Source of the DNA: Frigidibacter mobilis
Lineage (GTDB): Bacteria; Pseudomonadota; Alphaproteobacteria; Rhodobacterales; Rhodobacteraceae
Length of the DNA: 64,000 bases
Direction of reading: 5' to 3'
Assembly: GCF_001620265.1 (NCBI RefSeq)
Contig: NZ_CP012661.1
Coordinates: forward strand, 3,640,501 to 3,704,500
The notes under the pieces are model-generated. The model ran no database searches and was not told where the DNA came from. It saw only the letters and a program-made list of their open reading frames with translations. The translations under genes were made by a program, and so were the position numbers. Of the stretch, positions 1 through 64,000 are shown piece after piece (the first letter of the stretch is position 1; each line of letters begins with the position of its first letter).

Positions 1-531
1 GGTCAGGTCCGCGCCGTCCTCCGGCGAGACGATGAACCGGAACTGGTGGCGGTCGTCCTTTCCGCGATCAAGGAAGGCGTCGCCATCGGCCCGGTCTTCG
101 GTCGTCGAATAGAGCTGGCCGCGCTCACCGTCCCGCGAGGTTCCGTCGCGCTGGATATAGCGCAGATGGGCGGTTGCCCTGCCGTTCCGGCCGGCGTTCT
201 GGACGTATCGGGTTTTGACGACGACGCGGCGCATTCCCGACGCGCTATGCCGCCAGCCGCCTGACAGCGTGCGAGCACGAACGAAGGCCGCGCCACGTCC
301 GCGCCGGACCCCCGGTCCTCCGGCCGCGCGAGTCCTGCTGCCGCCCGTCGCGGCGCTGCCGGATTTGGAGCTTGGCAATGATCGCGATGAGGATCGTGAC
401 GGGCTATTGCTGTGCTGCCGCGCAAGCTTCTTGGCCTGCGTCAGAAAGCTTTTGGTCTTGCCCGCGCGCAGCGTGTCGGATCGGATGCGGCCCGGCCTTG
501 GGCGGAAGCGGTTATCGTCGTCGGCGCTCAC
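1..531 (-). CDS. Relaxase/mobilization nuclease, DUF3363 (VirD2-like) family, N-terminal part
   Basis: The frame runs off the left edge, so only the first 177 residues are visible. It opens with a GTG start (MSADDDNRFRPRPGRIRSD), has a basic, Ser/Arg-rich stretch to about residue 100, and then enters the conserved start of the DUF3363 relaxase fold: RYIQRDGT, GERGQLYSTTED and FRFIVSPEDGADLT. Proteins of this family nick DNA at oriT and pilot the strand during conjugation; the catalytic residues lie beyond the edge. In the ICEMlSymR7A-type elements the relaxase follows traF in the same orientation, as here. The upstream 313 bp have no gene and hold the oriT candidate. The family call is firm. 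The GTG start is chosen because upstream codons do not resemble the family. Confidence 0.85.
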   Translation of the reverse strand, partial: MSADDDNRFRPRPGRIRSDTLRAGKTKSFLTQAKKLARQHSNSPSRSSSRSLPSSKSGSAATGGSRTRAAGGPGVRRGRGAAFVRARTLSGGWRHSASGMRRVVVKTRYVQNAGRNGRATAHLRYIQRDGTSRDGERGQLYSTTEDRADGDAFLDRGKDDRHQFRFIVSPEDGADLT

Positions 532-578
532 GAGCGCGCACCGGGCGAAAATCGTGAGGAAATACCAGATTCCGGCCT

Positions 579-634
579 GTAGTGCCGGTCAAAACCCAGC
601 AAAGCCAAGGCTTTGCGCCAAATCCCGGCACTAC
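579..634. other. Nested inverted repeat in the gene-free gap before the relaxase; candidate oriT
   Basis: The 532-844 gap has no credible gene. It contains outer arms GTAGTGCCGG (579-588) and CCGGCACTAC (625-634), perfect complements, enclosing a second perfect hairpin GCAAAGCC-aa-GGCTTTGC (599-616). Nested repeats directly upstream of a relaxase gene are typical of oriT regions. The nic site cannot be assigned by eye. Confidence 0.5.
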
Positions 635-697
635 GGGTCCAAAACCGTGGTGCTGGTCGCGGCTCCCCTAAACAGTGTGCAGACAACGATAATTTCA

Positions 698-725
698 GAA
701 ACCGGCCCGACATGGTGCCGGTTTC
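698..725. repeat. 9-bp inverted repeat near the oriT candidate
   Basis: GAAACCGGC (698-706) and GCCGGTTTC (717-725) are perfect complements around a 10-base loop. It could be a further part of the oriT region or a transcript terminator for either strand; no strong T-run decides between these. Confidence 0.45.
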
Positions 726-844
726 CTTTATCTTGCCCTCCGCTTTCTCTGCCCTTTCCGCCCCTCCTGCCGAAAATTCAGCCAAGCGCAAACCCGCCTG
801 ACTGGACACTGGAATGAGCCTCGCCGAGCTTGGGAACGCGATCC

Positions 845-1777
845 TCATGGCGTTTTTCCCTCGCTCGCGCGGGCCACGAAAATGCTGCCGCGCTGCGGCT
901 CCGCATCGGCGGAATCGCGCACTGGAATTGCAACGGGGGCGTCGCCGGATTGCGCTTCGGACAGCAGTGCGGCGGCAGCCCGCATGTCGGCCGAGCGCAT
1001 GACGAATAAGGGTGCGACGCGCCAGTCGGGAGGCGGCGGCGGTAGCGGGATTGGCGGTTCGGATGCGACCGCGCCGCCGAGCATCGGCGCGAGCGCGGCG
1101 ACATAGGCGCGGGTCTCGGCGGGCAATATGCGGCCGGTCGCAAGGTATTCGTCGTAGCGGCCGGGACCGGCATTGTAAGCGGCCAGCATCGCCGCGACAT
1201 TGCCATAGCGGTCGAACATCTCACGCAGATAGGCCGTGCCCGCAAGGATGTTGTCGCGCGGTTCGTAGGGATCGCGGCCGAGACCGTACCGGCTACGCAG
1301 TTCCGCCCATGTCGCGGGCATGACCTGCATCAGCCCCATCGCCCCGGCCATTGAGACCGCACGCACGTCGCCCGCGCTTTCGGCGCGCAGCACGGCGGTA
1401 ATCCAGTGCTCGGGGATACCGAATCGCCGCGACGCCTCGGCGATGTGATCGGCATGAAGATCGACGGCGGCGGGGCGGACGATGGGCGTCGATTGCGCGA
1501 CCGCCGCCGCCGATCCGCTGCCAAGCGAGAGCGCGCCGATCGCTGCGAGAACGACACAACGCCATGCCGCCCTGTCTCGGCTTTGAGCCCAGCCTGCCAG
1601 CGTGCTCGCTGCGGTCAAGGGTGCGCGCGAAGCGCCGGCCGGTGGCCGCCCCTGACCTTCGCTGCGCGCGCCGGCCGTCCGGTCGTCGAGCGGGACGGAG
1701 GGATGAGACGCCTTTTCCGCGAACAAAGGGATGCGGGTATCGAGCGCGATAACGGCTCGGACGCGCGGGGGCGTCAT
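845..1777 (-). CDS. Lytic transglycosylase (SLT domain) of the conjugation module
   Basis: A 310-residue protein. An N-terminal hydrophobic stretch (VVLAAIGALSLGSGSAAAVA, about residues 80-100) looks like an export signal preceded by an unusually long basic extension, so the true start may be internal. The SLT domain follows: ITAVLRAESAGDVRAVS supplies the catalytic Glu, then GAMGLMQVMPATW, NILAGTAYLREM and AAYNAGPGRYDEY. Such enzymes cut peptidoglycan locally so that the type IV secretion channel can cross the wall. The start is placed at the ATG that overlaps the stop of the DUF736 gene by 4 bp (ATGA), which indicates translational coupling in one operon. The Pro-rich C-terminal third has no recognised domain. 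Confidence 0.88.
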   Translation of the reverse strand: MTPPRVRAVIALDTRIPLFAEKASHPSVPLDDRTAGARSEGQGRPPAGASRAPLTAASTLAGWAQSRDRAAWRCVVLAAIGALSLGSGSAAAVAQSTPIVRPAAVDLHADHIAEASRRFGIPEHWITAVLRAESAGDVRAVSMAGAMGLMQVMPATWAELRSRYGLGRDPYEPRDNILAGTAYLREMFDRYGNVAAMLAAYNAGPGRYDEYLATGRILPAETRAYVAALAPMLGGAVASEPPIPLPPPPPDWRVAPLFVMRSADMRAAAALLSEAQSGDAPVAIPVRDSADAEPQRGSIFVARASEGKTP

Positions 1778-2109
1778 TCCTGATCCTCGCGTTTCCGGGG
1801 GCGCTTCCAATGCAGGCCCCAGGACGAAGGATCGTCGCCGGACTGGAACAGTCTGGCGCGGATGGGGAACGGGAAGATGGGACCGTCGAGTTTCAGGGAG
1901 AGGAACTCGCCGGCGTGTTCGCTGGCGTCTTTCCAGGCGGGACCAACTTCCGGGCCGTCCTCGCTGTCGAGATACACGCGGTAGTCGGGCGCGTTCTTCG
2001 CGTCGCTCGGCTCGGCCGGTATGATGACAAGCTGCTCGTCGAGACCGAACGAACGAAGCTGCCCGGAATAGCCGGTGGCCGTGCGTGTGAACTGGCCGAT
2101 CTGTGCCAT
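1774..2109 (-). CDS. DUF736 domain protein
   Basis: A 111-residue protein matching DUF736 over its whole length: MAQIGQFTRTATGYSGQLRS, then PDYRVYLDSEDGPEVGPAWKDASEHAGEFLSL within the conserved core, and a basic tail. The family has no assigned biochemical role but is a regular member of alphaproteobacterial conjugative elements, between the TraF peptidase and the transglycosylase, exactly as here. A good ribosome binding site (GGAGGTTCC) precedes the ATG. It overlaps the transglycosylase start by 4 bp. Confidence 0.9.
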   Translation of the reverse strand: MAQIGQFTRTATGYSGQLRSFGLDEQLVIIPAEPSDAKNAPDYRVYLDSEDGPEVGPAWKDASEHAGEFLSLKLDGPIFPFPIRARLFQSGDDPSSWGLHWKRPRKREDQE

Positions 2110-2142
2110 TGGAACCTCCTGCGGTTGGTTTTTGGGGTGGGT

Positions 2143-2688
2143 TCAATGCGTCGGCGCGCGCCATTCGTAGCGGCCGTCGCCCTCGGGGTCGGTCCAGAGC
2201 GGCAGCGCCCGGCCGATGACGGAACTGGCGGGGGTGGGGCCAAAGTAGCGACCGTCCAGGCTGTCGCGGACGTCCCAATTCATGAGGAAAAGCTGACCGT
2301 CGCCGATGACGCGGCAGCCCTGCCAGACGGGGAGGTTACGGCCGATCCGGTCCCGCTCCAGCGCCCCGCCCATCTCCACGTCATCGACCGTGATGGTGCG
2401 GCCGATGCGGCAAACCCGCTGCCCTGGTAGGCCGACGACGCGCTTCAAAAGCGGCACGCCGCGCGTGACATAGCCGCGCTCGGCCATGAAGGCGGCGAGC
2501 GGTTCGGGCGGCATGACGGCGACCAGCTCAGGCACCTCGATCGCGTCGACCGGAGCGACGGTGTAGAAGCCGATGGGGGCGCTCGCGGTCGCGTTCCAGA
2601 TGAGTTTGGTCGGCAGATCGACGGCGCTTCCGGCGGCGATGCCGAGCACCGCCAGTGTCGTCACCGCGAGAGTGCGGCGGCGCGTCAT
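2143..2688 (-). CDS. traF: TraF-type S26 family signal peptidase
   Basis: A 181-residue protein with an N-terminal membrane anchor (residues 5-24) followed by the S26 active-site motif SAPIGFY, with Ser36 as predicted nucleophile, and LLKRVVGLPGQRV, whose Lys is the expected general base. TraF peptidases of conjugation systems mature or cyclise the pilin; here the pilus genes themselves are not in the window. The gene overlaps the stop of the DUF2840 gene by 4 bp (ATGA), so it belongs to the excisionase-led operon. The gap of 33 bp to the next gene carries no visible terminator. Confidence 0.88.
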   Translation of the reverse strand: MTRRRTLAVTTLAVLGIAAGSAVDLPTKLIWNATASAPIGFYTVAPVDAIEVPELVAVMPPEPLAAFMAERGYVTRGVPLLKRVVGLPGQRVCRIGRTITVDDVEMGGALERDRIGRNLPVWQGCRVIGDGQLFLMNWDVRDSLDGRYFGPTPASSVIGRALPLWTDPEGDGRYEWRAPTH

Positions 2689-3200
2689 GGGTCGATCCTC
2701 CAGCGATGAAGCCAGGCGGCGTGTCGCTCGGGGGTGTAGGGATGTGGGTCCAGTCCGGCGCTCAGACGGTTGTGGACGTGCCGCCAGTGGTCCGGCGAGG
2801 CGTCGGCGGGGTCGATGCCGAGCGCGTCAACGGCGTCGATGGCGACAAGCGCTCGCTGCACCTTCGGCCAGCTATCGAGGCGCAACAGGCTGTCGCCGCC
2901 GGGACGGACGAACGGCAACGTCTGGAACGGTTCGCCGCGCCCGATGGCGCGCACGATGTCGATGCGCGAAATGATCGTGCCATGCTCGCCCTTTGCCCAG
3001 CGGACGAAAGCGAAGACGCTGCCCGGTGCGAAACCGACGACGCTGCGGCGACGGTCGAGAATCCGCTCATAGCTCTTGCGGCCGAAGCGTATCCAGTGCT
3101 CGACGCTCTGCTTCTGGAATGTCAGCTCGACCAATGTGGTGAAGGGCGGCGGCCCATCCGGCAGCATCTGGCCGTGCGCACGGTGCGCACGGCGGCTCAT
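2685..3200 (-). CDS. DUF2840 domain protein
   Basis: A 171-residue protein recognised as DUF2840 by FTTLVELTFQKQSVEHWIRFG, the block VVGFAPGSVFAFVRWA and the C-terminal GLDPHPYTPERHAAWL region. The family has no known activity; it accompanies traF in conjugative elements of Rhizobiales, Sphingomonadales and Rhodobacterales. It overlaps both neighbours by 4 bp, giving a tight run from the excisionase gene through traF. Confidence 0.88.
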   Translation of the reverse strand: MSRRAHRAHGQMLPDGPPPFTTLVELTFQKQSVEHWIRFGRKSYERILDRRRSVVGFAPGSVFAFVRWAKGEHGTIISRIDIVRAIGRGEPFQTLPFVRPGGDSLLRLDSWPKVQRALVAIDAVDALGIDPADASPDHWRHVHNRLSAGLDPHPYTPERHAAWLHRWRIDP

Positions 3201-3466
3201 TGCTCGCCTCGCTCGTCGGGCGTCAGCGGGCGGGCGGGAAAGACGCGGCCGGCCGTTTCCTCGCGCGTCGATTTGCGCGCGCCGATCTCGCTCCAGGCTT
3301 GCAAGTCCTCGACCGCGTAGAGGACACGGCCGCCGATCTTTCGATAGGTCGGGCCGGTCCCGTAGGTGCGATGTTTCTCAAGGGTGCGCAGCGATATGCC
3401 GAGGAAGCGCGCGGCTTCCTTCGTGCGCAAAAGGCGTGGCGGCAGGCCTGCCAGCGGGTTGGCCAT
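3197..3466 (-). CDS. Winged-helix DNA-binding protein, RdfS-like excisionase candidate
   Basis: An 89-residue protein starting MANPLAGLPPRLLRTKEAA. The helix-turn-helix runs RTKEAARFLGISLRTLEKHRTYGTGPTYRKIGGRVLYAVEDL, the MerR/excisionase (helix_turn_helix_17-like) pattern. The start at 3466 is preceded by GGAGGTATCC, a strong ribosome binding site; the open frame continues upstream to 3610 but that part does not look coding. In ICEMlSymR7A the excisionase RdfS, of similar size, heads the operon with traF; position and fold agree here. It is inferred to direct excision of the element with an integrase not present in this window, and could instead be only a transcription regulator. Confidence 0.78.
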   Translation of the reverse strand: MANPLAGLPPRLLRTKEAARFLGISLRTLEKHRTYGTGPTYRKIGGRVLYAVEDLQAWSEIGARKSTREETAGRVFPARPLTPDERGEQ

Positions 3467-3742
3467 GGATACCTCCGGTTCGTCGTGATTGCGGCTGTCG
3501 GTGGCGACAGCGGACTGCGGCGAACCATGGCGGGGGACCGGCAGCATGTAGCGTGCCGCATTTGCACCTATGCGCTGGCGGCACCCCCTTTGGGGCCGCA
3601 AAGCGCTCACGGGCGAAGGGAATCGCCTATGAATCGAGGCTGGAAGGCTGGCGGTCGGAAACGCAGTCGCGCCGAATTGGCGAAGACATTCCCGCGCGGT
3701 TCGGCTAGGAATGTGGGCGGAGCAGACGCGCTGCTCTGGGGC

Positions 3743-3878
3743 TTAGTAACCCCTGACTAGCGGTTGGTGTCGGCCGTGACGGCACCACCATCCTCGAACC
3801 TTATGGTCGGGGAGCCCATGGCGTATGTCCAGGGCTTCTCGCCTAAAGGTCATGGGGCCGTCTAGTCACGGTTACTAA
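3743..3878. repeat. Inverted repeat TTAGTAACCCCTGACTAG / CTAGTCACGGTTACTAA in a gene-free gap
   Basis: The 3467-3958 gap between the excisionase-like and QseM-like genes has no convincing gene. It holds an 18-base arm (3743-3760) and a 17-base complementary arm (3862-3878), identical apart from one substitution and one missing base, about 100 bp apart. Being between divergent regulatory genes, it may be a regulator binding region or the ends of a small structured RNA. Confidence 0.6.
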
Positions 3879-3958
3879 CTCCCCGATCACCAGGTCAGAG
3901 GGGCCATTTGCGGGGGCGCACCGCAAGCAAGGCTCTTTCGGCATGAAGGGGAATGGCC

Positions 3959-4246
3959 ATGCGGGTTCCCGTCGAACTCGATCCCGATGTGGACGACATA
4001 GCGCCGGTAGGCGACGACATAACCATCTATGACGAGCGGCATTTCGTGACCTATCTGCGGCTGCTCGACGCCAAGGCGGACGGGGCGGACTGGAAGGAAG
4101 CCGCGCGGATCGTCCTGCACCGCGATCCGGTCGGCGATGAGCGCCGGACCTTCCGATGCTGGCAAACCCATCTCGAACGGGCGCAATGGCTGTCGCGTGA
4201 GGGGTATCGGCGAATACTGGAGCAATCGGGCGCGAACGAAGAATGA
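3959..4246 (+). CDS. Small DUF2285 protein, QseM-like antiactivator candidate
   Basis: A 95-residue acidic protein. The segment ITIYDERHFVTYLRLLDAK through DWKEAARIVLHRDP to HLERAQWLSREGYRRIL matches the C-terminal helical, DNA-binding-like part of DUF2285 without the rest of the family's usual length. The second ATG is preferred because AAGGGGA then lies 7-8 bases upstream; an ATG at 3953 is also in frame. In ICEMlSymR7A a short DUF2285 protein, QseM, blocks the activator FseA. Here the gene is convergent with an FseA-like pair and ends 13 bp from it. The antiactivator role is inference from size, domain and neighbourhood. Confidence 0.7.
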   Translation: MRVPVELDPDVDDIAPVGDDITIYDERHFVTYLRLLDAKADGADWKEAARIVLHRDPVGDERRTFRCWQTHLERAQWLSREGYRRILEQSGANEE

Positions 4247-4259
4247 CGGCGCAGCCGGG

Positions 4260-4850
4260 TCAGCGCTTCCAGGGTTTGACCGGGTAGTGGAGCAACAGGC
4301 GATAGCCGCCGCGCATCATCTCAAGCCCATGGGCGACGAGGCGGCGGGCCTTGCTCTTGCGCGGATCGCTCTCGAAATCCTCCTTGGAGCCGCGAAAGCC
4401 GAGCAGGACTTCGGCGATGGTGCGGTAGCTCTCGCCGCGCAGCCGGGCGTCGAGCGCGCGCAGGGACAGGATATGCCATTGCCGGAGCTGCGCGGGCAGT
4501 TCGCCGAAGGGCGGTCCAGGCGGACGCCGCCTTGTGGAACGCCAGAGGCGACGTGCAGCATGTGAGCGAAGTTCCATGAAGGAATCGAACGGCACGCGCG
4601 CGACGTAGAAGGCCGCAGCATCCGGCACGGCCTCGGGCAGCCAGAATTGATGCGCCACCCCATCGACCTGCCAGATGCCGTGCCAGCCATCGGGCGCGCG
4701 GCGAAGGTCCAGTCCGTCGAGATGAGCGAGCGTGATGACGGGCTCGGTCTCGTCCGTTTCGTCCTCGACCGGCGACAGGATTACCGCTTGTGGCTGGAGC
4801 CGTGGCGACCAGAACAACGGCTGGCGGTCAGGCGGCGCGTCGGGATCGCT
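4260..4850 (-). CDS. DUF2285 domain, C-terminal half of a +1-frameshifted FseA-like activator
   Basis: The frame encodes SDPDAPPDRQPLFWSP, then AVILSPVEDE, LDLRRAPDGWHGIWQVDG and the C-terminal helix-turn-helix-like block SYRTIAEVLLGFRGSKEDFE ending HYPVKPWKR. In one-piece homologues this domain directly follows a DUF6499 domain with WGLRFP-x-DPD at the joint. Here the joint is split by one base: the upstream DUF6499 frame reads WGLRFPE and the continuation SDPD lies in the +1 frame. A separate start (TTG, 4817) exists but has no good ribosome binding site. Expressed by +1 frameshifting the product would be 260 residues. The likely role is activating the excision and transfer operon. Confidence 0.82.
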   Translation of the reverse strand, partial: SDPDAPPDRQPLFWSPRLQPQAVILSPVEDETDETEPVITLAHLDGLDLRRAPDGWHGIWQVDGVAHQFWLPEAVPDAAAFYVARVPFDSFMELRSHAARRLWRSTRRRPPGPPFGELPAQLRQWHILSLRALDARLRGESYRTIAEVLLGFRGSKEDFESDPRKSKARRLVAHGLEMMRGGYRLLLHYPVKPWKR

Positions 4851-5043
4851 CGGGAAATCGTAAGCCCCAACGCTGCGCGAAGGCTTCGAGCCGTTCGATC
4901 CCGGGCCGCTTGGTCCGGGCTATGGTTTGGAAGTCATGACGATACTCGTCATGACGACGAAGATACTCCCAGGCGAACCCGGCGGCCGCGATCTTCTTGG
5001 CGTGTCTGTATACCGCCGATGATCGCCAGTCTATATCAAGCAT
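4828..5043 (-). CDS. DUF6499 domain, N-terminal half of the FseA-like activator
   Basis: A 71-residue frame starting MLDIDWRSSAVYRHAKKIA with FAWEYLRRHDEYRHDF, the hallmark of the DUF6499 transcriptional-regulator domain, ending in TGA shortly after WGLRFP. A strong ribosome binding site (GGGAGGTGA) precedes the ATG. The last 7 codons lie in the zone where the +1 frame of the downstream DUF2285 domain is also open. ICEMlSymR7A makes its activator FseA from two such genes (msi172 and msi171) by programmed +1 frameshifting, so this gene is best read as the 5' half of one protein. Confidence 0.85.
   Translation of the reverse strand: MLDIDWRSSAVYRHAKKIAAAGFAWEYLRRHDEYRHDFQTIARTKRPGIERLEAFAQRWGLRFPERSRRAA
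4849..4857 (-). promoter_or_regulatory. Candidate +1 ribosomal frameshift site (TTT-CCC-GAG)
   Basis: On the minus strand codons 63-65 of the DUF6499 frame are TTT CCC GAG. A +1 slip of the Pro codon from CCC to CCG gives F-P-S-D-P-D and enters the DUF2285 frame, restoring the family consensus across the joint. The frame-0 stop is 6 codons downstream of the GAG. Site choice is inferred from the protein alignment, not measured. Confidence 0.65.
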
Positions 5044-5296
5044 GGCGTCACCTCCCTAAGCCGGGACGAAGAAAGATGCCCGGTTAGAGAGAGTTGAAGA
5101 CAACTATAGGTAATAGAAGCCGACCAACGGCGAAACCTTGAGCGCGCAGCGCGATCATTTTTAGTTATATTTTTCTTAACATTGTTGCCTTGATTCTGCG
5201 AGCCGGGTGAAACCCGGCGAGCGCGCGGGACAGCCGCCCGGTCTCTGCGGGCGGCTATCGCCGATCTGCCTCGAATGTCGGGGGAGTTTGGGCGGC

Positions 5297-5968
5297 CTAT
5301 GCAGCCGCCCGGTGGTGCTGTCGCGAGGCGAGCCGCTTGCTGGCGGTGCGGGCGTGGTTGCCGTCCAGCTCAATCCCGATCCAATCGCGTCCAAGCTGCT
5401 GTGCTGCTGCCGGCGTCGAGCCGCTGCCGCAAAACGGGTCCAACAAAACGTCGCCCGGCTCGGTGAAAGCCTCGATCAACGGGCGCAACGCCTCAACGGG
5501 CTTTTGCGTCGGATGCAGCTTGTTGCCGGTATAGGGGAAGTCCAGAACGTCGGGGATGGGATGCTCGGGCAGGGAAACATTGCCCTTCGCCAGCAAGTAA
5601 GCCTGTTCGTGCTCATAGCGCAGGAAGCGGGCCGATGACGCATAACGCTTGCGGAACACAAGATGCCCGACGACGCGGAAGCCTGCCGACTTCCATGCGT
5701 CCATAAACAAATCCACCTTGTTCCAACCGTAGAAGCTTACGCAAAAGCCTCCATCCTTCAAAACGCGGTGCATCTGGTTGAAGGCTGGCCGGAGCCACCG
5801 GCCATTATCATCATTGGCGACGGTGCGGCCCTGCCGGTCGCGGAAGCGGGTTACATAGGGCGGATCGGTCAGGATGAAATCCACCGATCCCCTGTCGAAC
5901 GTCCGCATGGCGTCGATGCAATTGGCGTTGATGACTTCGTTGCGGGGGGTGTTGGCGTTGCCGGTCAT
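5297..5968 (-). CDS. Site-specific DNA methyltransferase (DPPY, N4/N6 class)
   Basis: A 223-residue protein with the beta-class order: N-terminal substrate motif FILTDPPYVTRF (motif IV, DPPY) followed by the target-recognition region and then, near the C-terminus, LDPFCGSGSTPAAAQQLGRDWIGIEL (motif I FCGSGST and acidic loop). HPTQKPVEALRPLIEAF is the usual motif before it. It methylates adenine or cytosine exocyclic amino groups. No partner endonuclease is adjacent, so it looks like a solitary methyltransferase that may protect or regulate the conjugative element; such genes are common in this element family. The 253 bp between it and the DUF6499 gene hold no gene. Confidence 0.9.
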   Translation of the reverse strand: MTGNANTPRNEVINANCIDAMRTFDRGSVDFILTDPPYVTRFRDRQGRTVANDDNGRWLRPAFNQMHRVLKDGGFCVSFYGWNKVDLFMDAWKSAGFRVVGHLVFRKRYASSARFLRYEHEQAYLLAKGNVSLPEHPIPDVLDFPYTGNKLHPTQKPVEALRPLIEAFTEPGDVLLDPFCGSGSTPAAAQQLGRDWIGIELDGNHARTASKRLASRQHHRAAA

Positions 5969-5990
5969 GTCTCTGTTCCTTCGGGTTTGG

Positions 5991-6024
5991 GGTTCAGAGC
6001 AGCGAAGCGCCGCTCCTGAACCCT
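5991..6024. repeat. Hairpin in the methyltransferase leader
   Basis: GGGTTCAG (5991-5998) and CTGAACCC (6017-6024) are perfect complements with an 18-base loop. It lies just upstream of the methyltransferase start on the minus strand. The rest of the 5969-6283 gap shows no gene; it presumably also holds the promoter of the ATPase operon. Confidence 0.45.
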
Positions 6025-6283
6025 TGCCCGTCGGCGAGACCGGGTGTGCAAACGGAGGGAGGTTTCGCGGGGAACCGGCTGCACGGAGCGCGGCACGCGC
6101 GGAGGAAGCTGGGCGGAAGCCTCTCGAAGTGCGCCGAGGGCGGAGCCCTAAGCTGTCCTGCCAGACGGGATCGATGCTCGTCTATGTAATGAGTGAGTGG
6201 ACGAGTTTTTTCTGGTGCGCGCGATTTTCTTCCACTATAGTCACTGTGAATGGCCTACTGGATATAGAGGATTGAGGCAAGCA

Positions 6284-7390
6284 ATGGCAGTGAAGGGGAC
6301 AACGAAGGACGATTTCGTCCACCTTGCGAGGATCGCGCTATCCGATCGCCAGCAGGACGTTCATACCTTTCTACAGCGGATCGCGAAGCGTACAGATGAT
6401 GCCGATCTTGCAACCGCCCTCGTGGAACTTTTACGCAAACGTCCGACGCGATCGTCGGCACTGCGTCGCGCGCCCGCCATCGCACTTCCTGTCGATACGG
6501 ACACTCGGTTCCAATTGCTCCGCATGGAGGAGCATCCCGTCCTCCCACACGAACCAATTTACTCCGAGGTCGTGCGTGGCTTGCTCCAGCGCCTCATCGA
6601 TGAGCGCTTTCGGATTGACGCCTTGGTTCAGGCCGGTCTGGAGCCGACGAAAACCATCCTCTTCACCGGGCCTCCAGGCGTCGGGAAAACCATGGCGGCC
6701 CGTTGGATCGCAAGGGAGCTGGGGCGTCCGCTCTTAATCCTCGATCTGTCCGCAGTGATGAGTAGCTATCTTGGACGCACAGGGACGAACCTCCGTCACG
6801 TTCTCGACTACGCCAAGTCGCTCGACTGCGTTCTGCTCATGGACGAGCTGGATGCGATTGCCAAACGGCGTGACGATACAGGCGAAATTGGCGAATTAAA
6901 GAGGCTAGTTACGGTTCTCTTGCAGCAGCTCGATGACTGGCCGTCATCGGGGCTATTAATCGCAGCGACCAATCATGCAGAGCTTCTTGATCCGGCAGTA
7001 TGGCGTCGCTTTGACGAACTTGTCGAGTTTGATCTTCCTCAGCGCGAGGCAGCCAAAGCATTTGTTAATAGCTTGTTGCAATCAGTCTCGCCAAATGCTG
7101 GAGATTGGTCGGATGTTCTCTCGATCGCGTTAGCGGGACAATCTTTCAGTGACATCGAGCGTAAGTTAAACAGTGCTCGGCGCTCGGCTGCACTCAACGG
7201 CAACAACCTTGGCGATCATCTTGCCTCGCTTCTACAAGTCAGCGACCACTCCAAACGCGATCGAATTGATCTGGCAGCGCAACTCGTCAGCACTGGCCTC
7301 GTGTCTCAACGCCGGGCACACGAACTGACAGGAATCGCCCGCGATACGATTCGTGAGCGGCTAAGAAGCGCGACGGATCAGGGGGAGTAA
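6284..7390 (+). CDS. AAA+ family ATPase partnered with a subtilisin-like protease
   Basis: A 368-residue protein. Residues about 1-110 are helical and unknown. The AAA+ core follows with Walker A GPPGVGKT (about residue 128), Walker B CVLLMDELDAIAKRR, sensor-1 LIAATNHAELLD and an arginine-rich VWRRFDELVEF. The C-terminus (LTGIARDTIRERL) resembles a short helix-turn-helix. The ATG at 6284 is preferred: the frame is open to 6197 but the extra 29 residues look non-coding. The stop is 6 bp before the protease gene, so the two are co-transcribed. Such ATPase/S8-protease pairs recur in accessory islands and are suspected defence modules, with the ATPase presumably gating the protease. The function here is inference. 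Confidence 0.82.
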   Translation: MAVKGTTKDDFVHLARIALSDRQQDVHTFLQRIAKRTDDADLATALVELLRKRPTRSSALRRAPAIALPVDTDTRFQLLRMEEHPVLPHEPIYSEVVRGLLQRLIDERFRIDALVQAGLEPTKTILFTGPPGVGKTMAARWIARELGRPLLILDLSAVMSSYLGRTGTNLRHVLDYAKSLDCVLLMDELDAIAKRRDDTGEIGELKRLVTVLLQQLDDWPSSGLLIAATNHAELLDPAVWRRFDELVEFDLPQREAAKAFVNSLLQSVSPNAGDWSDVLSIALAGQSFSDIERKLNSARRSAALNGNNLGDHLASLLQVSDHSKRDRIDLAAQLVSTGLVSQRRAHELTGIARDTIRERLRSATDQGE

Positions 7391-8364
7391 CCGGCGATGG
7401 CAAAGCAGAATTTCCTTCTTGGGCGTGGCGAGCGATTGACCGAGGACGTTACGGTCCGTAGCGGCGGAGGCGAGAAGAAAGCGCCGTACACATTCGGCGA
7501 GGCCAGAAGCCGCTTAACACCCATGCTGGACCAGACCGTGAAAGAGGTCGATCGTCTTCCCGACGATGCCTATCCAAACGATCAAGCCGTGGTCTCCCTG
7601 ACGCTCAATCCGGAGTACATCGCAAAGTCTTACTTCCCTGCCGAACTGCTACGCGACGTTGGGATCGAGATCGTAGGCAGTCGACCCCGAAAAGTGACAC
7701 CGGAGAAGCGGTCACGCGACCGCGAGCCAACTGCTGCTATGACAACGGAACTGTTCGCTCGGGGGCCTCGCTCCGCCTTGCGGCATTGGAGCGCCTCCTT
7801 GCCAAATTGGGCAGCCGACCGGCGTAGCGCCGATGAGCTAGCCTCGATCGAGGAAATCTCCGCTCCGACCCCGAGCGAGAAGATCAAAGGCGCACTTCCG
7901 GCAACGGGAATGCTGCCAATGGAGGTTGTCCTTCACGCTGGCGAGCTGGAGGGCGAGGTCGATATGCTGGAAGAGTTTCAACGCTATCTTCGTAAGCGCA
8001 AAATACCGATAGCGTTTGGTCGTCGATTTTATGCCCAAGGGCTTTGTTTTCTCGAACTAGACGCGCCAGCAGAACATGCGGAAGAGGTTGCGACGTTTTC
8101 GACCGTGCGGGCTTTGCGGAAGATGCCCGAATTGCGCCTGTTGCGTCCGACGATCCGCTCACCTGGTCTACCGACATCGCGACCGGAATTGCCGACCGAG
8201 CCGCCAGTATCCGACGATGTGCGTGTCGCCATCTTCGACGGGGGTGTGCCGGAAGGCCATCCAATCTTGCAATGGGTGACGCCATACGAATTGGAAGGGA
8301 TGCAGCCAGCATCTCGTGAGTTCTATGAGCACGGAGTTGCCGTCAGCTCGGCAGCACTGTTTGG

Positions 8365-8756
8365 GCCTGATCGACCAGGACGCTAAACCCTTCCTCTACC
8401 AGCACATCGGCGACTACCAGGTGGAACAGATGCGCTCCACTATGGGCGCGAAGTTTCGCATCGGCGATCTGGCCGAAATCATCCTCGGCCTCTTCGGCGC
8501 GCTGCCCCTGCCCGTAGAGGAAAACCCGAACAAGAACATGGGCCGGCTTCAGGGAAGTAAAACGCTCGTCCTCGCCGACAGCCCGAACAAGATGACCGGC
8601 CTTGCCACGCTGCGCCGCGCCATTGAAATCCGCGACAACCTTATGGGCGGTTGGGATAAGGTGGTGATCCTCGGCTGGAACTTCTCGCCGACGATCGGGC
8701 ACGATATCGACCGACATTCCCCAAGTGGCCTGCCGCTTGACTTCAAGATCGCCTGA
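8365..8756 (+). pseudogene. Gene fragment, possibly C-terminal part of a DNA methyltransferase
   Basis: A frame continuous from the insertion boundary encodes LIDQDAKPFLYQHIGDYQVE, then FRIGDLAEIILGLFGAL, SKTLVLADSPNKMTGLATLR and DKVVILGWNFSPTIGHDI. The last block resembles the C-terminal region of some type III-like modification methyltransferases, a weak resemblance by eye. No start signal or catalytic motif is present, and the tail after GHDI loses family character. It is a passenger of the insertion rather than part of the protease. Confidence 0.45.
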
Positions 8757-8931
8757 TTTTGCTCGCTGGGCAAGCGTTTTTCGCCCCGAGCGGTGTCTGT
8801 CGTCGCGCAAACGGCCGAAGTCGGGTGGATCAAGCCTCGAACCCGCAGCATTCTGGCCCGGCAGAGCCGCTTTTCCGCGCGGCAGACGGACCTGTCCTGC
8901 CGCTTTCGTTCAGCTTGGGCATGGATCGTGG

Positions 8932-10287
8932 TCATGCGCATGACGGAGGCGTTCGAAGACGGCGGATGGCGGCAAGGACGGCCCGCACCATCGGGCCGGT
9001 GACGGCGACCTCGGCCAACTGGAAGGTAATGGCGCGGGCGTGGCGGACGACGCGGGCGCCGATCTTGATCAGCTTGAGTTGCAGGCTGGTCAACGACCAG
9101 TCCGCCATGGCCTCGGGCAGTTCGATGCAGCGCAGGAAGGTTGCCAGGTTGTAGGCCAGCGCGTGCAGTTGCAGCCGCACCTCGTTGTGCCGGAACTTCC
9201 GGCATGACAGCCGCGTCCAGCGAAAGGCATATTTGCCTTCCTTGATGTGCTGCTCTGCGGTGCCGCGCTGGTTGTAGAACCTCACCACCCAGTCTGGCTC
9301 CATCGGCAGGTTGGTGACGATGAAGCCGACTTTGGGGAACAGCTCGCCCGGATGCCATTCGATCTTGGCGATGACGCGGCGCGGCTTGTCCCAGGACGCC
9401 GCCTGATACTCGAAGTCCTCGAAGAACCGTTTGACCTTGGTCAGCGAAGGCCGTCCCACGGGCCGTGTCAGCCGATGCGCGATCTTCTCGCGCAAGACGG
9501 CGTTGGCGGGCAGACGGATGGCGTAGAAGAACCTGGCTTCTTCCAGCCGCATATAGATCGCGGGGATCGCGTAGGCAGCGTCGGCCCGGAAGAAGCGTCC
9601 ACCAAGGTCGCGGCCAGCATATCGGGCAATGACGGGATCAAGGACATCCCGCCAGCCATCGGCGCTGTGGACATTGCCGTTACGCAGGGCGCAGCGCTCC
9701 AGCATGCCAAACTGGTTGAACAAGAAGATGGGGTGATAGCAGGTGCAGTCGAAATGCCCGTTCCAGGCAGCACCTTCCTGATCGCCGTGGGTGGGGCTGA
9801 CCGAGCTGTCCATGTCCAGCACGATGTATTTCAACCCGTTGCGGTCATGAAACCGGTCGATCCATTGGCCGTTCAGATCGGCCAGCGCCGCCCGGTTCGC
9901 GGCCAGAGCCAGCGTCTCGGTCTCGAACCGTCCCATCTGCGATGCCGAAGCAGCTTGCGCCTCGACGGCCCTGCCGCCAACGACCTGACGCATCACGGGA
10001 TCGAGGGCCAAGCGGTCGGCATCGTTCACATCCTCGTATCCGGCCAGTCGTCCGAACACCGATTGCCGGAACAATCCGTCAAGCCGATGGAGCGTGTTCT
10101 TCCCGGTGCGGCTGTCTCGCAGCGCCTCCGACGCCAGATTGGACAGGCCGAGCACGTCATCAAGCTCGCGCATCACCAGCAGGCCACCGTCTGAACTGAT
10201 CTGCGCACCACGGAACTCCAGACGCACACGGCGGTCGAAATCAACCCGATCTCCCCGCGCCAAGCCCGCACCCTCCAGGTGATCCAT
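8932..10287 (-). CDS. IS1380-family transposase
   Basis: A 451-residue, apparently intact transposase. Recognisable blocks are VRLEFRGAQISSDGGLLVMR at the N-terminus, YIVLDMDSSVSPTHGDQEGA (first catalytic Asp), FFRADAAYAIPAIYMRLEEA (second Asp) and YNQRGTAEQHIKEGKYAF (catalytic Glu), with LHALAYNLATFLRCIELPE after it. These fit the DDE transposases of the IS1380/IS1247 group. The inverted repeats could not be located by eye, so element limits are not given. Confidence 0.9.
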   Translation of the reverse strand: MDHLEGAGLARGDRVDFDRRVRLEFRGAQISSDGGLLVMRELDDVLGLSNLASEALRDSRTGKNTLHRLDGLFRQSVFGRLAGYEDVNDADRLALDPVMRQVVGGRAVEAQAASASQMGRFETETLALAANRAALADLNGQWIDRFHDRNGLKYIVLDMDSSVSPTHGDQEGAAWNGHFDCTCYHPIFLFNQFGMLERCALRNGNVHSADGWRDVLDPVIARYAGRDLGGRFFRADAAYAIPAIYMRLEEARFFYAIRLPANAVLREKIAHRLTRPVGRPSLTKVKRFFEDFEYQAASWDKPRRVIAKIEWHPGELFPKVGFIVTNLPMEPDWVVRFYNQRGTAEQHIKEGKYAFRWTRLSCRKFRHNEVRLQLHALAYNLATFLRCIELPEAMADWSLTSLQLKLIKIGARVVRHARAITFQLAEVAVTGPMVRAVLAAIRRLRTPPSCA

Positions 10288-11637
10288 GAAACGCGCCCCT
10301 CGCAGCCGTCAACGCCATGATTTATATGCGAAATATCACGATTACGACAGCGAAATCAGCGACTTACTTGGAGAATGTGGGTTTGGAGCTCTAGATACAC
10401 GGAAGGCTATCCCTCGACCGTTCGCGGCGATCGATCATTATCGGGTTCTTGATGACGATCCAAAGCAGAACCCACATGAACTGTATGAAGTCCTCGAACG
10501 GATCGAGGGAGTTCTGTCGAGCCAAACCTATGACTTCATTAATTTGAGCATTGGCCCAAGCCTGCCGATTGAGGACGACGACGTACACGCTTGGACCGCT
10601 GTTCTCGATGATCGGCTTTCGCGAATTCCAACCCTGGCCGCGATCGCGGTCGGTAACGATGGAGAGGGCGACACGATCCTTGGTCTGGACCGAGTTCAAG
10701 TCCCTGCGGATTGCGTTAATGCCTTGGCGATTGGGGCGTGCAACACTCCTGACAAGGATTGGGAACGGGCGGCCTACAGCTCAGTGGGACCGGGGCGCAG
10801 CCCTGGAATTGTCAAGCCTGATTTGGTGGGTTTCGGTGGATCAGTCGAGCGACCGTTCCTTGTCCTTAGCCCAGACACGAGCCCGACGCTCGTTGGAACG
10901 GGTGGCACATCGTTTGCGACCCCCAGCATCGTGCGCATGGCCAGCGGTGTCCGGACGCATTTTGGAACCAAACTGAACCACCTAGCGATCCGCGCCCTGC
11001 TTGTTCACACAGCGGAGGAAAGTGCTCACGATATGCGTGAGGTCGGCTGGGGCCGCGCGGCACAGGACTTGAACGACATCGTTCTATGCGCCGATGACGA
11101 GGTCCGCATCGTTTATCAAGGCGAGATTTCTCCAGCGAAGTATATACGCGCTGCGATTCCAGTTCCGGACGGGGAGATTGTAGGTATGGTCAGCCTCTCA
11201 GCAACCATTTGCTATAAATCACAGACCGATCCACACCACCCCGGCAACTACACGCGCGCCGGACTGGAAGTAAGTTTCAGACCACACGACGAACGCTTTA
11301 GCCGAGATGGCCAACTCCATCCTGACACAAAGCCGTTTTTCGGATCATCACCAGCAGGAGCAGACGAAGAACAGCTTCGTCGCGACGCGATGAAATGGGA
11401 GAACTGCCTATATGCGATCAAGCGGATGCGTGGCAGTTCGCTGCATAACCCTATCTTCGACATTCACTATAACTCGCGACTTGAAGGACGAAACTTCGTG
11501 GGCGCTCCGAAGCTGCCCTACGCGCTAGTGGTGAGTGTTCAGGCCAACGGAATCGCTGATCTCTATGATCGGGTCGTGCGCAGATACGCAACCCAACTGG
11601 AACCGCTACGACCGATTCTCGAAGTGCCCCTTCGAAC

Positions 11638-12171
11638 ATGAGGCCACCGTCAATAAGACAAAAACTTTTCGATCGGGAGAGGATGCCAAAGATGGAAATG
11701 AAGGAGCGCCAGCAACTTCAGTATGAACACGATCTGCGAAATCACTTCGACATCCTATCACTTTCGCGGCTAGATCGACTGAAGCACTATGGACTTCACT
11801 TTGCGAAGTACGCCGGTCGCTTGGCGCGTGGTGATGCGGAAGCCAAGAGCCGCAATGAGACATTGGTCGATGCGTTTCTAGTCGCACTAAGCGCTGCGAA
11901 CGCTTTGAACCAAAAACTACAGAACGCGGAGGTTGACACCGAGGATGCACCATCGGACCTCGCGTTCACAGATCATGCTGGGCGCTTTGCCGATGCATGT
12001 GAGAAGATTGATCATTTGGAAGAATTTCGGTCCATCGCACTGGATGCGAATGCCGCAATCACCGATTGGATTGTGCGTAACGCGACGGTGCGAGGTGTCG
12101 ATCTCGACGCTTTGGTCGACGAGCGACGCAAGCAACTCGCCCAGAGGGCGGTTTACGCGCCGGGGTCCTAA
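11638..12171 (+). CDS. Uncharacterised helical protein coupled to a dCTP deaminase-like gene
   Basis: A 177-residue, mainly helical, charged protein. The central segment (LSRLDRLKHYGLHFAKYAGR ... ETLVDAFLVALSAANALNQKL) has the look of an all-alpha bundle comparable to MazG-like folds, but I see no clear EExxE metal-binding motif, so no activity is assigned. The start overlaps the protease stop (ATGA) and its own stop overlaps the next start (TAATG), so translation is coupled on both sides. An alternative start at 11693 has a better ribosome binding site (GAGAGG). Its role is probably tied to the nucleotide-binding protein downstream. Confidence 0.6.
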   Translation: MRPPSIRQKLFDRERMPKMEMKERQQLQYEHDLRNHFDILSLSRLDRLKHYGLHFAKYAGRLARGDAEAKSRNETLVDAFLVALSAANALNQKLQNAEVDTEDAPSDLAFTDHAGRFADACEKIDHLEEFRSIALDANAAITDWIVRNATVRGVDLDALVDERRKQLAQRAVYAPGS

Positions 12172-12806
12172 TGTTCTTATCAGGAGACTTACTCGCCGAG
12201 TGTGGGGGCTCATTGATCCAACCCTTCGATGCAAATCGAGTAGACTGCGCTGCGTACCCGTTGCGAATGGGCGACGAGGCTTATGTTAGTCCGGAGGGGC
12301 AAAAGGACCGCAGTCCCACCCTCCGTCAATTGAATCACGAAGAAGCTGTCGAAATTCCAGCCGGACAATTCGCGTTCCTGTTGACACGAGAGTTCGTCAC
12401 AGTCCCGCACGATTTGATCGCATTTATCAATATGAAAAATGGACTCAAGAGCAGCGGACTGGTGAATGTTAGCGGTTTCCACGTCGACCCTGGATATAAA
12501 GGCCGCCTTGTCTTTGCAGTCTTTAATGCCGGCCCGAAAAAAATTACTGTCAGGCAGAATGACGATGCTTTTTTAATTTGGTTTGCGCGGCTTGAAGGCG
12601 CGACAGAAAAGCACGCTCGAAAAAAGGCTGGTTTTAATAAAATTGAGAGCGAACTTATTGCTCGTGTTCCAGAAGAAAGTGCGTCTTTGAACTCACTTAC
12701 TGCTCGAATAGAGCGTATGGAGAAGCAGCTTTCATGGCGTCGTACGGCGATAATCTACATCGCTGGCATTATCTCGGCAGTTCTAGCAGGCTTAATCGTC
12801 AGATGA
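12171..12806 (+). CDS. dCTP deaminase/dUTPase-fold protein with C-terminal membrane anchor
   Basis: A 211-residue protein. Residues 55-125 carry the trimeric dUTPase-fold signature: VEIPAGQFAFLLTREFVTVP and FHVDPGYKGRLVFAVFNAGP, the equivalent of HxIDPGxxG in Dcd. In Dcd the catalytic Glu lies in LEFYN; the matching position here is Ala116 (LVFAVFN), and the RSSxxR substrate motif is replaced by KNGLKSS. Deamination is therefore unlikely; nucleotide binding or sensing is possible. After a charged linker a predicted coiled coil (SLNSLTARIERMEKQL) leads to a terminal membrane span (AIIYIAGIISAVLAGLIV). The region is AT-rich compared with its surroundings, as expected of acquired DNA. Confidence 0.72.
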   Translation: MFLSGDLLAECGGSLIQPFDANRVDCAAYPLRMGDEAYVSPEGQKDRSPTLRQLNHEEAVEIPAGQFAFLLTREFVTVPHDLIAFINMKNGLKSSGLVNVSGFHVDPGYKGRLVFAVFNAGPKKITVRQNDDAFLIWFARLEGATEKHARKKAGFNKIESELIARVPEESASLNSLTARIERMEKQLSWRRTAIIYIAGIISAVLAGLIVR

Positions 12807-12834
12807 ATAATTCAAATCCCTAGGAGGATCTGAG

Positions 12835-13254
12835 ATGGGTAAGGCTTTTATTTTTAATGAACACCTCGACCGAACCGACCGTGACGCGATAGAAGCAGCC
12901 GTTCGAGCGGCTGGATATGAACCGATCTACGGCGTCCCTGCAGACATATCCACCGTCGATGCGATCACAGATATCGGTGTTGTAGGTCTTCCCGTCGCGC
13001 CGGAGGACGAGGCCGTTGTCAACTCAGGAACGCGCTTATTCGGAGGAGCGGGCATTCGAGTGGTCGGCATTTGGCTTCACGAGGATGGGGTCGATGGAGT
13101 CGGTCTTCCTGAGGAATTAGAAAAGTACGGATCGACGGCAGTGAGAATTGGTTCGCCCGATCTTCCGGAAGCTTTGGCGGGCGAGCGTGATGTGTGGGAG
13201 GAGCCAAGTGGCGCAACTCGCGCTGCTCCGACGACGAAGCGCAATAAGTGCTGA
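12835..13254 (+). CDS. Small protein of unknown function in the nucleotide-modification cassette
   Basis: A 139-residue protein preceded by a perfect AGGAGG ribosome binding site. Alternating strands and helices (AFIFNEHLD, YEPIYGVP, VVGLPVAPED, GIRVVGIWLHEDGVDGVGLP, YGSTAVRIGSPDLPEALAG) suggest a small Rossmann-like fold related in outline to TIR or nucleoside-processing domains, but no diagnostic catalytic motif is seen. The C-terminus is a disordered basic tail. It ends 3 bp before the Nmad2 gene and is clearly in the same operon. Confidence 0.65.
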   Translation: MGKAFIFNEHLDRTDRDAIEAAVRAAGYEPIYGVPADISTVDAITDIGVVGLPVAPEDEAVVNSGTRLFGGAGIRVVGIWLHEDGVDGVGLPEELEKYGSTAVRIGSPDLPEALAGERDVWEEPSGATRAAPTTKRNKC

Positions 13255-13257
13255 GCC

Positions 13258-13847
13258 GTGAGTCGGCTCTATTCCTACGTCGTTCAGCATGATCACGGCT
13301 TTGCACCAAATCCCTTCATGGGGGTGTGCACGCTGGCCAATTGTAAGCCGCAAATTCGGAAAGCTGCGAACGTCGGCGATCTCGTCATCGGAACGGGGTC
13401 CGCAGACATTCATGCTGACGGTCATCTCGTCTACTGGATGCGTGTTGCGGAGATCATCACATTCGATGAATACTGGGAGGCTCCCCGGTTTAGCCGGAAG
13501 AAGCCGGTCATGAATGGGAGCCTGATGCAGCGCTACGGGATAACATCTATTATTCTGGTGCCGATGGCACATATCAGCAACTCGATTCTTTCCACAGCGA
13601 AGAGAACGGGAGCCTTAGCGTTCCCAATCGCACACGTGATACTGAAACGACCTCAAGGGTGCTGATCGGCGGCGAGTTCGCTTACTACGGCAAGGCTGCT
13701 CTTCCGATCCCACAGCCCTTGCGGTTCGTCGTGAAGGCGGGACCAGGCCATAAATGTCGGTTTGCTGATCTGGAGCGAGCTTCGGTAGAGAGTTGGCTCG
13801 CGACATTACCGGAGCGCGGATATGTGGGAGAACCAGGACGATGGTGA
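13258..13847 (+). pseudogene. Nmad2-family (nucleotide modification associated) protein, frameshifted
   Basis: The GTG-started frame gives SRLYSYVVQHDHGFAPNPFM, CTLANCKPQIRKAANVGDLV and GTGSADI, the characteristic Nmad2 N-terminus. At the GGG at 13537-13539 the family sequence moves to another frame: YGDNIYYSGADGTYQQLDSF through GEFAYYGKAALPIPQPLRFV to the stop at 13845. Restoring one G joins both parts into about 196 residues. Nmad domains were described beside DNA base-modification enzymes of phages and bacteria. The lesion may be real or a sequencing error. The product as written would lose its C-terminal half. Confidence 0.75.
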
Positions 13848-14533
13848 TGGGGTCGCGAGGCAATATCGACATATTCCTTGAGAATCTTGCATCATTTAAG
13901 GCGGAACGGGTCTTCAATCCGTGGTCAGCGAATTGCGAGGAAGTGGATGTGGAAGACAGCTTCAACATCCGCCTCAATAACCTCCGCACAGTTCTGCGCG
14001 CGTGCGCAGATGCCGACGAAGTTGACGTTTGGGTCGGCCGCGATCTCGGCTGGCGTGGAGGGCGGCGGACGGGAGTCGCGTTCGTTGATGAGGTGTCATT
14101 GAGCGACTATGCAAGTTCCATCGAAGTCGCCGGATTGGTGAAGGCAACGGTGGGCCCGGTCATGAAAGAGCGTACCGCAACCGAGATACACCTCGCTCGA
14201 AGGCGAATCTCGCGGAAGCTATTTTTCTGGAATGTCTTCCCCTTCCATCCGCATGAGGCGAACCAACCGCAATCGAACCGCATGCACACGCGAACAGAGC
14301 GGGAGATCGGGCTATCGTTTTTGAAGGTGGCCCTATCGCTTCTCCCCGTTCGCCGCGCAATCACCATTGGCAACGATGCGACCCAGGCGGTACAGGCAAT
14401 GAATGTAAAGTGCTGCCCCGTCCGCCATCCAAGCTACGGCGGACAGCGGGACTTTCATCGACAGCTCAATGCCCATTATGGGCTGGTATCCGAAGAGGAT
14501 ACGCAACCAAGCCTATTCGACGGCCATACCTAA
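13841..14533 (+). CDS. Uracil-DNA glycosylase superfamily protein
   Basis: A 230-residue protein. The family blocks are VFNPWSANCEEVD, WVGRDLGWRGGRRTGVAFVD (first active-site loop), FFWNVFPFHPHEANQPQSNR, RAITIGNDATQAVQAM and VRHPSYGGQRDF, the HPS-type second loop. This is the broad UDG fold as annotated in many accessory islands; whether uracil or another modified base is removed cannot be told. The start is the ATG at 13841, which overlaps the Nmad2 stop (ATGGTGA). The frame is open upstream to 13793 but that part duplicates Nmad2 coding sequence. It closes the cassette. Confidence 0.78.
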   Translation: MVMGSRGNIDIFLENLASFKAERVFNPWSANCEEVDVEDSFNIRLNNLRTVLRACADADEVDVWVGRDLGWRGGRRTGVAFVDEVSLSDYASSIEVAGLVKATVGPVMKERTATEIHLARRRISRKLFFWNVFPFHPHEANQPQSNRMHTRTEREIGLSFLKVALSLLPVRRAITIGNDATQAVQAMNVKCCPVRHPSYGGQRDFHRQLNAHYGLVSEEDTQPSLFDGHT

Positions 14534-14695
14534 CTAGCGCTTGACGGGCCAGCGACGCCCTCTCGCAGCCCTTTCACATTCGGATGATTATGCGCATTAT
14601 AGGGCTATAGCGTAGACGTAGTTCTCCGTTTCATCGTTCTCGGCCCGCCATTCGCCTAAAATTCTCTTTGATTATCAGCCGCTTGCGGGACTGAT

Positions 14696-14722
14696 TGTCA
14701 AACCGCTTCGGCGGGTTTGACA
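14696..14722. terminator. Palindrome spanning the integrase stop codon
   Basis: TGTCAAACC (14696-14704) and GGTTTGACA (14714-14722) are perfect complements around a 9-base loop. It sits across the integrase stop codon and could terminate transcription from either side; only a weak T-rich tail follows. Confidence 0.5.
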
Positions 14723-15765
14723 GTTGCAGTTTCGTCAGTTGCCTTCCCGAGCGCAAGCATTGCCCGCGCCGCGAGGTCTTTTCTGCTGGCAGCAACGGTG
14801 TATCGAGTCACCTCTGCCAGCGATCTATGGCCGGAAATAGCCATGATTTCGTGGGCGCTGCATCCCGCTTCCGCCAAGCGGCGGCAGGTTGCCTTGCGCA
14901 ACCCATGAGGCGACAGGCCAGCGGGGAGTCCCGCTTCCTTCACCATATCGCGGAACCAGTTTGTGAAGCCCGCTGGCACAAACGGCTTGCCGTGCGCGGT
15001 CATCAGAAAGGTCAGGTTTGTCAGTGGCAGGTTGTCCAGCAACGCCTTCAGATCCGGGTGCAGGGGGATATGCACGTCTTGCCCTGTCTTCTGCTGGGTG
15101 ACTGCCAGAATATCCTTGCGGACATGCTGCCGCCCCATGCGGACGACATCACTGCGCCGCTGACCCGTATAGAGCAACAGCATCAAGGCAAGGTGTGCCC
15201 GGCTCCCCGCCTTATGCTTGGCAATGAAGGTCGCGATGTGATGCTCTTCCCACGTTAGAAAACCGCCCGTTTTTCGCTTGGGCTTTCGGACGCCCTGAGT
15301 CGGATCGTCGCCGCGCCAGCCAAGATCAATTGCGTGACGCATTAGTAGATGGATCATCCTCAACATGTTCGCGGCGGCTGCGGGCGTGTCAGCCATGCCG
15401 CCGATGATGTTCTGCACATGGCGCTTTTCCATGTGAACCACGCGCTTGTCACCATGCCCGGCACGGAAGCGTTCAATGATGCCGCGATAGGTCGTCTTGG
15501 TAGAAGCCGCCAAGCCGGTAAAGTCGCCGGTCTTGTAATAGCTGGCCACAAGTGCCGCGACGGTTCCGGGCTTGGATCGGCTCACGGCGGTTTCCAATCG
15601 CTCACCCACTGCCGCCTTTTCGTAAGCGGCCATGAAGTCGGGACTCCATGGAAGGCCCGGCAGCGCGACACGCGGAAAGCCGGGGCGGCGGTAATACCAC
15701 CGGACCTTGCCATGCCGGTCTTCGAATCCTTGGCAATACTTCGGAGGCTTGTGCATTTGCTTCAT
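14698..15765 (-). CDS. int: Tyrosine recombinase (phage-type integrase)
   Basis: A 355-residue integrase. The N-terminal arm-binding/core-binding part spans about residues 1-160; the catalytic domain carries YTGQRRSDVVRM (Arg I), the lysine beta-hairpin region AVTQQKTGQDVHIPL, SPHGLRKATCRRLAE (HxLR) and GHRSLAEVTRYTVAA (His/Tyr motif). The ATG at 15765 is used because an upstream in-frame TTG would begin inside the preceding gene. It integrates and excises the satellite. Its 3' end faces the cargo region, so one attachment site should lie between 14534 and 14700. Confidence 0.93.
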   Translation of the reverse strand: MKQMHKPPKYCQGFEDRHGKVRWYYRRPGFPRVALPGLPWSPDFMAAYEKAAVGERLETAVSRSKPGTVAALVASYYKTGDFTGLAASTKTTYRGIIERFRAGHGDKRVVHMEKRHVQNIIGGMADTPAAAANMLRMIHLLMRHAIDLGWRGDDPTQGVRKPKRKTGGFLTWEEHHIATFIAKHKAGSRAHLALMLLLYTGQRRSDVVRMGRQHVRKDILAVTQQKTGQDVHIPLHPDLKALLDNLPLTNLTFLMTAHGKPFVPAGFTNWFRDMVKEAGLPAGLSPHGLRKATCRRLAEAGCSAHEIMAISGHRSLAEVTRYTVAASRKDLAARAMLALGKATDETATVKPAEAV

Positions 15766-15767
15766 GC

Positions 15768-16013
15768 TCAGTCCCAATCGTTGGTTTCAGGGACTGCATC
15801 TTCCCCCGGCAACGCATCGAACGCCAAGTCCAAAGCGCGCACGTCCCAAATCTTGCGGGCACCGACGCGCTTGGGACCGGGCATTTCGCCAGCTATCACC
15901 ATTTTGTCAAAGGTCGTGGGGCTGACGCCGATGTAACCCGCCGCCTCGCCACGCGACAGCCCACGCCGGGAAGGCGGTGCAATCGGTGAAGAGGGGCGGG
16001 ATTCCATCTGCAT
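15768..16013 (-). CDS. AlpA-type helix-turn-helix regulator or excisionase
   Basis: An 81-residue protein with GLSRGEAAGYIGVSPTTFDK and RVGARKIWDVRALDLAFDAL, the small winged-helix fold of AlpA/Xis proteins. It ends 2 bp before the integrase start and is surely coexpressed with it. In satellites the AlpA protein activates integrase and excision. The start at 16013 (MQMESRPSS) is chosen because further upstream the frame overlaps the preceding gene. Confidence 0.78.
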   Translation of the reverse strand: MQMESRPSSPIAPPSRRGLSRGEAAGYIGVSPTTFDKMVIAGEMPGPKRVGARKIWDVRALDLAFDALPGEDAVPETNDWD

Positions 16014-16017
16014 TGAA

Positions 16018-16212
16018 TCAGTCTGCGAAAGCCTTGCCGTCAGCCTTGGCTTGCGCCGCAGCATGGGCTTTGATTTCATCAGCGGTTGCAGGACGTGCCG
16101 ACTTCAGCGCGTCAAATTGCTTGGCCTCAGACGGGGTGGCGTCGAAGACCGTGCGGGCGGGAATCACTTCCTCACCGCGCAGAATCTTGTTTTTTGAGAA
16201 CAGTTTAGCCAT
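16018..16212 (-). CDS. Small head-region protein of unknown function
   Basis: A 64-residue protein (MAKLFSKNKILRGEEVIPAR) with a strand-rich N-terminus and an Ala/Lys-rich helical tail. Short proteins of this kind follow DUF2190 genes in head clusters, but no family could be named with confidence. The ATG has GGAGATCC upstream. Confidence 0.6.
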   Translation of the reverse strand: MAKLFSKNKILRGEEVIPARTVFDATPSEAKQFDALKSARPATADEIKAHAAAQAKADGKAFAD

Positions 16213-16224
16213 GGCTGGATCTCC

Positions 16225-16551
16225 TCAGAAGTCGCTAAGGCGGACTTCAACGGTTGCGGTCGAGGCAGCGGCGACAGCGACAGCCACGCCCAGTTTCGTG
16301 TTGTCGGTAGCCGTGCTGGTCGCGAGTCCGGCTGTGGAATCCCAATAGACGACAGCGCCGACCGCGAAGGCGTCAGCGGCCACTTTCGGAAGCCCGAAAA
16401 CGCCAACGGTCACAACGTCCACGTCTTCACCGATTGCGGCATCCCCGGCAGCGATGCCTTTGATTTCGCCAGCGATCACGACGCCCCCAGATGCCACGGC
16501 GGCAGGCGCGGAAAACGTGAGATTCGTTCCCGGTTGAATGTAATTCTTCAT
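16225..16551 (-). CDS. DUF2190 family capsid-associated protein
   Basis: A 108-residue Ala/Val/Gly-rich beta protein: MKNYIQPGTNLTFSAPAAVA, VVIAGEIKGIAAGDAAIGED, VGVFGLPKVAADAFAVGAVV and YWDSTAGLATS. This is the DUF2190 pattern; members sit beside the major capsid gene in many tailed phages and are thought to decorate or stabilise the head. It lies 2 bp from the head-joining gene upstream and 12 bp from the small gene downstream, inside the head operon. Confidence 0.82.
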   Translation of the reverse strand: MKNYIQPGTNLTFSAPAAVASGGVVIAGEIKGIAAGDAAIGEDVDVVTVGVFGLPKVAADAFAVGAVVYWDSTAGLATSTATDNTKLGVAVAVAAASTATVEVRLSDF

Positions 16552-16553
16552 GA

Positions 16554-16775
16554 TTAGACCCCCTTATGGGCGTTGATGTAGACGATTGCTGATTTGCGCC
16601 CGGCTTGAAGGGCAGCAATTTCCCGGTCGAGGGCGGTTATCGCCCCCGAGAGTTCAGCGTCAGAACGATAGACAATCCGTTCGCCGTTCTGGTCGGTCAC
16701 GCTCTGGATGCCCTGAAAGCGAGCATCCAGAAGACGTTCCCGGAAGGCTTGAAGATCCAGAAGCGTGTGGGCCAT
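16554..16775 (-). CDS. Head-tail joining protein (gpW-like)
   Basis: A 73-residue helical protein, MAHTLLDLQAFRERLLDARF, followed by an acidic region (RSDAELSGAITALDREIAAL) typical of the small gpW-like joining proteins that close the portal vertex. Its first base overlaps the last base of the capsid fusion gene (TAATG). It is the only possible connector in the element, which fits a particle designed to accept a tail made elsewhere. Confidence 0.72.
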   Translation of the reverse strand: MAHTLLDLQAFRERLLDARFQGIQSVTDQNGERIVYRSDAELSGAITALDREIAALQAGRKSAIVYINAHKGV

Positions 16776-18622
16776 TAGCCTGCGTTCCGGTAAGCGCCGC
16801 GCCAGTCGGTCGCGCCTGCACCGTAGTCCAGCGTGACACGGAATTCGCGGCCCAGAACTTCCCAGCCGTCCCGCGAGGACAGTTGCGGCCCCGGTGCCGA
16901 CGACAGGTAGGCGTATTCCAGAACAGGCGAAGTCGTGGGATCGCCGAACAGGAACCACTGGAAGCCGGTCAGGCGGGGTTCGACCAGCAGCGTCAGCTTG
17001 CCCGCGAAGGGGTTCACGTCATCGCTGTTGCTGGGGTTGATGGAAGCCAGCAGCTTTTCGGCGGTGGTCTCAAGCGCAGGACCGACCAGCAGGAAGCGCG
17101 GCGTGACGGAAACCGGAGTCTTGCCGTCCAGACCTTTCTGCGAACGCAGCGCCAGCCGTGCTGCCGACAGTGTGGTTTCATCAGGGACAGCACCGCTTGC
17201 AGCAAGGTTGCCGTGGGTCGCATGGAACAGGTTCACGCCGTCGCCCATCTTGACGCCGCCGCCGCTGTTCGCGGTCAGCAGTGCCAGAAGCTGGGTGGCT
17301 TCGGTCTGTGCCGCAGCGGACCCCATCAGTTCGCCCCAGCGCGAGAAAGCGCCCAGATCGTCATTGATGATCGCTTTGCGCGACAGGCTGAAGATGCCGC
17401 CAAAGGTTTCCAAGCTGTAACCCTCTTGGGCTTCACCAGTCGTCAGGGCTTTGATTTCCCCCGATTCAGTAACCTTCTGAAGCCCCGACATCTCGCCCAG
17501 TTTGAGGACCGACATCGGGCGGAAGTCTGCCGCCGTGCGCTGGCGGGCCAGTTGCTTCAGCGGCGACTGCGCAGCCTGATAGGCGTTTGTCAGCACACGG
17601 TTGCCAGCGCCGGTCAGCAGTTCGGGAAAGTCGCTGGTCGTGTGCATGGCGGCACGGGTGAGCATCTCTTCCCGACCCATGGTCGCAACCGACACGCCGG
17701 AACGGGTCAGAGCGTCACGGGCGAAGTCCTGAAGGCCCATCTGCGCATACGGGCGCGCGGCATCGCTGGGCGTGGTGCCCATCATGCGGCAGGCAAGGGC
17801 TTCGGTCTGGCGTTCGCGAATGGCGGCGGGATCTTCGGACGATGCGCCGACACGAATGCGGGGCGTTTCCCGGCTGCGACGTGCGGTCAGCGCGGCTTCC
17901 CGCGCATCCTCGCGGATTTCGTCGTCGGTCAGTTCTTCGCCAGCTTCCGCCATGCGGGTCTGCCAGTCTTCGCCCAGATTGTGGGCGGCGCGAACGCGGG
18001 CAATCAGCGCCTCACGGTCGTCAGTCTCTTGGATATCCTTCGGCATTTCTGCACTCCTGAAGCGTGATTGAGGGTCGGCGGGCACGGCGACTGCGGACGC
18101 CTCATGGATTGCCCAAGCCGCCGCCGTGCGGACTCGGGTCTTGCGACCGGCGATAACTTCGACGGTCTCGCGCCACTGGGTGACGCGATAGCCCACGCTG
18201 ACGCCCCGCAGGGTGCCCTCGCGGATTCTCTGGATTGCCGGGGCCGCGTCTTCGGCTTGCGACAAGCGAAGCGTGACAATCAGCTTGCTGTCTTCGAAGC
18301 GGTGCGCCGTGACGACGCCGATGACATCACGCGCACCGCCCTGTTGATGCGCGTCAAGCAACGGCGCGCCGACCAATTCGGCAGTGTCCAGCCCAGCGGG
18401 ATCAAGGCGTTCGAGATATGCGCCTTGTCGGTCACGCCGGACCACGGCTGCGAAGGTGCTGGCGACAGCTTCAACCGTCCAAGCCTCATCGTCATAGGTT
18501 GACGGCGAGAAGAGTGCCGCGCGCGTGTGCTTTTCGCCAAGCGTCTGGTCGGCGGGTCTGTTGCTTGGCAAAGCCGTGACGCGGGACGCCTTGGCAGGAT
18601 TGCCAGTCAAACGAATGTTCAT
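16775..18622 (-). CDS. Prohead protease/major capsid protein fusion
   Basis: A 615-residue protein. Residues about 30-190 form the prohead protease (ELVGAPLLDAHQQGGARDVI with the catalytic His; REGTLRGVSVGYRV with the Ser). A charged helical linker (about 200-290) serves as the scaffold. Residues about 300-615 are a Mu gpT-like major capsid domain (DFPELLTGAGNRVLTNAY, GGIFSLSRKAIINDDLGAFS, FHATHGNLAASGAVPDETTL, VTPRFLLVGPALETTAEKLL). Cleavage during assembly should separate the parts. Single-chain fusions of this kind are known in alphaproteobacterial prophages. It overlaps the portal stop by 4 bp. Confidence 0.9.
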   Translation of the reverse strand: MNIRLTGNPAKASRVTALPSNRPADQTLGEKHTRAALFSPSTYDDEAWTVEAVASTFAAVVRRDRQGAYLERLDPAGLDTAELVGAPLLDAHQQGGARDVIGVVTAHRFEDSKLIVTLRLSQAEDAAPAIQRIREGTLRGVSVGYRVTQWRETVEVIAGRKTRVRTAAAWAIHEASAVAVPADPQSRFRSAEMPKDIQETDDREALIARVRAAHNLGEDWQTRMAEAGEELTDDEIREDAREAALTARRSRETPRIRVGASSEDPAAIRERQTEALACRMMGTTPSDAARPYAQMGLQDFARDALTRSGVSVATMGREEMLTRAAMHTTSDFPELLTGAGNRVLTNAYQAAQSPLKQLARQRTAADFRPMSVLKLGEMSGLQKVTESGEIKALTTGEAQEGYSLETFGGIFSLSRKAIINDDLGAFSRWGELMGSAAAQTEATQLLALLTANSGGGVKMGDGVNLFHATHGNLAASGAVPDETTLSAARLALRSQKGLDGKTPVSVTPRFLLVGPALETTAEKLLASINPSNSDDVNPFAGKLTLLVEPRLTGFQWFLFGDPTTSPVLEYAYLSSAPGPQLSSRDGWEVLGREFRVTLDYGAGATDWRGAYRNAG

Positions 18623-19980
18623 TCTTTGGAATCCTTTTGCTCTGAAAGCGTTTTCCCAAGGGCATCCGCTTGGATTTCTGCGTCGAGGTCTTCCAAGACC
18701 CAGCCACGTTCTGCGACAGCCTTGCGGCGCGAGGTCAGGCCCAGTTCGAGTTCGGCGCGGGTCGCGGCCAGATCCTTAGCTGGGTCCACTTGGAGAGGCT
18801 TCGGGGCCAGCCAGTCGGCGGAGAGGAAATCGCGGGGGTTCTGTTCGAAGTCCGGTGCGTCGATACCGCCCGAAAGGATTCCGTGCGTGATGACAGCCCG
18901 CCAGACCGGCGCGAGGAACCGGGGCACAAGCACGCCGTATTGCACCTGTTCAACGCGCTGACGGAACGGCAGCAGGCCAGCCCTCAATGAACTGTAGTTG
19001 GCACCCGACAGATCGCCCGACACCAAATGGTCGGGAAGCCCCATGCCAGCCGCGATCTTGCGCAGATTGTGACGCAAGAACGCATCGGCCTGCTGAAGCT
19101 GTTGCGGACTGTTGAACTTGATGTCTTCGCCAACACCCAGACGGATCAGCGCGCCCGGCTCCATGCTGGCGGTATCTCCCCCGCCGTGCGGGTCGGTCGT
19201 CGCGCCGTTCACGTCCACGATGAAGCCGCTGTGCATGGCGGCGACCTTAGCGGCCATTAGCAAAGCATCTTCATAGCCGTCAGTGTCGCTGGCGGTCAGG
19301 ATGACTTGCGCCAGCCACGACACACCGCGCACCTGTCCCGGCGCGTTCGGACGGAAGACATGCAAAACGCTGTCTGCATCAACCCGCTGGGCTGGGGCAT
19401 AAGATGCGAAGGTGCTGGCAGGACGTTCGGGCAGGATGTGGAAGGCCACCCGCCGCCCGTTCTGGTCCAGTTCGACGCCCGCAAAGATCGTCCGACCTTC
19501 GGACAGTTCGACCGTCTTGGACTCGTCCAGCAACTCGGGCGGCAGGATGCGGATTTGCGGGCCGTCATCCGAGTCGATCAGCAGCGCCAAGCCTTCGCCA
19601 GCGACTACCATGCTATGCGCAATTGCGGCCTGTTGACCCCAAAAGTCGGTCAGACCTTCAGCGTCTGCGCGTTCGGCCCACGTCTCAAAATAGGCGTTGA
19701 TCGCGCGGCGCATCTCGGGATCGGGGTGCTTGCTTGTGGGCTGAAGGCCGGGACCGACAAGCGCACCCGTCCAATTCGCCACGCCCTGCGCGATCCAAGG
19801 ATTGTTCATCGACAGATAGGCGGCACGGCTGCGCAGCGACTGACCGGCTGCGGCAATCTCGGGATTGATGCGGCCAAAGGTGCCCATCCCAAATCCCCGA
19901 CGCCCGCCAGCAGCGCCGTCAAAACGACGGGTTTGCATGGGTTCAGCTTTGCGAAAGATGCGCGCGAAGGGGTTCTGCAT
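18619..19980 (-). CDS. Phage portal protein (lambda gpB family)
   Basis: A 453-residue portal. Family blocks include RSRAAYLSMNNPWIAQGVAN, WTGALVGPGLQPTSKHPDPE, EGLALLIDSDDGPQIRILPP, FRPNAPGQVRGVSWLAQVIL, AGMGLPDHLVSGDLSGANYS and SLRAGLLPFRQRVEQ. It forms the dodecameric entry ring for DNA at one head vertex. The ATG at 19980 (MQNPFARIFRKAEP) is used; a TTG farther upstream overlaps the preceding gene. An intact portal together with terminase and capsid indicates that this element makes its own heads. Confidence 0.92.
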   Translation of the reverse strand: MQNPFARIFRKAEPMQTRRFDGAAGGRRGFGMGTFGRINPEIAAAGQSLRSRAAYLSMNNPWIAQGVANWTGALVGPGLQPTSKHPDPEMRRAINAYFETWAERADAEGLTDFWGQQAAIAHSMVVAGEGLALLIDSDDGPQIRILPPELLDESKTVELSEGRTIFAGVELDQNGRRVAFHILPERPASTFASYAPAQRVDADSVLHVFRPNAPGQVRGVSWLAQVILTASDTDGYEDALLMAAKVAAMHSGFIVDVNGATTDPHGGGDTASMEPGALIRLGVGEDIKFNSPQQLQQADAFLRHNLRKIAAGMGLPDHLVSGDLSGANYSSLRAGLLPFRQRVEQVQYGVLVPRFLAPVWRAVITHGILSGGIDAPDFEQNPRDFLSADWLAPKPLQVDPAKDLAATRAELELGLTSRRKAVAERGWVLEDLDAEIQADALGKTLSEQKDSKE

Positions 19981-19984
19981 GGGA

Positions 19985-20530
19985 TCAGCCTTTCGCAAAA
20001 AGCGGAAGGATTTCAGCGATCAGTTCAGACGCGGGCAGCGTAAATCGTGCGATCTCTGCTTTCGGGCCTTTGCCAATCATGCGCAGTGCGTTTTCGACAC
20101 GTTCGCTGCGCGGGCGGTCCCGTTTCCAATCCGCACGGACGAAGACAGTCCGGTCTGTCATCATGATGATATGAAGGGCGAACGCCTCACCAGCTTCAAG
20201 GCGCTGGATCGCCTCGGCAGCATGGGAAACGCCCATTTGACCACCGTTCGGCATTTCCTCACGGCGTTCACCCGACCCGCTAAGCCAGCGCGTCAGGGTA
20301 TCAATCGAAGCGCGGGGGATGCCAAACTCAAACGCGATCTGCGCCAGCCGGATCGTCGCGGCGGCGGCGCGGTCATACAGGAAAATGCGCCCCTGCTGCG
20401 TAGTCGGCGGCAGGAAGTGACGCTGCACAAGGTTGCGCAGGCCTTTCTCGAACTGCGCGTGATGCTCATCTTCCACACCGTCTAGGCGTGCGAAGCGGGC
20501 TGCAATCTCGGCAAGTGTATAGTCGGTCAT
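19985..20530 (-). CDS. Uncharacterised protein between portal and terminase genes
   Basis: A 181-residue protein, MTDYTLAEIAARFARLDGVE, with an Arg-rich central helix pair (RAAAATIRLAQIAFEFGIPR, DTLTRWLSG) reminiscent of MerR-type DNA-binding helices, and a C-terminal half rich in strands (FALHIIMMTDRTVFVRADWK). A ribosome binding site GGAGC precedes the ATG. Its position between terminase and portal, where helper-interaction or packaging-specificity genes often lie, is notable, but no function can be assigned. Confidence 0.6.
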   Translation of the reverse strand: MTDYTLAEIAARFARLDGVEDEHHAQFEKGLRNLVQRHFLPPTTQQGRIFLYDRAAAATIRLAQIAFEFGIPRASIDTLTRWLSGSGERREEMPNGGQMGVSHAAEAIQRLEAGEAFALHIIMMTDRTVFVRADWKRDRPRSERVENALRMIGKGPKAEIARFTLPASELIAEILPLFAKG

Positions 20531-20700
20531 GTTCAGGGCTCCTTCGCTCTCCTTATCTTAGTTTTAAGTTGACGAGTCCAGAACTTTCTGCGATATCGGA
20601 GTCAGTTCCAAGTTCCATGAACACGGGCGGGGCGGCTTCGGTCGCCCTGTCCATCTGATACCACCGGGCGGATGAGTCCTCCTGACCGAACCCCGGCGGT

Positions 20701-20747
20701 GAAAGGCCCCCGTCTCGCTGTTTGCGGCAGCAGGGCGGGGGCCTTTC
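20701..20747. terminator. Strong GC hairpin, probable terminator
   Basis: GAAAGGCCCCCG (20701-20712) and CGGGGGCCTTTC (20736-20747) are perfect 12-base complements, followed on the plus strand by TCATTCTG. It precedes the two plus-strand genes and lies upstream of the minus-strand 181-residue protein, so it may insulate the inserted plus-strand pair. Confidence 0.6.
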
Positions 20748-20773
20748 TCATTCTGAAAGACAAAGGAATTGCC

Positions 20774-21094
20774 ATGCACAGCGACATTCAGAAAACCTGC
20801 GATGCGGACGAACGCTTTGCCGCGCGCTTCCCCGACCGGCAATTTTGGTTGCGCCCAGCATCACGCGGTGAGGTGCGAGAGATTTTTGGCCGGAAGGTGC
20901 GAGGCTGGCACCCATGTCTGGCAGTATGGCGCGAGGGCGACATTTACCGGAAGGTGCCTTTTTTTGCCACGACCCGCGATGTTGCCGACGCCAGCGACGG
21001 AGTCTCGGCAGAGACAGCGGTCAATGCTATTGAGTCCTTGCGTGAAGGCGTTGTTCTGCGCATCCTCATAACACGCTCAGGGCGAGCGTTATAG
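20774..21094 (+). CDS. Small plus-strand accessory protein of the satellite
   Basis: A 106-residue protein (MHSDIQKTCDADERFAARFP) with AAAGGA upstream. The body FWLRPASRGEVREIFGRKVR ... YRKVPFFATTRDVADASDG suggests a compact alpha/beta domain; no family is recognised. It runs against all packaging genes in the element and is followed 10 bp later by a second small gene. Oppositely oriented gene pairs inside packaging modules are usually morons, often carrying defence or superinfection functions, which is a guess here. Confidence 0.6.
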   Translation: MHSDIQKTCDADERFAARFPDRQFWLRPASRGEVREIFGRKVRGWHPCLAVWREGDIYRKVPFFATTRDVADASDGVSAETAVNAIESLREGVVLRILITRSGRAL

Positions 21095-21104
21095 GAGTAA
21101 CTAA

Positions 21105-21302
21105 ATGGATATTAGAATTTCACACAATATTGGCGGTTCAGAATACAAGGTATTTGAACAAAAGAACGGCTGTGATCTCTGCCACAAAACTGGCGATGAA
21201 GAACAAAAAGTATACTATTTCAAGGATGGGAAAGGGCCTTTCGACAAGCCCCATTTGACCCTACGGATTGGGCTTAACCTCCTAACCACTTCGACCGAAT
21301 AA
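21105..21302 (+). CDS. Small Cys-containing protein of the plus-strand accessory pair
   Basis: A 65-residue protein, MDIRISHNIGGSEYKVFEQK, with a CDLCHKTG motif in the middle that could bind metal, and a lysine-rich centre. GGAG lies in front of the ATG. Its codon use is more AT-rich than that of the neighbours, suggesting recent arrival. The 3' end overlaps, on the opposite strand, the frameshift-corrected end of the large terminase gene. Confidence 0.55.
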   Translation: MDIRISHNIGGSEYKVFEQKNGCDLCHKTGDEEQKVYYFKDGKGPFDKPHLTLRIGLNLLTTSTE

Positions 21303-23033
21303 CGGTTGGCGGTTTCTTCGGCGCGGCGGCTGAAGCCAACTCTTCGGCCCTGCGGTCAGGCTGCCAAGCGATCAAATGCTTGGCAGCCAGTGCCATAACC
21401 GCGCAGTCGAGTCCTTCACTTCTCCGGCCAGTGATCTGATGCCATTCGCGGATTGCGAAGCCCGGCTATAGCGGACCCGGATTTCCTCGCCAGCAAGCTG
21501 TTCCCAATAAGTCGGTGGCAAGGAATCTGAGAACCGAAGCGTTCCAGCCGTCGCCATGCGATGAACGCGATCCTTCAAACCATCGACGCCCAGAAGCTGC
21601 AACCGGACAGTCTTGTCAGCAGCTTTGCCCAGCGTGACAGCGGGTTGCTTCCAGCCGCCAACACCTTTTGACGGGAACGTTTGCGGCGCGCGTCCACGGC
21701 AGAAACCTTGAATCGCAGCAGCGCGAACACCGTCACCAGCATCGACCAGCACCTTGTCATAACTGATTGTGCCCCCGCGCGGATGGGGGAAGCGCCGGGC
21801 GATCATGTCTGCCAGTGCGACCCACACGTCATTTTCCAGCGGGTCGCCATAGACCAGTTCATGAGCCAGCACAGTGCCGCGACCTTCCGCATCCCATGCG
21901 ACAGTTGACAGTTCGACCCGATCCGACTGCACATCACAACCGCCCGTAAGAAAGAGCCCAGAGTCGGGAATCTGGTCGAGACTTGCGGACACAAGCGTCA
22001 GGGCGGACTCATCGACTCCTTCCCCGGTCTGTTCGAAGCCGTCGCCAAGCAATAGGTTCGTCCACGCTTGCAGCGCAGCAGGGTCTTTCCCACAGGCTAG
22101 AAATTCCGCCACGATCTGAGACCAGCGCGCGTTGTAATGAGGGCTGACAAGGCTGTTGATTTTGAAGCCCACGCGCTTTTTGTTTTCGGGATTTGTGGCG
22201 CGCCATCTGCCGTTAGAGACCATTTCAGCTTTGCGGGATTCAGGCACAAGGCAACCGCAGTTAGGGCAGCACCATTCGACGCCCTTTTCCAGTTCGTCCT
22301 TCTTGAAGTGCAAGTCCTTCCATTCGATCTGGGCGTAGTCGTCGCATTCCACGCACTTCGGCTCAAAAACGCGCTGGTCGGAATCCTCATACAAAGCGCA
22401 GACAGCATCGCCTTTGAAAATCGGGGTGCCGCCGAAGACCAGCGTTCTATCGCGGTAGGTCTGACTCCTCATTCGCAACAGGTCGAGAACTGAGCCCTCT
22501 TGCGTCATTTCGTAGGCCGCGATTTCGTCCGCGATCACCACCTTGCCCAGCTTGCGCCTGAACGACCGAGGACTAGAGGCGCTGAGAAATTCCAGACTCC
22601 CGCCGCCGAACAAGCGCCGCATCATCGTGGATCGGCCCGACTCGTCCGCACCATCGCTGATCAAACCCCGCAAGGCTGGGCTGGCTTCGAACAGGGCTTC
22701 CGTATCGACGCTGAAAGCCCGACTGTCGTCTTGCGTCGGCTGCGTTACAAGAATCGGGCACGGGTTCGTTGCGACCGTGTGAGCGATGTAGCCCATCAGC
22801 AGTTGGCTGAAACCCACGCGCGCAGACTTCTGAATCACAATCTCATTAACCGCAGGATCGGTCATAGCGTTGGCAATGCCTTCCTGAAACTTCCACAGCC
22901 GCATCCTGCCGGGTGTTGCGCTGGCCGTTTGCGGGATCTGGATATTGGCCTCGCACCATTCTGCCAGCGGCATCGAGGGGGGTGGGCGCAGGACTTGCAA
23001 AGCGTCGTGGCGCAGTTTTTCAATCGTTCCCAT
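21274..23033 (-). pseudogene. terL: Terminase large subunit (gpA family), frameshifted near the 3' end
   Basis: The ATPase half shows PAVNEIVIQKSARVGFSQLL (Walker A region), VVIADEIAAYEMTQEGS (Walker B) and VFGGTPIFKGDAVCALYEDS. A zinc-ribbon pair (CVECDDYAQIEW, CCPNCGCLVPES) and the nuclease half (LFLTGGCDVQSDRVELSTVA, DKVLVDAGDG) follow. The frame as written stops at 21372, but the gpA C-terminal signature WHQITGRRSEGLDCAVMALA lies in the next frame after a GGG (21461-21463) and continues to 21274. One missing G explains this; the intact protein would be 586 residues. Only the last ~60 residues are affected. Whether the lesion is real is open. Confidence 0.85.
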
Positions 23034-23568
23034 CTGCGAGTCCTTCCAAGGCGTGTTTGATTTCGGCGGTCAGGGTTTCGATGTCGTGCGCCGTCAGATG
23101 CGGTTGTGACGCGGCGTAGCGGCTAGGGACGGCCAGCATTCCTGCCCGCACGTCCCGCAATACGATCTGCCAAGCCCTGAGCGTTTCCGCGACAGGAACC
23201 AGTTCGCCACGAAGCTGCGCGTTCTTCAGCGCCGTGGCGTCTGCCTGTTCGCGGGCCAGTCGAGTGCGTTCCCGCTTGTGGGGGTCAGTGGGTTCGTCGC
23301 CGGGACGCCCTGCCCGAGAAGCCGACTCCCGCAATCTCACAACATAGCGGCGGACGGATTCTTCCACGTCATATCGCCCACGGCTTGACCGGACGAAAAC
23401 GCCCTCCCTCGCCTTGGTCCGAACTTGGCTCAGGGACAGCGAAAGAAGCGCGGCAAGGCCCCTTTCGTCCATTTCATAGGGCAAGGTAGCCGAAACGGCA
23501 GGAGGGGCCTCTGGCGGGCTGTTTTCGCCGCCCAACAGATCGGCAAACATTTCAGAATGCGATGTCAC
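23020..23568 (-). CDS. terS: Terminase small subunit (Nu1-like)
   Basis: A 182-residue protein. After an N-terminal tail, MDERGLAALLSLSLSQVRTK and GVFVRSSRGRYDVEESVRRY form the winged helix of Nu1/terS proteins; a long charged helix (KRERTRLAREQADATALKNA) and QLRGELVPVAETLRAWQIVL follow, as in the family. It recognises the packaging site and loads TerL, with which it overlaps by 14 bp. A cos or pac site is likely close by, between here and the primase gene. Confidence 0.85.
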   Translation of the reverse strand: MTSHSEMFADLLGGENSPPEAPPAVSATLPYEMDERGLAALLSLSLSQVRTKAREGVFVRSSRGRYDVEESVRRYVVRLRESASRAGRPGDEPTDPHKRERTRLAREQADATALKNAQLRGELVPVAETLRAWQIVLRDVRAGMLAVPSRYAASQPHLTAHDIETLTAEIKHALEGLADGND

Positions 23569-23668
23569 AACCGGACTCCCATGGATTCCAAAAATTTGAA
23601 AAGCGGAAACCTCTGCGGTTCAGAGCCCCCCGCAAGCCGTGCCCCCAAGGGGAGGACCCAAACAGATT

Positions 23669-23775
23669 TGAGACAACCTGAGACAAGGCTTCCGTATAAG
23701 CGGCCTTATAGGCGCATACACACGCGCGCACACACACATGAGGGATATACGGAAAGGTTGTCTCGGGTTGTCTCA
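23669..23775. repeat. Four-copy TGAGACAA inverted array; candidate replication origin or packaging site
   Basis: Two 30-base arms (23669-23698 and 23746-23775) are inverted copies with four mismatches. Each arm holds two TGAGACAA-type units in tandem and ends in a TTCCGTATA motif. The 47-base spacer is a CA/CG alternating run. The array lies in the only gap between the primase-helicase and terS, where satellites commonly have their origin, and iterons of this arrangement are bound by primase-helicases. Confidence 0.6.
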
Positions 23776-23787
23776 CATTGAGCGATA

Positions 23788-26220
23788 TCAATGGGTTACG
23801 CACTTCGCACCCTCCGAACCTTGGGTGGCGGGAATGTCGCTGAGATCGTCGAAACCGCTGAGGTCATCTGTCTGCTGCGTAAGACGCAATCCGGTGTAAC
23901 CCCGCCCCCGCTTTGGACCGATGTTTTTGGCGGCTTCGAACCCGCGTTCCCGCATCCTCTGGGGAAAGTCGCCGCGCTTGTTTCCCGGCTCCTCGCCATT
24001 CTGGCGGGCATACCAACTCCAAGAGTCGAACAGGTCTTCGGTCGTAGCAGCGTGTCGCGGTCCAACCTCACAACGGTCTGTCAGCCAATTGCCGAACAGG
24101 TCCATCTCTTCGAAGTATTCGGCGGTGGTCTCGACCATCACGGCAGGCCGCACCAACCCATTGCGCTGCCAGTCCAGACAGCCCAGCACTGCCCACGACA
24201 GGATGCCTGCAAACTCTGCTTCCAGCGCGGCCTTCAGGCCATGATCGGGCGCATCTGGCTTCCGGTCGAACGGCAGCACGTTGAAACGGCGCTTGATTGC
24301 CCCATCAACGTTCGAGAATGCAGGCTTATTGTTCCCAACGATCACCAGCTTTAGCTGCGGCCTAAAGCTGAAGTCGTCCTGCCGCATGAAGCGTGCGGTC
24401 ATCACATCCCCGCCCGTCAATTGCTTGATACGGTTCTCAGCCCATGCGCGGCCCGCCTCAGTCTCAGAGGCGTAGGCCATGCGGGCACCATGCAGACGGG
24501 CAATCTCCGTGCTGTGGCGCGCGTGTTTCTGGGCTGTGATGGTCTCAGTATCAACGGCAGTGGCATAGTCGCCCAGCAGGGCCGCTACGGTATTGATCGC
24601 AGTTGATTTCCCAGACCCGCCCACGCCATGCACGAAAAGCAGCGCCTCTTCGCGCGTGTCGCCTGTCAAGCTGTAGCCGAACCACTGTTGCAAGAATCTA
24701 ATCGCGTCGGCATCGCTGCCTGTTGCTTGATTCAAGAACGCCATCCATCGCGGGCAATCGCGGGCAGGGTCGAATTGATCCAAGGGCACAGGCGCAGCAG
24801 CGGTGACTTTCGTGATCATGTCAGCCTGCCGCGACTCGCGTAGTTCGCCCGTGCGCAGATCGACCGTGCCGCCCGGTGTGCCCAGAAGCCAATGGTCGGT
24901 ATCCCATGCGTCAGCCGTGGCAGCAAAAGCGCGGTCAGCCTGCGCAAACCGTTCAACGGCAGCGGCGAAGGCGGCTTTGGCAAGGTTCTTCGCGGCAGAG
25001 GATCGAGGATCGACCGAAGCCCGAGCCCGCGAGATTTCCCGCGCCCAGTTAAACGCTAACTTTGTCTCCTCTTTCCGCCAATGGGTTCCTGTCCAGACGT
25101 GCCAACGCCCTGAAGAGTGACAAAAGCGCAGCCGGTTGCCGTTTGCCCCTGTGAAGGCCCGTGCAACGCCGTCTTCCGTCATGGGGAAGCCCATCAGGTC
25201 TTCGCCGCTTTCGCTGCCTTCCGCACCATAGTCTTCGAAGTCGATTTCCGTTGTATCTGCCGCTTGGCTGTTCGCCCAAGCCCGCTTCACCTGCCGTGCA
25301 TCCTTGGACCATTCGGCAAGATCGGGGTCTTTCAGCAGTTCGGCCCGGAAGTCGTCAAAGTCCATGCCCGCGCGGCGGCAATCACCTGCGACAGAGAACG
25401 CGCGCCCCGAGCGGGATTCGTCCTTGGCCTTGGTGTCGTCGCCGTTGCTGCCAGACTTGCCCTTGAAGGCGGGGCCAGCGTCCTGAATGAGCCACAGCAG
25501 GGTGTCACGGTCCACCATGCGCAGGTGATCGGGCGAACCGGGGAACAGCAGGTCTGTGACGGCGAAGTATCGGTTGCCCAGATGCAGGGCGATTTCCACA
25601 TGCGACCCACGGGACCAGCTTTTGGTCCACTTTGTTTCCATCACAGCGCGCAGCGGTTCCAGATCCTCGGGCGCATAGTGAAAGAAGACCTTTACGCCGG
25701 TCCCGCTGGGGCTGATCTCAGCATAGGAGGCGAGGCGATCGACAACTTCCTGCGCCCAAGGCTCTAGCGTGTTGGTGAGTGGATCGAGGCAGGAGTCCAG
25801 ATCGACGCCGCCCATGCGCGTCTCGCCCTTGCCGCCCAGAAAGACGCCCACGCCCTTCCGCCCGTCTGTTTTAAGGCGGGCAGACGTGGCCTTGGCTTCC
25901 GCCCGGGTGATCCACGTTGAAGTGTCGTTTGCCTTGGCGTTGCGGGTCGTGGACACATACGGCACTTTCGTTTTGCTGCCGTTGCGATCCTCTTCCCGCC
26001 ATGCGGTCCAAATGCGGTCAGATGCCGGGAAGACCTCGCCGCACAGCAGATCATCGAACATACCCGCTACTTGCGAGATGTCGCCGTGTGCGCTATGCTC
26101 TTCTTTAAGAACTTTTTCCTGACTGACATCTGACCCGGTTGCGCCCGCCAGCGCGCCGGGTTTTGTCGTTTCAGGACTTCCCCCTAGGACGTCTTCGAAT
26201 TGGCCGTGATGCAGTTCCAT
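23788..26220 (-). CDS. Primase-polymerase/SF3 helicase replication protein
   Basis: An 810-residue protein. Residues about 60-260 form a prim-pol-like domain (PYVSTTRNAKANDTSTWITR, GVGVFLGGKGETRMGGVDLD, AEISPSGTGVKVFFHY). The C-terminal half is the D5/P4-type SF3 helicase: LLGTPGGTVDLRTGELRESR, Walker A FVHGVGGSGKSTAINTVAAL, ARMAYASETEAGRAWAENRI, GDVMTARFMRQDDFSFRPQL and LVIVGNNKPAFSNVDGAIKR. It starts replication of the satellite at its own origin, presumably the repeat array just downstream. The 141 bp upstream of the start hold no gene apart from a short weak frame. Confidence 0.9.
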   Translation of the reverse strand: MELHHGQFEDVLGGSPETTKPGALAGATGSDVSQEKVLKEEHSAHGDISQVAGMFDDLLCGEVFPASDRIWTAWREEDRNGSKTKVPYVSTTRNAKANDTSTWITRAEAKATSARLKTDGRKGVGVFLGGKGETRMGGVDLDSCLDPLTNTLEPWAQEVVDRLASYAEISPSGTGVKVFFHYAPEDLEPLRAVMETKWTKSWSRGSHVEIALHLGNRYFAVTDLLFPGSPDHLRMVDRDTLLWLIQDAGPAFKGKSGSNGDDTKAKDESRSGRAFSVAGDCRRAGMDFDDFRAELLKDPDLAEWSKDARQVKRAWANSQAADTTEIDFEDYGAEGSESGEDLMGFPMTEDGVARAFTGANGNRLRFCHSSGRWHVWTGTHWRKEETKLAFNWAREISRARASVDPRSSAAKNLAKAAFAAAVERFAQADRAFAATADAWDTDHWLLGTPGGTVDLRTGELRESRQADMITKVTAAAPVPLDQFDPARDCPRWMAFLNQATGSDADAIRFLQQWFGYSLTGDTREEALLFVHGVGGSGKSTAINTVAALLGDYATAVDTETITAQKHARHSTEIARLHGARMAYASETEAGRAWAENRIKQLTGGDVMTARFMRQDDFSFRPQLKLVIVGNNKPAFSNVDGAIKRRFNVLPFDRKPDAPDHGLKAALEAEFAGILSWAVLGCLDWQRNGLVRPAVMVETTAEYFEEMDLFGNWLTDRCEVGPRHAATTEDLFDSWSWYARQNGEEPGNKRGDFPQRMRERGFEAAKNIGPKRGRGYTGLRLTQQTDDLSGFDDLSDIPATQGSEGAKCVTH

Positions 26221-26800
26221 GTGCAGTTCCTCTGTTGAGGTCCCGCAAACGGGTTGACGATCTCAGAGAAAGCCGTTGGAAAACAGTGGAAGATTTCGGG
26301 GCGGTTTGACGATGTAGCGCGTTGTTTTCGCTCATCACTTCCGATCCCTTCGGCTCCGCCATTTATCCCAGCACCCCCATCTGAACAGATCCTTCGGCCG
26401 CCGGATGCGGCGGGAACATCATTCCGGCGCCGTCAAGCGCATGGTACAGGGTGAGCGCCAGCCGGTCCTCACCCCCAGCACCGATCCGCTGACCTTGTCT
26501 GCCCCTCGCGGCCATACGCGACAGCGATGATCCCGCCGCCTGGCGGTCCCAGCACTGCCCCTGCGCAAAGTCCGGCGCCCCCCTTGCGGCACCAGGCGCC
26601 TGATCGGTGGCAGGCCGCCAGCCTCGCGCCGACTTGGGCCGTCGATGCCGGATACGCCGCCACATCCAAAGGGGCTGCGCCACAGCGGTTCATCAGGGCG
26701 CCGGCTCGGCCTCCGGTGCCCTGCCCTTTGGTCCCAGCAGATCGGCCAGCCTTTCCGCGAGCGTCATGGCAACCCGGTCTGTGGATCGGGGCGCTCCATG
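26221..26800. other. Gap between satellite and chromosomal gene; no convincing gene
   Basis: The first part (to about 26362) should contain the right attachment site. From 26363 onward the GC content is typical of the chromosome and frames on the minus strand stay open for up to 130 codons, but none matches a family or has a good start. One frame ends DRLALTLYHALDGAGMMFPP, which could be a remnant of an aminotransferase-like gene. I would leave this stretch unannotated. Confidence 0.4.
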
Positions 26801-28354
26801 TCAACCCTGACCACGCGCATTGGAATCGGGCTGGAATGGATCGCTCAGCCCTGAAAGCATGCCGTTTTCCCACGCAACCCCACTGGGAAAAGCGTAGAGC
26901 TTGGGGCCCACATCATTTGATGCGATCTCCAGCCGATGGTGCGCCCCCAGCTGGTCCAGCACAGCCTGCCCGAGCCGGGGGTCGGCGCGGACCGATCCGC
27001 GATGGGATGCGTCAAGTCGGGGCGAATGCAGCGCCTCTTCCAGAGTCATGTCGAAATCCAGCATCAAAGCCGCAATCTGCGCCACGGCGGGCATAATCAG
27101 ATCCCCGCCCGAAGCCCCGATGGCGAAGACTGCCTGCCCGTCGCGCACGCCAACAGTCGGGCACATGTTGGAACTGTTGATGCGCTTGCCACCTTGCATC
27201 GTGGTATTCAGGCCGGGGCGCGGATCGAAATAGCTGACGCCGTTGTTCATCAGGATGCCGGTGCCCGGCAGAGTCACACCACAGCCGAAGTGGTCAAGGA
27301 TCGTATAGGTCAATGCCACCATGTTGCCCTCGGTATCCGCTGCCGACAGCGATGAGGTGTGCGCCCCAACCTCAGCCAGCGTGCCGTTCTTGATGCGATG
27401 CGCGCGCCAGGCAGTCTCAAGGGCATTGGCATAGACCAGCCAGGTTTCCGGCGTGGGTCTTTCCGGGGGGGTCGGCATCGCGCCGGACACATGGGCCAGC
27501 ATGTCACACAACCGTTGCCCGCCACTTTGCGGCCCTGCGGTATAAAGGTCCGCACCCCGGTGACGTGCCTGCATCGCGGGTCGGTCGATCACCTGATACT
27601 CTGCCAGATCCTGCATCGTGATGCGGTTGCCTCCAGCGCGCAGATCGGCGACCAGGCTTTCACCGATCTGGCCGTGATAGAAATCGGCGGCACCATGATC
27701 ACGCAACCGGCTTAGCGTTTTGGCCAGTCGAGGGATGAACAGCCGCTCGCCGATCTGCAAAGGACGGCCGCGCGGCATATAGATGGACGAGCTGGCCGGG
27801 TCGATCGAGATCACCTCGGCCTCGGTCGCAATCAGCAGTGTCGTGTACCAGCTGGCCGGGATCCCGGTTTCGGCCAACGTGATCGCCGGATCCAGCGCCG
27901 CGCCGAAGCCCCGCTTGCCATAAGTCTGCGCCGCATGGGACAGGCCCGCCACCGCTCCGGGCAGAGTCGCCGCCGATGCGCCCCGCGTGTTGCGCCAGTC
28001 TTTCACAGCTGGAAAACCCATCAGCGTGGGCGGAAGATCTGGATCCACGGGATAATCGGCCACGGTCAAGGCGCGTGGCAGCACACCCTGAAAATCCAGC
28101 GCGACTGCACGCTGTTCACGGGCCAGCCAGACAACCATGAAACCGCTGCCGCCCAATCCACACATCCAGGGCTCGACCACGGCCAGCGTCAGCGCCGCAG
28201 CCACTGCGGCATCGACCGCATTCCCTCCGCAGCGCAGCAGTTTGGCCCCCGCCTCTGCCGCCAGCACATGCTGGGCTGCGACCATGCCGCGTGCATCCTT
28301 CACGGCGGATTTGTGGACGGTCCATTGATCGCGCGGCCAGGGCAGAGGGTGCAT
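26801..28354 (-). CDS. Gamma-glutamyltransferase family protein (Ntn hydrolase)
   Basis: A 517-residue protein without a clear signal peptide. N-terminal family blocks are MVAAQHVLAAEAGAKLLRCG, GGNAVDAAVAAALTLAVVEP and MCGLGGSGFMVVW. The autoprocessing site, TTHYSVVD in the E. coli enzyme, reads TSSLSAAD here: the nucleophilic Thr is a Ser, still a possible nucleophile. FDPRPGLNTT, SSNMCPTVGVRDGQ and GASGGDLIMPAV complete the small-subunit half. Such proteins hydrolyse or transfer gamma-glutamyl or other acyl groups. The ATG at 28354 follows GGAAAG. The gene is divergent from the GntR operon, so a shared regulator and a related substrate are likely. Lack of a leader suggests a cytoplasmic enzyme. 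Confidence 0.85.
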   Translation of the reverse strand: MHPLPWPRDQWTVHKSAVKDARGMVAAQHVLAAEAGAKLLRCGGNAVDAAVAAALTLAVVEPWMCGLGGSGFMVVWLAREQRAVALDFQGVLPRALTVADYPVDPDLPPTLMGFPAVKDWRNTRGASAATLPGAVAGLSHAAQTYGKRGFGAALDPAITLAETGIPASWYTTLLIATEAEVISIDPASSSIYMPRGRPLQIGERLFIPRLAKTLSRLRDHGAADFYHGQIGESLVADLRAGGNRITMQDLAEYQVIDRPAMQARHRGADLYTAGPQSGGQRLCDMLAHVSGAMPTPPERPTPETWLVYANALETAWRAHRIKNGTLAEVGAHTSSLSAADTEGNMVALTYTILDHFGCGVTLPGTGILMNNGVSYFDPRPGLNTTMQGGKRINSSNMCPTVGVRDGQAVFAIGASGGDLIMPAVAQIAALMLDFDMTLEEALHSPRLDASHRGSVRADPRLGQAVLDQLGAHHRLEIASNDVGPKLYAFPSGVAWENGMLSGLSDPFQPDSNARGQG

Positions 28355-28441
28355 TTGCGTCTTTCCGGGAGTGAAGCGAAGGGGCTTGTGTGAAGGATCG
28401 GCTTGGATATACTGACGATATATTGAAGTGGGAGTCGGCCT

Positions 28442-29110
28442 GTGATCAAGCGCAAAAGCGACGAAGCTCATGCGATTTTACGCCAGAGGATCATGTGCGC
28501 AGACCTCGCACCCGGCGCGATCATCGACGACCGCGAGTTGATGGAACAGTTGGGCATCGGCCGCACTCCCTTGCGGGAATCCATCGTCCGATTGGAGCAG
28601 GAGGGGCTTGTGGTCTCACGCGGGCGGCGGGGCTACTTCGTAGCAGAAACCTCGCCCCTTGATCTGTTCCGCGCCTTCGAAATCCGGCGCGAGATCGAGT
28701 GCTTTGCCGCAGGACGTGCCGCCGAACGCCGGAATGACAAAGATATCGAGGCGTTTGAAGCGTTCTTCATGCGGCTGGAAGCCGAGCTTGCGGACCACCG
28801 TAATGACGTGCCCTGGAACCTTGAGGCGGATGAGGAATTCCATTGCCTGGTCGCTACCGCTTCGGACAACAGGTTTGCCGCGCAATATCAGTCCTTCCTG
28901 TTCGGCCTTTCGGTGCGCAGCCTGTATCTGTCGCGCGTTCCGGTTACGCTGGTCCATGAGGAAATTGACGACTATCGCGCCATGTTCGAGGCCATCCGTC
29001 GCCGCGAAGCGGACGAGGCCGAAACTCTGATGCGCAAGCACCTGACCATCAGCCCGCTGCAAGGCCTGATGAGCGAGGCGTCGGTCTCGGCATTGCGGAA
29101 ATCGGTCTGA
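28442..29110 (+). CDS. GntR-family regulator, FadR/FCD subgroup
   Basis: A 222-residue protein with a GTG start. The winged helix spans AHAILRQRIMCADLAPGAII and QLGIGRTPLRESIVRLEQEG; the FCD effector domain spans FRAFEIRREIECFAAGRAAE, EFHCLVATASDNRFAAQYQ and FEAIRRREADEAETLMRKHL, whose His and Asp residues bind metal and an organic acid in the family. The stop overlaps the first permease start (TGATG). In the 87 bp to the divergent acyltransferase gene, ATATA and TATAT half-sites around TGACG could form its operator. It probably controls both directions in response to the transported substrate. Confidence 0.88.
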   Translation: MIKRKSDEAHAILRQRIMCADLAPGAIIDDRELMEQLGIGRTPLRESIVRLEQEGLVVSRGRRGYFVAETSPLDLFRAFEIRREIECFAAGRAAERRNDKDIEAFEAFFMRLEAELADHRNDVPWNLEADEEFHCLVATASDNRFAAQYQSFLFGLSVRSLYLSRVPVTLVHEEIDDYRAMFEAIRRREADEAETLMRKHLTISPLQGLMSEASVSALRKSV

Positions 29111-29967
29111 TGCGCCGAGCAGCACGTGATCGGATGGTGACGACGGCAATGCTGGCGCCGTCGGTTGTGCTGCTGATCGTTTTCGTGATGATCCCGCTAT
29201 GTGTCGTGGCGGCCTACAGCTTTGCGGGCCGCGATGCCTATGGCGGTGTCGTGCCGGGATTCAGCCTCGATAATTATCGCGCGCTGTTTGAGAGCAATTA
29301 TCTGCTGGTCTTCGTGAACTCTTTCGAGCTGGCGGCGGTCACGACGGTGCTGAGCGTGCTGCTGGCCTATCCCGTGGCCTATTTCATAGCTTTCCGGGCC
29401 GGTCTCTGGGGGCCGGTGTTGCTGGTGTTGATGCTGGTCCCGTTCTGGATCAACTTCCTGATCCGGATCTCGGCATGGGTCGTGCTGCTGGGGCGGGGCG
29501 GGCTGGTCAACCAAAGCGCCATGACCCTGGGCATCATCGACGCGCCGGTGGGAATGCTGGGAACCTTTGGCGCCACGATGGTGGGGATGGTCTATGCTTT
29601 CTTGCCGTTGGCGGTGTTCCCGATCTATGCAGCGCTGCAGCCCATAGACCGCAAGCTAATCGAGGCGGGCGCCGATCTGGGTGCCGGGCCGGCCGAGACC
29701 TTCTGGCGAATCACCCTGCCGTTGTCGCTTCCCGGCGTGCTGGCGGCGGTGCTGTTCGTCTTCGTGCCCTCAATGGGAGTGTTTGCGATCCCCGTGCTGC
29801 TGGGGGGCGGCAAATCGGTGATCCTAGGCAACTTGATCGTCCAGCTGTTCCTGGAATTCCGCAACATCCCTCTGGGGGCAGCGGTCTCGATGCTGATGCT
29901 GGCCTTCACCGGCTTCGGCATCCTGCTTTACATGCGCGCGCTTGCCCGGATCGAGGGGGCAAGATGA
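29110..29967 (+). CDS. ABC transporter permease, PotB-like (spermidine/putrescine type)
   Basis: A 285-residue membrane protein with six predicted spans: first at about 17-38, last ending SMLMLAFTGFGILLYMRALA. The EAA loop is IEAGADLGAGPAETFWRITL, contacting the ATPase. TSV-type sequence LVPFWINFLIRISAWVVLLG is typical of PotB. It forms the inner-membrane pore with the next permease. Start and stop both overlap neighbours by 1-4 bp. Confidence 0.9.
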   Translation: MRRAARDRMVTTAMLAPSVVLLIVFVMIPLCVVAAYSFAGRDAYGGVVPGFSLDNYRALFESNYLLVFVNSFELAAVTTVLSVLLAYPVAYFIAFRAGLWGPVLLVLMLVPFWINFLIRISAWVVLLGRGGLVNQSAMTLGIIDAPVGMLGTFGATMVGMVYAFLPLAVFPIYAALQPIDRKLIEAGADLGAGPAETFWRITLPLSLPGVLAAVLFVFVPSMGVFAIPVLLGGGKSVILGNLIVQLFLEFRNIPLGAAVSMLMLAFTGFGILLYMRALARIEGAR

Positions 29968-30806
29968 CCCCCGCCAAGACAGCTGTCGCCCCGCGCAAAC
30001 CCGGCTGGCTACGCCGCACCTTCTTGCACGGGATTTCCGGCTGGATGACGCTGGCTGTCTATCTGTTCATGTTCATGCCCATCGTGGTGCTGATCGTCTT
30101 TTCCTTCAACGACGCCAAATCAACCGTGATCTGGAAAGGCTTCTCGCTGCGCTGGTATGGCGAGGTGTTCGACAACCGCAACATCGGCAAGGCCCTGCAT
30201 GTCAGCCTGATCGTGGCGCTGGCCAGTGCGGTGATTTCCACCACCATCGGCACGCTGGCCGCCGTGGCAATCACCAGGCGCAAGTTCTGGGGGCAGAATC
30301 TTCTGGCGGCCGGGCTGGCCGCGCCCTTGGTGCTGCCGGAAATCGTGCTGGGTGTGGCGCTGCTGGTGGCGATGTCCTTCGCTGGTGTCACGCTGGGCTA
30401 TCCAACCATGATTATGGGCCATGTTCTGGTCTCGATACCCTTTGCCACGCTGATCGTGCGGGCCGCCGCCTCCTCTCTGGATGCGCGGACCGAGGATGCC
30501 GCCGCCGACCTCGGCGCGAATGAGTGGCAGACCTTCCGCATGGTGACGCTGCCGCAGCTGGCCCCGGCGATCTTCACGGCGCTGATCCTGTCGGCCACGC
30601 TGTCCTTTGACAATCTGGTGATGTCCACCTTCACCAATGGCGTCGGAACGACCACGCTGCCGCTGCGGATCTATTCGATGCTGAAACTTGGCATCACGCC
30701 CGAGATCAACGCGCTTGGCGCGCTGATGGTTCTGGTCAACATCGCGGTCATCCTGATCGTGATGGGCCGGTATCTGCCCCTGCTTTTGAAAACAAACCGG
30801 CGCTGA
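29964..30806 (+). CDS. ABC transporter permease, PotC-like
   Basis: A 280-residue membrane protein. FMPIVVLIVFSFNDAKSTVI and GFSLRWYGEVFDNRNIGKAL are PotC hallmarks. The EAA loop is EDAAADLGANEWQTFRMVTL, and LSFDNLVMSTFTNGVGTTTL lies in the periplasmic loop region before the last spans. The ATG overlaps the upstream stop (ATGA). It is the second half of the channel dimer. The length is usual for the family and no defects are visible. Confidence 0.9.
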   Translation: MTPAKTAVAPRKPGWLRRTFLHGISGWMTLAVYLFMFMPIVVLIVFSFNDAKSTVIWKGFSLRWYGEVFDNRNIGKALHVSLIVALASAVISTTIGTLAAVAITRRKFWGQNLLAAGLAAPLVLPEIVLGVALLVAMSFAGVTLGYPTMIMGHVLVSIPFATLIVRAAASSLDARTEDAAADLGANEWQTFRMVTLPQLAPAIFTALILSATLSFDNLVMSTFTNGVGTTTLPLRIYSMLKLGITPEINALGALMVLVNIAVILIVMGRYLPLLLKTNRR

Positions 30807-30839
30807 ACAGCCGGACCACTCCCAACAGAGGAATGCCCC

Positions 30840-31871
30840 ATGAAACGCCTGACCTGTCCCATCGCTCTGTCACTGACCACGCTTTTGCTGACCTCGGCCG
30901 CCTCGGCAGAAGATCTGAACATCTTCGGCTGGGCCAATGAAATGCCCGACGCCGTGCTTGAGGATTTTGAAGCGGAAACCGGCATCAGCGTGACCTTCGA
31001 CACCTTCGACAGCAACGAAGCAATGATCGCAAAGCTCGAGGCAGGCGCTTCGGGCTATGATCTGGTGAACCCGTCGCAATACGCGGTGCAGATCCTGAAA
31101 AACCGCGGGCTGGTGGACGAGCTGGACCACGCCAGAATCGACACCCTTGCCAATATCGGCGAGTCCTTTACCAAAGTCTCCTATGACACTGGCAACGTCT
31201 ATTCGATCCCCTATGTCTGGGGCACCACAGGTCTTGCCTATAACAAAAGCTGCGTGATCGAGCCGATCAGCAGCTGGAAGGCGCTGTTCGATCCCCAATA
31301 AAAGGGTCGGATCTACATGCTGGACAACATGCTGGCCGCCTATATTGCGGGCCTGCAAGTGAACGGCTTCTCGGCCAACTCGTCCGACCCGGCAGAGATC
31401 GAAAGGGCAACCGAGACCCTGATCGCCCAGAAACCGCTGCTGGCAGGCTACAACTCGACCAACTTTGCCGATCTGGTCTCCTCGGGCGAGGCCTGCATTG
31501 TGGAAAGCTGGTCCTCGTCGGTCCTTCAGGCGATCGCAGACAACCCGGATGTGGTTTACGTTCTGCCCGAAGAAGGGGGAACCATGTGGATTGACGGCTA
31601 TTCGGTGCTGAAAGACGCGCCGAACAAGGACGCCGCCTACAAGTTCCTGTCCTATATCCTGCGGCCCGAAGTTGCGGCCAAGACAACCGAGCTGACCAAG
31701 ACCGCAACCGTGGTATCCGGCTCGAAAGCGCTGCTGCCGCCGGAAATCGCCAACAACTCGGCGATTTTTCCGGATGAGGCGACCATCGCCAATGCCGATT
31801 TCATCCTCGATCTGGGTGAGGCGATGAAGTTCTATCAAGATGGCTGGACCAAGGTGAAAGCCGCGCAATAA
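30840..31871 (+). pseudogene. Periplasmic substrate-binding protein, PotD/PotF-like, interrupted by TAA
   Basis: A signal peptide (MKRLTCPIALSLTTLLLTSA, cleavage after SAEA-like SAASA) is followed by EDLNIFGWANEMPDAVLEDF, the PotD-type start, and YDLVNPSQYAVQILKNRGLV. At 31299-31301 a TAA interrupts the sequence FDPQ-stop-KGRIYMLDNM, where a Leu would be expected, and the same frame then runs to 31871 (AACIVESWSSS-like, TMWIDGYSVLKDAPNKDAAY). The gene is otherwise in perfect condition: 343 residues with correct ends. A single T-to-A change would explain it. Without this protein the transporter would not capture substrate, so confirm the base before calling it dead. Confidence 0.82.
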
Positions 31872-31880
31872 GCGCCGCAT

Positions 31881-31906
31881 GCGCCGCCCAAGAACCGGGG
31901 CGGCGC
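31881..31906 (+). terminator. Hairpin between binding-protein and ATPase genes
   Basis: GCGCCGCCC (31881-31889) and GGGCGGCGC (31898-31906) are perfect complements, followed by a pyrimidine-rich CCCCTTCCCTCTTTG. Such intra-operon hairpins commonly reduce read-through after the abundant binding protein or stabilise its message. Confidence 0.6.
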
Positions 31907-31937
31907 CCCTTCCCTCTTTGATCACCGGCAAGGACCA

Positions 31938-33002
31938 ATGGCAGATCACGCAGTAGAATTGCGCAATGTCACCAAGCGCTTCGGCGATTATGTCGCCGTG
32001 CGCGACATCGACCTGACCATCCGCAAGGGGGAGTTTTTCACCATGCTGGGGGCCTCGGGCTGTGGCAAGACCACGACGCTGCGCCTGATCGCAGGGTTCG
32101 AGTTGCCCAGCGAAGGGCAGGTCCTGATCGGCGGGCAGAACATGACCGACAGCCCGGCCTATGCGCGCCCCGTCCACACGGTGTTCCAGTCCTATGCGTT
32201 GTTCCCGCACCTGAACATTCTGGAAAACGTGGCCTTCCCGCTGCGCGTCCGCCGTCTGCCCAAGGCAGAGCGAAACGAACGCGCCCGCGCCGCGCTGGAT
32301 CTGGTGCAGATGCAGCAGTTCGCCGACCGCAAACCCTCACAGCTATCCGGCGGACAGCAGCAGCGGGTGGCCCTTGCCCGTGCGTTGGTGAATGAACCCG
32401 AGGTGCTGTTGCTGGACGAACCGCTGGGCGCGCTGGATCTGAAACTGCGAAAGGAAATGCAGCTTGAGCTGAAGGAAATACAGCGCAGACTTGGCATCAC
32501 CTTCGTCTTCGTGACCCACGATCAGGAAGAGGCTCTGACGATGTCGGACCGCATTGCATTGATGCAGGGCGGTCGGGTCGAGCAGCTGGCCGATCCGGTG
32601 ACACTGTATGATCGCCCCGAAAGCCGATATGTCGCGGAATTCATCGGCGAGACGAACCTTCTGCCGGCTGCGATCCTGCCCGATGGCTCTGCCCGGCTAT
32701 TTGGCAAGCGCATCGTGCTTGCACAAACCAGGCTGGCGGAAGGACCCGCTACGCTGGCCATCCGCCCCGAAACCATCCGCCGCCTTGCACCCGGCGTGGC
32801 AGCCATTGCCGATGCGTTCACCGCCACCCTGCGCGACCGGGTGTTCATCGGCACCGACCTGCGGCTCGTCTATGATGTGGATGGGGGCGGCGAAGTGGTC
32901 GTGCGCATCCAGAACCGCAGCGATGCAGGCCCCCCACCAGAACTAGGCGAAAAGGTGCGGCTGGTGCTTCGGTCCGAAGACATGCGTGCCTTCTCCAACT
33001 GA
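31938..33002 (+). CDS. ABC transporter ATP-binding protein, PotA-like
   Basis: A 354-residue ATPase: Walker A GASGCGKTTTLRLIAG, Q-loop FQSYALFPHLNILENV, signature LSGGQQQRVALARALV, Walker B LLLDEPLGALDLKLR and switch FVTHDQEEA. The C-terminal 120 residues form the TOBE regulatory domain (YVAEFIGETNLLPAAIL, LAIRPETIRR). It energises the two permeases. Gene order permease, permease, binding protein, ATPase differs from E. coli potABCD but is common in alphaproteobacteria. Confidence 0.92.
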   Translation: MADHAVELRNVTKRFGDYVAVRDIDLTIRKGEFFTMLGASGCGKTTTLRLIAGFELPSEGQVLIGGQNMTDSPAYARPVHTVFQSYALFPHLNILENVAFPLRVRRLPKAERNERARAALDLVQMQQFADRKPSQLSGGQQQRVALARALVNEPEVLLLDEPLGALDLKLRKEMQLELKEIQRRLGITFVFVTHDQEEALTMSDRIALMQGGRVEQLADPVTLYDRPESRYVAEFIGETNLLPAAILPDGSARLFGKRIVLAQTRLAEGPATLAIRPETIRRLAPGVAAIADAFTATLRDRVFIGTDLRLVYDVDGGGEVVVRIQNRSDAGPPPELGEKVRLVLRSEDMRAFSN

Positions 33003-33030
33003 AATTCAGACGACAGACAGGAATCCCGAC

Positions 33031-33696
33031 ATGGGCGACTATATTCTGAACCCGATGCCGCCGCAGATGCAGGCCAGCCGCGCCAAGCGCCTTGCGCAGG
33101 TCGAGGCGGCGACGCTGGGGCATTATCTGCACGCGGGTTTTGCCAATACTGCGCTGCGGCCCATCACCCCTGGCCACCGGATCGCGGGGGCAGCCGTGAC
33201 CGTTCAGATCGCCGGTCCTTGTTCGACTCTGCTTTACTACGCGATGGACCGGGTGCGGCCCGGAGATGTTCTGGTGATCGACCGCGCAGGCGACGCACGC
33301 CATGCCTGCTGGGGCGGGTTCATGGCCGCCGTGGCGCGGGTGCGCGGCCTTGCCGGGGTGATCGTCGATGGCTGTGTCACCGACCCCGATGCAATCCGCG
33401 CTGAAGGCGTGCCGACCTGGGGCCGCGACACCTCGGCCATCACCACCAAACTTCTGAACATGGGCGGCGCCTTCAATGCCCCGGTCAGCATCGGCGGCGT
33501 AGCGATCAGCCCCGGTGATGCGGTGCTGGCGGATGATTGCGGCATCGTCGTGGTTCCGGCCAGCCAGCTGGAGAACCTGGTCAACAAGGCGCTGGAAGAA
33601 CAGGCTGAAGAGGGCGACTGGGTGCGCCAGGTCGAGGCGGGTGTGAAGCTGCAAGAACTGGTCGATATCGAAGCCATGATGGGATTGAAGAAATGA
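33031..33696 (+). CDS. RraA-like family protein (4-hydroxy-4-methyl-2-oxoglutarate aldolase type)
   Basis: A 221-residue protein of the RraA/HMG aldolase fold: PGHRIAGAAVTVQIAGPCST, RPGDVLVIDRAGDARHACWG, GVIVDGCVTDPDAIRAEGVP and AVLADDCGIVVVPASQLENL. The GG-x6-A and R-G-x-x-D-type residues (GVIVDG..TD) that bind the pyruvyl moiety and metal are kept. In catabolic operons such proteins act as 2-oxo-4-hydroxy acid aldolases or oxaloacetate decarboxylases. It ends 4 bp inside the HpcH/HpaI aldolase gene. A ribosome binding site is weak (GACAGGAA). The metabolic partner is inferred. Confidence 0.82.
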   Translation: MGDYILNPMPPQMQASRAKRLAQVEAATLGHYLHAGFANTALRPITPGHRIAGAAVTVQIAGPCSTLLYYAMDRVRPGDVLVIDRAGDARHACWGGFMAAVARVRGLAGVIVDGCVTDPDAIRAEGVPTWGRDTSAITTKLLNMGGAFNAPVSIGGVAISPGDAVLADDCGIVVVPASQLENLVNKALEEQAEEGDWVRQVEAGVKLQELVDIEAMMGLKK

Positions 33697-34409
33697 CCGG
33701 AACGTCTCCCCATGCCTTCTGGCTGTCCACCCCGCACCAGCAAGCGGTCGAGATCGCCTTTGACCTTGGCTGCCGCACCTTCGTGCTGGATGTCGAACAT
33801 GGCTATTTCGAGCTGAATGCCACCGACAAGCTGGTGGCGCTGATCCTTGCCCTTGGGGCCAAGGTCTATGCCAAGGTGCTGGGGCCGGAGGCCACCGCGA
33901 TCCAGCAGATGCTGGACATCGGCTGCACCGGCGTCATCATCCCGCATATCGGCGATGCGGCCCACGCCGCCCGCATCTGCGCCGCATCCAAATACCCCGG
34001 CCTCGGCAACCGCAGCTTTTCGGGCACCCGTCCCGCGCGCTATGATGTCGTTGCGCCCGAGTATTACACCCGCCAGAACGCCCAGACGAAATGCTTCCCG
34101 ATGGTGGAATCGGCCGAGGCCCTGGCCGATATCGACGCGATCCTTGCGCTGCCCACGGTTGATGGGGTTTTCGTCGGCCCATCCGATCTTTCGCTGTCAC
34201 GAGGGCGCGGCGCCTATATGAAAACGCCCGCCGATTTCGAGGACCTGCGCACCATCGCCGCGGCCTGCGCCAAGGCAGGCAAGCCCTGGATCATGCCTGC
34301 GTGGAGCCAGATTGAACGTGATCTGGCAACCGAACTCGGCGCGGCCTTTCTGGTAACGGTGGATGAATACGGCGCGATCTGGACCGGGCTGGAACGGGGG
34401 CTGAAATGA
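33693..34409 (+). CDS. HpcH/HpaI family aldolase
   Basis: A 238-residue (beta/alpha)8 protein. FVLDVEHGYFELNATDK, GATAIQQMLDIGCTGVIIPH-like VLGPEATAIQQMLDIGCTGV, CFPMVESAEALADIDAILAL and GVFVGPSDLSLSRG are the class II pyruvate aldolase motifs, with Glu and Asp metal ligands in PMVESAEA and VFVGPSDL. It cleaves 4-hydroxy-2-oxo acids to pyruvate plus an aldehyde, or related malyl-type substrates. It overlaps both neighbours by 4 bp, so it is translated with the RraA-like protein and the dehydrogenase. Confidence 0.85.
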   Translation: MTGTSPHAFWLSTPHQQAVEIAFDLGCRTFVLDVEHGYFELNATDKLVALILALGAKVYAKVLGPEATAIQQMLDIGCTGVIIPHIGDAAHAARICAASKYPGLGNRSFSGTRPARYDVVAPEYYTRQNAQTKCFPMVESAEALADIDAILALPTVDGVFVGPSDLSLSRGRGAYMKTPADFEDLRTIAAACAKAGKPWIMPAWSQIERDLATELGAAFLVTVDEYGAIWTGLERGLK

Positions 34410-35338
34410 CAAGGGTTGCAGTCTGGCTAGGCGATGCCGCCGAGGATCAGGAATGGGTCGATCTTCTGTCCTCGCTCTTGCCCGGGATTGAGGTGATGCC
34501 GATGGATACTGCAGGGGCGCCTGACATCGACTATGCCGTGGTCTGGGCCCCGCCCGCAGGGGCGCTGGCCCGGCATCCCGGCCTAAAGGCCATCGTTTCG
34601 GTCGGCGCGGGGGTGGATCATGTCCTGCGTGATCCGGAATTGCCCAAACACTTGCCGATCCTACGCACGACAGGCCCCGATATGGTGCAACGCCTGCGGG
34701 AGTATGTGGCGCTGCATGTGCTGGCCCATCACCGTGATCTGATGACCACCGATGCCCAGCAGGGCCGGGCCGAATGGAAGCAGCTTGTCACCCCGGTTGC
34801 GAGCAAGCGCCGCGTCGGTGTCATGGGTCTGGGCCGCATCGGGGCGGCCTGCGCGCGGACCTTGGCAGGCCTTGGCTTCGACACCGCTGGCTGGTCGCGC
34901 AGCCCGCGTGAAGTCGCAGGTGTGGCCCCCTTTCACGGTGGTTCCGGATTGCACGACTTTCTGTCCCGGACCGAGATACTGGTCTGTCTTTTGCCGCTGA
35001 CGGACCAGACGCGCGACATCCTGAACGCAGACCTGTTCGCCCGCCTCCCGCGCGGGGCCGCCGTAATCAATGCAGGCCGCGGCGGGCATCTGGTAGAGGC
35101 CGACCTGATCGCGGCGCTGGACAAAGGCCAGTTGTCCGGTGCCACGCTGGATGTGTTCCGCACCGAGCCCATGCCTGCCGATCATCCGTTCTGGCAGCAT
35201 CCACGCATTCGCGTCACCCCGCATATCGCCTCTTATATCGACGCGGCGACAGGTGCGTCGGTCGTTGCCAGCAGCATCCTTGCCTTTGATCGCAATGGCA
35301 CCGCCCCCGATGTGGCAGATGCCAATCGCGGTTATTAG
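34406..35338 (+). CDS. NAD(P)-dependent 2-hydroxyacid dehydrogenase, GhrA-like
   Basis: A 310-residue dehydrogenase. VGVMGLGRIGAACARTLAGL is the Rossmann nucleotide loop, TEILVCLLPLTDQTRDILNA and PRGAAVINAGRGGHLVEADL hold the substrate Arg region, LDVFRTEPMPADHPFWQHPR the Glu, and VTPHIASYIDA the catalytic His. The spacing fits the glyoxylate/hydroxypyruvate reductase A group. It probably reduces a 2-oxo acid produced by the aldolases, or oxidises the imported hydroxy acid. It is the last gene of the operon; 277 bp separate it from the next gene. Confidence 0.87.
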   Translation: MTRVAVWLGDAAEDQEWVDLLSSLLPGIEVMPMDTAGAPDIDYAVVWAPPAGALARHPGLKAIVSVGAGVDHVLRDPELPKHLPILRTTGPDMVQRLREYVALHVLAHHRDLMTTDAQQGRAEWKQLVTPVASKRRVGVMGLGRIGAACARTLAGLGFDTAGWSRSPREVAGVAPFHGGSGLHDFLSRTEILVCLLPLTDQTRDILNADLFARLPRGAAVINAGRGGHLVEADLIAALDKGQLSGATLDVFRTEPMPADHPFWQHPRIRVTPHIASYIDAATGASVVASSILAFDRNGTAPDVADANRGY

Positions 35339-35475
35339 GCGCAGTCTGCCAAGCAACAAAGATCAGCTTGGCTCCGCATCTGCGAGAAGCCCTTCCAGCG
35401 ATATCGGCTCATCCTTGCTCGCCCGCTCGTGGCGCGGGGCCGCGCAGGGTCGCGGGTTCATCGACAGTGACCCGG

Positions 35476-35510
35476 AAATTACAATACGACTAGACATCGT
35501 ATTGTAATTT
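35476..35510. promoter_or_regulatory. Perfect palindromic operator upstream of the TetR gene
   Basis: AAATTACAATACGA (35476-35489) and TCGTATTGTAATTT (35497-35510) are perfect 14-base complements with a 7-base spacer. It lies 106 bp before the TetR start at 35616 (34 bp before an alternative ATG). Size and symmetry fit a TetR dimer or double-dimer site; autoregulation is inferred. Confidence 0.72.
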
Positions 35511-35615
35511 GTGTCTATGGACTTTATTTAACCCACGGACCGGATGGCGAGTCGGCGCCGCCCCGCATCCACACCAGTAGCCCGCCCCTATCGCCAAGAT
35601 GGAGACACTTCAGCC

Positions 35616-36278
35616 ATGTGTCCTGCGGAGAAAATGGTCGCCGAGCATGCAGACAAGGCGCGTATGCCTGGGCGTCCACAAAGCGAGGAGCTTGATCGGG
35701 CAATCCTGGATGCAGCGCTGGACGCCCTTTCCGAGGTGGGATTCGAAGCGCTGTCCATCGCCGATGTGGCCCGGCGCGCGCAAACAACCCCTCCTGCAAT
35801 CTACCGACGCTTTGTCGGCAAGACCCAGATGCTGCTGGCTGCGCTGGAACATGACCTGCTGACGATCCCCGATGCCGAGGCCGATCATGGCAGCCTGCGC
35901 GCCGATCTCGAATGGTGGGTCCGGTCGATCTTCGAGGCGCTCTCGCCGCGCCGCACACGCATTCTGGCCAGCCTCGGCTTTCAGGCGAGGACGAACCCGG
36001 AACCGCTCGCGTTGTTCTCCGCGACCATCGACCGCCTCGGCGCCAGTCACTGGGCCACGATCATCAGGCGCGCTGCCGACAGGGGCGAGCTGACCCGGAC
36101 CGACATTCCGGGCGTGATCGGCAAGGTGCCCGGCGCACTCGCCATCCAATTCGCGCTGCTTCACGTTTGCGCCCGGGACGACGGCATGATCGCGGAACTT
36201 GTCGAGACCGTCATGCTGCCAGTCCTGCTGGCCGCCGCGGGGCCGGACGGGCCCGCTCGCCCCCAACCGCACCCCTGA
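35616..36278 (+). CDS. TetR-family regulator
   Basis: A 220-residue protein. The helix-turn-helix is ILDAALDALSEVGFEALSIA, DVARRAQTTPPAIYRRFVGK; the C-terminal ligand domain is helical and resembles the TetR_C_16/C_11 groups (FEALSPRRTRILASLGFQAR). The ATG at 35616 has GGAGA 10 bases upstream and gives the usual length; an ATG at 35544 would add 24 unsupported residues. It most likely represses itself and the following lipocalin-fold gene, 31 bp downstream, through the palindrome at 35476-35510. The inducer is unknown. Confidence 0.87.
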   Translation: MCPAEKMVAEHADKARMPGRPQSEELDRAILDAALDALSEVGFEALSIADVARRAQTTPPAIYRRFVGKTQMLLAALEHDLLTIPDAEADHGSLRADLEWWVRSIFEALSPRRTRILASLGFQARTNPEPLALFSATIDRLGASHWATIIRRAADRGELTRTDIPGVIGKVPGALAIQFALLHVCARDDGMIAELVETVMLPVLLAAAGPDGPARPQPHP

Positions 36279-36309
36279 ACCGCAACTCCCCCCGCCAACA
36301 CATGCAAGA

Positions 36310-37320
36310 ATGGCTTTCGAAATGACCCATCCCGCACCCGACGTTTCAACATTCCCGGCACCCAAGGGCCTCGGCGCGTTTGTCGATCCCGTCGCCGATC
36401 TCGCCATGAAGTCGGACTATGACGTCAATTCCTGGTTCGCCATCGGCCACTTCGAAGTGGATGGCGAGCTCTTGAACTTTCTCTATCACATCATGGTTCT
36501 CCCTATGCCCGGCGGCCAGAATGCCATCCAGGCTTGCGTTTCGATGACCAACGAGACGACGGGCTGGTACAGCGCCAACGATATCGTGATCCCGCTTGAT
36601 CAGGCGACCATCGCCGACACCGGCTTTGACATTGCGATGCCGAATGGCCGGCTGTGGGGCGGGCTCGACATCCTGCACATCAAGGCGGCCTTGGCCGACG
36701 GCCGCGGCGAGGTGGAGATCGAGGCCCGGGCGGCGAGCCCGGTCATCATGAACGGAGGCACCGGTGTCTTCCCGCTCATCGGCATGAGGATCCATCAATA
36801 CTCGCTGCCCCGGCTCACCGCGCGCGGCACGATCACGGTCGAGGGCAGGACGCGCCCCGTCGAAGGAGTCGTCTGGTTCGACAGGCAATGGCAGAACCAG
36901 GATGCCGAATCCGGTGTCGATGCCGCGTTCAAATGGAGCTGGATGGACATCAATCTCGACAATGGCGATGCTGTCAGCCTCTGGTCCGGCCCGGCGACGC
37001 TGGGCGGCGAGGAGCGCGCATGGGCAACCATCCTGCATGCCGACGGATCGCAGACGGTCGCCGCCGCCGAACCCGGCCTCGGGGCGCGCGACATCTGGCA
37101 CAGCGAGAAGAGTGGCTGCCGTTATCCCACGCGCTGGACGGTACGCATCCCCGCTATGGAGGCGGAACTGGAGGTGGTGCCATCGCCGCGCGAGCAGGAG
37201 TTCGTGTCCCAGGTTCCGGTGCTGAACAAATACGAAGGTGCAAGCACCATGACCGGCACCTGGCGCGGCAAGCCGGCACGCGGGTTCGGGTATGTCGAAC
37301 TCGTCGGGGTGTGGCGCTGA
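36310..37320 (+). CDS. CrtC/AttH-like lipocalin-fold protein
   Basis: A 336-residue protein with no signal peptide. SWFAIGHFEVDGELLNFLYH, WYSANDIVIPLDQATIADTG, GVFPLIGMRIHQYSLPRLTA, GTITVEGRTRPVEGVVWFDR-QW and FKWSWMDINLDNGDAVSLWS correspond to the tandem beta-barrel of the hydroxyneurosporene synthase (CrtC)/AttH superfamily. Relatives hydrate carotenoids or act on lipids and terpenoids; the WFDRQW motif is common to them. No carotenoid genes are nearby, so the substrate is open. Control by the upstream TetR protein suggests a response to a hydrophobic inducer. Confidence 0.75.
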   Translation: MAFEMTHPAPDVSTFPAPKGLGAFVDPVADLAMKSDYDVNSWFAIGHFEVDGELLNFLYHIMVLPMPGGQNAIQACVSMTNETTGWYSANDIVIPLDQATIADTGFDIAMPNGRLWGGLDILHIKAALADGRGEVEIEARAASPVIMNGGTGVFPLIGMRIHQYSLPRLTARGTITVEGRTRPVEGVVWFDRQWQNQDAESGVDAAFKWSWMDINLDNGDAVSLWSGPATLGGEERAWATILHADGSQTVAAAEPGLGARDIWHSEKSGCRYPTRWTVRIPAMEAELEVVPSPREQEFVSQVPVLNKYEGASTMTGTWRGKPARGFGYVELVGVWR

Positions 37321-37365
37321 CTATCCGGCCAGTGGGAGGACCCAGATGGGCTGATCGACAGTCCC

Positions 37366-38301
37366 CTATCCCAGACCCAGCTGCCTCAACCCCGGCAGCC
37401 AGAGCGGGATGCTGACCGTGCCGAGGACCGTGGCCACCAGCAGGGCCGATGCGGCCAGCGGGCCAAGTCCGGCCCGCTGGCTGAGGATGGGGTAGACCGA
37501 CATCATCGGCATCGCGGCGAACAGGACGGCGCCAAGCACGAACTGCGCGGGCAGACCGCCGACTGCAGCAAAGGCGGCAAGGGTCAGCGCCGGGTGCAGC
37601 AGCAGCTTGCCAAGCACGATCAGGGCGACGGCCCCAGCCTGCCCCCGCGGGCGCAGCGTCGCCAGCGTGGCGCCGACGACCAGCAGCGCGGCGGGGGCAG
37701 ACATCCGGGCCAGCAGGTCCAACGTGCGCGAGGCCTGATCGGGCAGCGAGAGGCCGACCACCTGGAAGGCAAGCGCCGCACCAAGTGCCAGGATCAGAGG
37801 ATTGCGGGCCAGGTCCCGCAGCAGCGCCGATCCGCGAACACTTCCCCCGCCGCCCGCGTTGCTGGACAGGATCAGCGCCAGCGGGATCATCATCAGGTTC
37901 TCGATCACCATCATATGCGCCAGCAGCCGCCCCGCCTCAGCTGTACCAAGCAGCTGCTGCACGACCGGGTATCCGATGAACCCGCTGTTCGAGGCAGAGA
38001 TGCCAAGCGCCACCATCGCTGCCTGCCGCAATGGCATTCCAAGAATCCAGACTGCGCCGAGCGCTCCGCAAGCGAAAGCGGCCAGCGAGCCGATTCCGAT
38101 GGCCAGCAGCGCCACTGGTTGCAGGCCCTCGCCAGGGGCGGCGCCTGCGACAGACAGGAAGATCAGCGCGGGCAAGGCGATGCGCAACACGACTTCACCC
38201 ACCGGGCGCAGCGCTTCGGCCGGCACATACCCCGTGCGCACGGCAAGAAAGCCGATCAAGATCACCGCGAACAGCGGCAGGATCGCGTTGACGGCATCCA
38301 T
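37366..38301 (-). CDS. AEC (auxin efflux carrier) family transporter
   Basis: A 311-residue protein with ten predicted membrane spans, starting MDAVNAILPLFAVILIGFLA. VLRIALPALIFLSVAG, SGFIGYPVVQQLLGTA (the crossover motif) and the mirror-image GKLLLHPALTLAAFAAVGG are AEC hallmarks. Members carry malonate, malate or other carboxylates. It lies 7 bp downstream of pcaB, as the last gene of the minus-strand pca operon, so transport of an aromatic or tricarboxylic pathway compound is plausible. The start given is the first ATG of the family-like sequence. Confidence 0.85.
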   Translation of the reverse strand: MDAVNAILPLFAVILIGFLAVRTGYVPAEALRPVGEVVLRIALPALIFLSVAGAAPGEGLQPVALLAIGIGSLAAFACGALGAVWILGMPLRQAAMVALGISASNSGFIGYPVVQQLLGTAEAGRLLAHMMVIENLMMIPLALILSSNAGGGGSVRGSALLRDLARNPLILALGAALAFQVVGLSLPDQASRTLDLLARMSAPAALLVVGATLATLRPRGQAGAVALIVLGKLLLHPALTLAAFAAVGGLPAQFVLGAVLFAAMPMMSVYPILSQRAGLGPLAASALLVATVLGTVSIPLWLPGLRQLGLG

Positions 38302-38308
38302 TGCGCAG

Positions 38309-39631
38309 TCAGCCTCCACGCACCCGCGCGGCAAAGACGCGGGCTTCGCTGGGCGCCTGCCCCAGCCCGGCGCCGGCCAGATGCGCGGCCCAGTCGGTCT
38401 TGGGGAAACGCTGCGCGGCAAGTGTCAGCAGCGGCTCTCCGGTCACCAAAACCTGCGCGCAGAGCTCTTTCACAGCGGCCTGCGCCTCGGGGCGGGGCAT
38501 CGTCTTCGCCAGTGCAAAGCTCAGCGCTTCGGCATGGATCAGGCCCTGCCCCTCCTCCAGCGCCCGCGCCATCGCTGCGCCATCGGGCGCGAGGCTGGCC
38601 AGAACCTCTGCGCCCAGCGTCAGCATCCGGCCGGTGCAGATGCACAGCTGCGGCAGGGCCAGCCACTCGCCGAACCACGCCGCCCCGTCGCGTTGCTGGC
38701 GGTGCAGGGCCGCGCCCTGAACCAGGGCCGTCAGCCCGATGACATGTCGCGCCAGCGCCACCAGCGCCGAGGGGCCGACCGGGTTCTGTTTTTGCGGCAT
38801 GGTGGAAGAGGCGCCGCCCGCCAGCGTCACCTCGGCCACGCCCGACTGGCTGAGCAGGAGCAGATCCTCGCCCAGCTTGCCCAGGCTGCCCGCCAGCCCC
38901 GCAGCAAATGCCGCCAGCTGCCCGGAGACAGAGCGGTCGCTGTGCCAGCTATGGCCGGGGTCCGCGAGAGCTAGTTCAGAGGCCAGTGCCGCGCGCACCG
39001 CAGGGCCGGCCTCACCCATCGCCGACAGCGTGCCGGCAGCGCCTGACAGCGAGACCTTCAGCACCCTATCGCGCAACGGAGACAGCTGGCCCTGCCAGTC
39101 CAGCAGCGGCCAGCCCCAGGCGGCGACCACCGCGCCAAAGCTGGTGGGCGTGGCCGCCTGCCCATAGGTGCGCGCCGTCATCGGCAGGCTGGCACCTGCC
39201 TCTGCCAGCTCGGCTAGCCGCGCCAGAAGGCCCGCGATCCGCCCTTCCCACAGCCGCAGCATCGGACGCAGGCGCAGGGCCAGCGCGGTATCCATGATAT
39301 CCTGACTGGTGGCGCCCCAATGCAGATATTGCATCGGCCCCGGCGCGGCGGCACCCTTGCGAAACGCTGCCAGCAGTGCCGGCACCGGCACCCCGTTCTG
39401 CGCCGTCTCCACGGCCAGCGCCGCGGGGTCGATCACCACCTCCTGCGAGGCACGGTCGATGAAGGCCGCCGCATCGGCCGGGATCAGTCCAAGCGCGCCC
39501 TGCACACGGGCCAGCGCCCCCTCGACCAGCAGCATCGCGCGGATCTCGGCGCTGTCGGTAAACAGCCGGGCAGTATCCTCATCGCCGAACAGGCGGCCAT
39601 AGATCAGGGAATCGGCAGGGGCGGCAGGCAT
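38309..39631 (-). CDS. pcaB: 3-carboxy-cis,cis-muconate cycloisomerase
   Basis: A 440-residue member of the fumarase/aspartase superfamily. Signature blocks are QNGVPVPALLAAFRKG, LHWGATSQDIMDTALALRLR, ARTYGQAATPTSFG, LSGAAGTLSAMGE, and GGASSTMPQKQNPVGPSALV, the mobile SS-loop with the catalytic Ser. It converts beta-carboxymuconate, the product of PcaHG, to gamma-carboxymuconolactone. It is the fifth pathway gene of the cluster transcribed from 43051 leftward. Length and motifs match the alphaproteobacterial enzymes. Confidence 0.93.
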   Translation of the reverse strand: MPAAPADSLIYGRLFGDEDTARLFTDSAEIRAMLLVEGALARVQGALGLIPADAAAFIDRASQEVVIDPAALAVETAQNGVPVPALLAAFRKGAAAPGPMQYLHWGATSQDIMDTALALRLRPMLRLWEGRIAGLLARLAELAEAGASLPMTARTYGQAATPTSFGAVVAAWGWPLLDWQGQLSPLRDRVLKVSLSGAAGTLSAMGEAGPAVRAALASELALADPGHSWHSDRSVSGQLAAFAAGLAGSLGKLGEDLLLLSQSGVAEVTLAGGASSTMPQKQNPVGPSALVALARHVIGLTALVQGAALHRQQRDGAAWFGEWLALPQLCICTGRMLTLGAEVLASLAPDGAAMARALEEGQGLIHAEALSFALAKTMPRPEAQAAVKELCAQVLVTGEPLLTLAAQRFPKTDWAAHLAGAGLGQAPSEARVFAARVRGG

Positions 39632-39657
39632 CTTGATCCTTCCGGGGGTTCAGGCGA

Positions 39658-40527
39658 TTACATACCGTTCCCGGCAGCAGGTGCCAGTGTCAGCCCAAGG
39701 ATCGCGCGCGCCTGTTGCCAGGTTGCGACCGGGCGTTCGTATTTTTCGCACAGCCCTACCACCCGCTGCACCAGCGCGGCATTGGACGGTGCAAGCGTCG
39801 TCTTGTCGAGCCGCACATTATCTTCCAGCCCCGTCCTTGCATGGCCACCCGAGGACACGGCCCAGTCGTTCAGCACGATCTGGTTGGACCCGATCCCCGC
39901 CGCGCACCAGGGCGCATCCGGCCCGAACAGGCGATGCACGGTCTTGATGTAATAGTCGAAGACCTCGCGGTCGACCGGCATCGCGTTCCTCACGCCCATG
40001 ACGAACTGCACATAGGGACGGTCCTTGATCTGGCCCTTGCCCCACATCTCCTTGGCCTTGAGGATATGCGACAGATCGAAGGCCTCGATCTCGGGCTTAA
40101 CGCCATAGGCCAGCATCTCGCTGGCCAGCCACTCGACCAGATCCGGTGGATTTTCATAAACGCGTGTCGGGAAGTTGTTGGACCCCACCGACAGGCTGGC
40201 CATGTCGGGCCGCAGCGGCAACATGCCGCCGCGCGCCGTGCCGGCGCCGGAACGCCCGCCGGTGGACAGTTGCACGATCATGCCGGGGCAATGTGCCTCC
40301 AGCCCCTCCTTCAGCGCCGCGAACTTTTCGGGATCGGACGAGGGCGTCTCGTCGTCGTTGCGCACATGACAATGGGCGATGGTGGCGCCGGCCTCGAAGG
40401 CCTGCTGCGCGCTTTCCACCTGTTCGGCAATCGAGATCGGCACGGCCGGATTGTCAACCTTGCGCGGCAGCGAGCCGGTGATGGCCACGCAGATGATGCA
40501 GGGGCCGTGCTGTGAGGGCTCGGTCAT
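39658..40527 (-). CDS. BKACE-family beta-keto acid cleavage enzyme
   Basis: A 289-residue TIM-barrel protein of the 3-keto-5-aminohexanoate cleavage enzyme family. IICVAITGSLPRKVDNPAVP, AGATIAHCHVRNDDETPSSD (the HxH zinc site), IVQLSTGGRSGAG, MASLSVGSNNFPTRVYENPP and GIGSNQIVLNDWAVSSGGHA-RTGLEDN carry the zinc and substrate residues. The family transfers an acyl chain from a beta-keto acid to acetyl-CoA, releasing acetoacetate. Its place between pcaB and pcaG, with no pcaIJ or pcaF in the window, suggests that beta-ketoadipate is its substrate, giving succinyl-CoA and acetoacetate. Confidence 0.85.
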   Translation of the reverse strand: MTEPSQHGPCIICVAITGSLPRKVDNPAVPISIAEQVESAQQAFEAGATIAHCHVRNDDETPSSDPEKFAALKEGLEAHCPGMIVQLSTGGRSGAGTARGGMLPLRPDMASLSVGSNNFPTRVYENPPDLVEWLASEMLAYGVKPEIEAFDLSHILKAKEMWGKGQIKDRPYVQFVMGVRNAMPVDREVFDYYIKTVHRLFGPDAPWCAAGIGSNQIVLNDWAVSSGGHARTGLEDNVRLDKTTLAPSNAALVQRVVGLCEKYERPVATWQQARAILGLTLAPAAGNGM

Positions 40528-40530
40528 GGC

Positions 40531-41142
40531 TCAGATATCCAGAAAGACCGTTTCGCCATCGCCCTGCAGGCGGATATCGAAACGGTAGAGCCCGGGGCCG
40601 ACCTTCCGGGCCAGCAAGGTTTCGCGGCGCGGGGCCTGTTCAACGAGGTTCAGGACCGGATCGGCGCTGTTATCCTCATCCTCGAAATACATCCGAGTGT
40701 TCAGGCCGATATTGATGCCGCGCGCCACCAGCCAGAAGCTGACATGCGGTGCCATCATGCGGCCGTTGCGGCCCATCACCGGGCCCGGCTTGACCGTGTC
40801 AAAGGCCCAGAGACCGGTCTCGAAATCGGTGATGACCCGGCCCCAGCCGCGAAAGCCCGGCGCGCAATCCGCGAAACGCGGGTCTTCGGGATGGGGATAT
40901 ATCCCGGCGGCATCGGCCTGCCAGACCTCCAGCAGCACATCCTTCACCGGCGCGCCGGTGCCGTCCAGCACCACGCCTTCGATGCGGATACGCTCTCCGG
41001 GGGCATCCGGCCCGACGATCTCCTCGCCCAGCTGCGTGCGGTAGATGTCAAACCCCGCCGCCCCGGGAGCAAGGCCGATATGGACGTAGGGCCCGGCGGT
41101 CTGCGAGGCGGATTCCTTCAGGTAGCTCAAAGGCTGTGCCAT
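40531..41142 (-). CDS. pcaG: Protocatechuate 3,4-dioxygenase, alpha subunit
   Basis: A 203-residue intradiol dioxygenase subunit: LKESASQTAGPYVHIGLAPG, GERIRIEGVVLDGTGAPVKD, LLEVWQADAAGIYPHPEDPR, GWGRVITDFETGLWAFDTVK and HVSFWLVARGINIGLNTRMY. The alpha chain lacks the full set of iron ligands, which are in the beta chain. The lengths and the AGPYVHIG motif are diagnostic. It ends 3 bp before the BKACE start and begins 1 bp after pcaH stops, so the two dioxygenase subunits are made from one message. Confidence 0.94.
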   Translation of the reverse strand: MAQPLSYLKESASQTAGPYVHIGLAPGAAGFDIYRTQLGEEIVGPDAPGERIRIEGVVLDGTGAPVKDVLLEVWQADAAGIYPHPEDPRFADCAPGFRGWGRVITDFETGLWAFDTVKPGPVMGRNGRMMAPHVSFWLVARGINIGLNTRMYFEDEDNSADPVLNLVEQAPRRETLLARKVGPGLYRFDIRLQGDGETVFLDI

Positions 41143-41143
41143 G

Positions 41144-41866
41144 TCAGTTCCCCTCCAGCCGGTTCTCGAACAGGGTAGAGCGCCGCCCCCGCAAGACGAT
41201 GTCGAACTTGTAGGCCAGGCAATCCAGCGGGATCGCCGCGTTCATGTCCAAAGGCGCGATCAGATGGTCGATGGCGCGCGGATCGGGGATGGTGTTGACG
41301 ATGGGGCATTGCCGGATCAGCGGATCGCCCTCGAAATACATCTGGGTAATCAGCCGCTGGCTGAAGCTGGTGCCGAAGACCGAGACGTGAATATGTGCGG
41401 GGCGCCAGTTGTTCACCCAGTTGCGCCAAGGATAGGCGCCGGGCTTCACGGTGCGAAAATAATAGTAGCCCTGATCGTCAGTCAGGGTGCGCCCGCAGCC
41501 GCCGAAGTTGGGGTCGATCGGAGCAAGGTAGGTGTCCTTCTTGTGCCGGTAACGCCCGCCCGCATTGGCTTGCCAGATCTCGACCAGCGTGTTCGGAATG
41601 CCGCGGCCATTCTCGTCCAGCACCCGGCCATGAACGATGATCCGCTCGCCCACCGGATCGCCAGTCTTGGCGTAGTTGCGGATCAGATCATTGTCGATGG
41701 TGTCGATGTCGGAATGGCCAAAGGTCGGGCCGGTGATTTCTGACATCGAGCCTTGCAGCGACAGCATCGCCAGACGCGGGCTGCGCGGCACCGATGTCTT
41801 GTAATCGGGCGTCAGCGCCGGCGGCTGCAAGAAGCGGTCGCGCTGATAGAACTCTGCAGGTTTCAT
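41144..41866 (-). CDS. pcaH: Protocatechuate 3,4-dioxygenase, beta subunit
   Basis: A 240-residue subunit: [60 protein letters not shown] (Tyr iron ligand), [20 protein letters not shown] (second Tyr) and [20 protein letters not shown] (two His ligands). It cleaves protocatechuate between C3 and C4 to beta-carboxy-cis,cis-muconate with non-haem Fe(III). Its ATG overlaps pcaC by 4 bp. All ligands are in place, so an active enzyme is expected. Confidence 0.95.
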
Positions 41867-42273
41867 TGGTCCTCCCCAGGGGTCGCGGTGGCCATCACGG
41901 CGAATGTCTCTTTGGCAATCTTGATGGCATGGTTTGCGCGCGGCACACCCGCGTAGATCGCCACATGCAGCAACGCCTCCATCACATCCGACTCTGTCGC
42001 GCCGGTATTGGCGGTAGCGCGAATGTGCATAGCAAGTTCATGGTCGTTGCCGAGCCCCGCCAGCAGCGCGATGGTCAGCATCGAGCGTTCGCGCAGGGTG
42101 ATCGTCTCGCGCGACCAGACATGGCCCCAGGCGGCATCGGTAATCAGCGCCTGAAACGGGGCGTCGGCAGGGGTCTTGGCGGCCTCGGCGCGGTTCACAT
42201 GTGCATCGCCCAGCACCCGCCGGCGGATCTTCATCCCCTGGCAGGTCAGGTCAGATTGGGGCAGGTCAGACAT
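41863..42273 (-). CDS. pcaC: 4-carboxymuconolactone decarboxylase
   Basis: A 136-residue helical CMD-fold protein: [60 protein letters not shown] and [20 protein letters not shown], with [15 protein letters not shown] at the end. It decarboxylates gamma-carboxymuconolactone to beta-ketoadipate enol-lactone. The second of two close ATG codons is used because AAGGA then sits 8 bases upstream. The gene begins inside the pcaD stop region (8-bp overlap). Confidence 0.93.
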
Positions 42274-43051
42274 GGGCATGGTCCTTCAGGAATGGGGCAA
42301 CGAGGGCTGCCCATTCGGCAGGGAATTCGACGCAAGGCAGATGGCCCGCGCCAGGGATCTCGTGAAAGGCGGCGCCGGGGATCAGGTCAGCGGTGGCCTT
42401 GACCAGCGCGGGCGGGCTGGCGCCGTCCTGCTCGCCCGCGATCACCAGCGCCGGCAGGCGCAGGGCGCGGGTCGCCTCGGCCTGGTTCGCGCCGGCAAGG
42501 GCCTTGCAGGTGGCGATATAGCCCGCCGCGGGCGTGCGGGCCATCATCGCGCGCCACAGCGCAAGGTCGGGCGTGGCGCGGAAGGCGGGGGCGAACCACC
42601 GCTCCATCACCGCATCCGCGATGCTGTCCAGCCCGCCGTCCGCGACCGCCTCGATCCGCGCCTGCCAGCTCTGGGCTGTGCCCATCTGCGCGGCAGAGTT
42701 CGACAGTACCAGCGCGCGCACAAGATCCGGGCGATGGCTGGCGACCACCTGCCCGATCAGCCCGCCGATCGACAGGCCCACGAACACCACCGGACCATCG
42801 GCCAGCTCTTCGATCACCGCAATTGCGTCATCCGCATGGTCCTCGATGACCGCCCCGCCGCCAAGCGAGGACAGCCCATGCCCGCGCTTGTCATAGCGGA
42901 TATAGCGCAGCCCCTGCGGCAGTAGCGGCAGCACCCGGTCCCACAGGCGCAGGTCGGTTCCCAGCGAATTGGCGAACACGACCACAGGCGCGCCCGACGG
43001 ACCCGTGACTTGCAGGTGAAGCGCACCGAAAGGGCGTATCAGGGCTTGCAT
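42266..43051 (-). CDS. pcaD: 3-oxoadipate enol-lactonase
   Basis: A 261-residue alpha/beta hydrolase: VVFANSLGTDLRLWDRVLPL, GLRYIRYDKRGHGLSS, VFVGLSIGGLIGQVVASHRP (nucleophile Ser in GLSIGG), an Asp in VIAGEQDGASPPALV and His in IPGAGHLPCVE. It opens the enol-lactone to beta-ketoadipate. The ATG at 43051 is preceded by GGAGGAGACCC. It heads the minus-strand operon pcaD-C-H-G-BKACE-pcaB-AEC and is divergent from pcaQ. Confidence 0.93.
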   Translation of the reverse strand: MQALIRPFGALHLQVTGPSGAPVVVFANSLGTDLRLWDRVLPLLPQGLRYIRYDKRGHGLSSLGGGAVIEDHADDAIAVIEELADGPVVFVGLSIGGLIGQVVASHRPDLVRALVLSNSAAQMGTAQSWQARIEAVADGGLDSIADAVMERWFAPAFRATPDLALWRAMMARTPAAGYIATCKALAGANQAEATRALRLPALVIAGEQDGASPPALVKATADLIPGAAFHEIPGAGHLPCVEFPAEWAALVAPFLKDHAHV

Positions 43052-43128
43052 TGGGTCTCCTCCTGTCCATAACTTAGCTCGCACAAAGCGGATGGGATAA
43101 TGCAAAATTCGGTTTAGTTGATGCCCAT

Positions 43129-44034
43129 ATGATTATGCACCCCGGCATCAAGCTGCGCCATATCCGGGCCTTTCTGGACATCGCCGCCGATGGCAGCCTT
43201 TCCTCGGTCGCGCGGCGGCAGGGGATCAGCCAGCCCGCGCTGAGCCGAACCCTGGCCGAACTGGAAGACTTGCTGGCCGTGGCACTGTTTCGCCGGGAAA
43301 AGCGCCGGCTGGTCCTGACCGAGGAAGGCGCGGTGTTCCGGCGCCATGCCAGCCTTGGCTTGCAAGCACTGGAGGCGGGGGCGGCCGCGTTGCGCCCCGG
43401 GGCGGGCGGCGGCAGCATCCGCGTCGGCATCCTGCCCACTGCGGCAACGCGGCTGTTCCCGCGTGTCGCGCTGCGCTTTCGCGCGGCGCAGCCAGACACG
43501 CTGCTCAAGATCGAGACCGGGCCGCATTCCTACCTGCTGGGCCTGCTGCGCGAGGGGCAGATCGACCTGATGGTCGGGCGGATGCCGGTGGCGGGCGACA
43601 TGGCCGGGCTGGCCTTCGAGCATCTCTATGAAGAAGAGGTCGTGCTGGTCGCCCGCGCCGGGCACCCGATGCAGGCGCAGCCCCTGCCGGCGATCTTGCA
43701 AGCCGTGCCGCTGATTCTGCCGCCCGAGGGCGCGTTGATCCGGCGGGCGGTGGATGACTATCTGGCCAGCCTTGGCCTGCCCGGCCTGCGCCCGGCCTTC
43801 GAGACGGTGGCGCTGGCGGTTGGGCGCGGGATCCTGGCAGAGTCCGATGCCGTCTGGTTCATCTCGCGCGGGGTGGTCGCGGATGAGCTGGACCGGAGCG
43901 CCCTGATAGTACTGCCCACCGGCACGCGGTTCCTGTCGGGATCTGTCGGCATCACCCGCCGGCAGGCCGGGCCAGCGGTGGCGGGGCTGGACCTGCTGAT
44001 GCGGCTTTGCCAGGACGGCGCCGCCCTGCATTAA
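43129..44034 (+). CDS. pcaQ: LysR-type activator of the pca operon
   Basis: A 301-residue LysR protein: MHPGIKLRHIRAFLDIAADG and SLSSVARRQGISQPALSRTL form the PcaQ-type winged helix; RPGAGGGSIRVGILPTAATR and LLREGQIDLMVGRMPVAGDM are PcaQ-like co-inducer domain blocks. PcaQ activates pcaDCHGB in response to beta-carboxymuconate or gamma-carboxymuconolactone. The 77-bp divergent gap to pcaD should hold its site; I could not fix it by eye. A second ATG at 43135 is an alternative start. Its stop overlaps the quiC-like stop on the other strand. Confidence 0.9.
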   Translation: MIMHPGIKLRHIRAFLDIAADGSLSSVARRQGISQPALSRTLAELEDLLAVALFRREKRRLVLTEEGAVFRRHASLGLQALEAGAAALRPGAGGGSIRVGILPTAATRLFPRVALRFRAAQPDTLLKIETGPHSYLLGLLREGQIDLMVGRMPVAGDMAGLAFEHLYEEEVVLVARAGHPMQAQPLPAILQAVPLILPPEGALIRRAVDDYLASLGLPGLRPAFETVALAVGRGILAESDAVWFISRGVVADELDRSALIVLPTGTRFLSGSVGITRRQAGPAVAGLDLLMRLCQDGAALH

Positions 44035-45911
44035 AGACGGGGCATCCCGGAGGGACGAGTGCTGCGTTTTTGGGCCGCAATGCGGAATGCGGCATTGGCG
44101 GCACCGTAGCCCAGATAATTCCCCTGGCGCTGGACAATCTCGAAAAAGAACCCGTCCGGGCGGGGCTCTGAATACAGTTGGAAGAACTGCCCGCCCGCGT
44201 CTTCGTCATACAGCACGTTCGACGCGCGCATCCGGGCCACAAGCGCAGGGTCCAGCCCGAAGCGGGCCTCGACATCGTCGTAATAGTTGGCGCCGATCCT
44301 CAGGACCGGAAAGCCACCCTCGGCCAACTTGGCCGCCGTCAGGAAGATGTCGGCAGTGGCAAAGGCGATGTGCTGGACCGAAGCCCCGAAGGTTTCCTCG
44401 ACAAAGCGCCCGGCAAGGGTGCGCCGCGCTTCGGCCCCGTTCAGGGTGATCCGCAACCCACCCGACTGCACCGCCTGACTGCGCACCAGCCCGTCTGGAT
44501 CAGCCACATCCACCATCGGCGCCTTCTTCGCATCGAAGATGGCGGTGTAGAACAGGGCCCAGCTGAGCATCTCGTCATAGGCCATCGTCTGGCCGATATG
44601 GTCGATGCCGGTCAGGCCCGCGCCTTCGGTCGGCGCCGCGTCGCTGCAAAAATCGACGCTCCAGATCCGCGAGAGGGTCTCGGTCGCATCCAGCAGCCGC
44701 AGGATGCTGCCGCCGACACCGCGGAAGGCCGGAATCTTCAGCTCGCCCGGCAGCGCCGCTTGCGTATGATCCTGCGCCAGAAGCGCCAGCGCGCGCGCAT
44801 GGGTGGCCTGCGCATCGGCAACCATCAGCGCGACCTCGGATACGGTGGTGCCATGCGCGACGAAAGAACTGTGAGTGAATCCCTTGCCCTCGGTATTTAC
44901 CAGCACATTGGCGCCGCCCTGCCGCCACAGCGTCACGGGCTTGGATACATGGGCGCCCGCGCGGGCAAAGCCGGTGGCCGCCAGCAGGCTTTCCAGTGCC
45001 GGGGCTTCCTCGGGCGAGGTGGCAAACTCGATGAATTCCACCCGCTGCACGGCGGCCGCGGCGGGAAAGGTGGGCAGGTCCACAGACAGTGTGGGTTCGG
45101 CCCGCCGCACCTGGTCCATGACTGCGATCAGGCTGCGATGCCCGTCGCAGGCGACCAGCCGCGGCAGACCGGCGCGGAACTGGTCGTTGAAGATCTCCAG
45201 CGACAGCGGGCCGGAATAGCCCGTCGCCATCACGGCGCGCATGAAGCTGGTCACATCAAGGTCACCCTCGCCCGGCATGTTGCGGAAGTGGCGCGACCAG
45301 TAGAGCAGATCCATGTCGATGGCGGGTGCATCGGCCAGTTGTACGAAGAAGATACGATCGCCAGGAATGCGGCGGATGGTATCCGGGTCGATCTTGCGGC
45401 CAAGAGTATGAAAGCTGTCCAGGATCAGCCCGACATTGGGATGATCGGCACGGCGCACCACCTCCCAGGCGTCGCGGTGATCGTTGACGTGGCGCCCCCA
45501 GGCCAGCGCCTCGAACCCGACGCGGATGCCGTGGGATTTCGCCAGGTCACCCAGCTCCGCAAAATCGGCCGCCATCCGGTCGATCCCACCCATCGCGGCT
45601 GGGTGGGCGCTGGAGCAGACCAGCACCAGATCGGTGCCCAGTTGGTTCATCAGGTCGAACTTGCGCGCGGCACGGGCGAAGGCGCGGGTGCGATGCGGTT
45701 CCGGCAGGCCCTCGAAATCGCGGAAGGGCTGGAAGAGAGTGATCTCGAGCCCATGATCGCGCACCATCCTCCCCACTTCGACGGGGGTGAAATCCGACGC
45801 TGTGAAATCCTGCTCGAAGATCTCGATCCCGTCGAAACCCGCGGATGCGATGGCGGCCAGTTTTTCAGCGAAGATGCCAGAGATGGAGACGGTGGCGATA
45901 GAGGTTTTCAT
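44031..45911 (-). CDS. 3-dehydroshikimate dehydratase, two-domain (TIM barrel plus VOC) type
   Basis: A 626-residue protein. Residues 1-280 are an AP-endonuclease-2/xylose-isomerase-like TIM barrel (KLAAIASAGFDGIEIFEQDF, VCSSAHPAAMGGIDRMAADF, FVQLADAPAIDMDLLYWSRH). Residues about 290-626 resemble 4-hydroxyphenylpyruvate dioxygenase (VEFIEFATSPEEAPALESLL, GLTGIDHIGQTM, QHIAFATADIFLTAAKLAEG, YNLGYGAAN-like NYLGYGAANAAFRIA). This combination is the QsuB/DSD class, which turns 3-dehydroshikimate into protocatechuate; the VOC half is believed to be inactive as a dioxygenase. Location beside aroE and pca genes supports this over tyrosine breakdown. It overlaps aroE by 4 bp. Confidence 0.88.
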   Translation of the reverse strand: MKTSIATVSISGIFAEKLAAIASAGFDGIEIFEQDFTASDFTPVEVGRMVRDHGLEITLFQPFRDFEGLPEPHRTRAFARAARKFDLMNQLGTDLVLVCSSAHPAAMGGIDRMAADFAELGDLAKSHGIRVGFEALAWGRHVNDHRDAWEVVRRADHPNVGLILDSFHTLGRKIDPDTIRRIPGDRIFFVQLADAPAIDMDLLYWSRHFRNMPGEGDLDVTSFMRAVMATGYSGPLSLEIFNDQFRAGLPRLVACDGHRSLIAVMDQVRRAEPTLSVDLPTFPAAAAVQRVEFIEFATSPEEAPALESLLAATGFARAGAHVSKPVTLWRQGGANVLVNTEGKGFTHSSFVAHGTTVSEVALMVADAQATHARALALLAQDHTQAALPGELKIPAFRGVGGSILRLLDATETLSRIWSVDFCSDAAPTEGAGLTGIDHIGQTMAYDEMLSWALFYTAIFDAKKAPMVDVADPDGLVRSQAVQSGGLRITLNGAEARRTLAGRFVEETFGASVQHIAFATADIFLTAAKLAEGGFPVLRIGANYYDDVEARFGLDPALVARMRASNVLYDEDAGGQFFQLYSEPRPDGFFFEIVQRQGNYLGYGAANAAFRIAAQKRSTRPSGMPRL

Positions 45912-46753
45912 GACACGTCCTTGCCTTCGACCAGTTCGCTGCGCATCCGCGCCTCATCCAGCGGCAGCCCCGTGAAGATGGCCCAGGCGTCAACGCCTTG
46001 GCCAAAGAACAGCTCGTATCCCGAAATGACCTGAAGCCCCTCGGCGGCAGCGTCTTGCAGGAACTGCGTGTCGACCGGCGTATAAACGGCATCGAACACC
46101 CAGGCCGCCCCGGCAAGAGCCGCGCGCGGCAGGGGCGTGCCGTCATAGCCGACCATGCCGACCGGCGTGCAATTGATGATACCGCCTACGCCGGCGGCAA
46201 GCGCCGCGGCCTCGGTGCCAGTGCGGGTGACAAGACCGGGCCGGGCGGCGGCCAGCGCCGCGGCCAAAGCCTCGGCCTTGGGCATGTCACGGTCGACGAT
46301 GCGGATCTCGGTCAGGCCAAGCGCCACAAGGCCGAAGGCCACCGCCTTGCCGACACCGCCCGCGCCGATCATCAGGACCGGGCCGGGGGCGGCATCGCCG
46401 CGCACCCGGCGATAGGCGGCGATGAAGCCCGAATAATCTGTATTGAAACCATGCGGGCCGCCATCGTCAAACACCACCGTGTTCACGGCCCCAATGGCGC
46501 GCACCAGCGGATCGTCGATCACCACCTTGGCGGCGGCGCGCTCCTTATAGGGATAGGTCACGTTCACCCCGAGATAACCCGCGGCGGCGACATGGGCGAA
46601 GAGACTGTCGAACTCCATCTTCATCTCAGCCGGCACCAGCCGGTCATAGGTGGTGCGTCGCCCGTTCTGCGCGCCAGCCAGCCGGTGCAGCCGGGGCGAT
46701 TGCGAGTTGGCGATGTTGTCGCCGATCAGGCCAAGGCGGATGGTGTCGGTCAT
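45908..46753 (-). CDS. aroE: Shikimate/quinate dehydrogenase
   Basis: A 281-residue protein: GLIGDNIANSQSPRLHRLAG, YLGVNVTYPYKERAAAKVVI (catalytic Lys), GAVNTVVFDDGGPHGFNTDY, GPVLMIGAGGVGKAVAFGLV (NAD(P) loop), GIINCTPVGMVGYDGTPLPR and FDAVYTPVDTQFLQDAAAEG. The IANSQSP motif in place of the usual IxHSxSP is a feature of catabolic shikimate/quinate dehydrogenases. Together with the downstream dehydratase it channels shikimate to protocatechuate. The gene is thus probably a second, catabolic copy. Confidence 0.9.
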   Translation of the reverse strand: MTDTIRLGLIGDNIANSQSPRLHRLAGAQNGRRTTYDRLVPAEMKMEFDSLFAHVAAAGYLGVNVTYPYKERAAAKVVIDDPLVRAIGAVNTVVFDDGGPHGFNTDYSGFIAAYRRVRGDAAPGPVLMIGAGGVGKAVAFGLVALGLTEIRIVDRDMPKAEALAAALAAARPGLVTRTGTEAAALAAGVGGIINCTPVGMVGYDGTPLPRAALAGAAWVFDAVYTPVDTQFLQDAAAEGLQVISGYELFFGQGVDAWAIFTGLPLDEARMRSELVEGKDVS

Positions 46754-46935
46754 GCGGCGGCTCCTTGAAGTGGCATTTCGCTCCAGCCGGTCCTGGCAGC
46801 GCGAAGGATGGCATCGCTCGCCGCGGCCGGGAAGGCAGCGCCGCCCGCCATGCCCAGCGGCGGCTCTGCATCCCGGATCGCGGCGGCGACCTGGGCTGTC
46901 TTGCGGATCAGCGGGATTGCGTCGGCCACCGGCAA
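46750..46935 (-). pseudogene. C-terminal gene remnant upstream of aroE
   Basis: About 61 residues, PVADAIPLIRKTAQVAAAIR through ATDAILRAARTGWSEMP-like AASDAILRAARTGWSEMPLQ, ending with a stop that overlaps the aroE start (ATGA). The helix pattern and the AILRAARTG end could be the C-terminus of an oxidoreductase such as the Gfo/Idh/MocA group, a weak resemblance. No plausible start exists before the tctA stop. The coupled stop suggests that a complete gene once preceded aroE and lost its 5' part. Confidence 0.35.
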
Positions 46936-46969
46936 GTCCTGCAGGAATAGTGGGCGGACAGGACCATCC

Positions 46970-48466
46970 TCACCCCGCCTTCTTGCGGAAGATCATGCCC
47001 CACAGCGGTGTCTTGGACACGAAGATCAGGATCACCGTGACGAACAGCACCAGCGACAGCGGACTGGCCACCGTCCCCTTCAGCAGCATCCACAGGCTTT
47101 CCTGATCCGAAATGATCGCCCGGCGCCAGTTGTCATCCAGCAGCCGCGACAGGATCACGCCCAGGATCACCGGGCCCAGAGGGTAGCCGTAGAGCTTAAG
47201 GAAATAGCCGAAGATCCCGAAGCCCAGCATCCAATACACATCGCCTAGGCTGTTACTGACCGCATAGGCCCCGACGATCGACAGCAGCAAGATCACCGGA
47301 AGCAGCACGGATCTCGGCATCTCGACGATTTTGACAAAGACCCTGATCCCGGTCAGGCCAAAGATCAGCATGAACACGTTGGCAAGGCCAAGTGCACTGA
47401 CGATGAACCAGAACATGTCTGGCTGTTCGACCATCAGCATCGGGCCGGGGTTCAGCCCGTGGATGAACAGCGCGCCAAGCATGATCGCGGTCACCGCATC
47501 GCCAGGAATGCCGAGCGTCAACATCGGGATGAAGGCGCCACCGACCGCCGCGTTGTTGGCGGTCTCGGGCGCGACCAGCCCCTCGATGGCGCCCTTGCCA
47601 AAGGGCACTTCGGGGTTCCGCGTCACGCGGGTAGCGTGGTCATAGGCGATCAGCGCCGCGATATCGCCGCCGGTGCCCGGCAACGCACCGATCACCGTGC
47701 CGATGCTCGAGGTCTGCAGACCCAGAGGCAGGTGCTTGCGCACCACGGACCATGACGGGATGATCCGGCCAATCTTCTGCTTCACCGCCGGAGTGTTGAC
47801 GGTATGCAGCTGCATCAGCCCTTCCGAGATGCCGAACATCCCGATCATCACCGCCACGAAGGACACCCCAGCGCGCAGGGCATCGGTACCGAAGGTGAAG
47901 CGCTCGGTATAGGTCAGCGGGTCCATCCCGACCGAGCCCAGCCCGATGCCGAGCGCGCCCGCAAAGATGCCCTTGACCAGGCTGTCGCCCGACAGCGACC
48001 CGACTAGCAGGATGCCCAGCACCGCCAGCAGCATGTAATCGCGCGGCTGGAAGCGGATGGCGAAGTCCGCCAGCGGCGGGGCAAAGACCGCAAGGGTGGC
48101 AATGCCGATGAAACCGCCGATGAAGGACACCACGGTGACGATGCCGATGGCCTCGCCCGCAAGGCCCTTCTGTGCCAGGGGGTAGCCGTCAAGCGCGGTT
48201 GCGATGGCCGCCGGCGCCCCGGGAATGTTCAGCAGGATCGCCGTGCGCGAACCGCCATAGACGCCGCCCATGTAGATGCCGATCATCAGTGCCAGCGCAG
48301 GATACACTTCCCATGAGAAGGTGAAAGAGATCAGGATCGACACCGCCATCGTCACCGACAGGCCGGGGATCGCGCCGACATAGATGCCGGCAAAGGTCCC
48401 AAGCGCGATCAGTCCCAGAAGCTCGGGGTTCAGGATCGGGATCAACAGGCTTTGAAGCACGTCCAT
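46970..48466 (-). CDS. tctA: Tripartite tricarboxylate transporter, large membrane subunit
   Basis: A 498-residue protein with about twelve membrane spans. TLAGIYVGAIPGLSVTMAVS-like FAGIYVGAIPGLSVTMAVSI, MGGVYGGSRTAILLNIPGAP and ALPGTGGDIAALIAYDHATR are the two mirror-image TctA motifs that line the substrate path; GLVAPETANNAAVGGAFIPM follows. It works with TctB and the periplasmic TctC. It starts 1 bp after the tctB stop. Context points to import of hydroaromatic acids such as quinate or shikimate. Confidence 0.93.
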   Translation of the reverse strand: MDVLQSLLIPILNPELLGLIALGTFAGIYVGAIPGLSVTMAVSILISFTFSWEVYPALALMIGIYMGGVYGGSRTAILLNIPGAPAAIATALDGYPLAQKGLAGEAIGIVTVVSFIGGFIGIATLAVFAPPLADFAIRFQPRDYMLLAVLGILLVGSLSGDSLVKGIFAGALGIGLGSVGMDPLTYTERFTFGTDALRAGVSFVAVMIGMFGISEGLMQLHTVNTPAVKQKIGRIIPSWSVVRKHLPLGLQTSSIGTVIGALPGTGGDIAALIAYDHATRVTRNPEVPFGKGAIEGLVAPETANNAAVGGAFIPMLTLGIPGDAVTAIMLGALFIHGLNPGPMLMVEQPDMFWFIVSALGLANVFMLIFGLTGIRVFVKIVEMPRSVLLPVILLLSIVGAYAVSNSLGDVYWMLGFGIFGYFLKLYGYPLGPVILGVILSRLLDDNWRRAIISDQESLWMLLKGTVASPLSLVLFVTVILIFVSKTPLWGMIFRKKAG

Positions 48467-48467
48467 C

Positions 48468-48983
48468 CTAGTTCCCCTTTCCGGTGAACAGGCCCTTGAC
48501 CCATGCGATGATCTCGGCCTCGGGGACGATCCCCGCCGGCATCAGCACGGTGAACACAAGGCGGAAGACCAGGTAGATCAGCGCGACGATCATCACCGAC
48601 AGCAGTACCGAGCGGGGCAGGCTGCATCGGGCCAGATAGCGGATCATCACCGTCAGGAAGAGAAACGAGGTCGGCACGAAGCCCAACGGCTTCAGCAGCA
48701 GCGCATAGGCTGTAATCATGGCAATGGTCACGACCACCGGAAGTGGCAGGATATCCCGCTCCAGCTTTTCGCCCGTCACAGGACTTCTGCGCAGCGTATC
48801 GCGCAGGATCACCAGCGCGCAGATCACCATCGTCGCGGCGGTCACCATCGGCACGGCGCCGGGGGCGGACAGCGCCTCGAACTCGGAAATGCCATAGGCG
48901 GACCACAGCAGGAACAGGCTGCCCAGAACCATGAGGATATTGAACACCAGCTCACCCGGGCGTCTTGGTTGCGTCGTCTGCAT
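48468..48983 (-). CDS. tctB: Tripartite tricarboxylate transporter, small membrane subunit
   Basis: A 171-residue protein with four predicted spans (ELVFNILMVLGSLFLLWSAY, VPMVTAATMVICALVILRDT, VVVTIAMITAYALLLKPLGF, VLLSVMIVALIYLVFRLVFT). The GFVPTSFLFLTVMIRYLARC block is the TctB signature. It is required for transport but its mechanism is not known. It is separated from tctC by 119 bp that include a hairpin terminator, so tctC can be expressed in excess. Confidence 0.9.
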   Translation of the reverse strand: MQTTQPRRPGELVFNILMVLGSLFLLWSAYGISEFEALSAPGAVPMVTAATMVICALVILRDTLRRSPVTGEKLERDILPLPVVVTIAMITAYALLLKPLGFVPTSFLFLTVMIRYLARCSLPRSVLLSVMIVALIYLVFRLVFTVLMPAGIVPEAEIIAWVKGLFTGKGN

Positions 48984-49042
48984 TGCTTTCCCCTCCCTCG
49001 GGTCAGGTATGCTGTCCGGGCGGCTCCCCTCCCGGCTGTCAG

Positions 49043-49084
49043 GAATGAAAACACCGCCCCCGGCGCTGAGGAAAGGGGCGGTGT
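49043..49084 (-). terminator. Intrinsic terminator after tctC
   Basis: Read on the minus strand, ACACCGCCCC and GGGGCGGTGT (plus coordinates 49051-49060 and 49075-49084) form a perfect 10-base stem followed by TTTTCATT. It follows tctC and precedes tctB, so read-through rather than a separate promoter may feed tctBA. Confidence 0.72.
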
Positions 49085-49102
49085 CAGGTCATGGTGGGAA
49101 GA

Positions 49103-50095
49103 TCAGGGTTTGGCGATGCCGAACTCTTCGGGCGAGGCCTTGGTCAGGCCCGCATCGTGGATCAGCCACGAGGTGGTCGATTGCCACTCGGTCAGGAACT
49201 CTTCCGCCTCGGCGCCCGACAGCGACAGCATCTTGAAGCCGCGGCCGTCGATCAAGGCCACGAAATCGGGGCTTTGGGCAGCCTCGGCATAGGCGGCGGT
49301 CAGCTTGTCCACCACGTCATCGGGCGTGCCCTGCTTGACAAACACGCCAAAGAACGGCCCCCAAGGCAGCATCTGCGCGAATTCGGGATTGGTCGAAACG
49401 ATGGTCGGCACGTCGGGCAACTGCGGCGAGGCTTCGATGTCGAACAGGGCAAGCGGTTTCATCGTGCCACCCTTGATGCCTTCGATGGCAGCGCCCAGCA
49501 CGGCCGGCATCACGTCGATTGCCCCGCCCTGCAGCGCGGTCAGCGCCGGGCCGTCGCCGTCATAGGGTACGAAGGTCACGTTCAGCGGGGTTTTGGAGTT
49601 GATCATCGCTGTCACGACCGAAGGCAGGCCGCCCGGCCCGGTCGATCCGAACTTCACCGCTTTCGGGTTCGCGTTCACATATTCCACCATCTCGGGGAAG
49701 GTGTCGAAGGGCGCATCGACATTGGCGACCAGGATCGGCACGCCGCGGGCGATGATGTTGACCGGAACGAAATCGCTATAGTCCTTGGTGCCCAGCTTCA
49801 TCACCTTGTAAAGCAGCGGGTTCTCAGCGCCGAACAGGATCGAGTAGCCATCAGCATTGGCGTTGGCCACCTGGTTCAGGCCGATGGCCCCGACTCCGCC
49901 GGTGACGTTCTGCATGACGATATTGCCGCCCAGTACCGCCTCGGCATGGGGAGTGATCGCCCGGGCAACCGTATCAGTGGACCCGCCGGCCCCCCATTGG
50001 ATGATACCCTGAATTTCTTTTTCGGGGTAGTCGGCCAGAACGGGCAGCGCCCCCAGACCCAGTGCGACAACCGCGCCGATAACCGATTTCAACAT
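49103..50095 (-). CDS. tctC: Tripartite tricarboxylate transporter, periplasmic binding protein (Bug family)
   Basis: A 330-residue protein with a signal peptide (MLKSVIGAVVALGLGALPVL, cleavage near LADYP). YPEKEIQGIIQWGAGGSTDT, NVTGGVGAIGLNQVANANAD, VKFGSTGPGGLPSVVTAMIN and ALTALQGGAIDVMPAVLGAA are the Bug/TctC blocks, with the two substrate-binding loops kept. It brings a carboxylate to TctAB. It is the first gene of the minus-strand tct operon, 117 bp from the LysR gene transcribed in the same direction. Confidence 0.93.
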   Translation of the reverse strand: MLKSVIGAVVALGLGALPVLADYPEKEIQGIIQWGAGGSTDTVARAITPHAEAVLGGNIVMQNVTGGVGAIGLNQVANANADGYSILFGAENPLLYKVMKLGTKDYSDFVPVNIIARGVPILVANVDAPFDTFPEMVEYVNANPKAVKFGSTGPGGLPSVVTAMINSKTPLNVTFVPYDGDGPALTALQGGAIDVMPAVLGAAIEGIKGGTMKPLALFDIEASPQLPDVPTIVSTNPEFAQMLPWGPFFGVFVKQGTPDDVVDKLTAAYAEAAQSPDFVALIDGRGFKMLSLSGAEAEEFLTEWQSTTSWLIHDAGLTKASPEEFGIAKP

Positions 50096-50212
50096 CGTAA
50101 ATCCTCCCTGTGATGTCTGACCTGACCTGTCCTCTCAGGCCGGATGCTTCATAGTGTCGCGCGTTTGCAGTTTAACGGCAAATACCGATTTCATCCATAT
50201 CGTAACCTTAAG

Positions 50213-51142
50213 TTAATTCCGAGGGAGCGGATCCCAGCGCGCCCGGGACGTCGCCGCGGTCAGTTCCTGCCGGAACTTGGCGATGGTAAACTCAGCAAAA
50301 CTTGACAGATGGCGACCGCGTTTCTGCACCGACCAAGCGGTGATGGTGGCCTTTTCGCGCAGGGGCCGTCGGATCAGGCCAGGCATATAGACTTCGGCCA
50401 CCGAAAATTCGTCGATCACCGCGACACCCAGCCCGTGCCGCACCAGGCTGACGGTGGTCTGTGCGAATCTCCCTCGCATCGAGTGGCGGGGCGACAGTCC
50501 GGCATCACGGAACGGCTGCGCAAGCAGCGCACCGTAGGGATCGTCGGGATCGACACCGACGAAGGGGAAGCGCATCAGGTCATGCACGGACACATCCTCC
50601 TGCAGCGCCAGTTCGTGCCCCTCGGGCAGGATGGCGACGATCCGGCCTTCCACCAGCGGCGTGGAGTCGATGGCCGAGTTCTCGACCGGCGAAGACATGA
50701 ACACCACCTCGCCGCGCTCCAGCAGCAGATAATCCGCCGTCTCTTCGATCTTCAGGATGTTCAGGTCGATCATCAGGTCCGGGAATCGGGTCCGCACACT
50801 GCGGATCGCGCGCGCCGCGATGAACTGCGCGATCGAGGGGGCCGAAGCAAAGGACAGCCGGACATCTTCGCCCTTCTGCAGGGCGCCCACAGCGGCGTTC
50901 AGGTTCTCCATCTGGTGAAAGACCTGATTGAGCATCTCGAAAATCGCCCGCGCCTCGGGGGCCGGCACAAAGACACCGGCGCGCCGATCAAACAGGCGAA
51001 TGCCCAGTGCTTCCTCGGTATGCTTCACAAGCCGGCTGACCCCGGGGGCCGAGACGCTCAGCAGATTGGCCGCACCCTGAATGCTGCCCGCGATCAGTAC
51101 GGCACGCACCACTTCGACCTGTCTGAGCGTCAGTTCCTTCAT
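50213..51142 (-). CDS. LysR-family regulator
   Basis: A 309-residue LysR protein: MKELTLRQVEVVRAVLIAGS and IQGAANLLSVSAPGVSRLVK form the DNA-binding domain; the effector domain has LSFASAPSIAQFIAARAIRS and RHGLGVAVIDEFSVAEVYMP. The ATG at 51142 is chosen because the family sequence starts there, although the frame is open farther upstream. It probably controls the tctCBA operon transcribed in the same direction, perhaps with hydroaromatic ligands as signal. It is divergent from the IclR gene. Confidence 0.88.
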   Translation of the reverse strand: MKELTLRQVEVVRAVLIAGSIQGAANLLSVSAPGVSRLVKHTEEALGIRLFDRRAGVFVPAPEARAIFEMLNQVFHQMENLNAAVGALQKGEDVRLSFASAPSIAQFIAARAIRSVRTRFPDLMIDLNILKIEETADYLLLERGEVVFMSSPVENSAIDSTPLVEGRIVAILPEGHELALQEDVSVHDLMRFPFVGVDPDDPYGALLAQPFRDAGLSPRHSMRGRFAQTTVSLVRHGLGVAVIDEFSVAEVYMPGLIRRPLREKATITAWSVQKRGRHLSSFAEFTIAKFRQELTAATSRARWDPLPRN

Positions 51143-51206
51143 GACGGGATCGTAGCAGAGGATTTGCGGCGGCAAAGGGGTTGATAATTGAAAGTATATA
51201 CCATAA

Positions 51207-51221
51207 TGGAAATATATTCCA
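51207..51221. promoter_or_regulatory. IclR-type operator candidate
   Basis: TGGAAATATATTCCA lies 16 bp before the IclR start in the LysR-IclR divergent gap. It agrees at 13 of 15 positions with the IclR-family consensus TGGAAATNATTTCCA as I remember it, and has TGGAA/TTCCA arms. Autoregulation is inferred. Confidence 0.6.
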
Positions 51222-51236
51222 AAATTAGCGTCCAGA

Positions 51237-52022
51237 ATGACCGCCTCGATTGATCGCACCCTCGCCATGCTGGAACTGCTGTCGCAGCACCCCGGGGGGC
51301 TGACCTTGCAGGCAGTGGCGACCCGGCTGGACCTGCCGCCCTCGGCCACACACCGGCTGCTGAACGACCTGTTGCGCCTTGGATATGTGTGCCAGCCGGC
51401 ACCGCAGGGGCCCTATGCGCTGACGCTGCGGCTTGCCGCGCTTGGCCTGTCCTGGCTGGGGCGCACGGGGCTTCCCGACATCGCGCAACCCGTGCTGGAC
51501 CGACTGGCCGAAGCGACCGGAGAGCTGGTGCGGCTGTCAGTGGCGGATGGTGCATCGCTGGTCTGGGTCGCGGTCGCGCAGGGGGCGAGCTCGGGCCTGC
51601 GCTACGACCCGGCGCGCGAGCAGGGCAGCGCAGCCTCTCTGGCCTACAGCGCCAGTGGTCGCGCCTGGGCCGCGCAGTTGCCGGAAGACCGGGCGCTGGC
51701 CCTGATCGCCGCGCAGGGCCTGACCCCACCTGAGGGGGCTGCACAGCGATCGCGACTCGATATGGCCGGAGTGCTCGGGGTGCTGGCCGGGACCCGGGCA
51801 GCAGGCCATGCCGAGGCGGTAGATTGCTTCCTGGACGGCATGGCCGCCATTGCCGTGCCTTTGTGGGCCGAGGGGGCACCGCGCGGTTGCCTCTCCATCG
51901 CGGGCCCGGCCGTCCGACTGACAGCGGCGCGGCGCGCAGAATTGCTACCAGTCCTACACGCCGCGGCAGAGGAAATCATCGCCATCGCGCCGGCATCGCG
52001 GCTGCTGCAGAGCGCGCGATGA
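51237..52022 (+). CDS. IclR-family regulator
   Basis: A 261-residue protein: IDRTLAMLELLSQHPGGLTL, QAVATRLDLPPSATHRLLND and LLRLGYVCQPAPQGPYAL form the winged helix; the effector domain has GASLVWVAVAQGASSGLRYD and SASGRAWAAQLPEDRALALI, with a usual C-terminal block MAAIAVPLWAEGAPRGCLSI. Its stop overlaps the flavoprotein start (ATGA), so the regulator and the two enzymes form one operon. The IclR-type palindrome in front suggests autocontrol. Confidence 0.9.
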   Translation: MTASIDRTLAMLELLSQHPGGLTLQAVATRLDLPPSATHRLLNDLLRLGYVCQPAPQGPYALTLRLAALGLSWLGRTGLPDIAQPVLDRLAEATGELVRLSVADGASLVWVAVAQGASSGLRYDPAREQGSAASLAYSASGRAWAAQLPEDRALALIAAQGLTPPEGAAQRSRLDMAGVLGVLAGTRAAGHAEAVDCFLDGMAAIAVPLWAEGAPRGCLSIAGPAVRLTAARRAELLPVLHAAAEEIIAIAPASRLLQSAR

Positions 52023-53702
52023 ACGTCGACTGCGACCTGCTGGTCATCGGCTCGGGCGCGGCGGGATTGTCGGCGGCCGTCACTGCCGCGCATCACGGAC
52101 TGCGGGTAATCGTGGTCGAGAAGGACGCGGTGCTGGGCGGTACAAGCGCCTGGTCGGGCGGCTGGATCTGGGCGCCGGGGAACCCCGTCTGCGCCCGCGC
52201 CGGAACCGTAGACAGCGCCGAGGCGGCAGAGGCCTATCTGCAGGAAGTGCTCGGCAGCCACTTTGACGCTCCGCGGGTCCGCGCCTTCCTGACCCATGCC
52301 CCCCGGATGGTCTCATTCTTCGAGACCCATACCGCCCTGACCTTCCAGCCCGGCAGCCAGATCCCTGATACCTATGGCCACTTGCCAGGCGCGGGCACCG
52401 GAGGACGCTCGGTCATCGCCGCGCCTTGTGACGGGCGGGCGCTTGGCCCGCTGATCCGTCTGTTGCGCGCACCTCTGCGCGAGACCAGTTTCTGGGGCCT
52501 GACGATCCAGGCCGGGGCCGACCTGCGGGCCTTTATGACCATGACACGCAAGCCGCGGGCCTTCGCCTATGTCAGCCGCCGGATGGCCCGACATCTTTGG
52601 GACCTGGCCCGCCACGGCCGGGCGATGCAGCTTCGCAACGGCAACGCCCTGGTCGCCCGGCTGATCCGCTCCGCCGCTGATCTGGGCGTGGAGTTCCGAA
52701 CCGTAAGCCCCGCGCTGCGGCTGCTGGCCGAGAACGGCCGGATCACCGGCGCCATCGTCGCCGCAGAGGGGGCAGAGCAGGCGATCCGCGCCACGCGCGG
52801 CGTGGTCCTGGCCTCGGGCGGCTTCCCCATGACGCTGCCCGCCGCGCAGCACAGTTTCCGCAGAACGGCACCCATGTCAGTCTCGCCGTGCCCACCGCCA
52901 CCGGCGACGGGCTGCGCATGGCCGAGGAACTGGGCGCCCTTCAGGGCCAAACCGCCAGCCCCGGCGCCTGGTGCCCGGTCTCGCTGGTGCGCTGGCCGGA
53001 CGGGCGGCAGGCGCCGTTCCCGCATATCGTCGAGCGGGGCAAGCCCGGCCTCATCGCCGTGCTGCCGAATGGCCAGCGCTTCTGCAACGAGGGGCTGGGG
53101 TATCACGACTTCGTCGAGGCCCTGCTGCGCGCTACCCGCCGGGCCTGCCGCCCGAGGCCTGGCTGATCGCCACCCGCACCTTTCAGCGCCGCTACGGCCT
53201 TGGCATCTCGCGCCCGTTTCCGCTGCCGCTGCGGCCCTGGCTGCGGCGCGGTTACCTGAAGACCGGTCAGACGCCCGAGGCTCTGGCGGTAGCCTGCGGC
53301 ATCGACCCCGCTGGCCTGCGCGCCACCTTGGACGACTGGAACCGCCACGCCGCACAGGGGGAGGACCCCGCCTTCCACCGCGGCACCACGCCCTATATGC
53401 GCCTGCAGGGAGATGCGACGCACGGCCCCAACCCCTGCGTCGCGCCGATCGACCGCCCGCCCTATCTGGCCGTCAAGGTCATCCCCGGCAGCTTCGGCAC
53501 CTTTGCCGGGCTGGAAACCGACGCCGCCGCCCGTGTGCTGCGGGACGGCGCCCCCATCCCCGGCCTTTATGCGGCGGGCACCGACATGGCCTCGGTGATG
53601 GGCGGCTTCTATCCGGCGGGCGGCATCAACCTAGGCCCCGCCCTGACCTTTGGCCATATCGCCGCGCTGCATGCCGCAGGCGCGTTGGAGGACGCAACAT
53701 GA
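52019..53702 (+). pseudogene. FAD-dependent oxidoreductase of the 3-ketosteroid dehydrogenase/fumarate reductase group, with two frameshifts
   Basis: The first frame has the FAD loop CDLLVIGSGAAGLSAAVTAA, VVEKDAVLGGTSAWSGGWIW and RGVVLASGGFPMTLPAA. At about 52858 the sequence moves to a second frame (VPTATGDGLRMAEELGALQG, LPNGQRFCNEGLGYHDFVEA) and at about 53131 to a third (YPPGLPPEAWLIATRTFQRR, VKVIPGSFGTFAGLETDAAA, YAAGTDMASVMGGFYPAGGI). Each step is explained by one missing base. Reassembled, the protein is about 561 residues and complete. Relatives oxidise ring carboxylates or steroids; here a hydroaromatic acid is a sensible guess. Its two shifts make it the strongest test of sequence quality in this window. 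Confidence 0.82.
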
Positions 53703-54514
53703 CCCCGATCTCTCTGGCCCATCTGACGGTGATCGACCTGCCGCCGCCGCGGATGATCCGGCTGGCGGCCGAGCTGGGATATGACCGGGTCGGCCTGCGG
53801 CTGATCCGGGTCACGGACACGAGCCCCGGCTATCCGCTGCATGAAGACCCCGCCGCCCTGCGCGAGACGCTGACGGCGCTGGACGAAACCGGCATCACCG
53901 TCAACGACATAGAGTTCATCCGCCTGACGCCCGACTTCCGCCCCGAGGCCTTCACCGCCTTTCTGGCCACCGGCGCCGCCCTCAGTGCGCGTCATGTCAT
54001 CTGCGCGCCCTATGATGACGACCACGCCCGGCTGGCTGCCAATCTGGCCGCCTTCCAGACCCTCGCCCACCCCCACGGCCTGACCTGCGTGCTGGAGTTC
54101 TTCCCCTGGACCTCGGTGCCGAACCTCGCAACCGCGCGAACCGTGGTGGAGCGGACGGGCATGGCGGAAATCGGCATCCTGGTGGACACGCTGCACTTTG
54201 ACCGCTCTGCCAGCTCGCTGGCCGACCTGGAGAACCTGCCTGCCTCGCGGCTACCTTTTGTGCATCTGTGCGATGCCGCCGTTCATCCGCCCTACTCGAC
54301 CGAAGAGCTGCTGCACGCCGGCCGCGCCGAGCGCCTGCCTCCCGGCGAGGGGCAGATAGATCTGGCTGCGATCCTGGCGCGCCTGCCACAGGGGCTGCCG
54401 GTGGCGCTCGAGGTGCCGATGACCGGCCTTCAGGCCCAACAGGGCAGCGCAGAGGTCGCCGCGCGGGCGCTGCATGCGGCACGCCGGCTGCTGGGACCGG
54501 CGGGCCGGGTGTGA
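53699..54514 (+). CDS. Sugar phosphate isomerase/epimerase-like TIM-barrel protein
   Basis: A 271-residue protein of the AP-endonuclease-2 fold: MTPISLAHLTVIDLPPPRMI, ELGYDRVGLRLIRVTDTSPG, ALDETGITVNDIEFIRLTPD, GLTCVLEFFPWTSVPNLATA (metal Glu), ILVDTLHFDRSASSLADLEN (Asp/His ligands) and FVHLCDAAVH. Relatives include 3-dehydroshikimate dehydratases, 2-keto-myo-inositol dehydratases and epimerases. It overlaps the flavoprotein gene by 4 bp. In this setting a dehydratase or isomerase acting on the flavoprotein product is plausible. Which reaction it catalyses cannot be told. Confidence 0.82.
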   Translation: MTPISLAHLTVIDLPPPRMIRLAAELGYDRVGLRLIRVTDTSPGYPLHEDPAALRETLTALDETGITVNDIEFIRLTPDFRPEAFTAFLATGAALSARHVICAPYDDDHARLAANLAAFQTLAHPHGLTCVLEFFPWTSVPNLATARTVVERTGMAEIGILVDTLHFDRSASSLADLENLPASRLPFVHLCDAAVHPPYSTEELLHAGRAERLPPGEGQIDLAAILARLPQGLPVALEVPMTGLQAQQGSAEVAARALHAARRLLGPAGRV

Positions 54515-55092
54515 ACGAGGTCGACAGGCGGACAGGATCTGACTGGCCTATCTTGCGACCAATCGACCTGTCTCGCCCCCATTTGCTGAAGCCCTCGCCG
54601 GAGTTTTACGCGATTGCGGATCCCTGAGGTCCAAGTGCCGGAAACACAGGTCCGCGCGGATCCGGCACAATCATCTTCTTAGAAACTGCTGCTAGATTCC
54701 GGGCTACTCCCACACCCGGAGCTCTTGCCGATGCGGCCTGCGGATGTCGTGAGCGCAGATGTCACAAGAGGCCTCGCCCCAGGCTGAAGATCGCGGGCAT
54801 GCGCCGGCTCGTCAGCGGCAATGGCAGCACGCAAGGAGCTGCACCTGATCGGCCAACGTGCGTCCAGGCTTCGCCCCATTGTCGAGTTGGAAAGTCCGCC
54901 CAAAGCCCTGGATTCGGCCGGGATCGCCAGCCTGAAGGTTGCGGGACGGAAGCGCTCCCGTCGCGGGGCGATATCATCGCCCGTCCTGCGCAGCCGGAAC
55001 CGCGTGTCTGCGGCCCTGGACCCACAGCGCAGATTCCGGCCCCGCCCTTCAGGCAGAGGAGCCCGAACCGACACATCCGCGGCTGCCGCCAA
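54515..55092. other. Gene-free stretch between catabolic and chemotaxis regions
   Basis: No frame in this 578 bp matches a family or has a credible start. A small stem TCCGGG/CCCGGA (54698-54720) lies between the operons and may be part of a weak terminator for the plus-strand IclR operon. The rest shows no repeats or promoter I can support. Confidence 0.5.
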
Positions 55093-56709
55093 TCAGAACA
55101 GGATCGAGTCGGCGGCATCTTCCGCGCTCAATTTTGCAGGGGCATCGATGGGCGGCGCAGCACTGCCTGTCAGGAGCCGGTGCACAGCCCGCTCGCGTTC
55201 CATCGTGTAAAGCTCTTCAAAGCGGCCGAGTGTACTGAGGTCCTCTCTCTCAGCAGCAGGTGCGCTTGCCCCCGCCATCGCCCGCAGATCACTCTGGGTT
55301 GCGCGGACACGCTCAACGGCAGAGCGGCATCGCCGTACTGCTTCGACCAGCACCGCGGCCGCCTCCGCGGCTCTGTCGCGCATTTTCGTAAGATTGGATA
55401 GCGCCGCATCTGCGGTGTCCAGTGCACTTGCGCAGGTCGCCATCGCGGCACGAAACTCTGCTGCGGAGGCCACCGTCGCGGCGACCCGGGCGCTGTCGAA
55501 ACCCTCTGACAGATTTCCGATGGCACGCCGACACACGACCGACTGGCGGCCCGCCACCACGGCGCTGGCATGGACGGCTTCAGCAAGCACACCCAAGGCA
55601 GCGCGGGCCGGCCCTGACCGGGCCGTGAGCAGCGTCGCATTGATCGCGGCATGTTTGATCGAGGCGGCACTGCGCCCAAGCCCGGCGAAGCGCGATTCGG
55701 CCGCGCCGATACTGGCGCTGATCGCATCCGCGGCGGCCGCGACCTTGTCGAGCGCGGCAACCATCTCTGCCTCACGGCTCTGGGCCGCCTGCATGGCGGC
55801 GCGGCGTGCGCGCACCGCTGCGGCCACCGGACCCTCCCCGCCGCCCTCGCCGAAACCGGCGCGCAGTTCCGCTCCCAGCGCATCAAGCCGGTCGAGGGCC
55901 CTTGCCGCCACGTCGCAAACGGCTTCGGCATCCTCCGCAAGGGCGGAGATCTGAACCGCCGCAAGGGCAGCGGTCCCTGGAGCGCCATCATCCATGATCG
56001 CCTCCACATGCGCGAGGCGCTGCGCGAATTCGTCTGCAAACTGAACGCCTGCGATCAGGGCCTTGGTCTCGCGGCGGGCAATATCGGCCGCATCGCGCGC
56101 CTGGGCTGCAAGGCGGGTGCGCAATGCAGCCGTTTCGCGGGCCGTCGTCTCTGCGGACGGACCGCCGGCATCAAGCGCAATGACAGACTGGTTGAGCGCG
56201 CGAAGTGCCAGCGCAGCCGCATCCCGCGCTTCCAGGCGGCTGTCGGTGACGGCACAGACACCTGCATCCAGCGCGCGGGCATCGGCGGCCAGGCCCTCGA
56301 TAAACCCGCGCAGTGTGCGGATATAATCCTCAAGCCCCGGCGCGTTCAGCGACCGGGCCGTGATCAGGGTCAGCGAGGACACGGCCCCAAGGGCGCGGGC
56401 CTCCCCGTCGATCCGGCTGAGAGAGTCGCGCGCCTCGGCCGCAGCCGCCCCGTATCCCGCCGCGACAGGAGCATCCATCCCCAGCAGGTCAATCAGCCCA
56501 CGCGCCGCGCTCAGGACCGCTGCCGCGGGGTCCGGCCCCCCGCTGTCGGCATTGAGAAGGGCAGACAGGTCGGCGGTTTGGCGCAGAAGGCCACCAACCC
56601 CGCGCTGCACGTCACCCAGACGATCCGCAAGCGTCTCGAAGGCCGCGCCACATGCGGCGCGCACCCCCTCCGTCGCATCCCTGGCCGTTCTGGTGATCTG
56701 TATGTTCAT
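55093..56709 (-). CDS. Soluble, degenerate MCP-like protein beside the che operon
   Basis: A 538-residue, almost wholly helical, Ala-rich protein without signal peptide or membrane spans. The region IKHAAINATLLTARSGPARA through ALGVLAEAVHASAVVAGRQS follows the MCP signalling hairpin pattern (LNAxxEAARAGxxGxGFAVVAxEVRxLA) with most conserved residues changed. The N-terminal 300 residues repeat heptad-like helices. It is divergent from the STAS gene across 143 bp. A role as CheA/CheW-interacting cytoplasmic receptor, or as an inert scaffold, is possible; no enzymatic motif was found. Confidence 0.68.
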   Translation of the reverse strand: MNIQITRTARDATEGVRAACGAAFETLADRLGDVQRGVGGLLRQTADLSALLNADSGGPDPAAAVLSAARGLIDLLGMDAPVAAGYGAAAAEARDSLSRIDGEARALGAVSSLTLITARSLNAPGLEDYIRTLRGFIEGLAADARALDAGVCAVTDSRLEARDAAALALRALNQSVIALDAGGPSAETTARETAALRTRLAAQARDAADIARRETKALIAGVQFADEFAQRLAHVEAIMDDGAPGTAALAAVQISALAEDAEAVCDVAARALDRLDALGAELRAGFGEGGGEGPVAAAVRARRAAMQAAQSREAEMVAALDKVAAAADAISASIGAAESRFAGLGRSAASIKHAAINATLLTARSGPARAALGVLAEAVHASAVVAGRQSVVCRRAIGNLSEGFDSARVAATVASAAEFRAAMATCASALDTADAALSNLTKMRDRAAEAAAVLVEAVRRCRSAVERVRATQSDLRAMAGASAPAAEREDLSTLGRFEELYTMERERAVHRLLTGSAAPPIDAPAKLSAEDAADSILF

Positions 56710-56852
56710 GGATCCCGCACCTGTCGCACCGGTGCCACCATCGCCCGGAAAACGGAAAGAAATCGTAACGGCCAGCAAGCGCCCTGAATCAGGAGCAGCG
56801 TTATCGGCTTCTCAAGGAATCGGGACCTAGATGGCCGCGAAAGGAGATCGGC

Positions 56853-57116
56853 ATGACAGACATTATTGCACCGATGACCGGCGATTCCTGGCTGATAAAG
56901 GGCGATGCAGACGTGCAGGCGGCGCCGGGAATACTTGCCTCGCTGCTGCTCTCGCTTGAGGAGGCAGGGCCGGACACCCCTGTCCTGCTGGACCTGACCA
57001 GCACCCCTCCGACCGCGCCCGCCCTGCAGCTTTTGCAAGCAGCCCGGCGTTCGCTTGAAAATCGCGGCGCTTTTGCCGGTTTCGGCCCGCTTGCGGCAGA
57101 TCTTTCCATCGTCTGA
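56853..57116 (+). CDS. STAS-domain protein
   Basis: An 87-residue protein: WLIKGDADVQAAPGILASLL, TPVLLDLTSTPPTAPALQLL and QAARRSLENRGAFAGFGPLA give the STAS fold of anti-sigma factor antagonist-like proteins. The phospho-acceptor Ser/Thr position is taken by the TSTPP segment. STAS genes open several alphaproteobacterial che operons. The start ATG follows AAGGAGAT. It ends 58 bp before cheY. Confidence 0.8.
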   Translation: MTDIIAPMTGDSWLIKGDADVQAAPGILASLLLSLEEAGPDTPVLLDLTSTPPTAPALQLLQAARRSLENRGAFAGFGPLAADLSIV

Positions 57117-57174
57117 CGCGGCGCGGCCAAACGTCCCGTCGTCCGCACCTCGAAAGCCGTTCTTGGAGAACCTG

Positions 57175-57540
57175 ATGAGCCGAACCGTTCTGACTGTAGA
57201 TGACAGCAAGGCGATCCGCGACATGGTCGCGTTCACGTTGGAGCCGGAGGGCTATCGCGTCATCGGGGCCGCCGATGGGGCAGAGGGTCTGACGCGCTTC
57301 AAGTCCGAAACTGTCAGCCTCGTGATTACCGATCTGAACATGCCGGTGATGAACGGCATAGAGATGATCCGCAAACTTCGGGCGGAGCCGACGGGTTCGG
57401 GCGTGCCCATCGTGATGCTGACGACCGAAACCAAACCCGAGATGAAGGCAGAAGGCAAGGCCGCCGGGGCAACGGGCTGGATCAGCAAACCCTTCGACGC
57501 CGACACGCTGGTCGCCGTCGCCAAGAAACTGGCGGGCTGA
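57175..57540 (+). CDS. cheY: Chemotaxis response regulator
   Basis: A 121-residue single receiver domain: VLTVDDSKAIRDMVAFTLEP with the acidic pair, LVITDLNMPVMNGIEMIRKL with Asp53 as phosphorylation site, IVMLTTETKPEMK with the Thr, and GWISKPFD with the Lys. It carries the signal from CheA to the flagellar motor or acts as a phosphate sink. GGAG lies 10 bases before the ATG; the frame is open upstream to 57055 but overlaps the STAS gene. Three bases separate its stop from cheA. Confidence 0.93.
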   Translation: MSRTVLTVDDSKAIRDMVAFTLEPEGYRVIGAADGAEGLTRFKSETVSLVITDLNMPVMNGIEMIRKLRAEPTGSGVPIVMLTTETKPEMKAEGKAAGATGWISKPFDADTLVAVAKKLAG

Positions 57541-57543
57541 GGC

Positions 57544-59547
57544 ATGGACGATATCAACCCCGCCATCGCCACATTCGTGCAAGAAGCCCGCGACCTGCTC
57601 GAGGGCCTGGAAGGCCTGCTGCTGGATCTGGAGCGCGGAGCCGACCCCGGCCAAGTGGATCCGGTCCAGGTCGATGCGGTCTTTCGCACCCTGCACACGA
57701 TCAAGGGCTCTGGCGCCATGTTCGGGTTCGGAACCCTGGCGCAGTTCACCCATCATTTCGAAGAGGCATTCGACCGGGTCCGCGAAGGCAAGCTGAGCAT
57801 CGACCAGCGCCTGATAGACCTGTCACTGCGCGCGCGTGACCACATGACAGCGCTGCTCGACTGTGGCAGCGACGGCGCCGCAGCCGATGAGCTGGCCACC
57901 GGACAAGAGGCGTCCGATCTGCTGGTGGGCCTGGCTGCGATCACCGGCGAGGCGCCGCCGGTCAAGACAGCCGAACCCGGCGCAGGCGTGCAGGACGCGG
58001 CCGGCACCGCCCGGATGCGACGCTGGTCGATCCTGTTTCGGCCAGAGCCAAGCGCGCTGCGCAACGGAATGCGGCCAGACCTGCTCATGGCGGAACTCGC
58101 GGGGTTCGGCACGTTGGACATGGCTGTCGACGTGTCGGCGGTGCCGCCGCTCGAAGACCTCGCGGCCGACGAATGCCTGCTCGCCTGGCGATGCACGCTC
58201 GAAACCGACAAGCCGCGCAGCGTGATCGAGGCGGTATTCATCTTCGCCGATGATGCGCAACTCGAGATCGAAGAGATCGCCGATCCTGCCGACGAGTCCC
58301 GCGCCGCCACGGGCAACGCAGGCACCGCGCCCGCCGCCAGGGCTCAGGCGGCCAAGCCTGCCGCAAATGCCCCAGGCGAAAGCGTCCGGGTTCCGGCCGG
58401 GAAACTCGACGAGATCATGGACCAGCTTGGCGAGCTGGTGATCGTGCAGGCGCGGCTCAACCAGATTTCCAGCGCCCGCGGCGATGCCGAGCTGGAAAGC
58501 GTCGCGGAAGAGGTGGAGCGGCTGGTGACCGGACTTCGGGACGCCACGCTGTCGGTGCGGATGATGCCGATCGAAGCAGTGTTCGGCAAGTTCCGGCGCG
58601 TCGTGCGCGACCTCTCTGCCGAGCTGAGCAAGGACGTTGCCCTTATCACGGAAGGCGGCGAGACCGAGATCGACAAGAACGTCATCGACCGCCTGTCGGA
58701 GCCGCTGGTCCACATGATCCGCAACAGCATGGATCACGGGCTGGAAGGTGCCGACCGTCGCCGTGCGGCGGGCAAGCCCGTCCGCGGAACGGTGCGCCTG
58801 TCGGCGCGCCAGGAGGGCGGCGAAGTGCTGATCGCCATCGAGGATGACGGCGCGGGCCTTGATGCCGAGGCGATCCGTGCCAAGGCGCTGGAGCGCGGGT
58901 TGCTGTCGCCCGACGCGCAGCCGACGACGACAGAACTGCACCAGCTGATCTTCTCGCCGGGGTTCTCGACGGCAAAGGCGCTGTCCTCCGTCTCGGGGCG
59001 CGGCGTGGGGATGGACGCGGTCCGCTCCACCGTCGACGCCTTGCGGGGGACGGTGGAGGTGATGTCGCATCCGGGGCGCGGCACGCGGGTCACCCTGCGC
59101 CTGCCGGTAACGCTGGCAATCATCGACGGATTGCTGGTGCGGCTCGGCGAGGCGGTCTTCGTCATCCCGCTGTCGGTGGTGGAGGAATGCGTCGAGATGG
59201 AAGTCGCCGAACGGCGGCGCGAGTCCGGGCGCACCATCTTGCAGATCCGCGAGCATCTGGTTCCGTTCCTCGACCTCGATGACGTATTCTCGCGTCCGCC
59301 CAGCACCGAGCCGCGGCGCCGTGTGGTGATCGTCAAGGCCGACGGGGCGCGCATCGGGCTCGTGGTCGATGACATCCTTGGCCAGAACCAGACCGTCATC
59401 AAGACCCTCAGCGTCTACCACCGCGATGTGCAGGGCTTTGCCGGCGCCACCATCCTTGGCGACGGCGGCGTGGCGCTCATCATCGATGTCGCCATGCTCG
59501 CGCGCCGGGCGCAAGCCGAGCGTGCCGCCATCCGCCCGGTCGCATGA
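57544..59547 (+). CDS. cheA: Chemotaxis histidine kinase
   Basis: A 667-residue CheA. P1 (1-110) holds FRTLHTIKGSGAMFGFGTLA with His51. A variable region (about 130-260) lacks a clear P2. P3 dimerisation is KLDEIMDQLGELVIVQARLN. P4 ATPase is LVHMIRNSMDHGLEGADRRR (N box), EDDGAGLDAEAIRAKALERG (G1) and SSVSGRGVGMDAVRSTVDAL (G2). P5 (about 540-667) is CheW-like: ATLAIIDGLLVRLGEAVFVI-type. It autophosphorylates in response to receptors. It overlaps cheW by 4 bp. Confidence 0.95.
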   Translation: MDDINPAIATFVQEARDLLEGLEGLLLDLERGADPGQVDPVQVDAVFRTLHTIKGSGAMFGFGTLAQFTHHFEEAFDRVREGKLSIDQRLIDLSLRARDHMTALLDCGSDGAAADELATGQEASDLLVGLAAITGEAPPVKTAEPGAGVQDAAGTARMRRWSILFRPEPSALRNGMRPDLLMAELAGFGTLDMAVDVSAVPPLEDLAADECLLAWRCTLETDKPRSVIEAVFIFADDAQLEIEEIADPADESRAATGNAGTAPAARAQAAKPAANAPGESVRVPAGKLDEIMDQLGELVIVQARLNQISSARGDAELESVAEEVERLVTGLRDATLSVRMMPIEAVFGKFRRVVRDLSAELSKDVALITEGGETEIDKNVIDRLSEPLVHMIRNSMDHGLEGADRRRAAGKPVRGTVRLSARQEGGEVLIAIEDDGAGLDAEAIRAKALERGLLSPDAQPTTTELHQLIFSPGFSTAKALSSVSGRGVGMDAVRSTVDALRGTVEVMSHPGRGTRVTLRLPVTLAIIDGLLVRLGEAVFVIPLSVVEECVEMEVAERRRESGRTILQIREHLVPFLDLDDVFSRPPSTEPRRRVVIVKADGARIGLVVDDILGQNQTVIKTLSVYHRDVQGFAGATILGDGGVALIIDVAMLARRAQAERAAIRPVA

Positions 59548-60083
59548 AGGAGATCGCCTTGCCCCAGACTGCCCTGACAAAAACACTTGCAGAGACGACG
59601 CTTGGACTGCGTCGCCCGCCCAGTATGCCGGACATGGTACTGATTTTCACGCTGTCCGGCGAAGCTTTCGCCATTTCGGTCAGCGCCGTGCATGAGATCC
59701 TCGATCCGATCCCGGCCACCCGCGTGCCCAACGCATCGGCCTTCGCGCCCGGCCTGATCAACGTCCGGGGCACGATAGCGCCGCTGGTAGATGTACGTCA
59801 GCGCTTGCGCATGCCGCCCGCCGCGTCCAGCGCGGATGCCAGGGTGATCGTGCTGGAGTTGCCGGTCGGGGGCGCGCCGACCCGGCTCGCCATCCTCGCC
59901 GACGGTGTGGAAGAGGTCATCGAAGCCGATCTCGCCGCGCTGGAAGCCGTGCCTGAACTCGGGGCCCGCTGGCCCGAGCAATTCGTCAAGGGCGTCGCCC
60001 ATCGTGGTGATGGTCTCGTCATCCTTCTCGATACTGAAACCCTGTTTCGTCCCGATGGCTCCACCGGCGCCGACCCTGCTTGA
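59544..60083 (+). CDS. cheW: CheW coupling protein, first copy
   Basis: A 179-residue Che[61 protein letters not shown] and [20 protein letters not shown]. It links CheA P5 to the receptor. About 30 N-terminal residues are extra compared with a minimal CheW. The overlap with the cheA stop argues for stoichiometric production. A second cheW lies after the receptor gene; the two differ clearly. Confidence 0.92.
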
Positions 60084-60097
60084 ACAAGGACATTCCC

Positions 60098-62299
60098 ATG
60101 CGTATCACCATCAAGGCCAAGCTGGCCGCCGCCTTTACCACCATCTTGATCATGCTGGGCGGCATCGTCTGGCTGTCTGTCTCGAACCTGTCCGCCGCAA
60201 ACGACCGCACTGAGTTGCTGGTAAACAACTACGCTGAACGGGTGCGCCTCGCCACCCGTCTCGGGCAGGTTGTGGCCGCGGCGGGACGCGATCTTCGCTC
60301 CGTGGTGCTGGCACCGGATCCCGAGCAGATGAAGACACAGTTTGCTGCAGTCGAGGTGCATCGCGCTACGGCCGCAGAACTCGCCGCCACCTTCTCCGCC
60401 CTTGCCGACGAGGAAAGCCGCCGCCTGATGGCAGAGTTCCTGGAGATCCGGATCGGCTATGACGCGGCCTCGGATGAGGTCTATGCCCTGGCCCTGAAGA
60501 ACTCGAACGTACACGCCGGCGACCAGTCGATGACTGCGGCACGCGATGCGAACGCGGCGGTTGTCGACGCGGTCAAGGCCGTTCAGGCCGCCTCGCAACG
60601 CAATCCCGGTGCCTCGCCCGAGCGCGTGGAACTGCTGGTAACCCGGATCGAACTTGAGCTGCAGCATGCGGTGCGCAACGAGAAGAACGTGATCATCTCG
60701 ACGAACGAAGAGATGATGGCGGAACAGACAGACGCCGCTGCAACCCGCCGCGATGCCGCACGCGAGTTGATTGACAACCTAGAAACTGCGGTCGGAACCT
60801 ACGCCCGGGCCGAGATATCCAAACTGCGCCAAGAGTTCGATCACTTCGAGGCGGTAAGCGTGGAAGTAATCGCGCTGGCGCGCCAGAACACCAACCTTCG
60901 CGCTGCCGAAATGCTTCGGGAGGAGGTCCTGCCCCTCGCAGGCGCAATGGCCCGGATTCTGGACGAAATCGTCAGCCTGAACCAGGACGCGATGGACAAA
61001 GAGGTCGAAGCCGCGGCCGCAGCCTATGCCGGCAGCAAAACCATGCTGATCAGCGGCGCCGCCCTGGCCGCGGCGCTGGGCGCGATGGCTGCCATCTGGA
61101 TCAGCCTTTCGGTCAGCCGAGGCCTAGGCCGGGCTGTCTCTGTCGCAGAGGGCGTGGCGCGCGGCGACCTGTCGGTAGACGCGAAGCCGACCACGCAGGA
61201 CGAGATCGGCGACGTTCTGGGCGCGATGGAGAAGATGAACCAATCCATGCGCGAGATCACCGGAGTCGCCGAGAAGATCAGCCAGGGCGACCTGAGCGTG
61301 GCCACGAAACGCCGCTCGGATGTCGACAGCCTCGGCATCGCGCTGGAGACCATGCTCGAGAAGCTGCGCGATGTCATCGCCAATGCCAATGTGAGCGCGA
61401 ATGGCGTGGCAGAGGGGGCGCAGGCGATGTCGGCGACGGCCGAGCAGCTCAGCGAGGGCTCGACCGAGCAGGCGGCGGCGGCCGAGCAGGCCTCTGCCAG
61501 CATGGAGGAGATGTCTGCCAATATCCGCCAGTCGGCCGACAATGCCGCGCAGACCGAGAAGATTGCAACCCAGTCGGCGAAAGAGGCCGCCGACAGCGGA
61601 AAGGCCGTGGACGAAGCGGTGCGCGCCATGAAGACTATCGCCGAGAAGATCAACATCATCCAGGAGATTGCCCGGCAGACCGACCTGCTCGCGCTCAACG
61701 CCGCGGTCGAAGCGGCGCGGGCCGGCCAGCACGGCAAGGGCTTCGCCGTCGTTGCCTCGGAAGTGCGCAAGCTGGCCGAGCGCAGCCAGCAGGCGGCCGG
61801 CGAGATAAGCGAGCTGTCGGGCAAGACCGTCGAGGTCAGCCAGAAGGCCGGTGAAATGCTGGCGGCGCTGGTGCCCTCGATCCAGCGCACCGCCGATCTT
61901 GTGCAGGAGATCAGCGCCGCCACACGCGAACAGAATGTCGGCGCCGAGCAGATCAACGAGGCGATCCGCGAGCTTGACGCCGTGATCCAGGCAAACGCCT
62001 CGGCCTCGACCGAAGCGGCAAGCGTCTCGGAGCAGCTGGCCTCGCAATCCGAGCAGTTGCGCGGCGTGATCAGCTTCTTCCGCCTAGGGGATGACGATCA
62101 TGCAAGCCGCTCGTCGGTGGCGCGGAGCCCGGCGAAAAGCGCTACGAAGCCGGTTTCCCATATCCGCGGCAAGCGCATGGCGGCCAAGGCCACGCCGGTG
62201 GCACAGGCCCCCGCGGCCGGCAGCATGAACGGCAAGGCGAACGGCGTGGCGCTGGATCTCGGTGGCGACATGTCCGACACCGATTTCGTGCGCTACTGA
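60098..62299 (+). CDS. Methyl-accepting chemotaxis protein
   Basis: A 733-residue transmembrane receptor. First span about residues 8-29 ([20 protein letters not shown]), periplasmic four-helix-bundle-like sensor (about 30-310), second span about 312-336 ([20 protein letters not shown]), HAMP ([20 protein letters not shown]) and the signalling domain with hairpin [40 protein letters not shown]. The ATG at 60098 has AAGGA in front. The C-terminus is long and lacks an NWET/F-type pentapeptide. The ligand is unknown. Confidence 0.93.
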
Positions 62300-62379
62300 G
62301 TCTTGCAGCCGGGGCGGCCCGCGCCGCCATGCTTCCCCCCGCGGCTTTCGCCGCCATCCCCTGAACCGAAGAGGGCGCG

Positions 62380-62891
62380 ATGACCGCAACCGCCGCACTG
62401 GCCGATCCTTGGTCCCCCGACGATGCCGAGGCCGTTTCCGAGCCGCAGACCTATGTCACCTTCGAGCTGTCGGGGCAGGTGTTCGCTGTTGCGGTGGCCC
62501 ATGTCCGGGAAATCCTCGATATGCAGCCGATTGCCCGGCTTCCGAACGCGCCGTCCGACCTTCTGGGCATGATCGACGTGCGGGGCGAGGGCATCGCCGT
62601 GATCGACCTGGCCGCACGGCTTGGTCTGATGGGCGGAATGGCAGCCGAAGAGGGCCGCATTGTGGTGTTCGAGTTCGGCGCAGACGGTTCCATCGCCGTG
62701 GGCGTGATCGCAGACCGGGTGCTGAGCGTGGTCGAGATCCGTGACAGCGAGATCGAGACTGCACCAAGCGCCCTGACCCGCTGGGATGCCTCGGTGCTGC
62801 GCGGCGTCTCGCGGGTGGCAGGACGCCTGACACTGCTGCTCGCGCTTGACGAGCTGTTCGGCAAGGACGCCCAGGATCCGTTCGATTTCAC

Positions 62892-62895
<4 letters not shown>
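62380..62895 (+). CDS. cheW: CheW coupling protein, second copy
   Basis: A 171-residue CheW: TYVTFELSGQVFAVAVAHVR, EILDMQPIARLPNAPSDLLG, MIDVRGEGIAVIDLAARLGL and VGVIADRVLSVVEIRDSEIE. It is preceded by an 80-bp gap with a short GC hairpin and overlaps cheR by 4 bp. Having two CheW proteins in one operon allows separate arrays or receptor classes, as in Rhodobacter. Confidence 0.92.

Positions 62896-64000
<1,105 letters not shown>

Follow-up and report, generated by a model that had tools for sequence, protein, structure and literature searches.

Bacteria have few known answers to phages with unusual bases, which escape both restriction and CRISPR. Glycosylases have precedents in defence in Brig1 and Brig3, which act on modified cytosines (PMC11078745, PMC13160076). 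The DefensePredictor paper names NMAD, UDG, dUTPase, MazG and MazG-C among the domains of its predicted systems; validated, protective systems in it contain domains of 5-hmdU kinase and thymidylate synthase (PMC13092281). Here we describe a gene cassette from Frigidibacter mobilis, in a 64,000-nucleotide stretch of contig NZ_CP012661.1 (the window), which combines several of these families with a pair of proteins, H and D, the second of which has a membrane helix. A literature search recognised the H-D or S family of this cassette in no title or abstract; the 2015 nucleotide-centric survey (ref. 59 of PMC13092281) was outside its scope, so an earlier description is possible.

Results

Between positions 11638 and 14533 the window holds five co-directed genes in the order H-D-S-N-U:

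11638..12171, + strand: H, helical protein without known family; probable start 11692
12171..12806, + strand: D, domain with the Dcd/dUTPase fold, followed by a single membrane helix at the C-terminus
12835..13254, + strand: S, divergent TIR-like protein, TIR motif Glu absent, C-terminal R-N-K-C tail
13258..13847, + strand: N, Nmad2 (PF18753), with its reading frame disrupted in this genome
13793..14533, + strand: U, UDG-superfamily protein; probable start 13847

Reading frames and domain matches bear out the five genes of the first-pass annotation, all on the plus strand, including its helical protein (H), membrane-anchored dUTPase-fold protein (D), Nmad2 protein (N) and UDG-family protein (U). 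Its small unknown protein is present as a small gene, S, but is no longer unknown: by sequence comparison it is a divergent TIR. The one-base overlap of H and D, the short gaps and the fixed order are found in the window and at loci L009, L010, L011 and L012. Each of the five genes is under purifying selection, as are the two parts of N separately, with synonymous changes near saturation in many of the comparisons. An IMG/VR contig (L041) is identical to the window across all 9081 available bases and may come from the same isolate.

No match to H was found in Pfam, NCBIfam or PADLOC scans, and its one weak match was to a PHROG of unknown function; an identical database entry of 159 aa implies the start at 11692. 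The 1203 relatives of H range from alphaproteobacteria to haloarchaea, and the family has invariant His, Asp and Glu residues. Even with E relaxed to 5, any one Pfam family matched at most 4 of 49 members. The two best PDB matches of H are MazG-like (E about 0.1) and hhalign against MazG_C proteins gave E 0.035. We judge a MazG identity of H doubtful, since its E value against 25 chromosomal MazG frames (0.44) was no better than those against 14 control families, which ran from 0.063 to 0.91, while a positive control gave 5.4e-5. We rejected a phage origin: a pattern-based search of viral_contigs found no H, and S turned up solely in the IMG/VR contig identical to the window.

The fold of D is that of Dcd/dUTPase proteins, as indicated by PF22769 (E 6.3e-15) and by PDB matches, and a hydrophobic C-terminal segment begins at residue 192. 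In the alignment with E. coli Dcd, the deaminase Glu (E. coli Glu138) is replaced by Ala116; it is absent from all 26 distinct D frames, which have A, S or T instead. The Asp of the dUTPase active-site motif VDPGY is kept in the window and in 23 of the 26 distinct frames, with Asn in two and one frame cut off.

S aligns with the ThsB_TIR proteins adjacent to Nmad2 (hhalign 97.5%, E 8.7e-12) and matches PADLOC ThsB (7e-8). It occupies the place that an intact ThsB-type TIR has in relatives, and the C-terminal tail is common to both. The motif Glu is the catalytic residue of TIR domains. Across the window and 31 of the 34 search matches, the Glu column of WVxWE holds Glu in none of the 32 aligned rows, and the preceding column holds it in two. 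A PADLOC scan of seven frames, cassette proteins among them, gave no match to a ThsA effector.

The PF18753 match to N is split over two frames, with E values of 1.9e-39 and 1.8e-7, which places a frame break near 13.53 kb, so the cassette is probably impaired in this genome. The break is also in L041, and N is intact in L009-L012. U matches PF03167 (6.6e-5) with 23.4 bits, just under the cut-off of 24.3 in this copy; relatives of U pass the cut-off, and most of the top 120 of at least 6439 relatives are annotated with PF03167. The motifs GRDLG, NRxHT and RHPSYGG are conserved (11 aligned relatives), a weak match joins U to the family-4 UDG TM0511, and a 228-aa database entry implies the start at 13847.

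A search of other genomes showed that the five families co-occur, and that their order is kept in four of them; the cassette thus withstands the refutation test set in the first pass. Two of the four, a Halomonas and a Rhodobacter MAG, have exactly H-D-S-N-U. The other two, Mesorhizobium ciceri and a second Rhizobiales genome, have one added gene, MazG_C, between N and U. Among close relatives of U on contigs of at least 3 kb, 8 of 12 lie on a contig equal in size to that of an S relative.

We compiled 37 H loci: 26 from genome_contigs, six from plasmids, four from further genomes and the window itself. L044, whose contig equals that of L010 in length, and L041, which duplicates the window, were excluded. 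Locus labels are best HMM matches at E <1e-6 within 7 kb, from models built on the same loci; a weak S-like gene (1.5e-5) and a second, host-type UDG at L024 were excluded from the counts. The label TS5 was taken from 'thymidylate synthase' in one RefSeq record, but Pfam matched neither of the two members scanned. D follows H in 26/37 loci. Exactly one of UDG, DUF1643 and PF18723 lies within 7 kb in 31/37, never two; the chance of zero overlap among the three families is 5e-7 (1.5e-5 for 31 bacterial loci), a descriptive figure in which shared ancestry is ignored. Genome-wide, PF18723 was found in 6/190, DUF1643 in 9/190 and Nmad2 in 12/289. DUF1643 and PF18723 were rejected as UDG homologues (hhalign E 0.2-0.3; no meaningful PDB match), and their equivalence to U is a guess.

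N is present at 7 and S at 5 of the 37 H loci, and at L004 and L008 U adjoins H-D with N absent. Nmad2 occurs with a TIR, H being absent, in five of ten loci examined. In the cassette the conserved pair H-D is joined to another module, TIR-Nmad2-MazG_C-UDG, which is also found without H. Occurrence is patchy (3/385 and 4/394 genomes, own genome included), and SLATT and ThsB_TIR partners are present in five of six haloarchaeal H loci.

The features flanking the cassette are as follows:

6197..7390, + strand: IetA-like AAA ATPase (PADLOC IetA 3.3e-81), a neighbouring system outside the cassette
7397..11641, + strand: IetS-like S8 protease, interrupted (frames 7397-8386 and 10286-11641; PADLOC IetS 4.1e-14 and 1.2e-29)
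8932..10287, - strand: transposase gene of the IS1380 family, separating the two parts of IetS (NF033539 6e-116)
14698..15777, - strand: tyrosine integrase beside the cassette (PF00589 6.3e-20)

The ATPase/protease pair that had been noted next to the cassette can thus be named: its PADLOC matches identify it as IetAS, with IetS interrupted. Terminal repeats of the IS1380-family element were searched for and none was found. IetAS is beside H at none of the 36 other H loci, although some of these reach only a little way upstream (1.2 kb at L043, for instance), and this absence led us to reject it as a cassette member. A spot check of flanking proteins at other H loci gave PADLOC matches in two of ten. 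The left end carries conjugative-type genes (SLT, S26 peptidase, DUF2840 and RovC/DUF2285-type), and outside the window, roughly 10.2 kb to its left, there is a weak VirB4-type match (E 7e-4), with four more elsewhere in the genome; these genes support the earlier view of the cassette as cargo of a conjugative element. Plasmid settings also occur among the H loci. The window encodes a DNA methylase at 5297-5968.

Discussion

Our best reading is that H-D-S-N-U is a variant of the predicted TIR/Nmad2/MazG_C/UDG systems in which H-D is a new membrane arm. Whether the five genes form a single operon-like unit, belonging to a mobile anti-phage system centred on nucleotides, we hold to be nearly an even call, falling slightly on the doubtful side. 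We infer the defence role of the cassette, and its substrate is guessed from family names. Counting for this reading are the conserved order, the selection, the linkage of H-D to U, DUF1643 or PF18723, the patchiness, the mobile setting and the neighbouring defence pair. The kinship of S with TIRs and the loss of the motif Glu in S and the deaminase Glu in D also count for it, as do, by analogy, the glycosylase precedents in defence and the protection given by 5-hmdU kinase and thymidylate synthase systems. Against a defence role stand the presence of IetAS beside H only here and the low yield of the spot check.

As a mechanism, U would act on a non-standard pyrimidine in invading DNA, most likely a deoxyuridine-type base, by analogy with the Brig glycosylases; at other loci DUF1643 or PF18723 proteins would perhaps replace it. 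N may recognise the modified base or a product, and S, its motif Glu lost, may keep the TIR's place as a subunit for binding or scaffolding. With its dUTPase/Dcd fold tied to the membrane and its deaminase Glu gone, D would bind the modified nucleotide, and together with H would form a membrane arm leading to growth arrest or permeabilisation. The first-pass proposal of nucleotide sensing at the membrane, with a glycosylase attacking modified DNA, fits the parts in the fold, anchor and missing deaminase Glu of D and in the membership of U in the Brig superfamily, while its functional side is something we can only infer. Against a receptor role of D, its VDPGY Asp is kept, as in active dUTPase.

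H-D and TIR-N-MazG_C-U may act apart, because each occurs without the other. Two defence modules could then lie side by side, H-D (with a partner) and S-N-U, with co-transcription merely convenient, a possibility that we rate as rather unlikely. Most H loci do have H-D without N or S, and Nmad2 accompanies TIR without H, but the fixed order, one-base overlap and short gaps in the window and L009-L012 argue for one unit, and the position of U at L004 and L008 indicates a direct link to H-D.

It is similarly improbable that the genes are a nucleotide hygiene or repair cassette of the mobile element, conferring no immunity, in which D (perhaps with H) hydrolyses dUTP or damaged dNTPs and U removes uracil. 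The dUTPase-type Asp of most D frames would suit such a role, as would U, whose superfamily consists mostly of repair enzymes and whose best solved relatives are family-4 UDGs; the anchoring of D in the membrane, the association with TIR-like and Nmad2 proteins, the SLATT and ThsB_TIR partners in haloarchaea and the patchy distribution would not.

Self-modification or anti-restriction, with the genes making or maintaining a modified base in the DNA of the element itself rather than attacking foreign DNA, seems much less probable still. Pfam names MazG_C, PF18723 and Nmad2 after base-modification contexts and a DNA methylase gene is close by, yet Pfam, PADLOC and NCBIfam scans revealed no modified-base synthase or transferase among the five genes, and the glycosylase would attack such a base. 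Lastly, although the mobile setting, the nearby IS transposase gene and integrase and the broken N might suggest a chance mixture of separate insertions, this is refuted for practical purposes because the order recurs in distant genomes and the genes are under purifying selection, and the paired U and S contig sizes also speak against it.

The reading of the cassette as one anti-phage unit can be extended, though here we are speculating and think the extension rather unlikely: an immune family not described before may have H at its core, paired with D in bacteria and with SLATT and TIR partners in haloarchaea. In bacteria the altered dUTPase/deaminase fold of D would then be a membrane receptor for a phage-specific deoxyuridine-type nucleotide, and base specificity would be swapped as a module through one of three alternative enzymes that handle the base; in the branch of our cassette, S would be a decayed, non-enzymatic TIR with a conserved C-terminal cysteine tail. 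A mobile system that combines a membrane nucleotide-binding fold and an exchangeable base-handling enzyme would reveal how bacteria read modified nucleotides, and would give new receptor roles to a nucleotide enzyme fold and a TIR. Intact copies of the cassette exist in named environmental genomes, which makes these ideas directly testable.

The first-pass statement that no named system has this set of genes holds in PADLOC, Pfam and NCBIfam scans; parts of the set had already been predicted by DefensePredictor (PMC13092281). In the passages and legends compared, that paper names neither H nor a membrane Dcd-fold protein (PMC13092281). IetAS, a known AAA ATPase and S8 protease system directly upstream of the cassette, is separate, and its IetS is here in pieces. 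Brig1 and Brig3 share with U the UDG superfamily and the putative role of attacker of modified bases; they act alone or with BapA, and the passages compared describe no H, D, S or N partners (PMC11078745, PMC13160076). With Thoeris the cassette shares matches of S and related TIRs to PADLOC ThsB models, but S lacks the motif Glu. The D domain has the fold of dCTP deaminase (Dcd) and dUTPase without the deaminase Glu, and adds a coiled linker and membrane helix. The stand-alone TIR-Nmad2-MazG_C-UDG module (L060, L062 and L063; L061 has all four genes in a different orientation) retains the TIR motif Glu and includes MazG_C, which the window lacks, and has no H-D pair in the stretch examined, but its N and U families are the same as those of our cassette and its TIR is homologous to S.

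Cassette layout and surroundings

Positions 11638-14533 of the window are filled by five co-directed genes with tight or overlapping junctions: H (helical protein), D (Dcd/dUTPase fold with a membrane helix), S (TIR-like), N (Nmad2, PF18753) and U (UDG superfamily).

Junctions within the cassette
H/D: one base in common
D/S: 28 bases between, with an AGGAGG-like site ahead of the S start
S/N: three bases between
N/U: U start most likely within the N stop codon

In family scans including PADLOC and NCBIfam, H had no family match, D matched PF22769 (6.3e-15) with the NCBIfam dCTP deaminase model under its cut-off, the sole match of S was PADLOC ThsB (7e-8), and U matched PF03167 slightly under the cut-off (6.6e-5). 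PF18753 was split over two frames in N, so this genome's copy of the gene is broken.

The ATPase/protease pair upstream is IetA/IetS-like. Its IetS-like protease gene (7397-11641) is split in two, an IS1380-family transposase gene separating the pieces, and a DNA methylase gene (5297-5968; PF01555; PADLOC type II MTase, 4.9e-94) lies left of IetA on the opposite strand. An IMG/VR provirus record (L041) matches the window base for base along 9081 bases (12171-21251); its start falls within the cassette, and D-S-N-U is counted there as viral.

Recurrence in other genomes

The cassette, put forward in the first-pass annotation as a possible undescribed defence system, is almost certainly a real conserved unit. 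With H as bait, plasmids (6 records), genome contigs (26 loci) and further genomes of the class and family were searched. Of 385 genomes from the class only 3 carried H, and of 394 from the family only 4 (each count includes the genome of the window); despite this rarity its neighbourhoods were repetitive across genomes. The exact H-D-S-N-U order recurs in metagenome-assembled genomes of Halomonas sp. HL-48 (L009) and Rhodobacter sp. (L010), and H-D-S-N-MazG_C-U, otherwise the window order, in a Rhizobiales bacterium (L011) and Mesorhizobium ciceri WSM1271 (L012). In locus L024 a weakly S-like gene accompanies H, N and U; L028 carries H-D-U plus N on the opposite strand, with a true ThsB_TIR gene before N. 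Comparison of the window with L009, L010 and L011 revealed purifying selection on all five genes, both N pieces included (pN 0.12-0.29, with 0.45 for U against L011; pS 0.62-0.87). Among the best 120 U relatives listed, 12 were close (at least 65% identity, longest contig at least 3 kb, own genome excluded); for 8 of these the contig was the same size as one bearing an S relative, which is indirect evidence of linkage from protein searches.

Two modules and their partners

D follows H in 26 of 37 H loci (26/31 bacterial, 0/6 haloarchaeal), the two genes overlapping by as much as 83 nt (longest reading frame) or standing up to 19 nt apart. U was found within 7 kb of H in 9, DUF1643 in 8 and PF18723 in 14 of the 37 loci; never did two of the three share a locus, and 6 loci had none. 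Genome-wide in the class, PF18723 occurs in 6/190 genomes, PF07799 (DUF1643) in 9/190 (an H locus accounts for one) and PF18753 in 12/289, so for these three families presence near H is far above background.

Five of the six haloarchaeal loci have a zinc-ribbon protein, a SLATT-related protein (DUF4231) and a ThsB_TIR protein in place of D; in L006 and L031-L034 the zinc-ribbon protein, H, DUF4231 and ThsB_TIR genes adjoin a PF18723 gene. In L017, L020 and L021 (about 10372-12648) the gene after H encodes, in place of D, a calcineurin-like phosphoesterase-domain protein of ~720-760 aa. An HTH-M78 (ImmA/IrrE)-(C1 peptidase)-unknown/'thymidylate synthase' gene set adjoins 12/37 H loci (L003, L007, L008, L011, L012, L014, L017, L020, L021, L025, L026, L029), often alongside a 4'-phosphopantetheinyl transferase gene (9/37).

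Ten Nmad2 loci lacking H were examined, from 10 of the 11 other class genomes with a PF18753 match. Three have TIR-N-MazG_C-U in one direction, L061 contains these four genes too, but with the TIR-N pair oriented towards MazG_C-U, and L059 has TIR-N plus PF18723 and MazG_C; the TIR-Nmad2-MazG_C-UDG (or PF18723) set thus exists without H in L059-L063. L064 has N plus MazG_C and PF18723, and four loci have none of the TIR, MazG_C, U or PF18723 partners. The PADLOC model PDLC00418 'ThsB' covers the full length of the set's TIR (L060: 4.6e-93), so PADLOC would score the set as Thoeris ThsB alone.

As the H-D and TIR-Nmad2-UDG sets occur in separate loci, the window cassette looks like a merger of the two modules. 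Since each half is also found by itself, the cassette may instead be two systems.

Individual proteins

S aligned over its whole length with six Nmad2-adjacent TIRs (a single hhalign comparison: probability 97.5, E 8.7e-12), including a C-terminal tail in which cysteine is last or next to last. This tail is conserved in S (12835-13254) and in the Nmad2-adjacent TIRs (L028, L059-L063); R-N-x-C ends 31/32 S rows, the remaining row being incomplete. The WVxWE-motif glutamate, the catalytic residue of TIRs, is present in 0/32 S rows (the preceding column has Glu in 2/32), which makes S a TIR that lacks the known catalytic residue.

D aligns with E. coli Dcd, of which chains 1xs1 (Glu) and 1xs4 (Ala) differ at one residue; the D counterpart is Ala116, and D scores better against 1xs4. 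Among 26 distinct D frames, Ala occupies this column in 16, Ser in 9 and Thr in 1, and a C-terminal hydrophobic segment (KD19 at least 1.57) is present in 25, the exception (L013) being incomplete. The VDPGY Asp is retained in 23 of the 26, and D may be a real dUTPase.

U has UDG-like motifs, the first unusual; among solved structures it comes closest to family-4 UDGs (E about 0.01). H represents a helical family without a name, whose invariant His, Asp and Glu residues suggest an enzyme or metal site. Kinship of H with MazG had no support in a controlled comparison, with weak hints elsewhere.

Proposed mechanism and precedents

To the observed genes, order, conservation, domain assignments and lost catalytic residues we add a conditional scheme. 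U would detect or remove a non-standard base in foreign DNA, N would read that base or its product, S would be a non-enzymatic stand-in for a signalling TIR, and D and H would form a membrane arm. Because uracil-type chemistry recurs (dUTPase fold, UDG, proteins bearing the name 5-hmdU kinase or, in one record, thymidylate synthase), a deoxyuridine-type nucleotide is the likeliest trigger, judging from family names. An immune role is probable; the detailed mechanism we hold tentatively, at a little under even confidence. The defence context of the cassette outside this genome is thin.

Precedents exist for the parts. The Brig1 and Brig3 glycosylases are reported to defend E. coli against T-even phages (PMC11078745, PMC13160076). 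The DefensePredictor study (PMC13092281) reports protection by systems with thymidylate synthase and 5-hmdU kinase domains and includes NMAD among the abbreviations in the figure that presents its validated systems. Its predictions extend to other systems, with NMAD, MazG, MazG-C, dUTPase and UDG.
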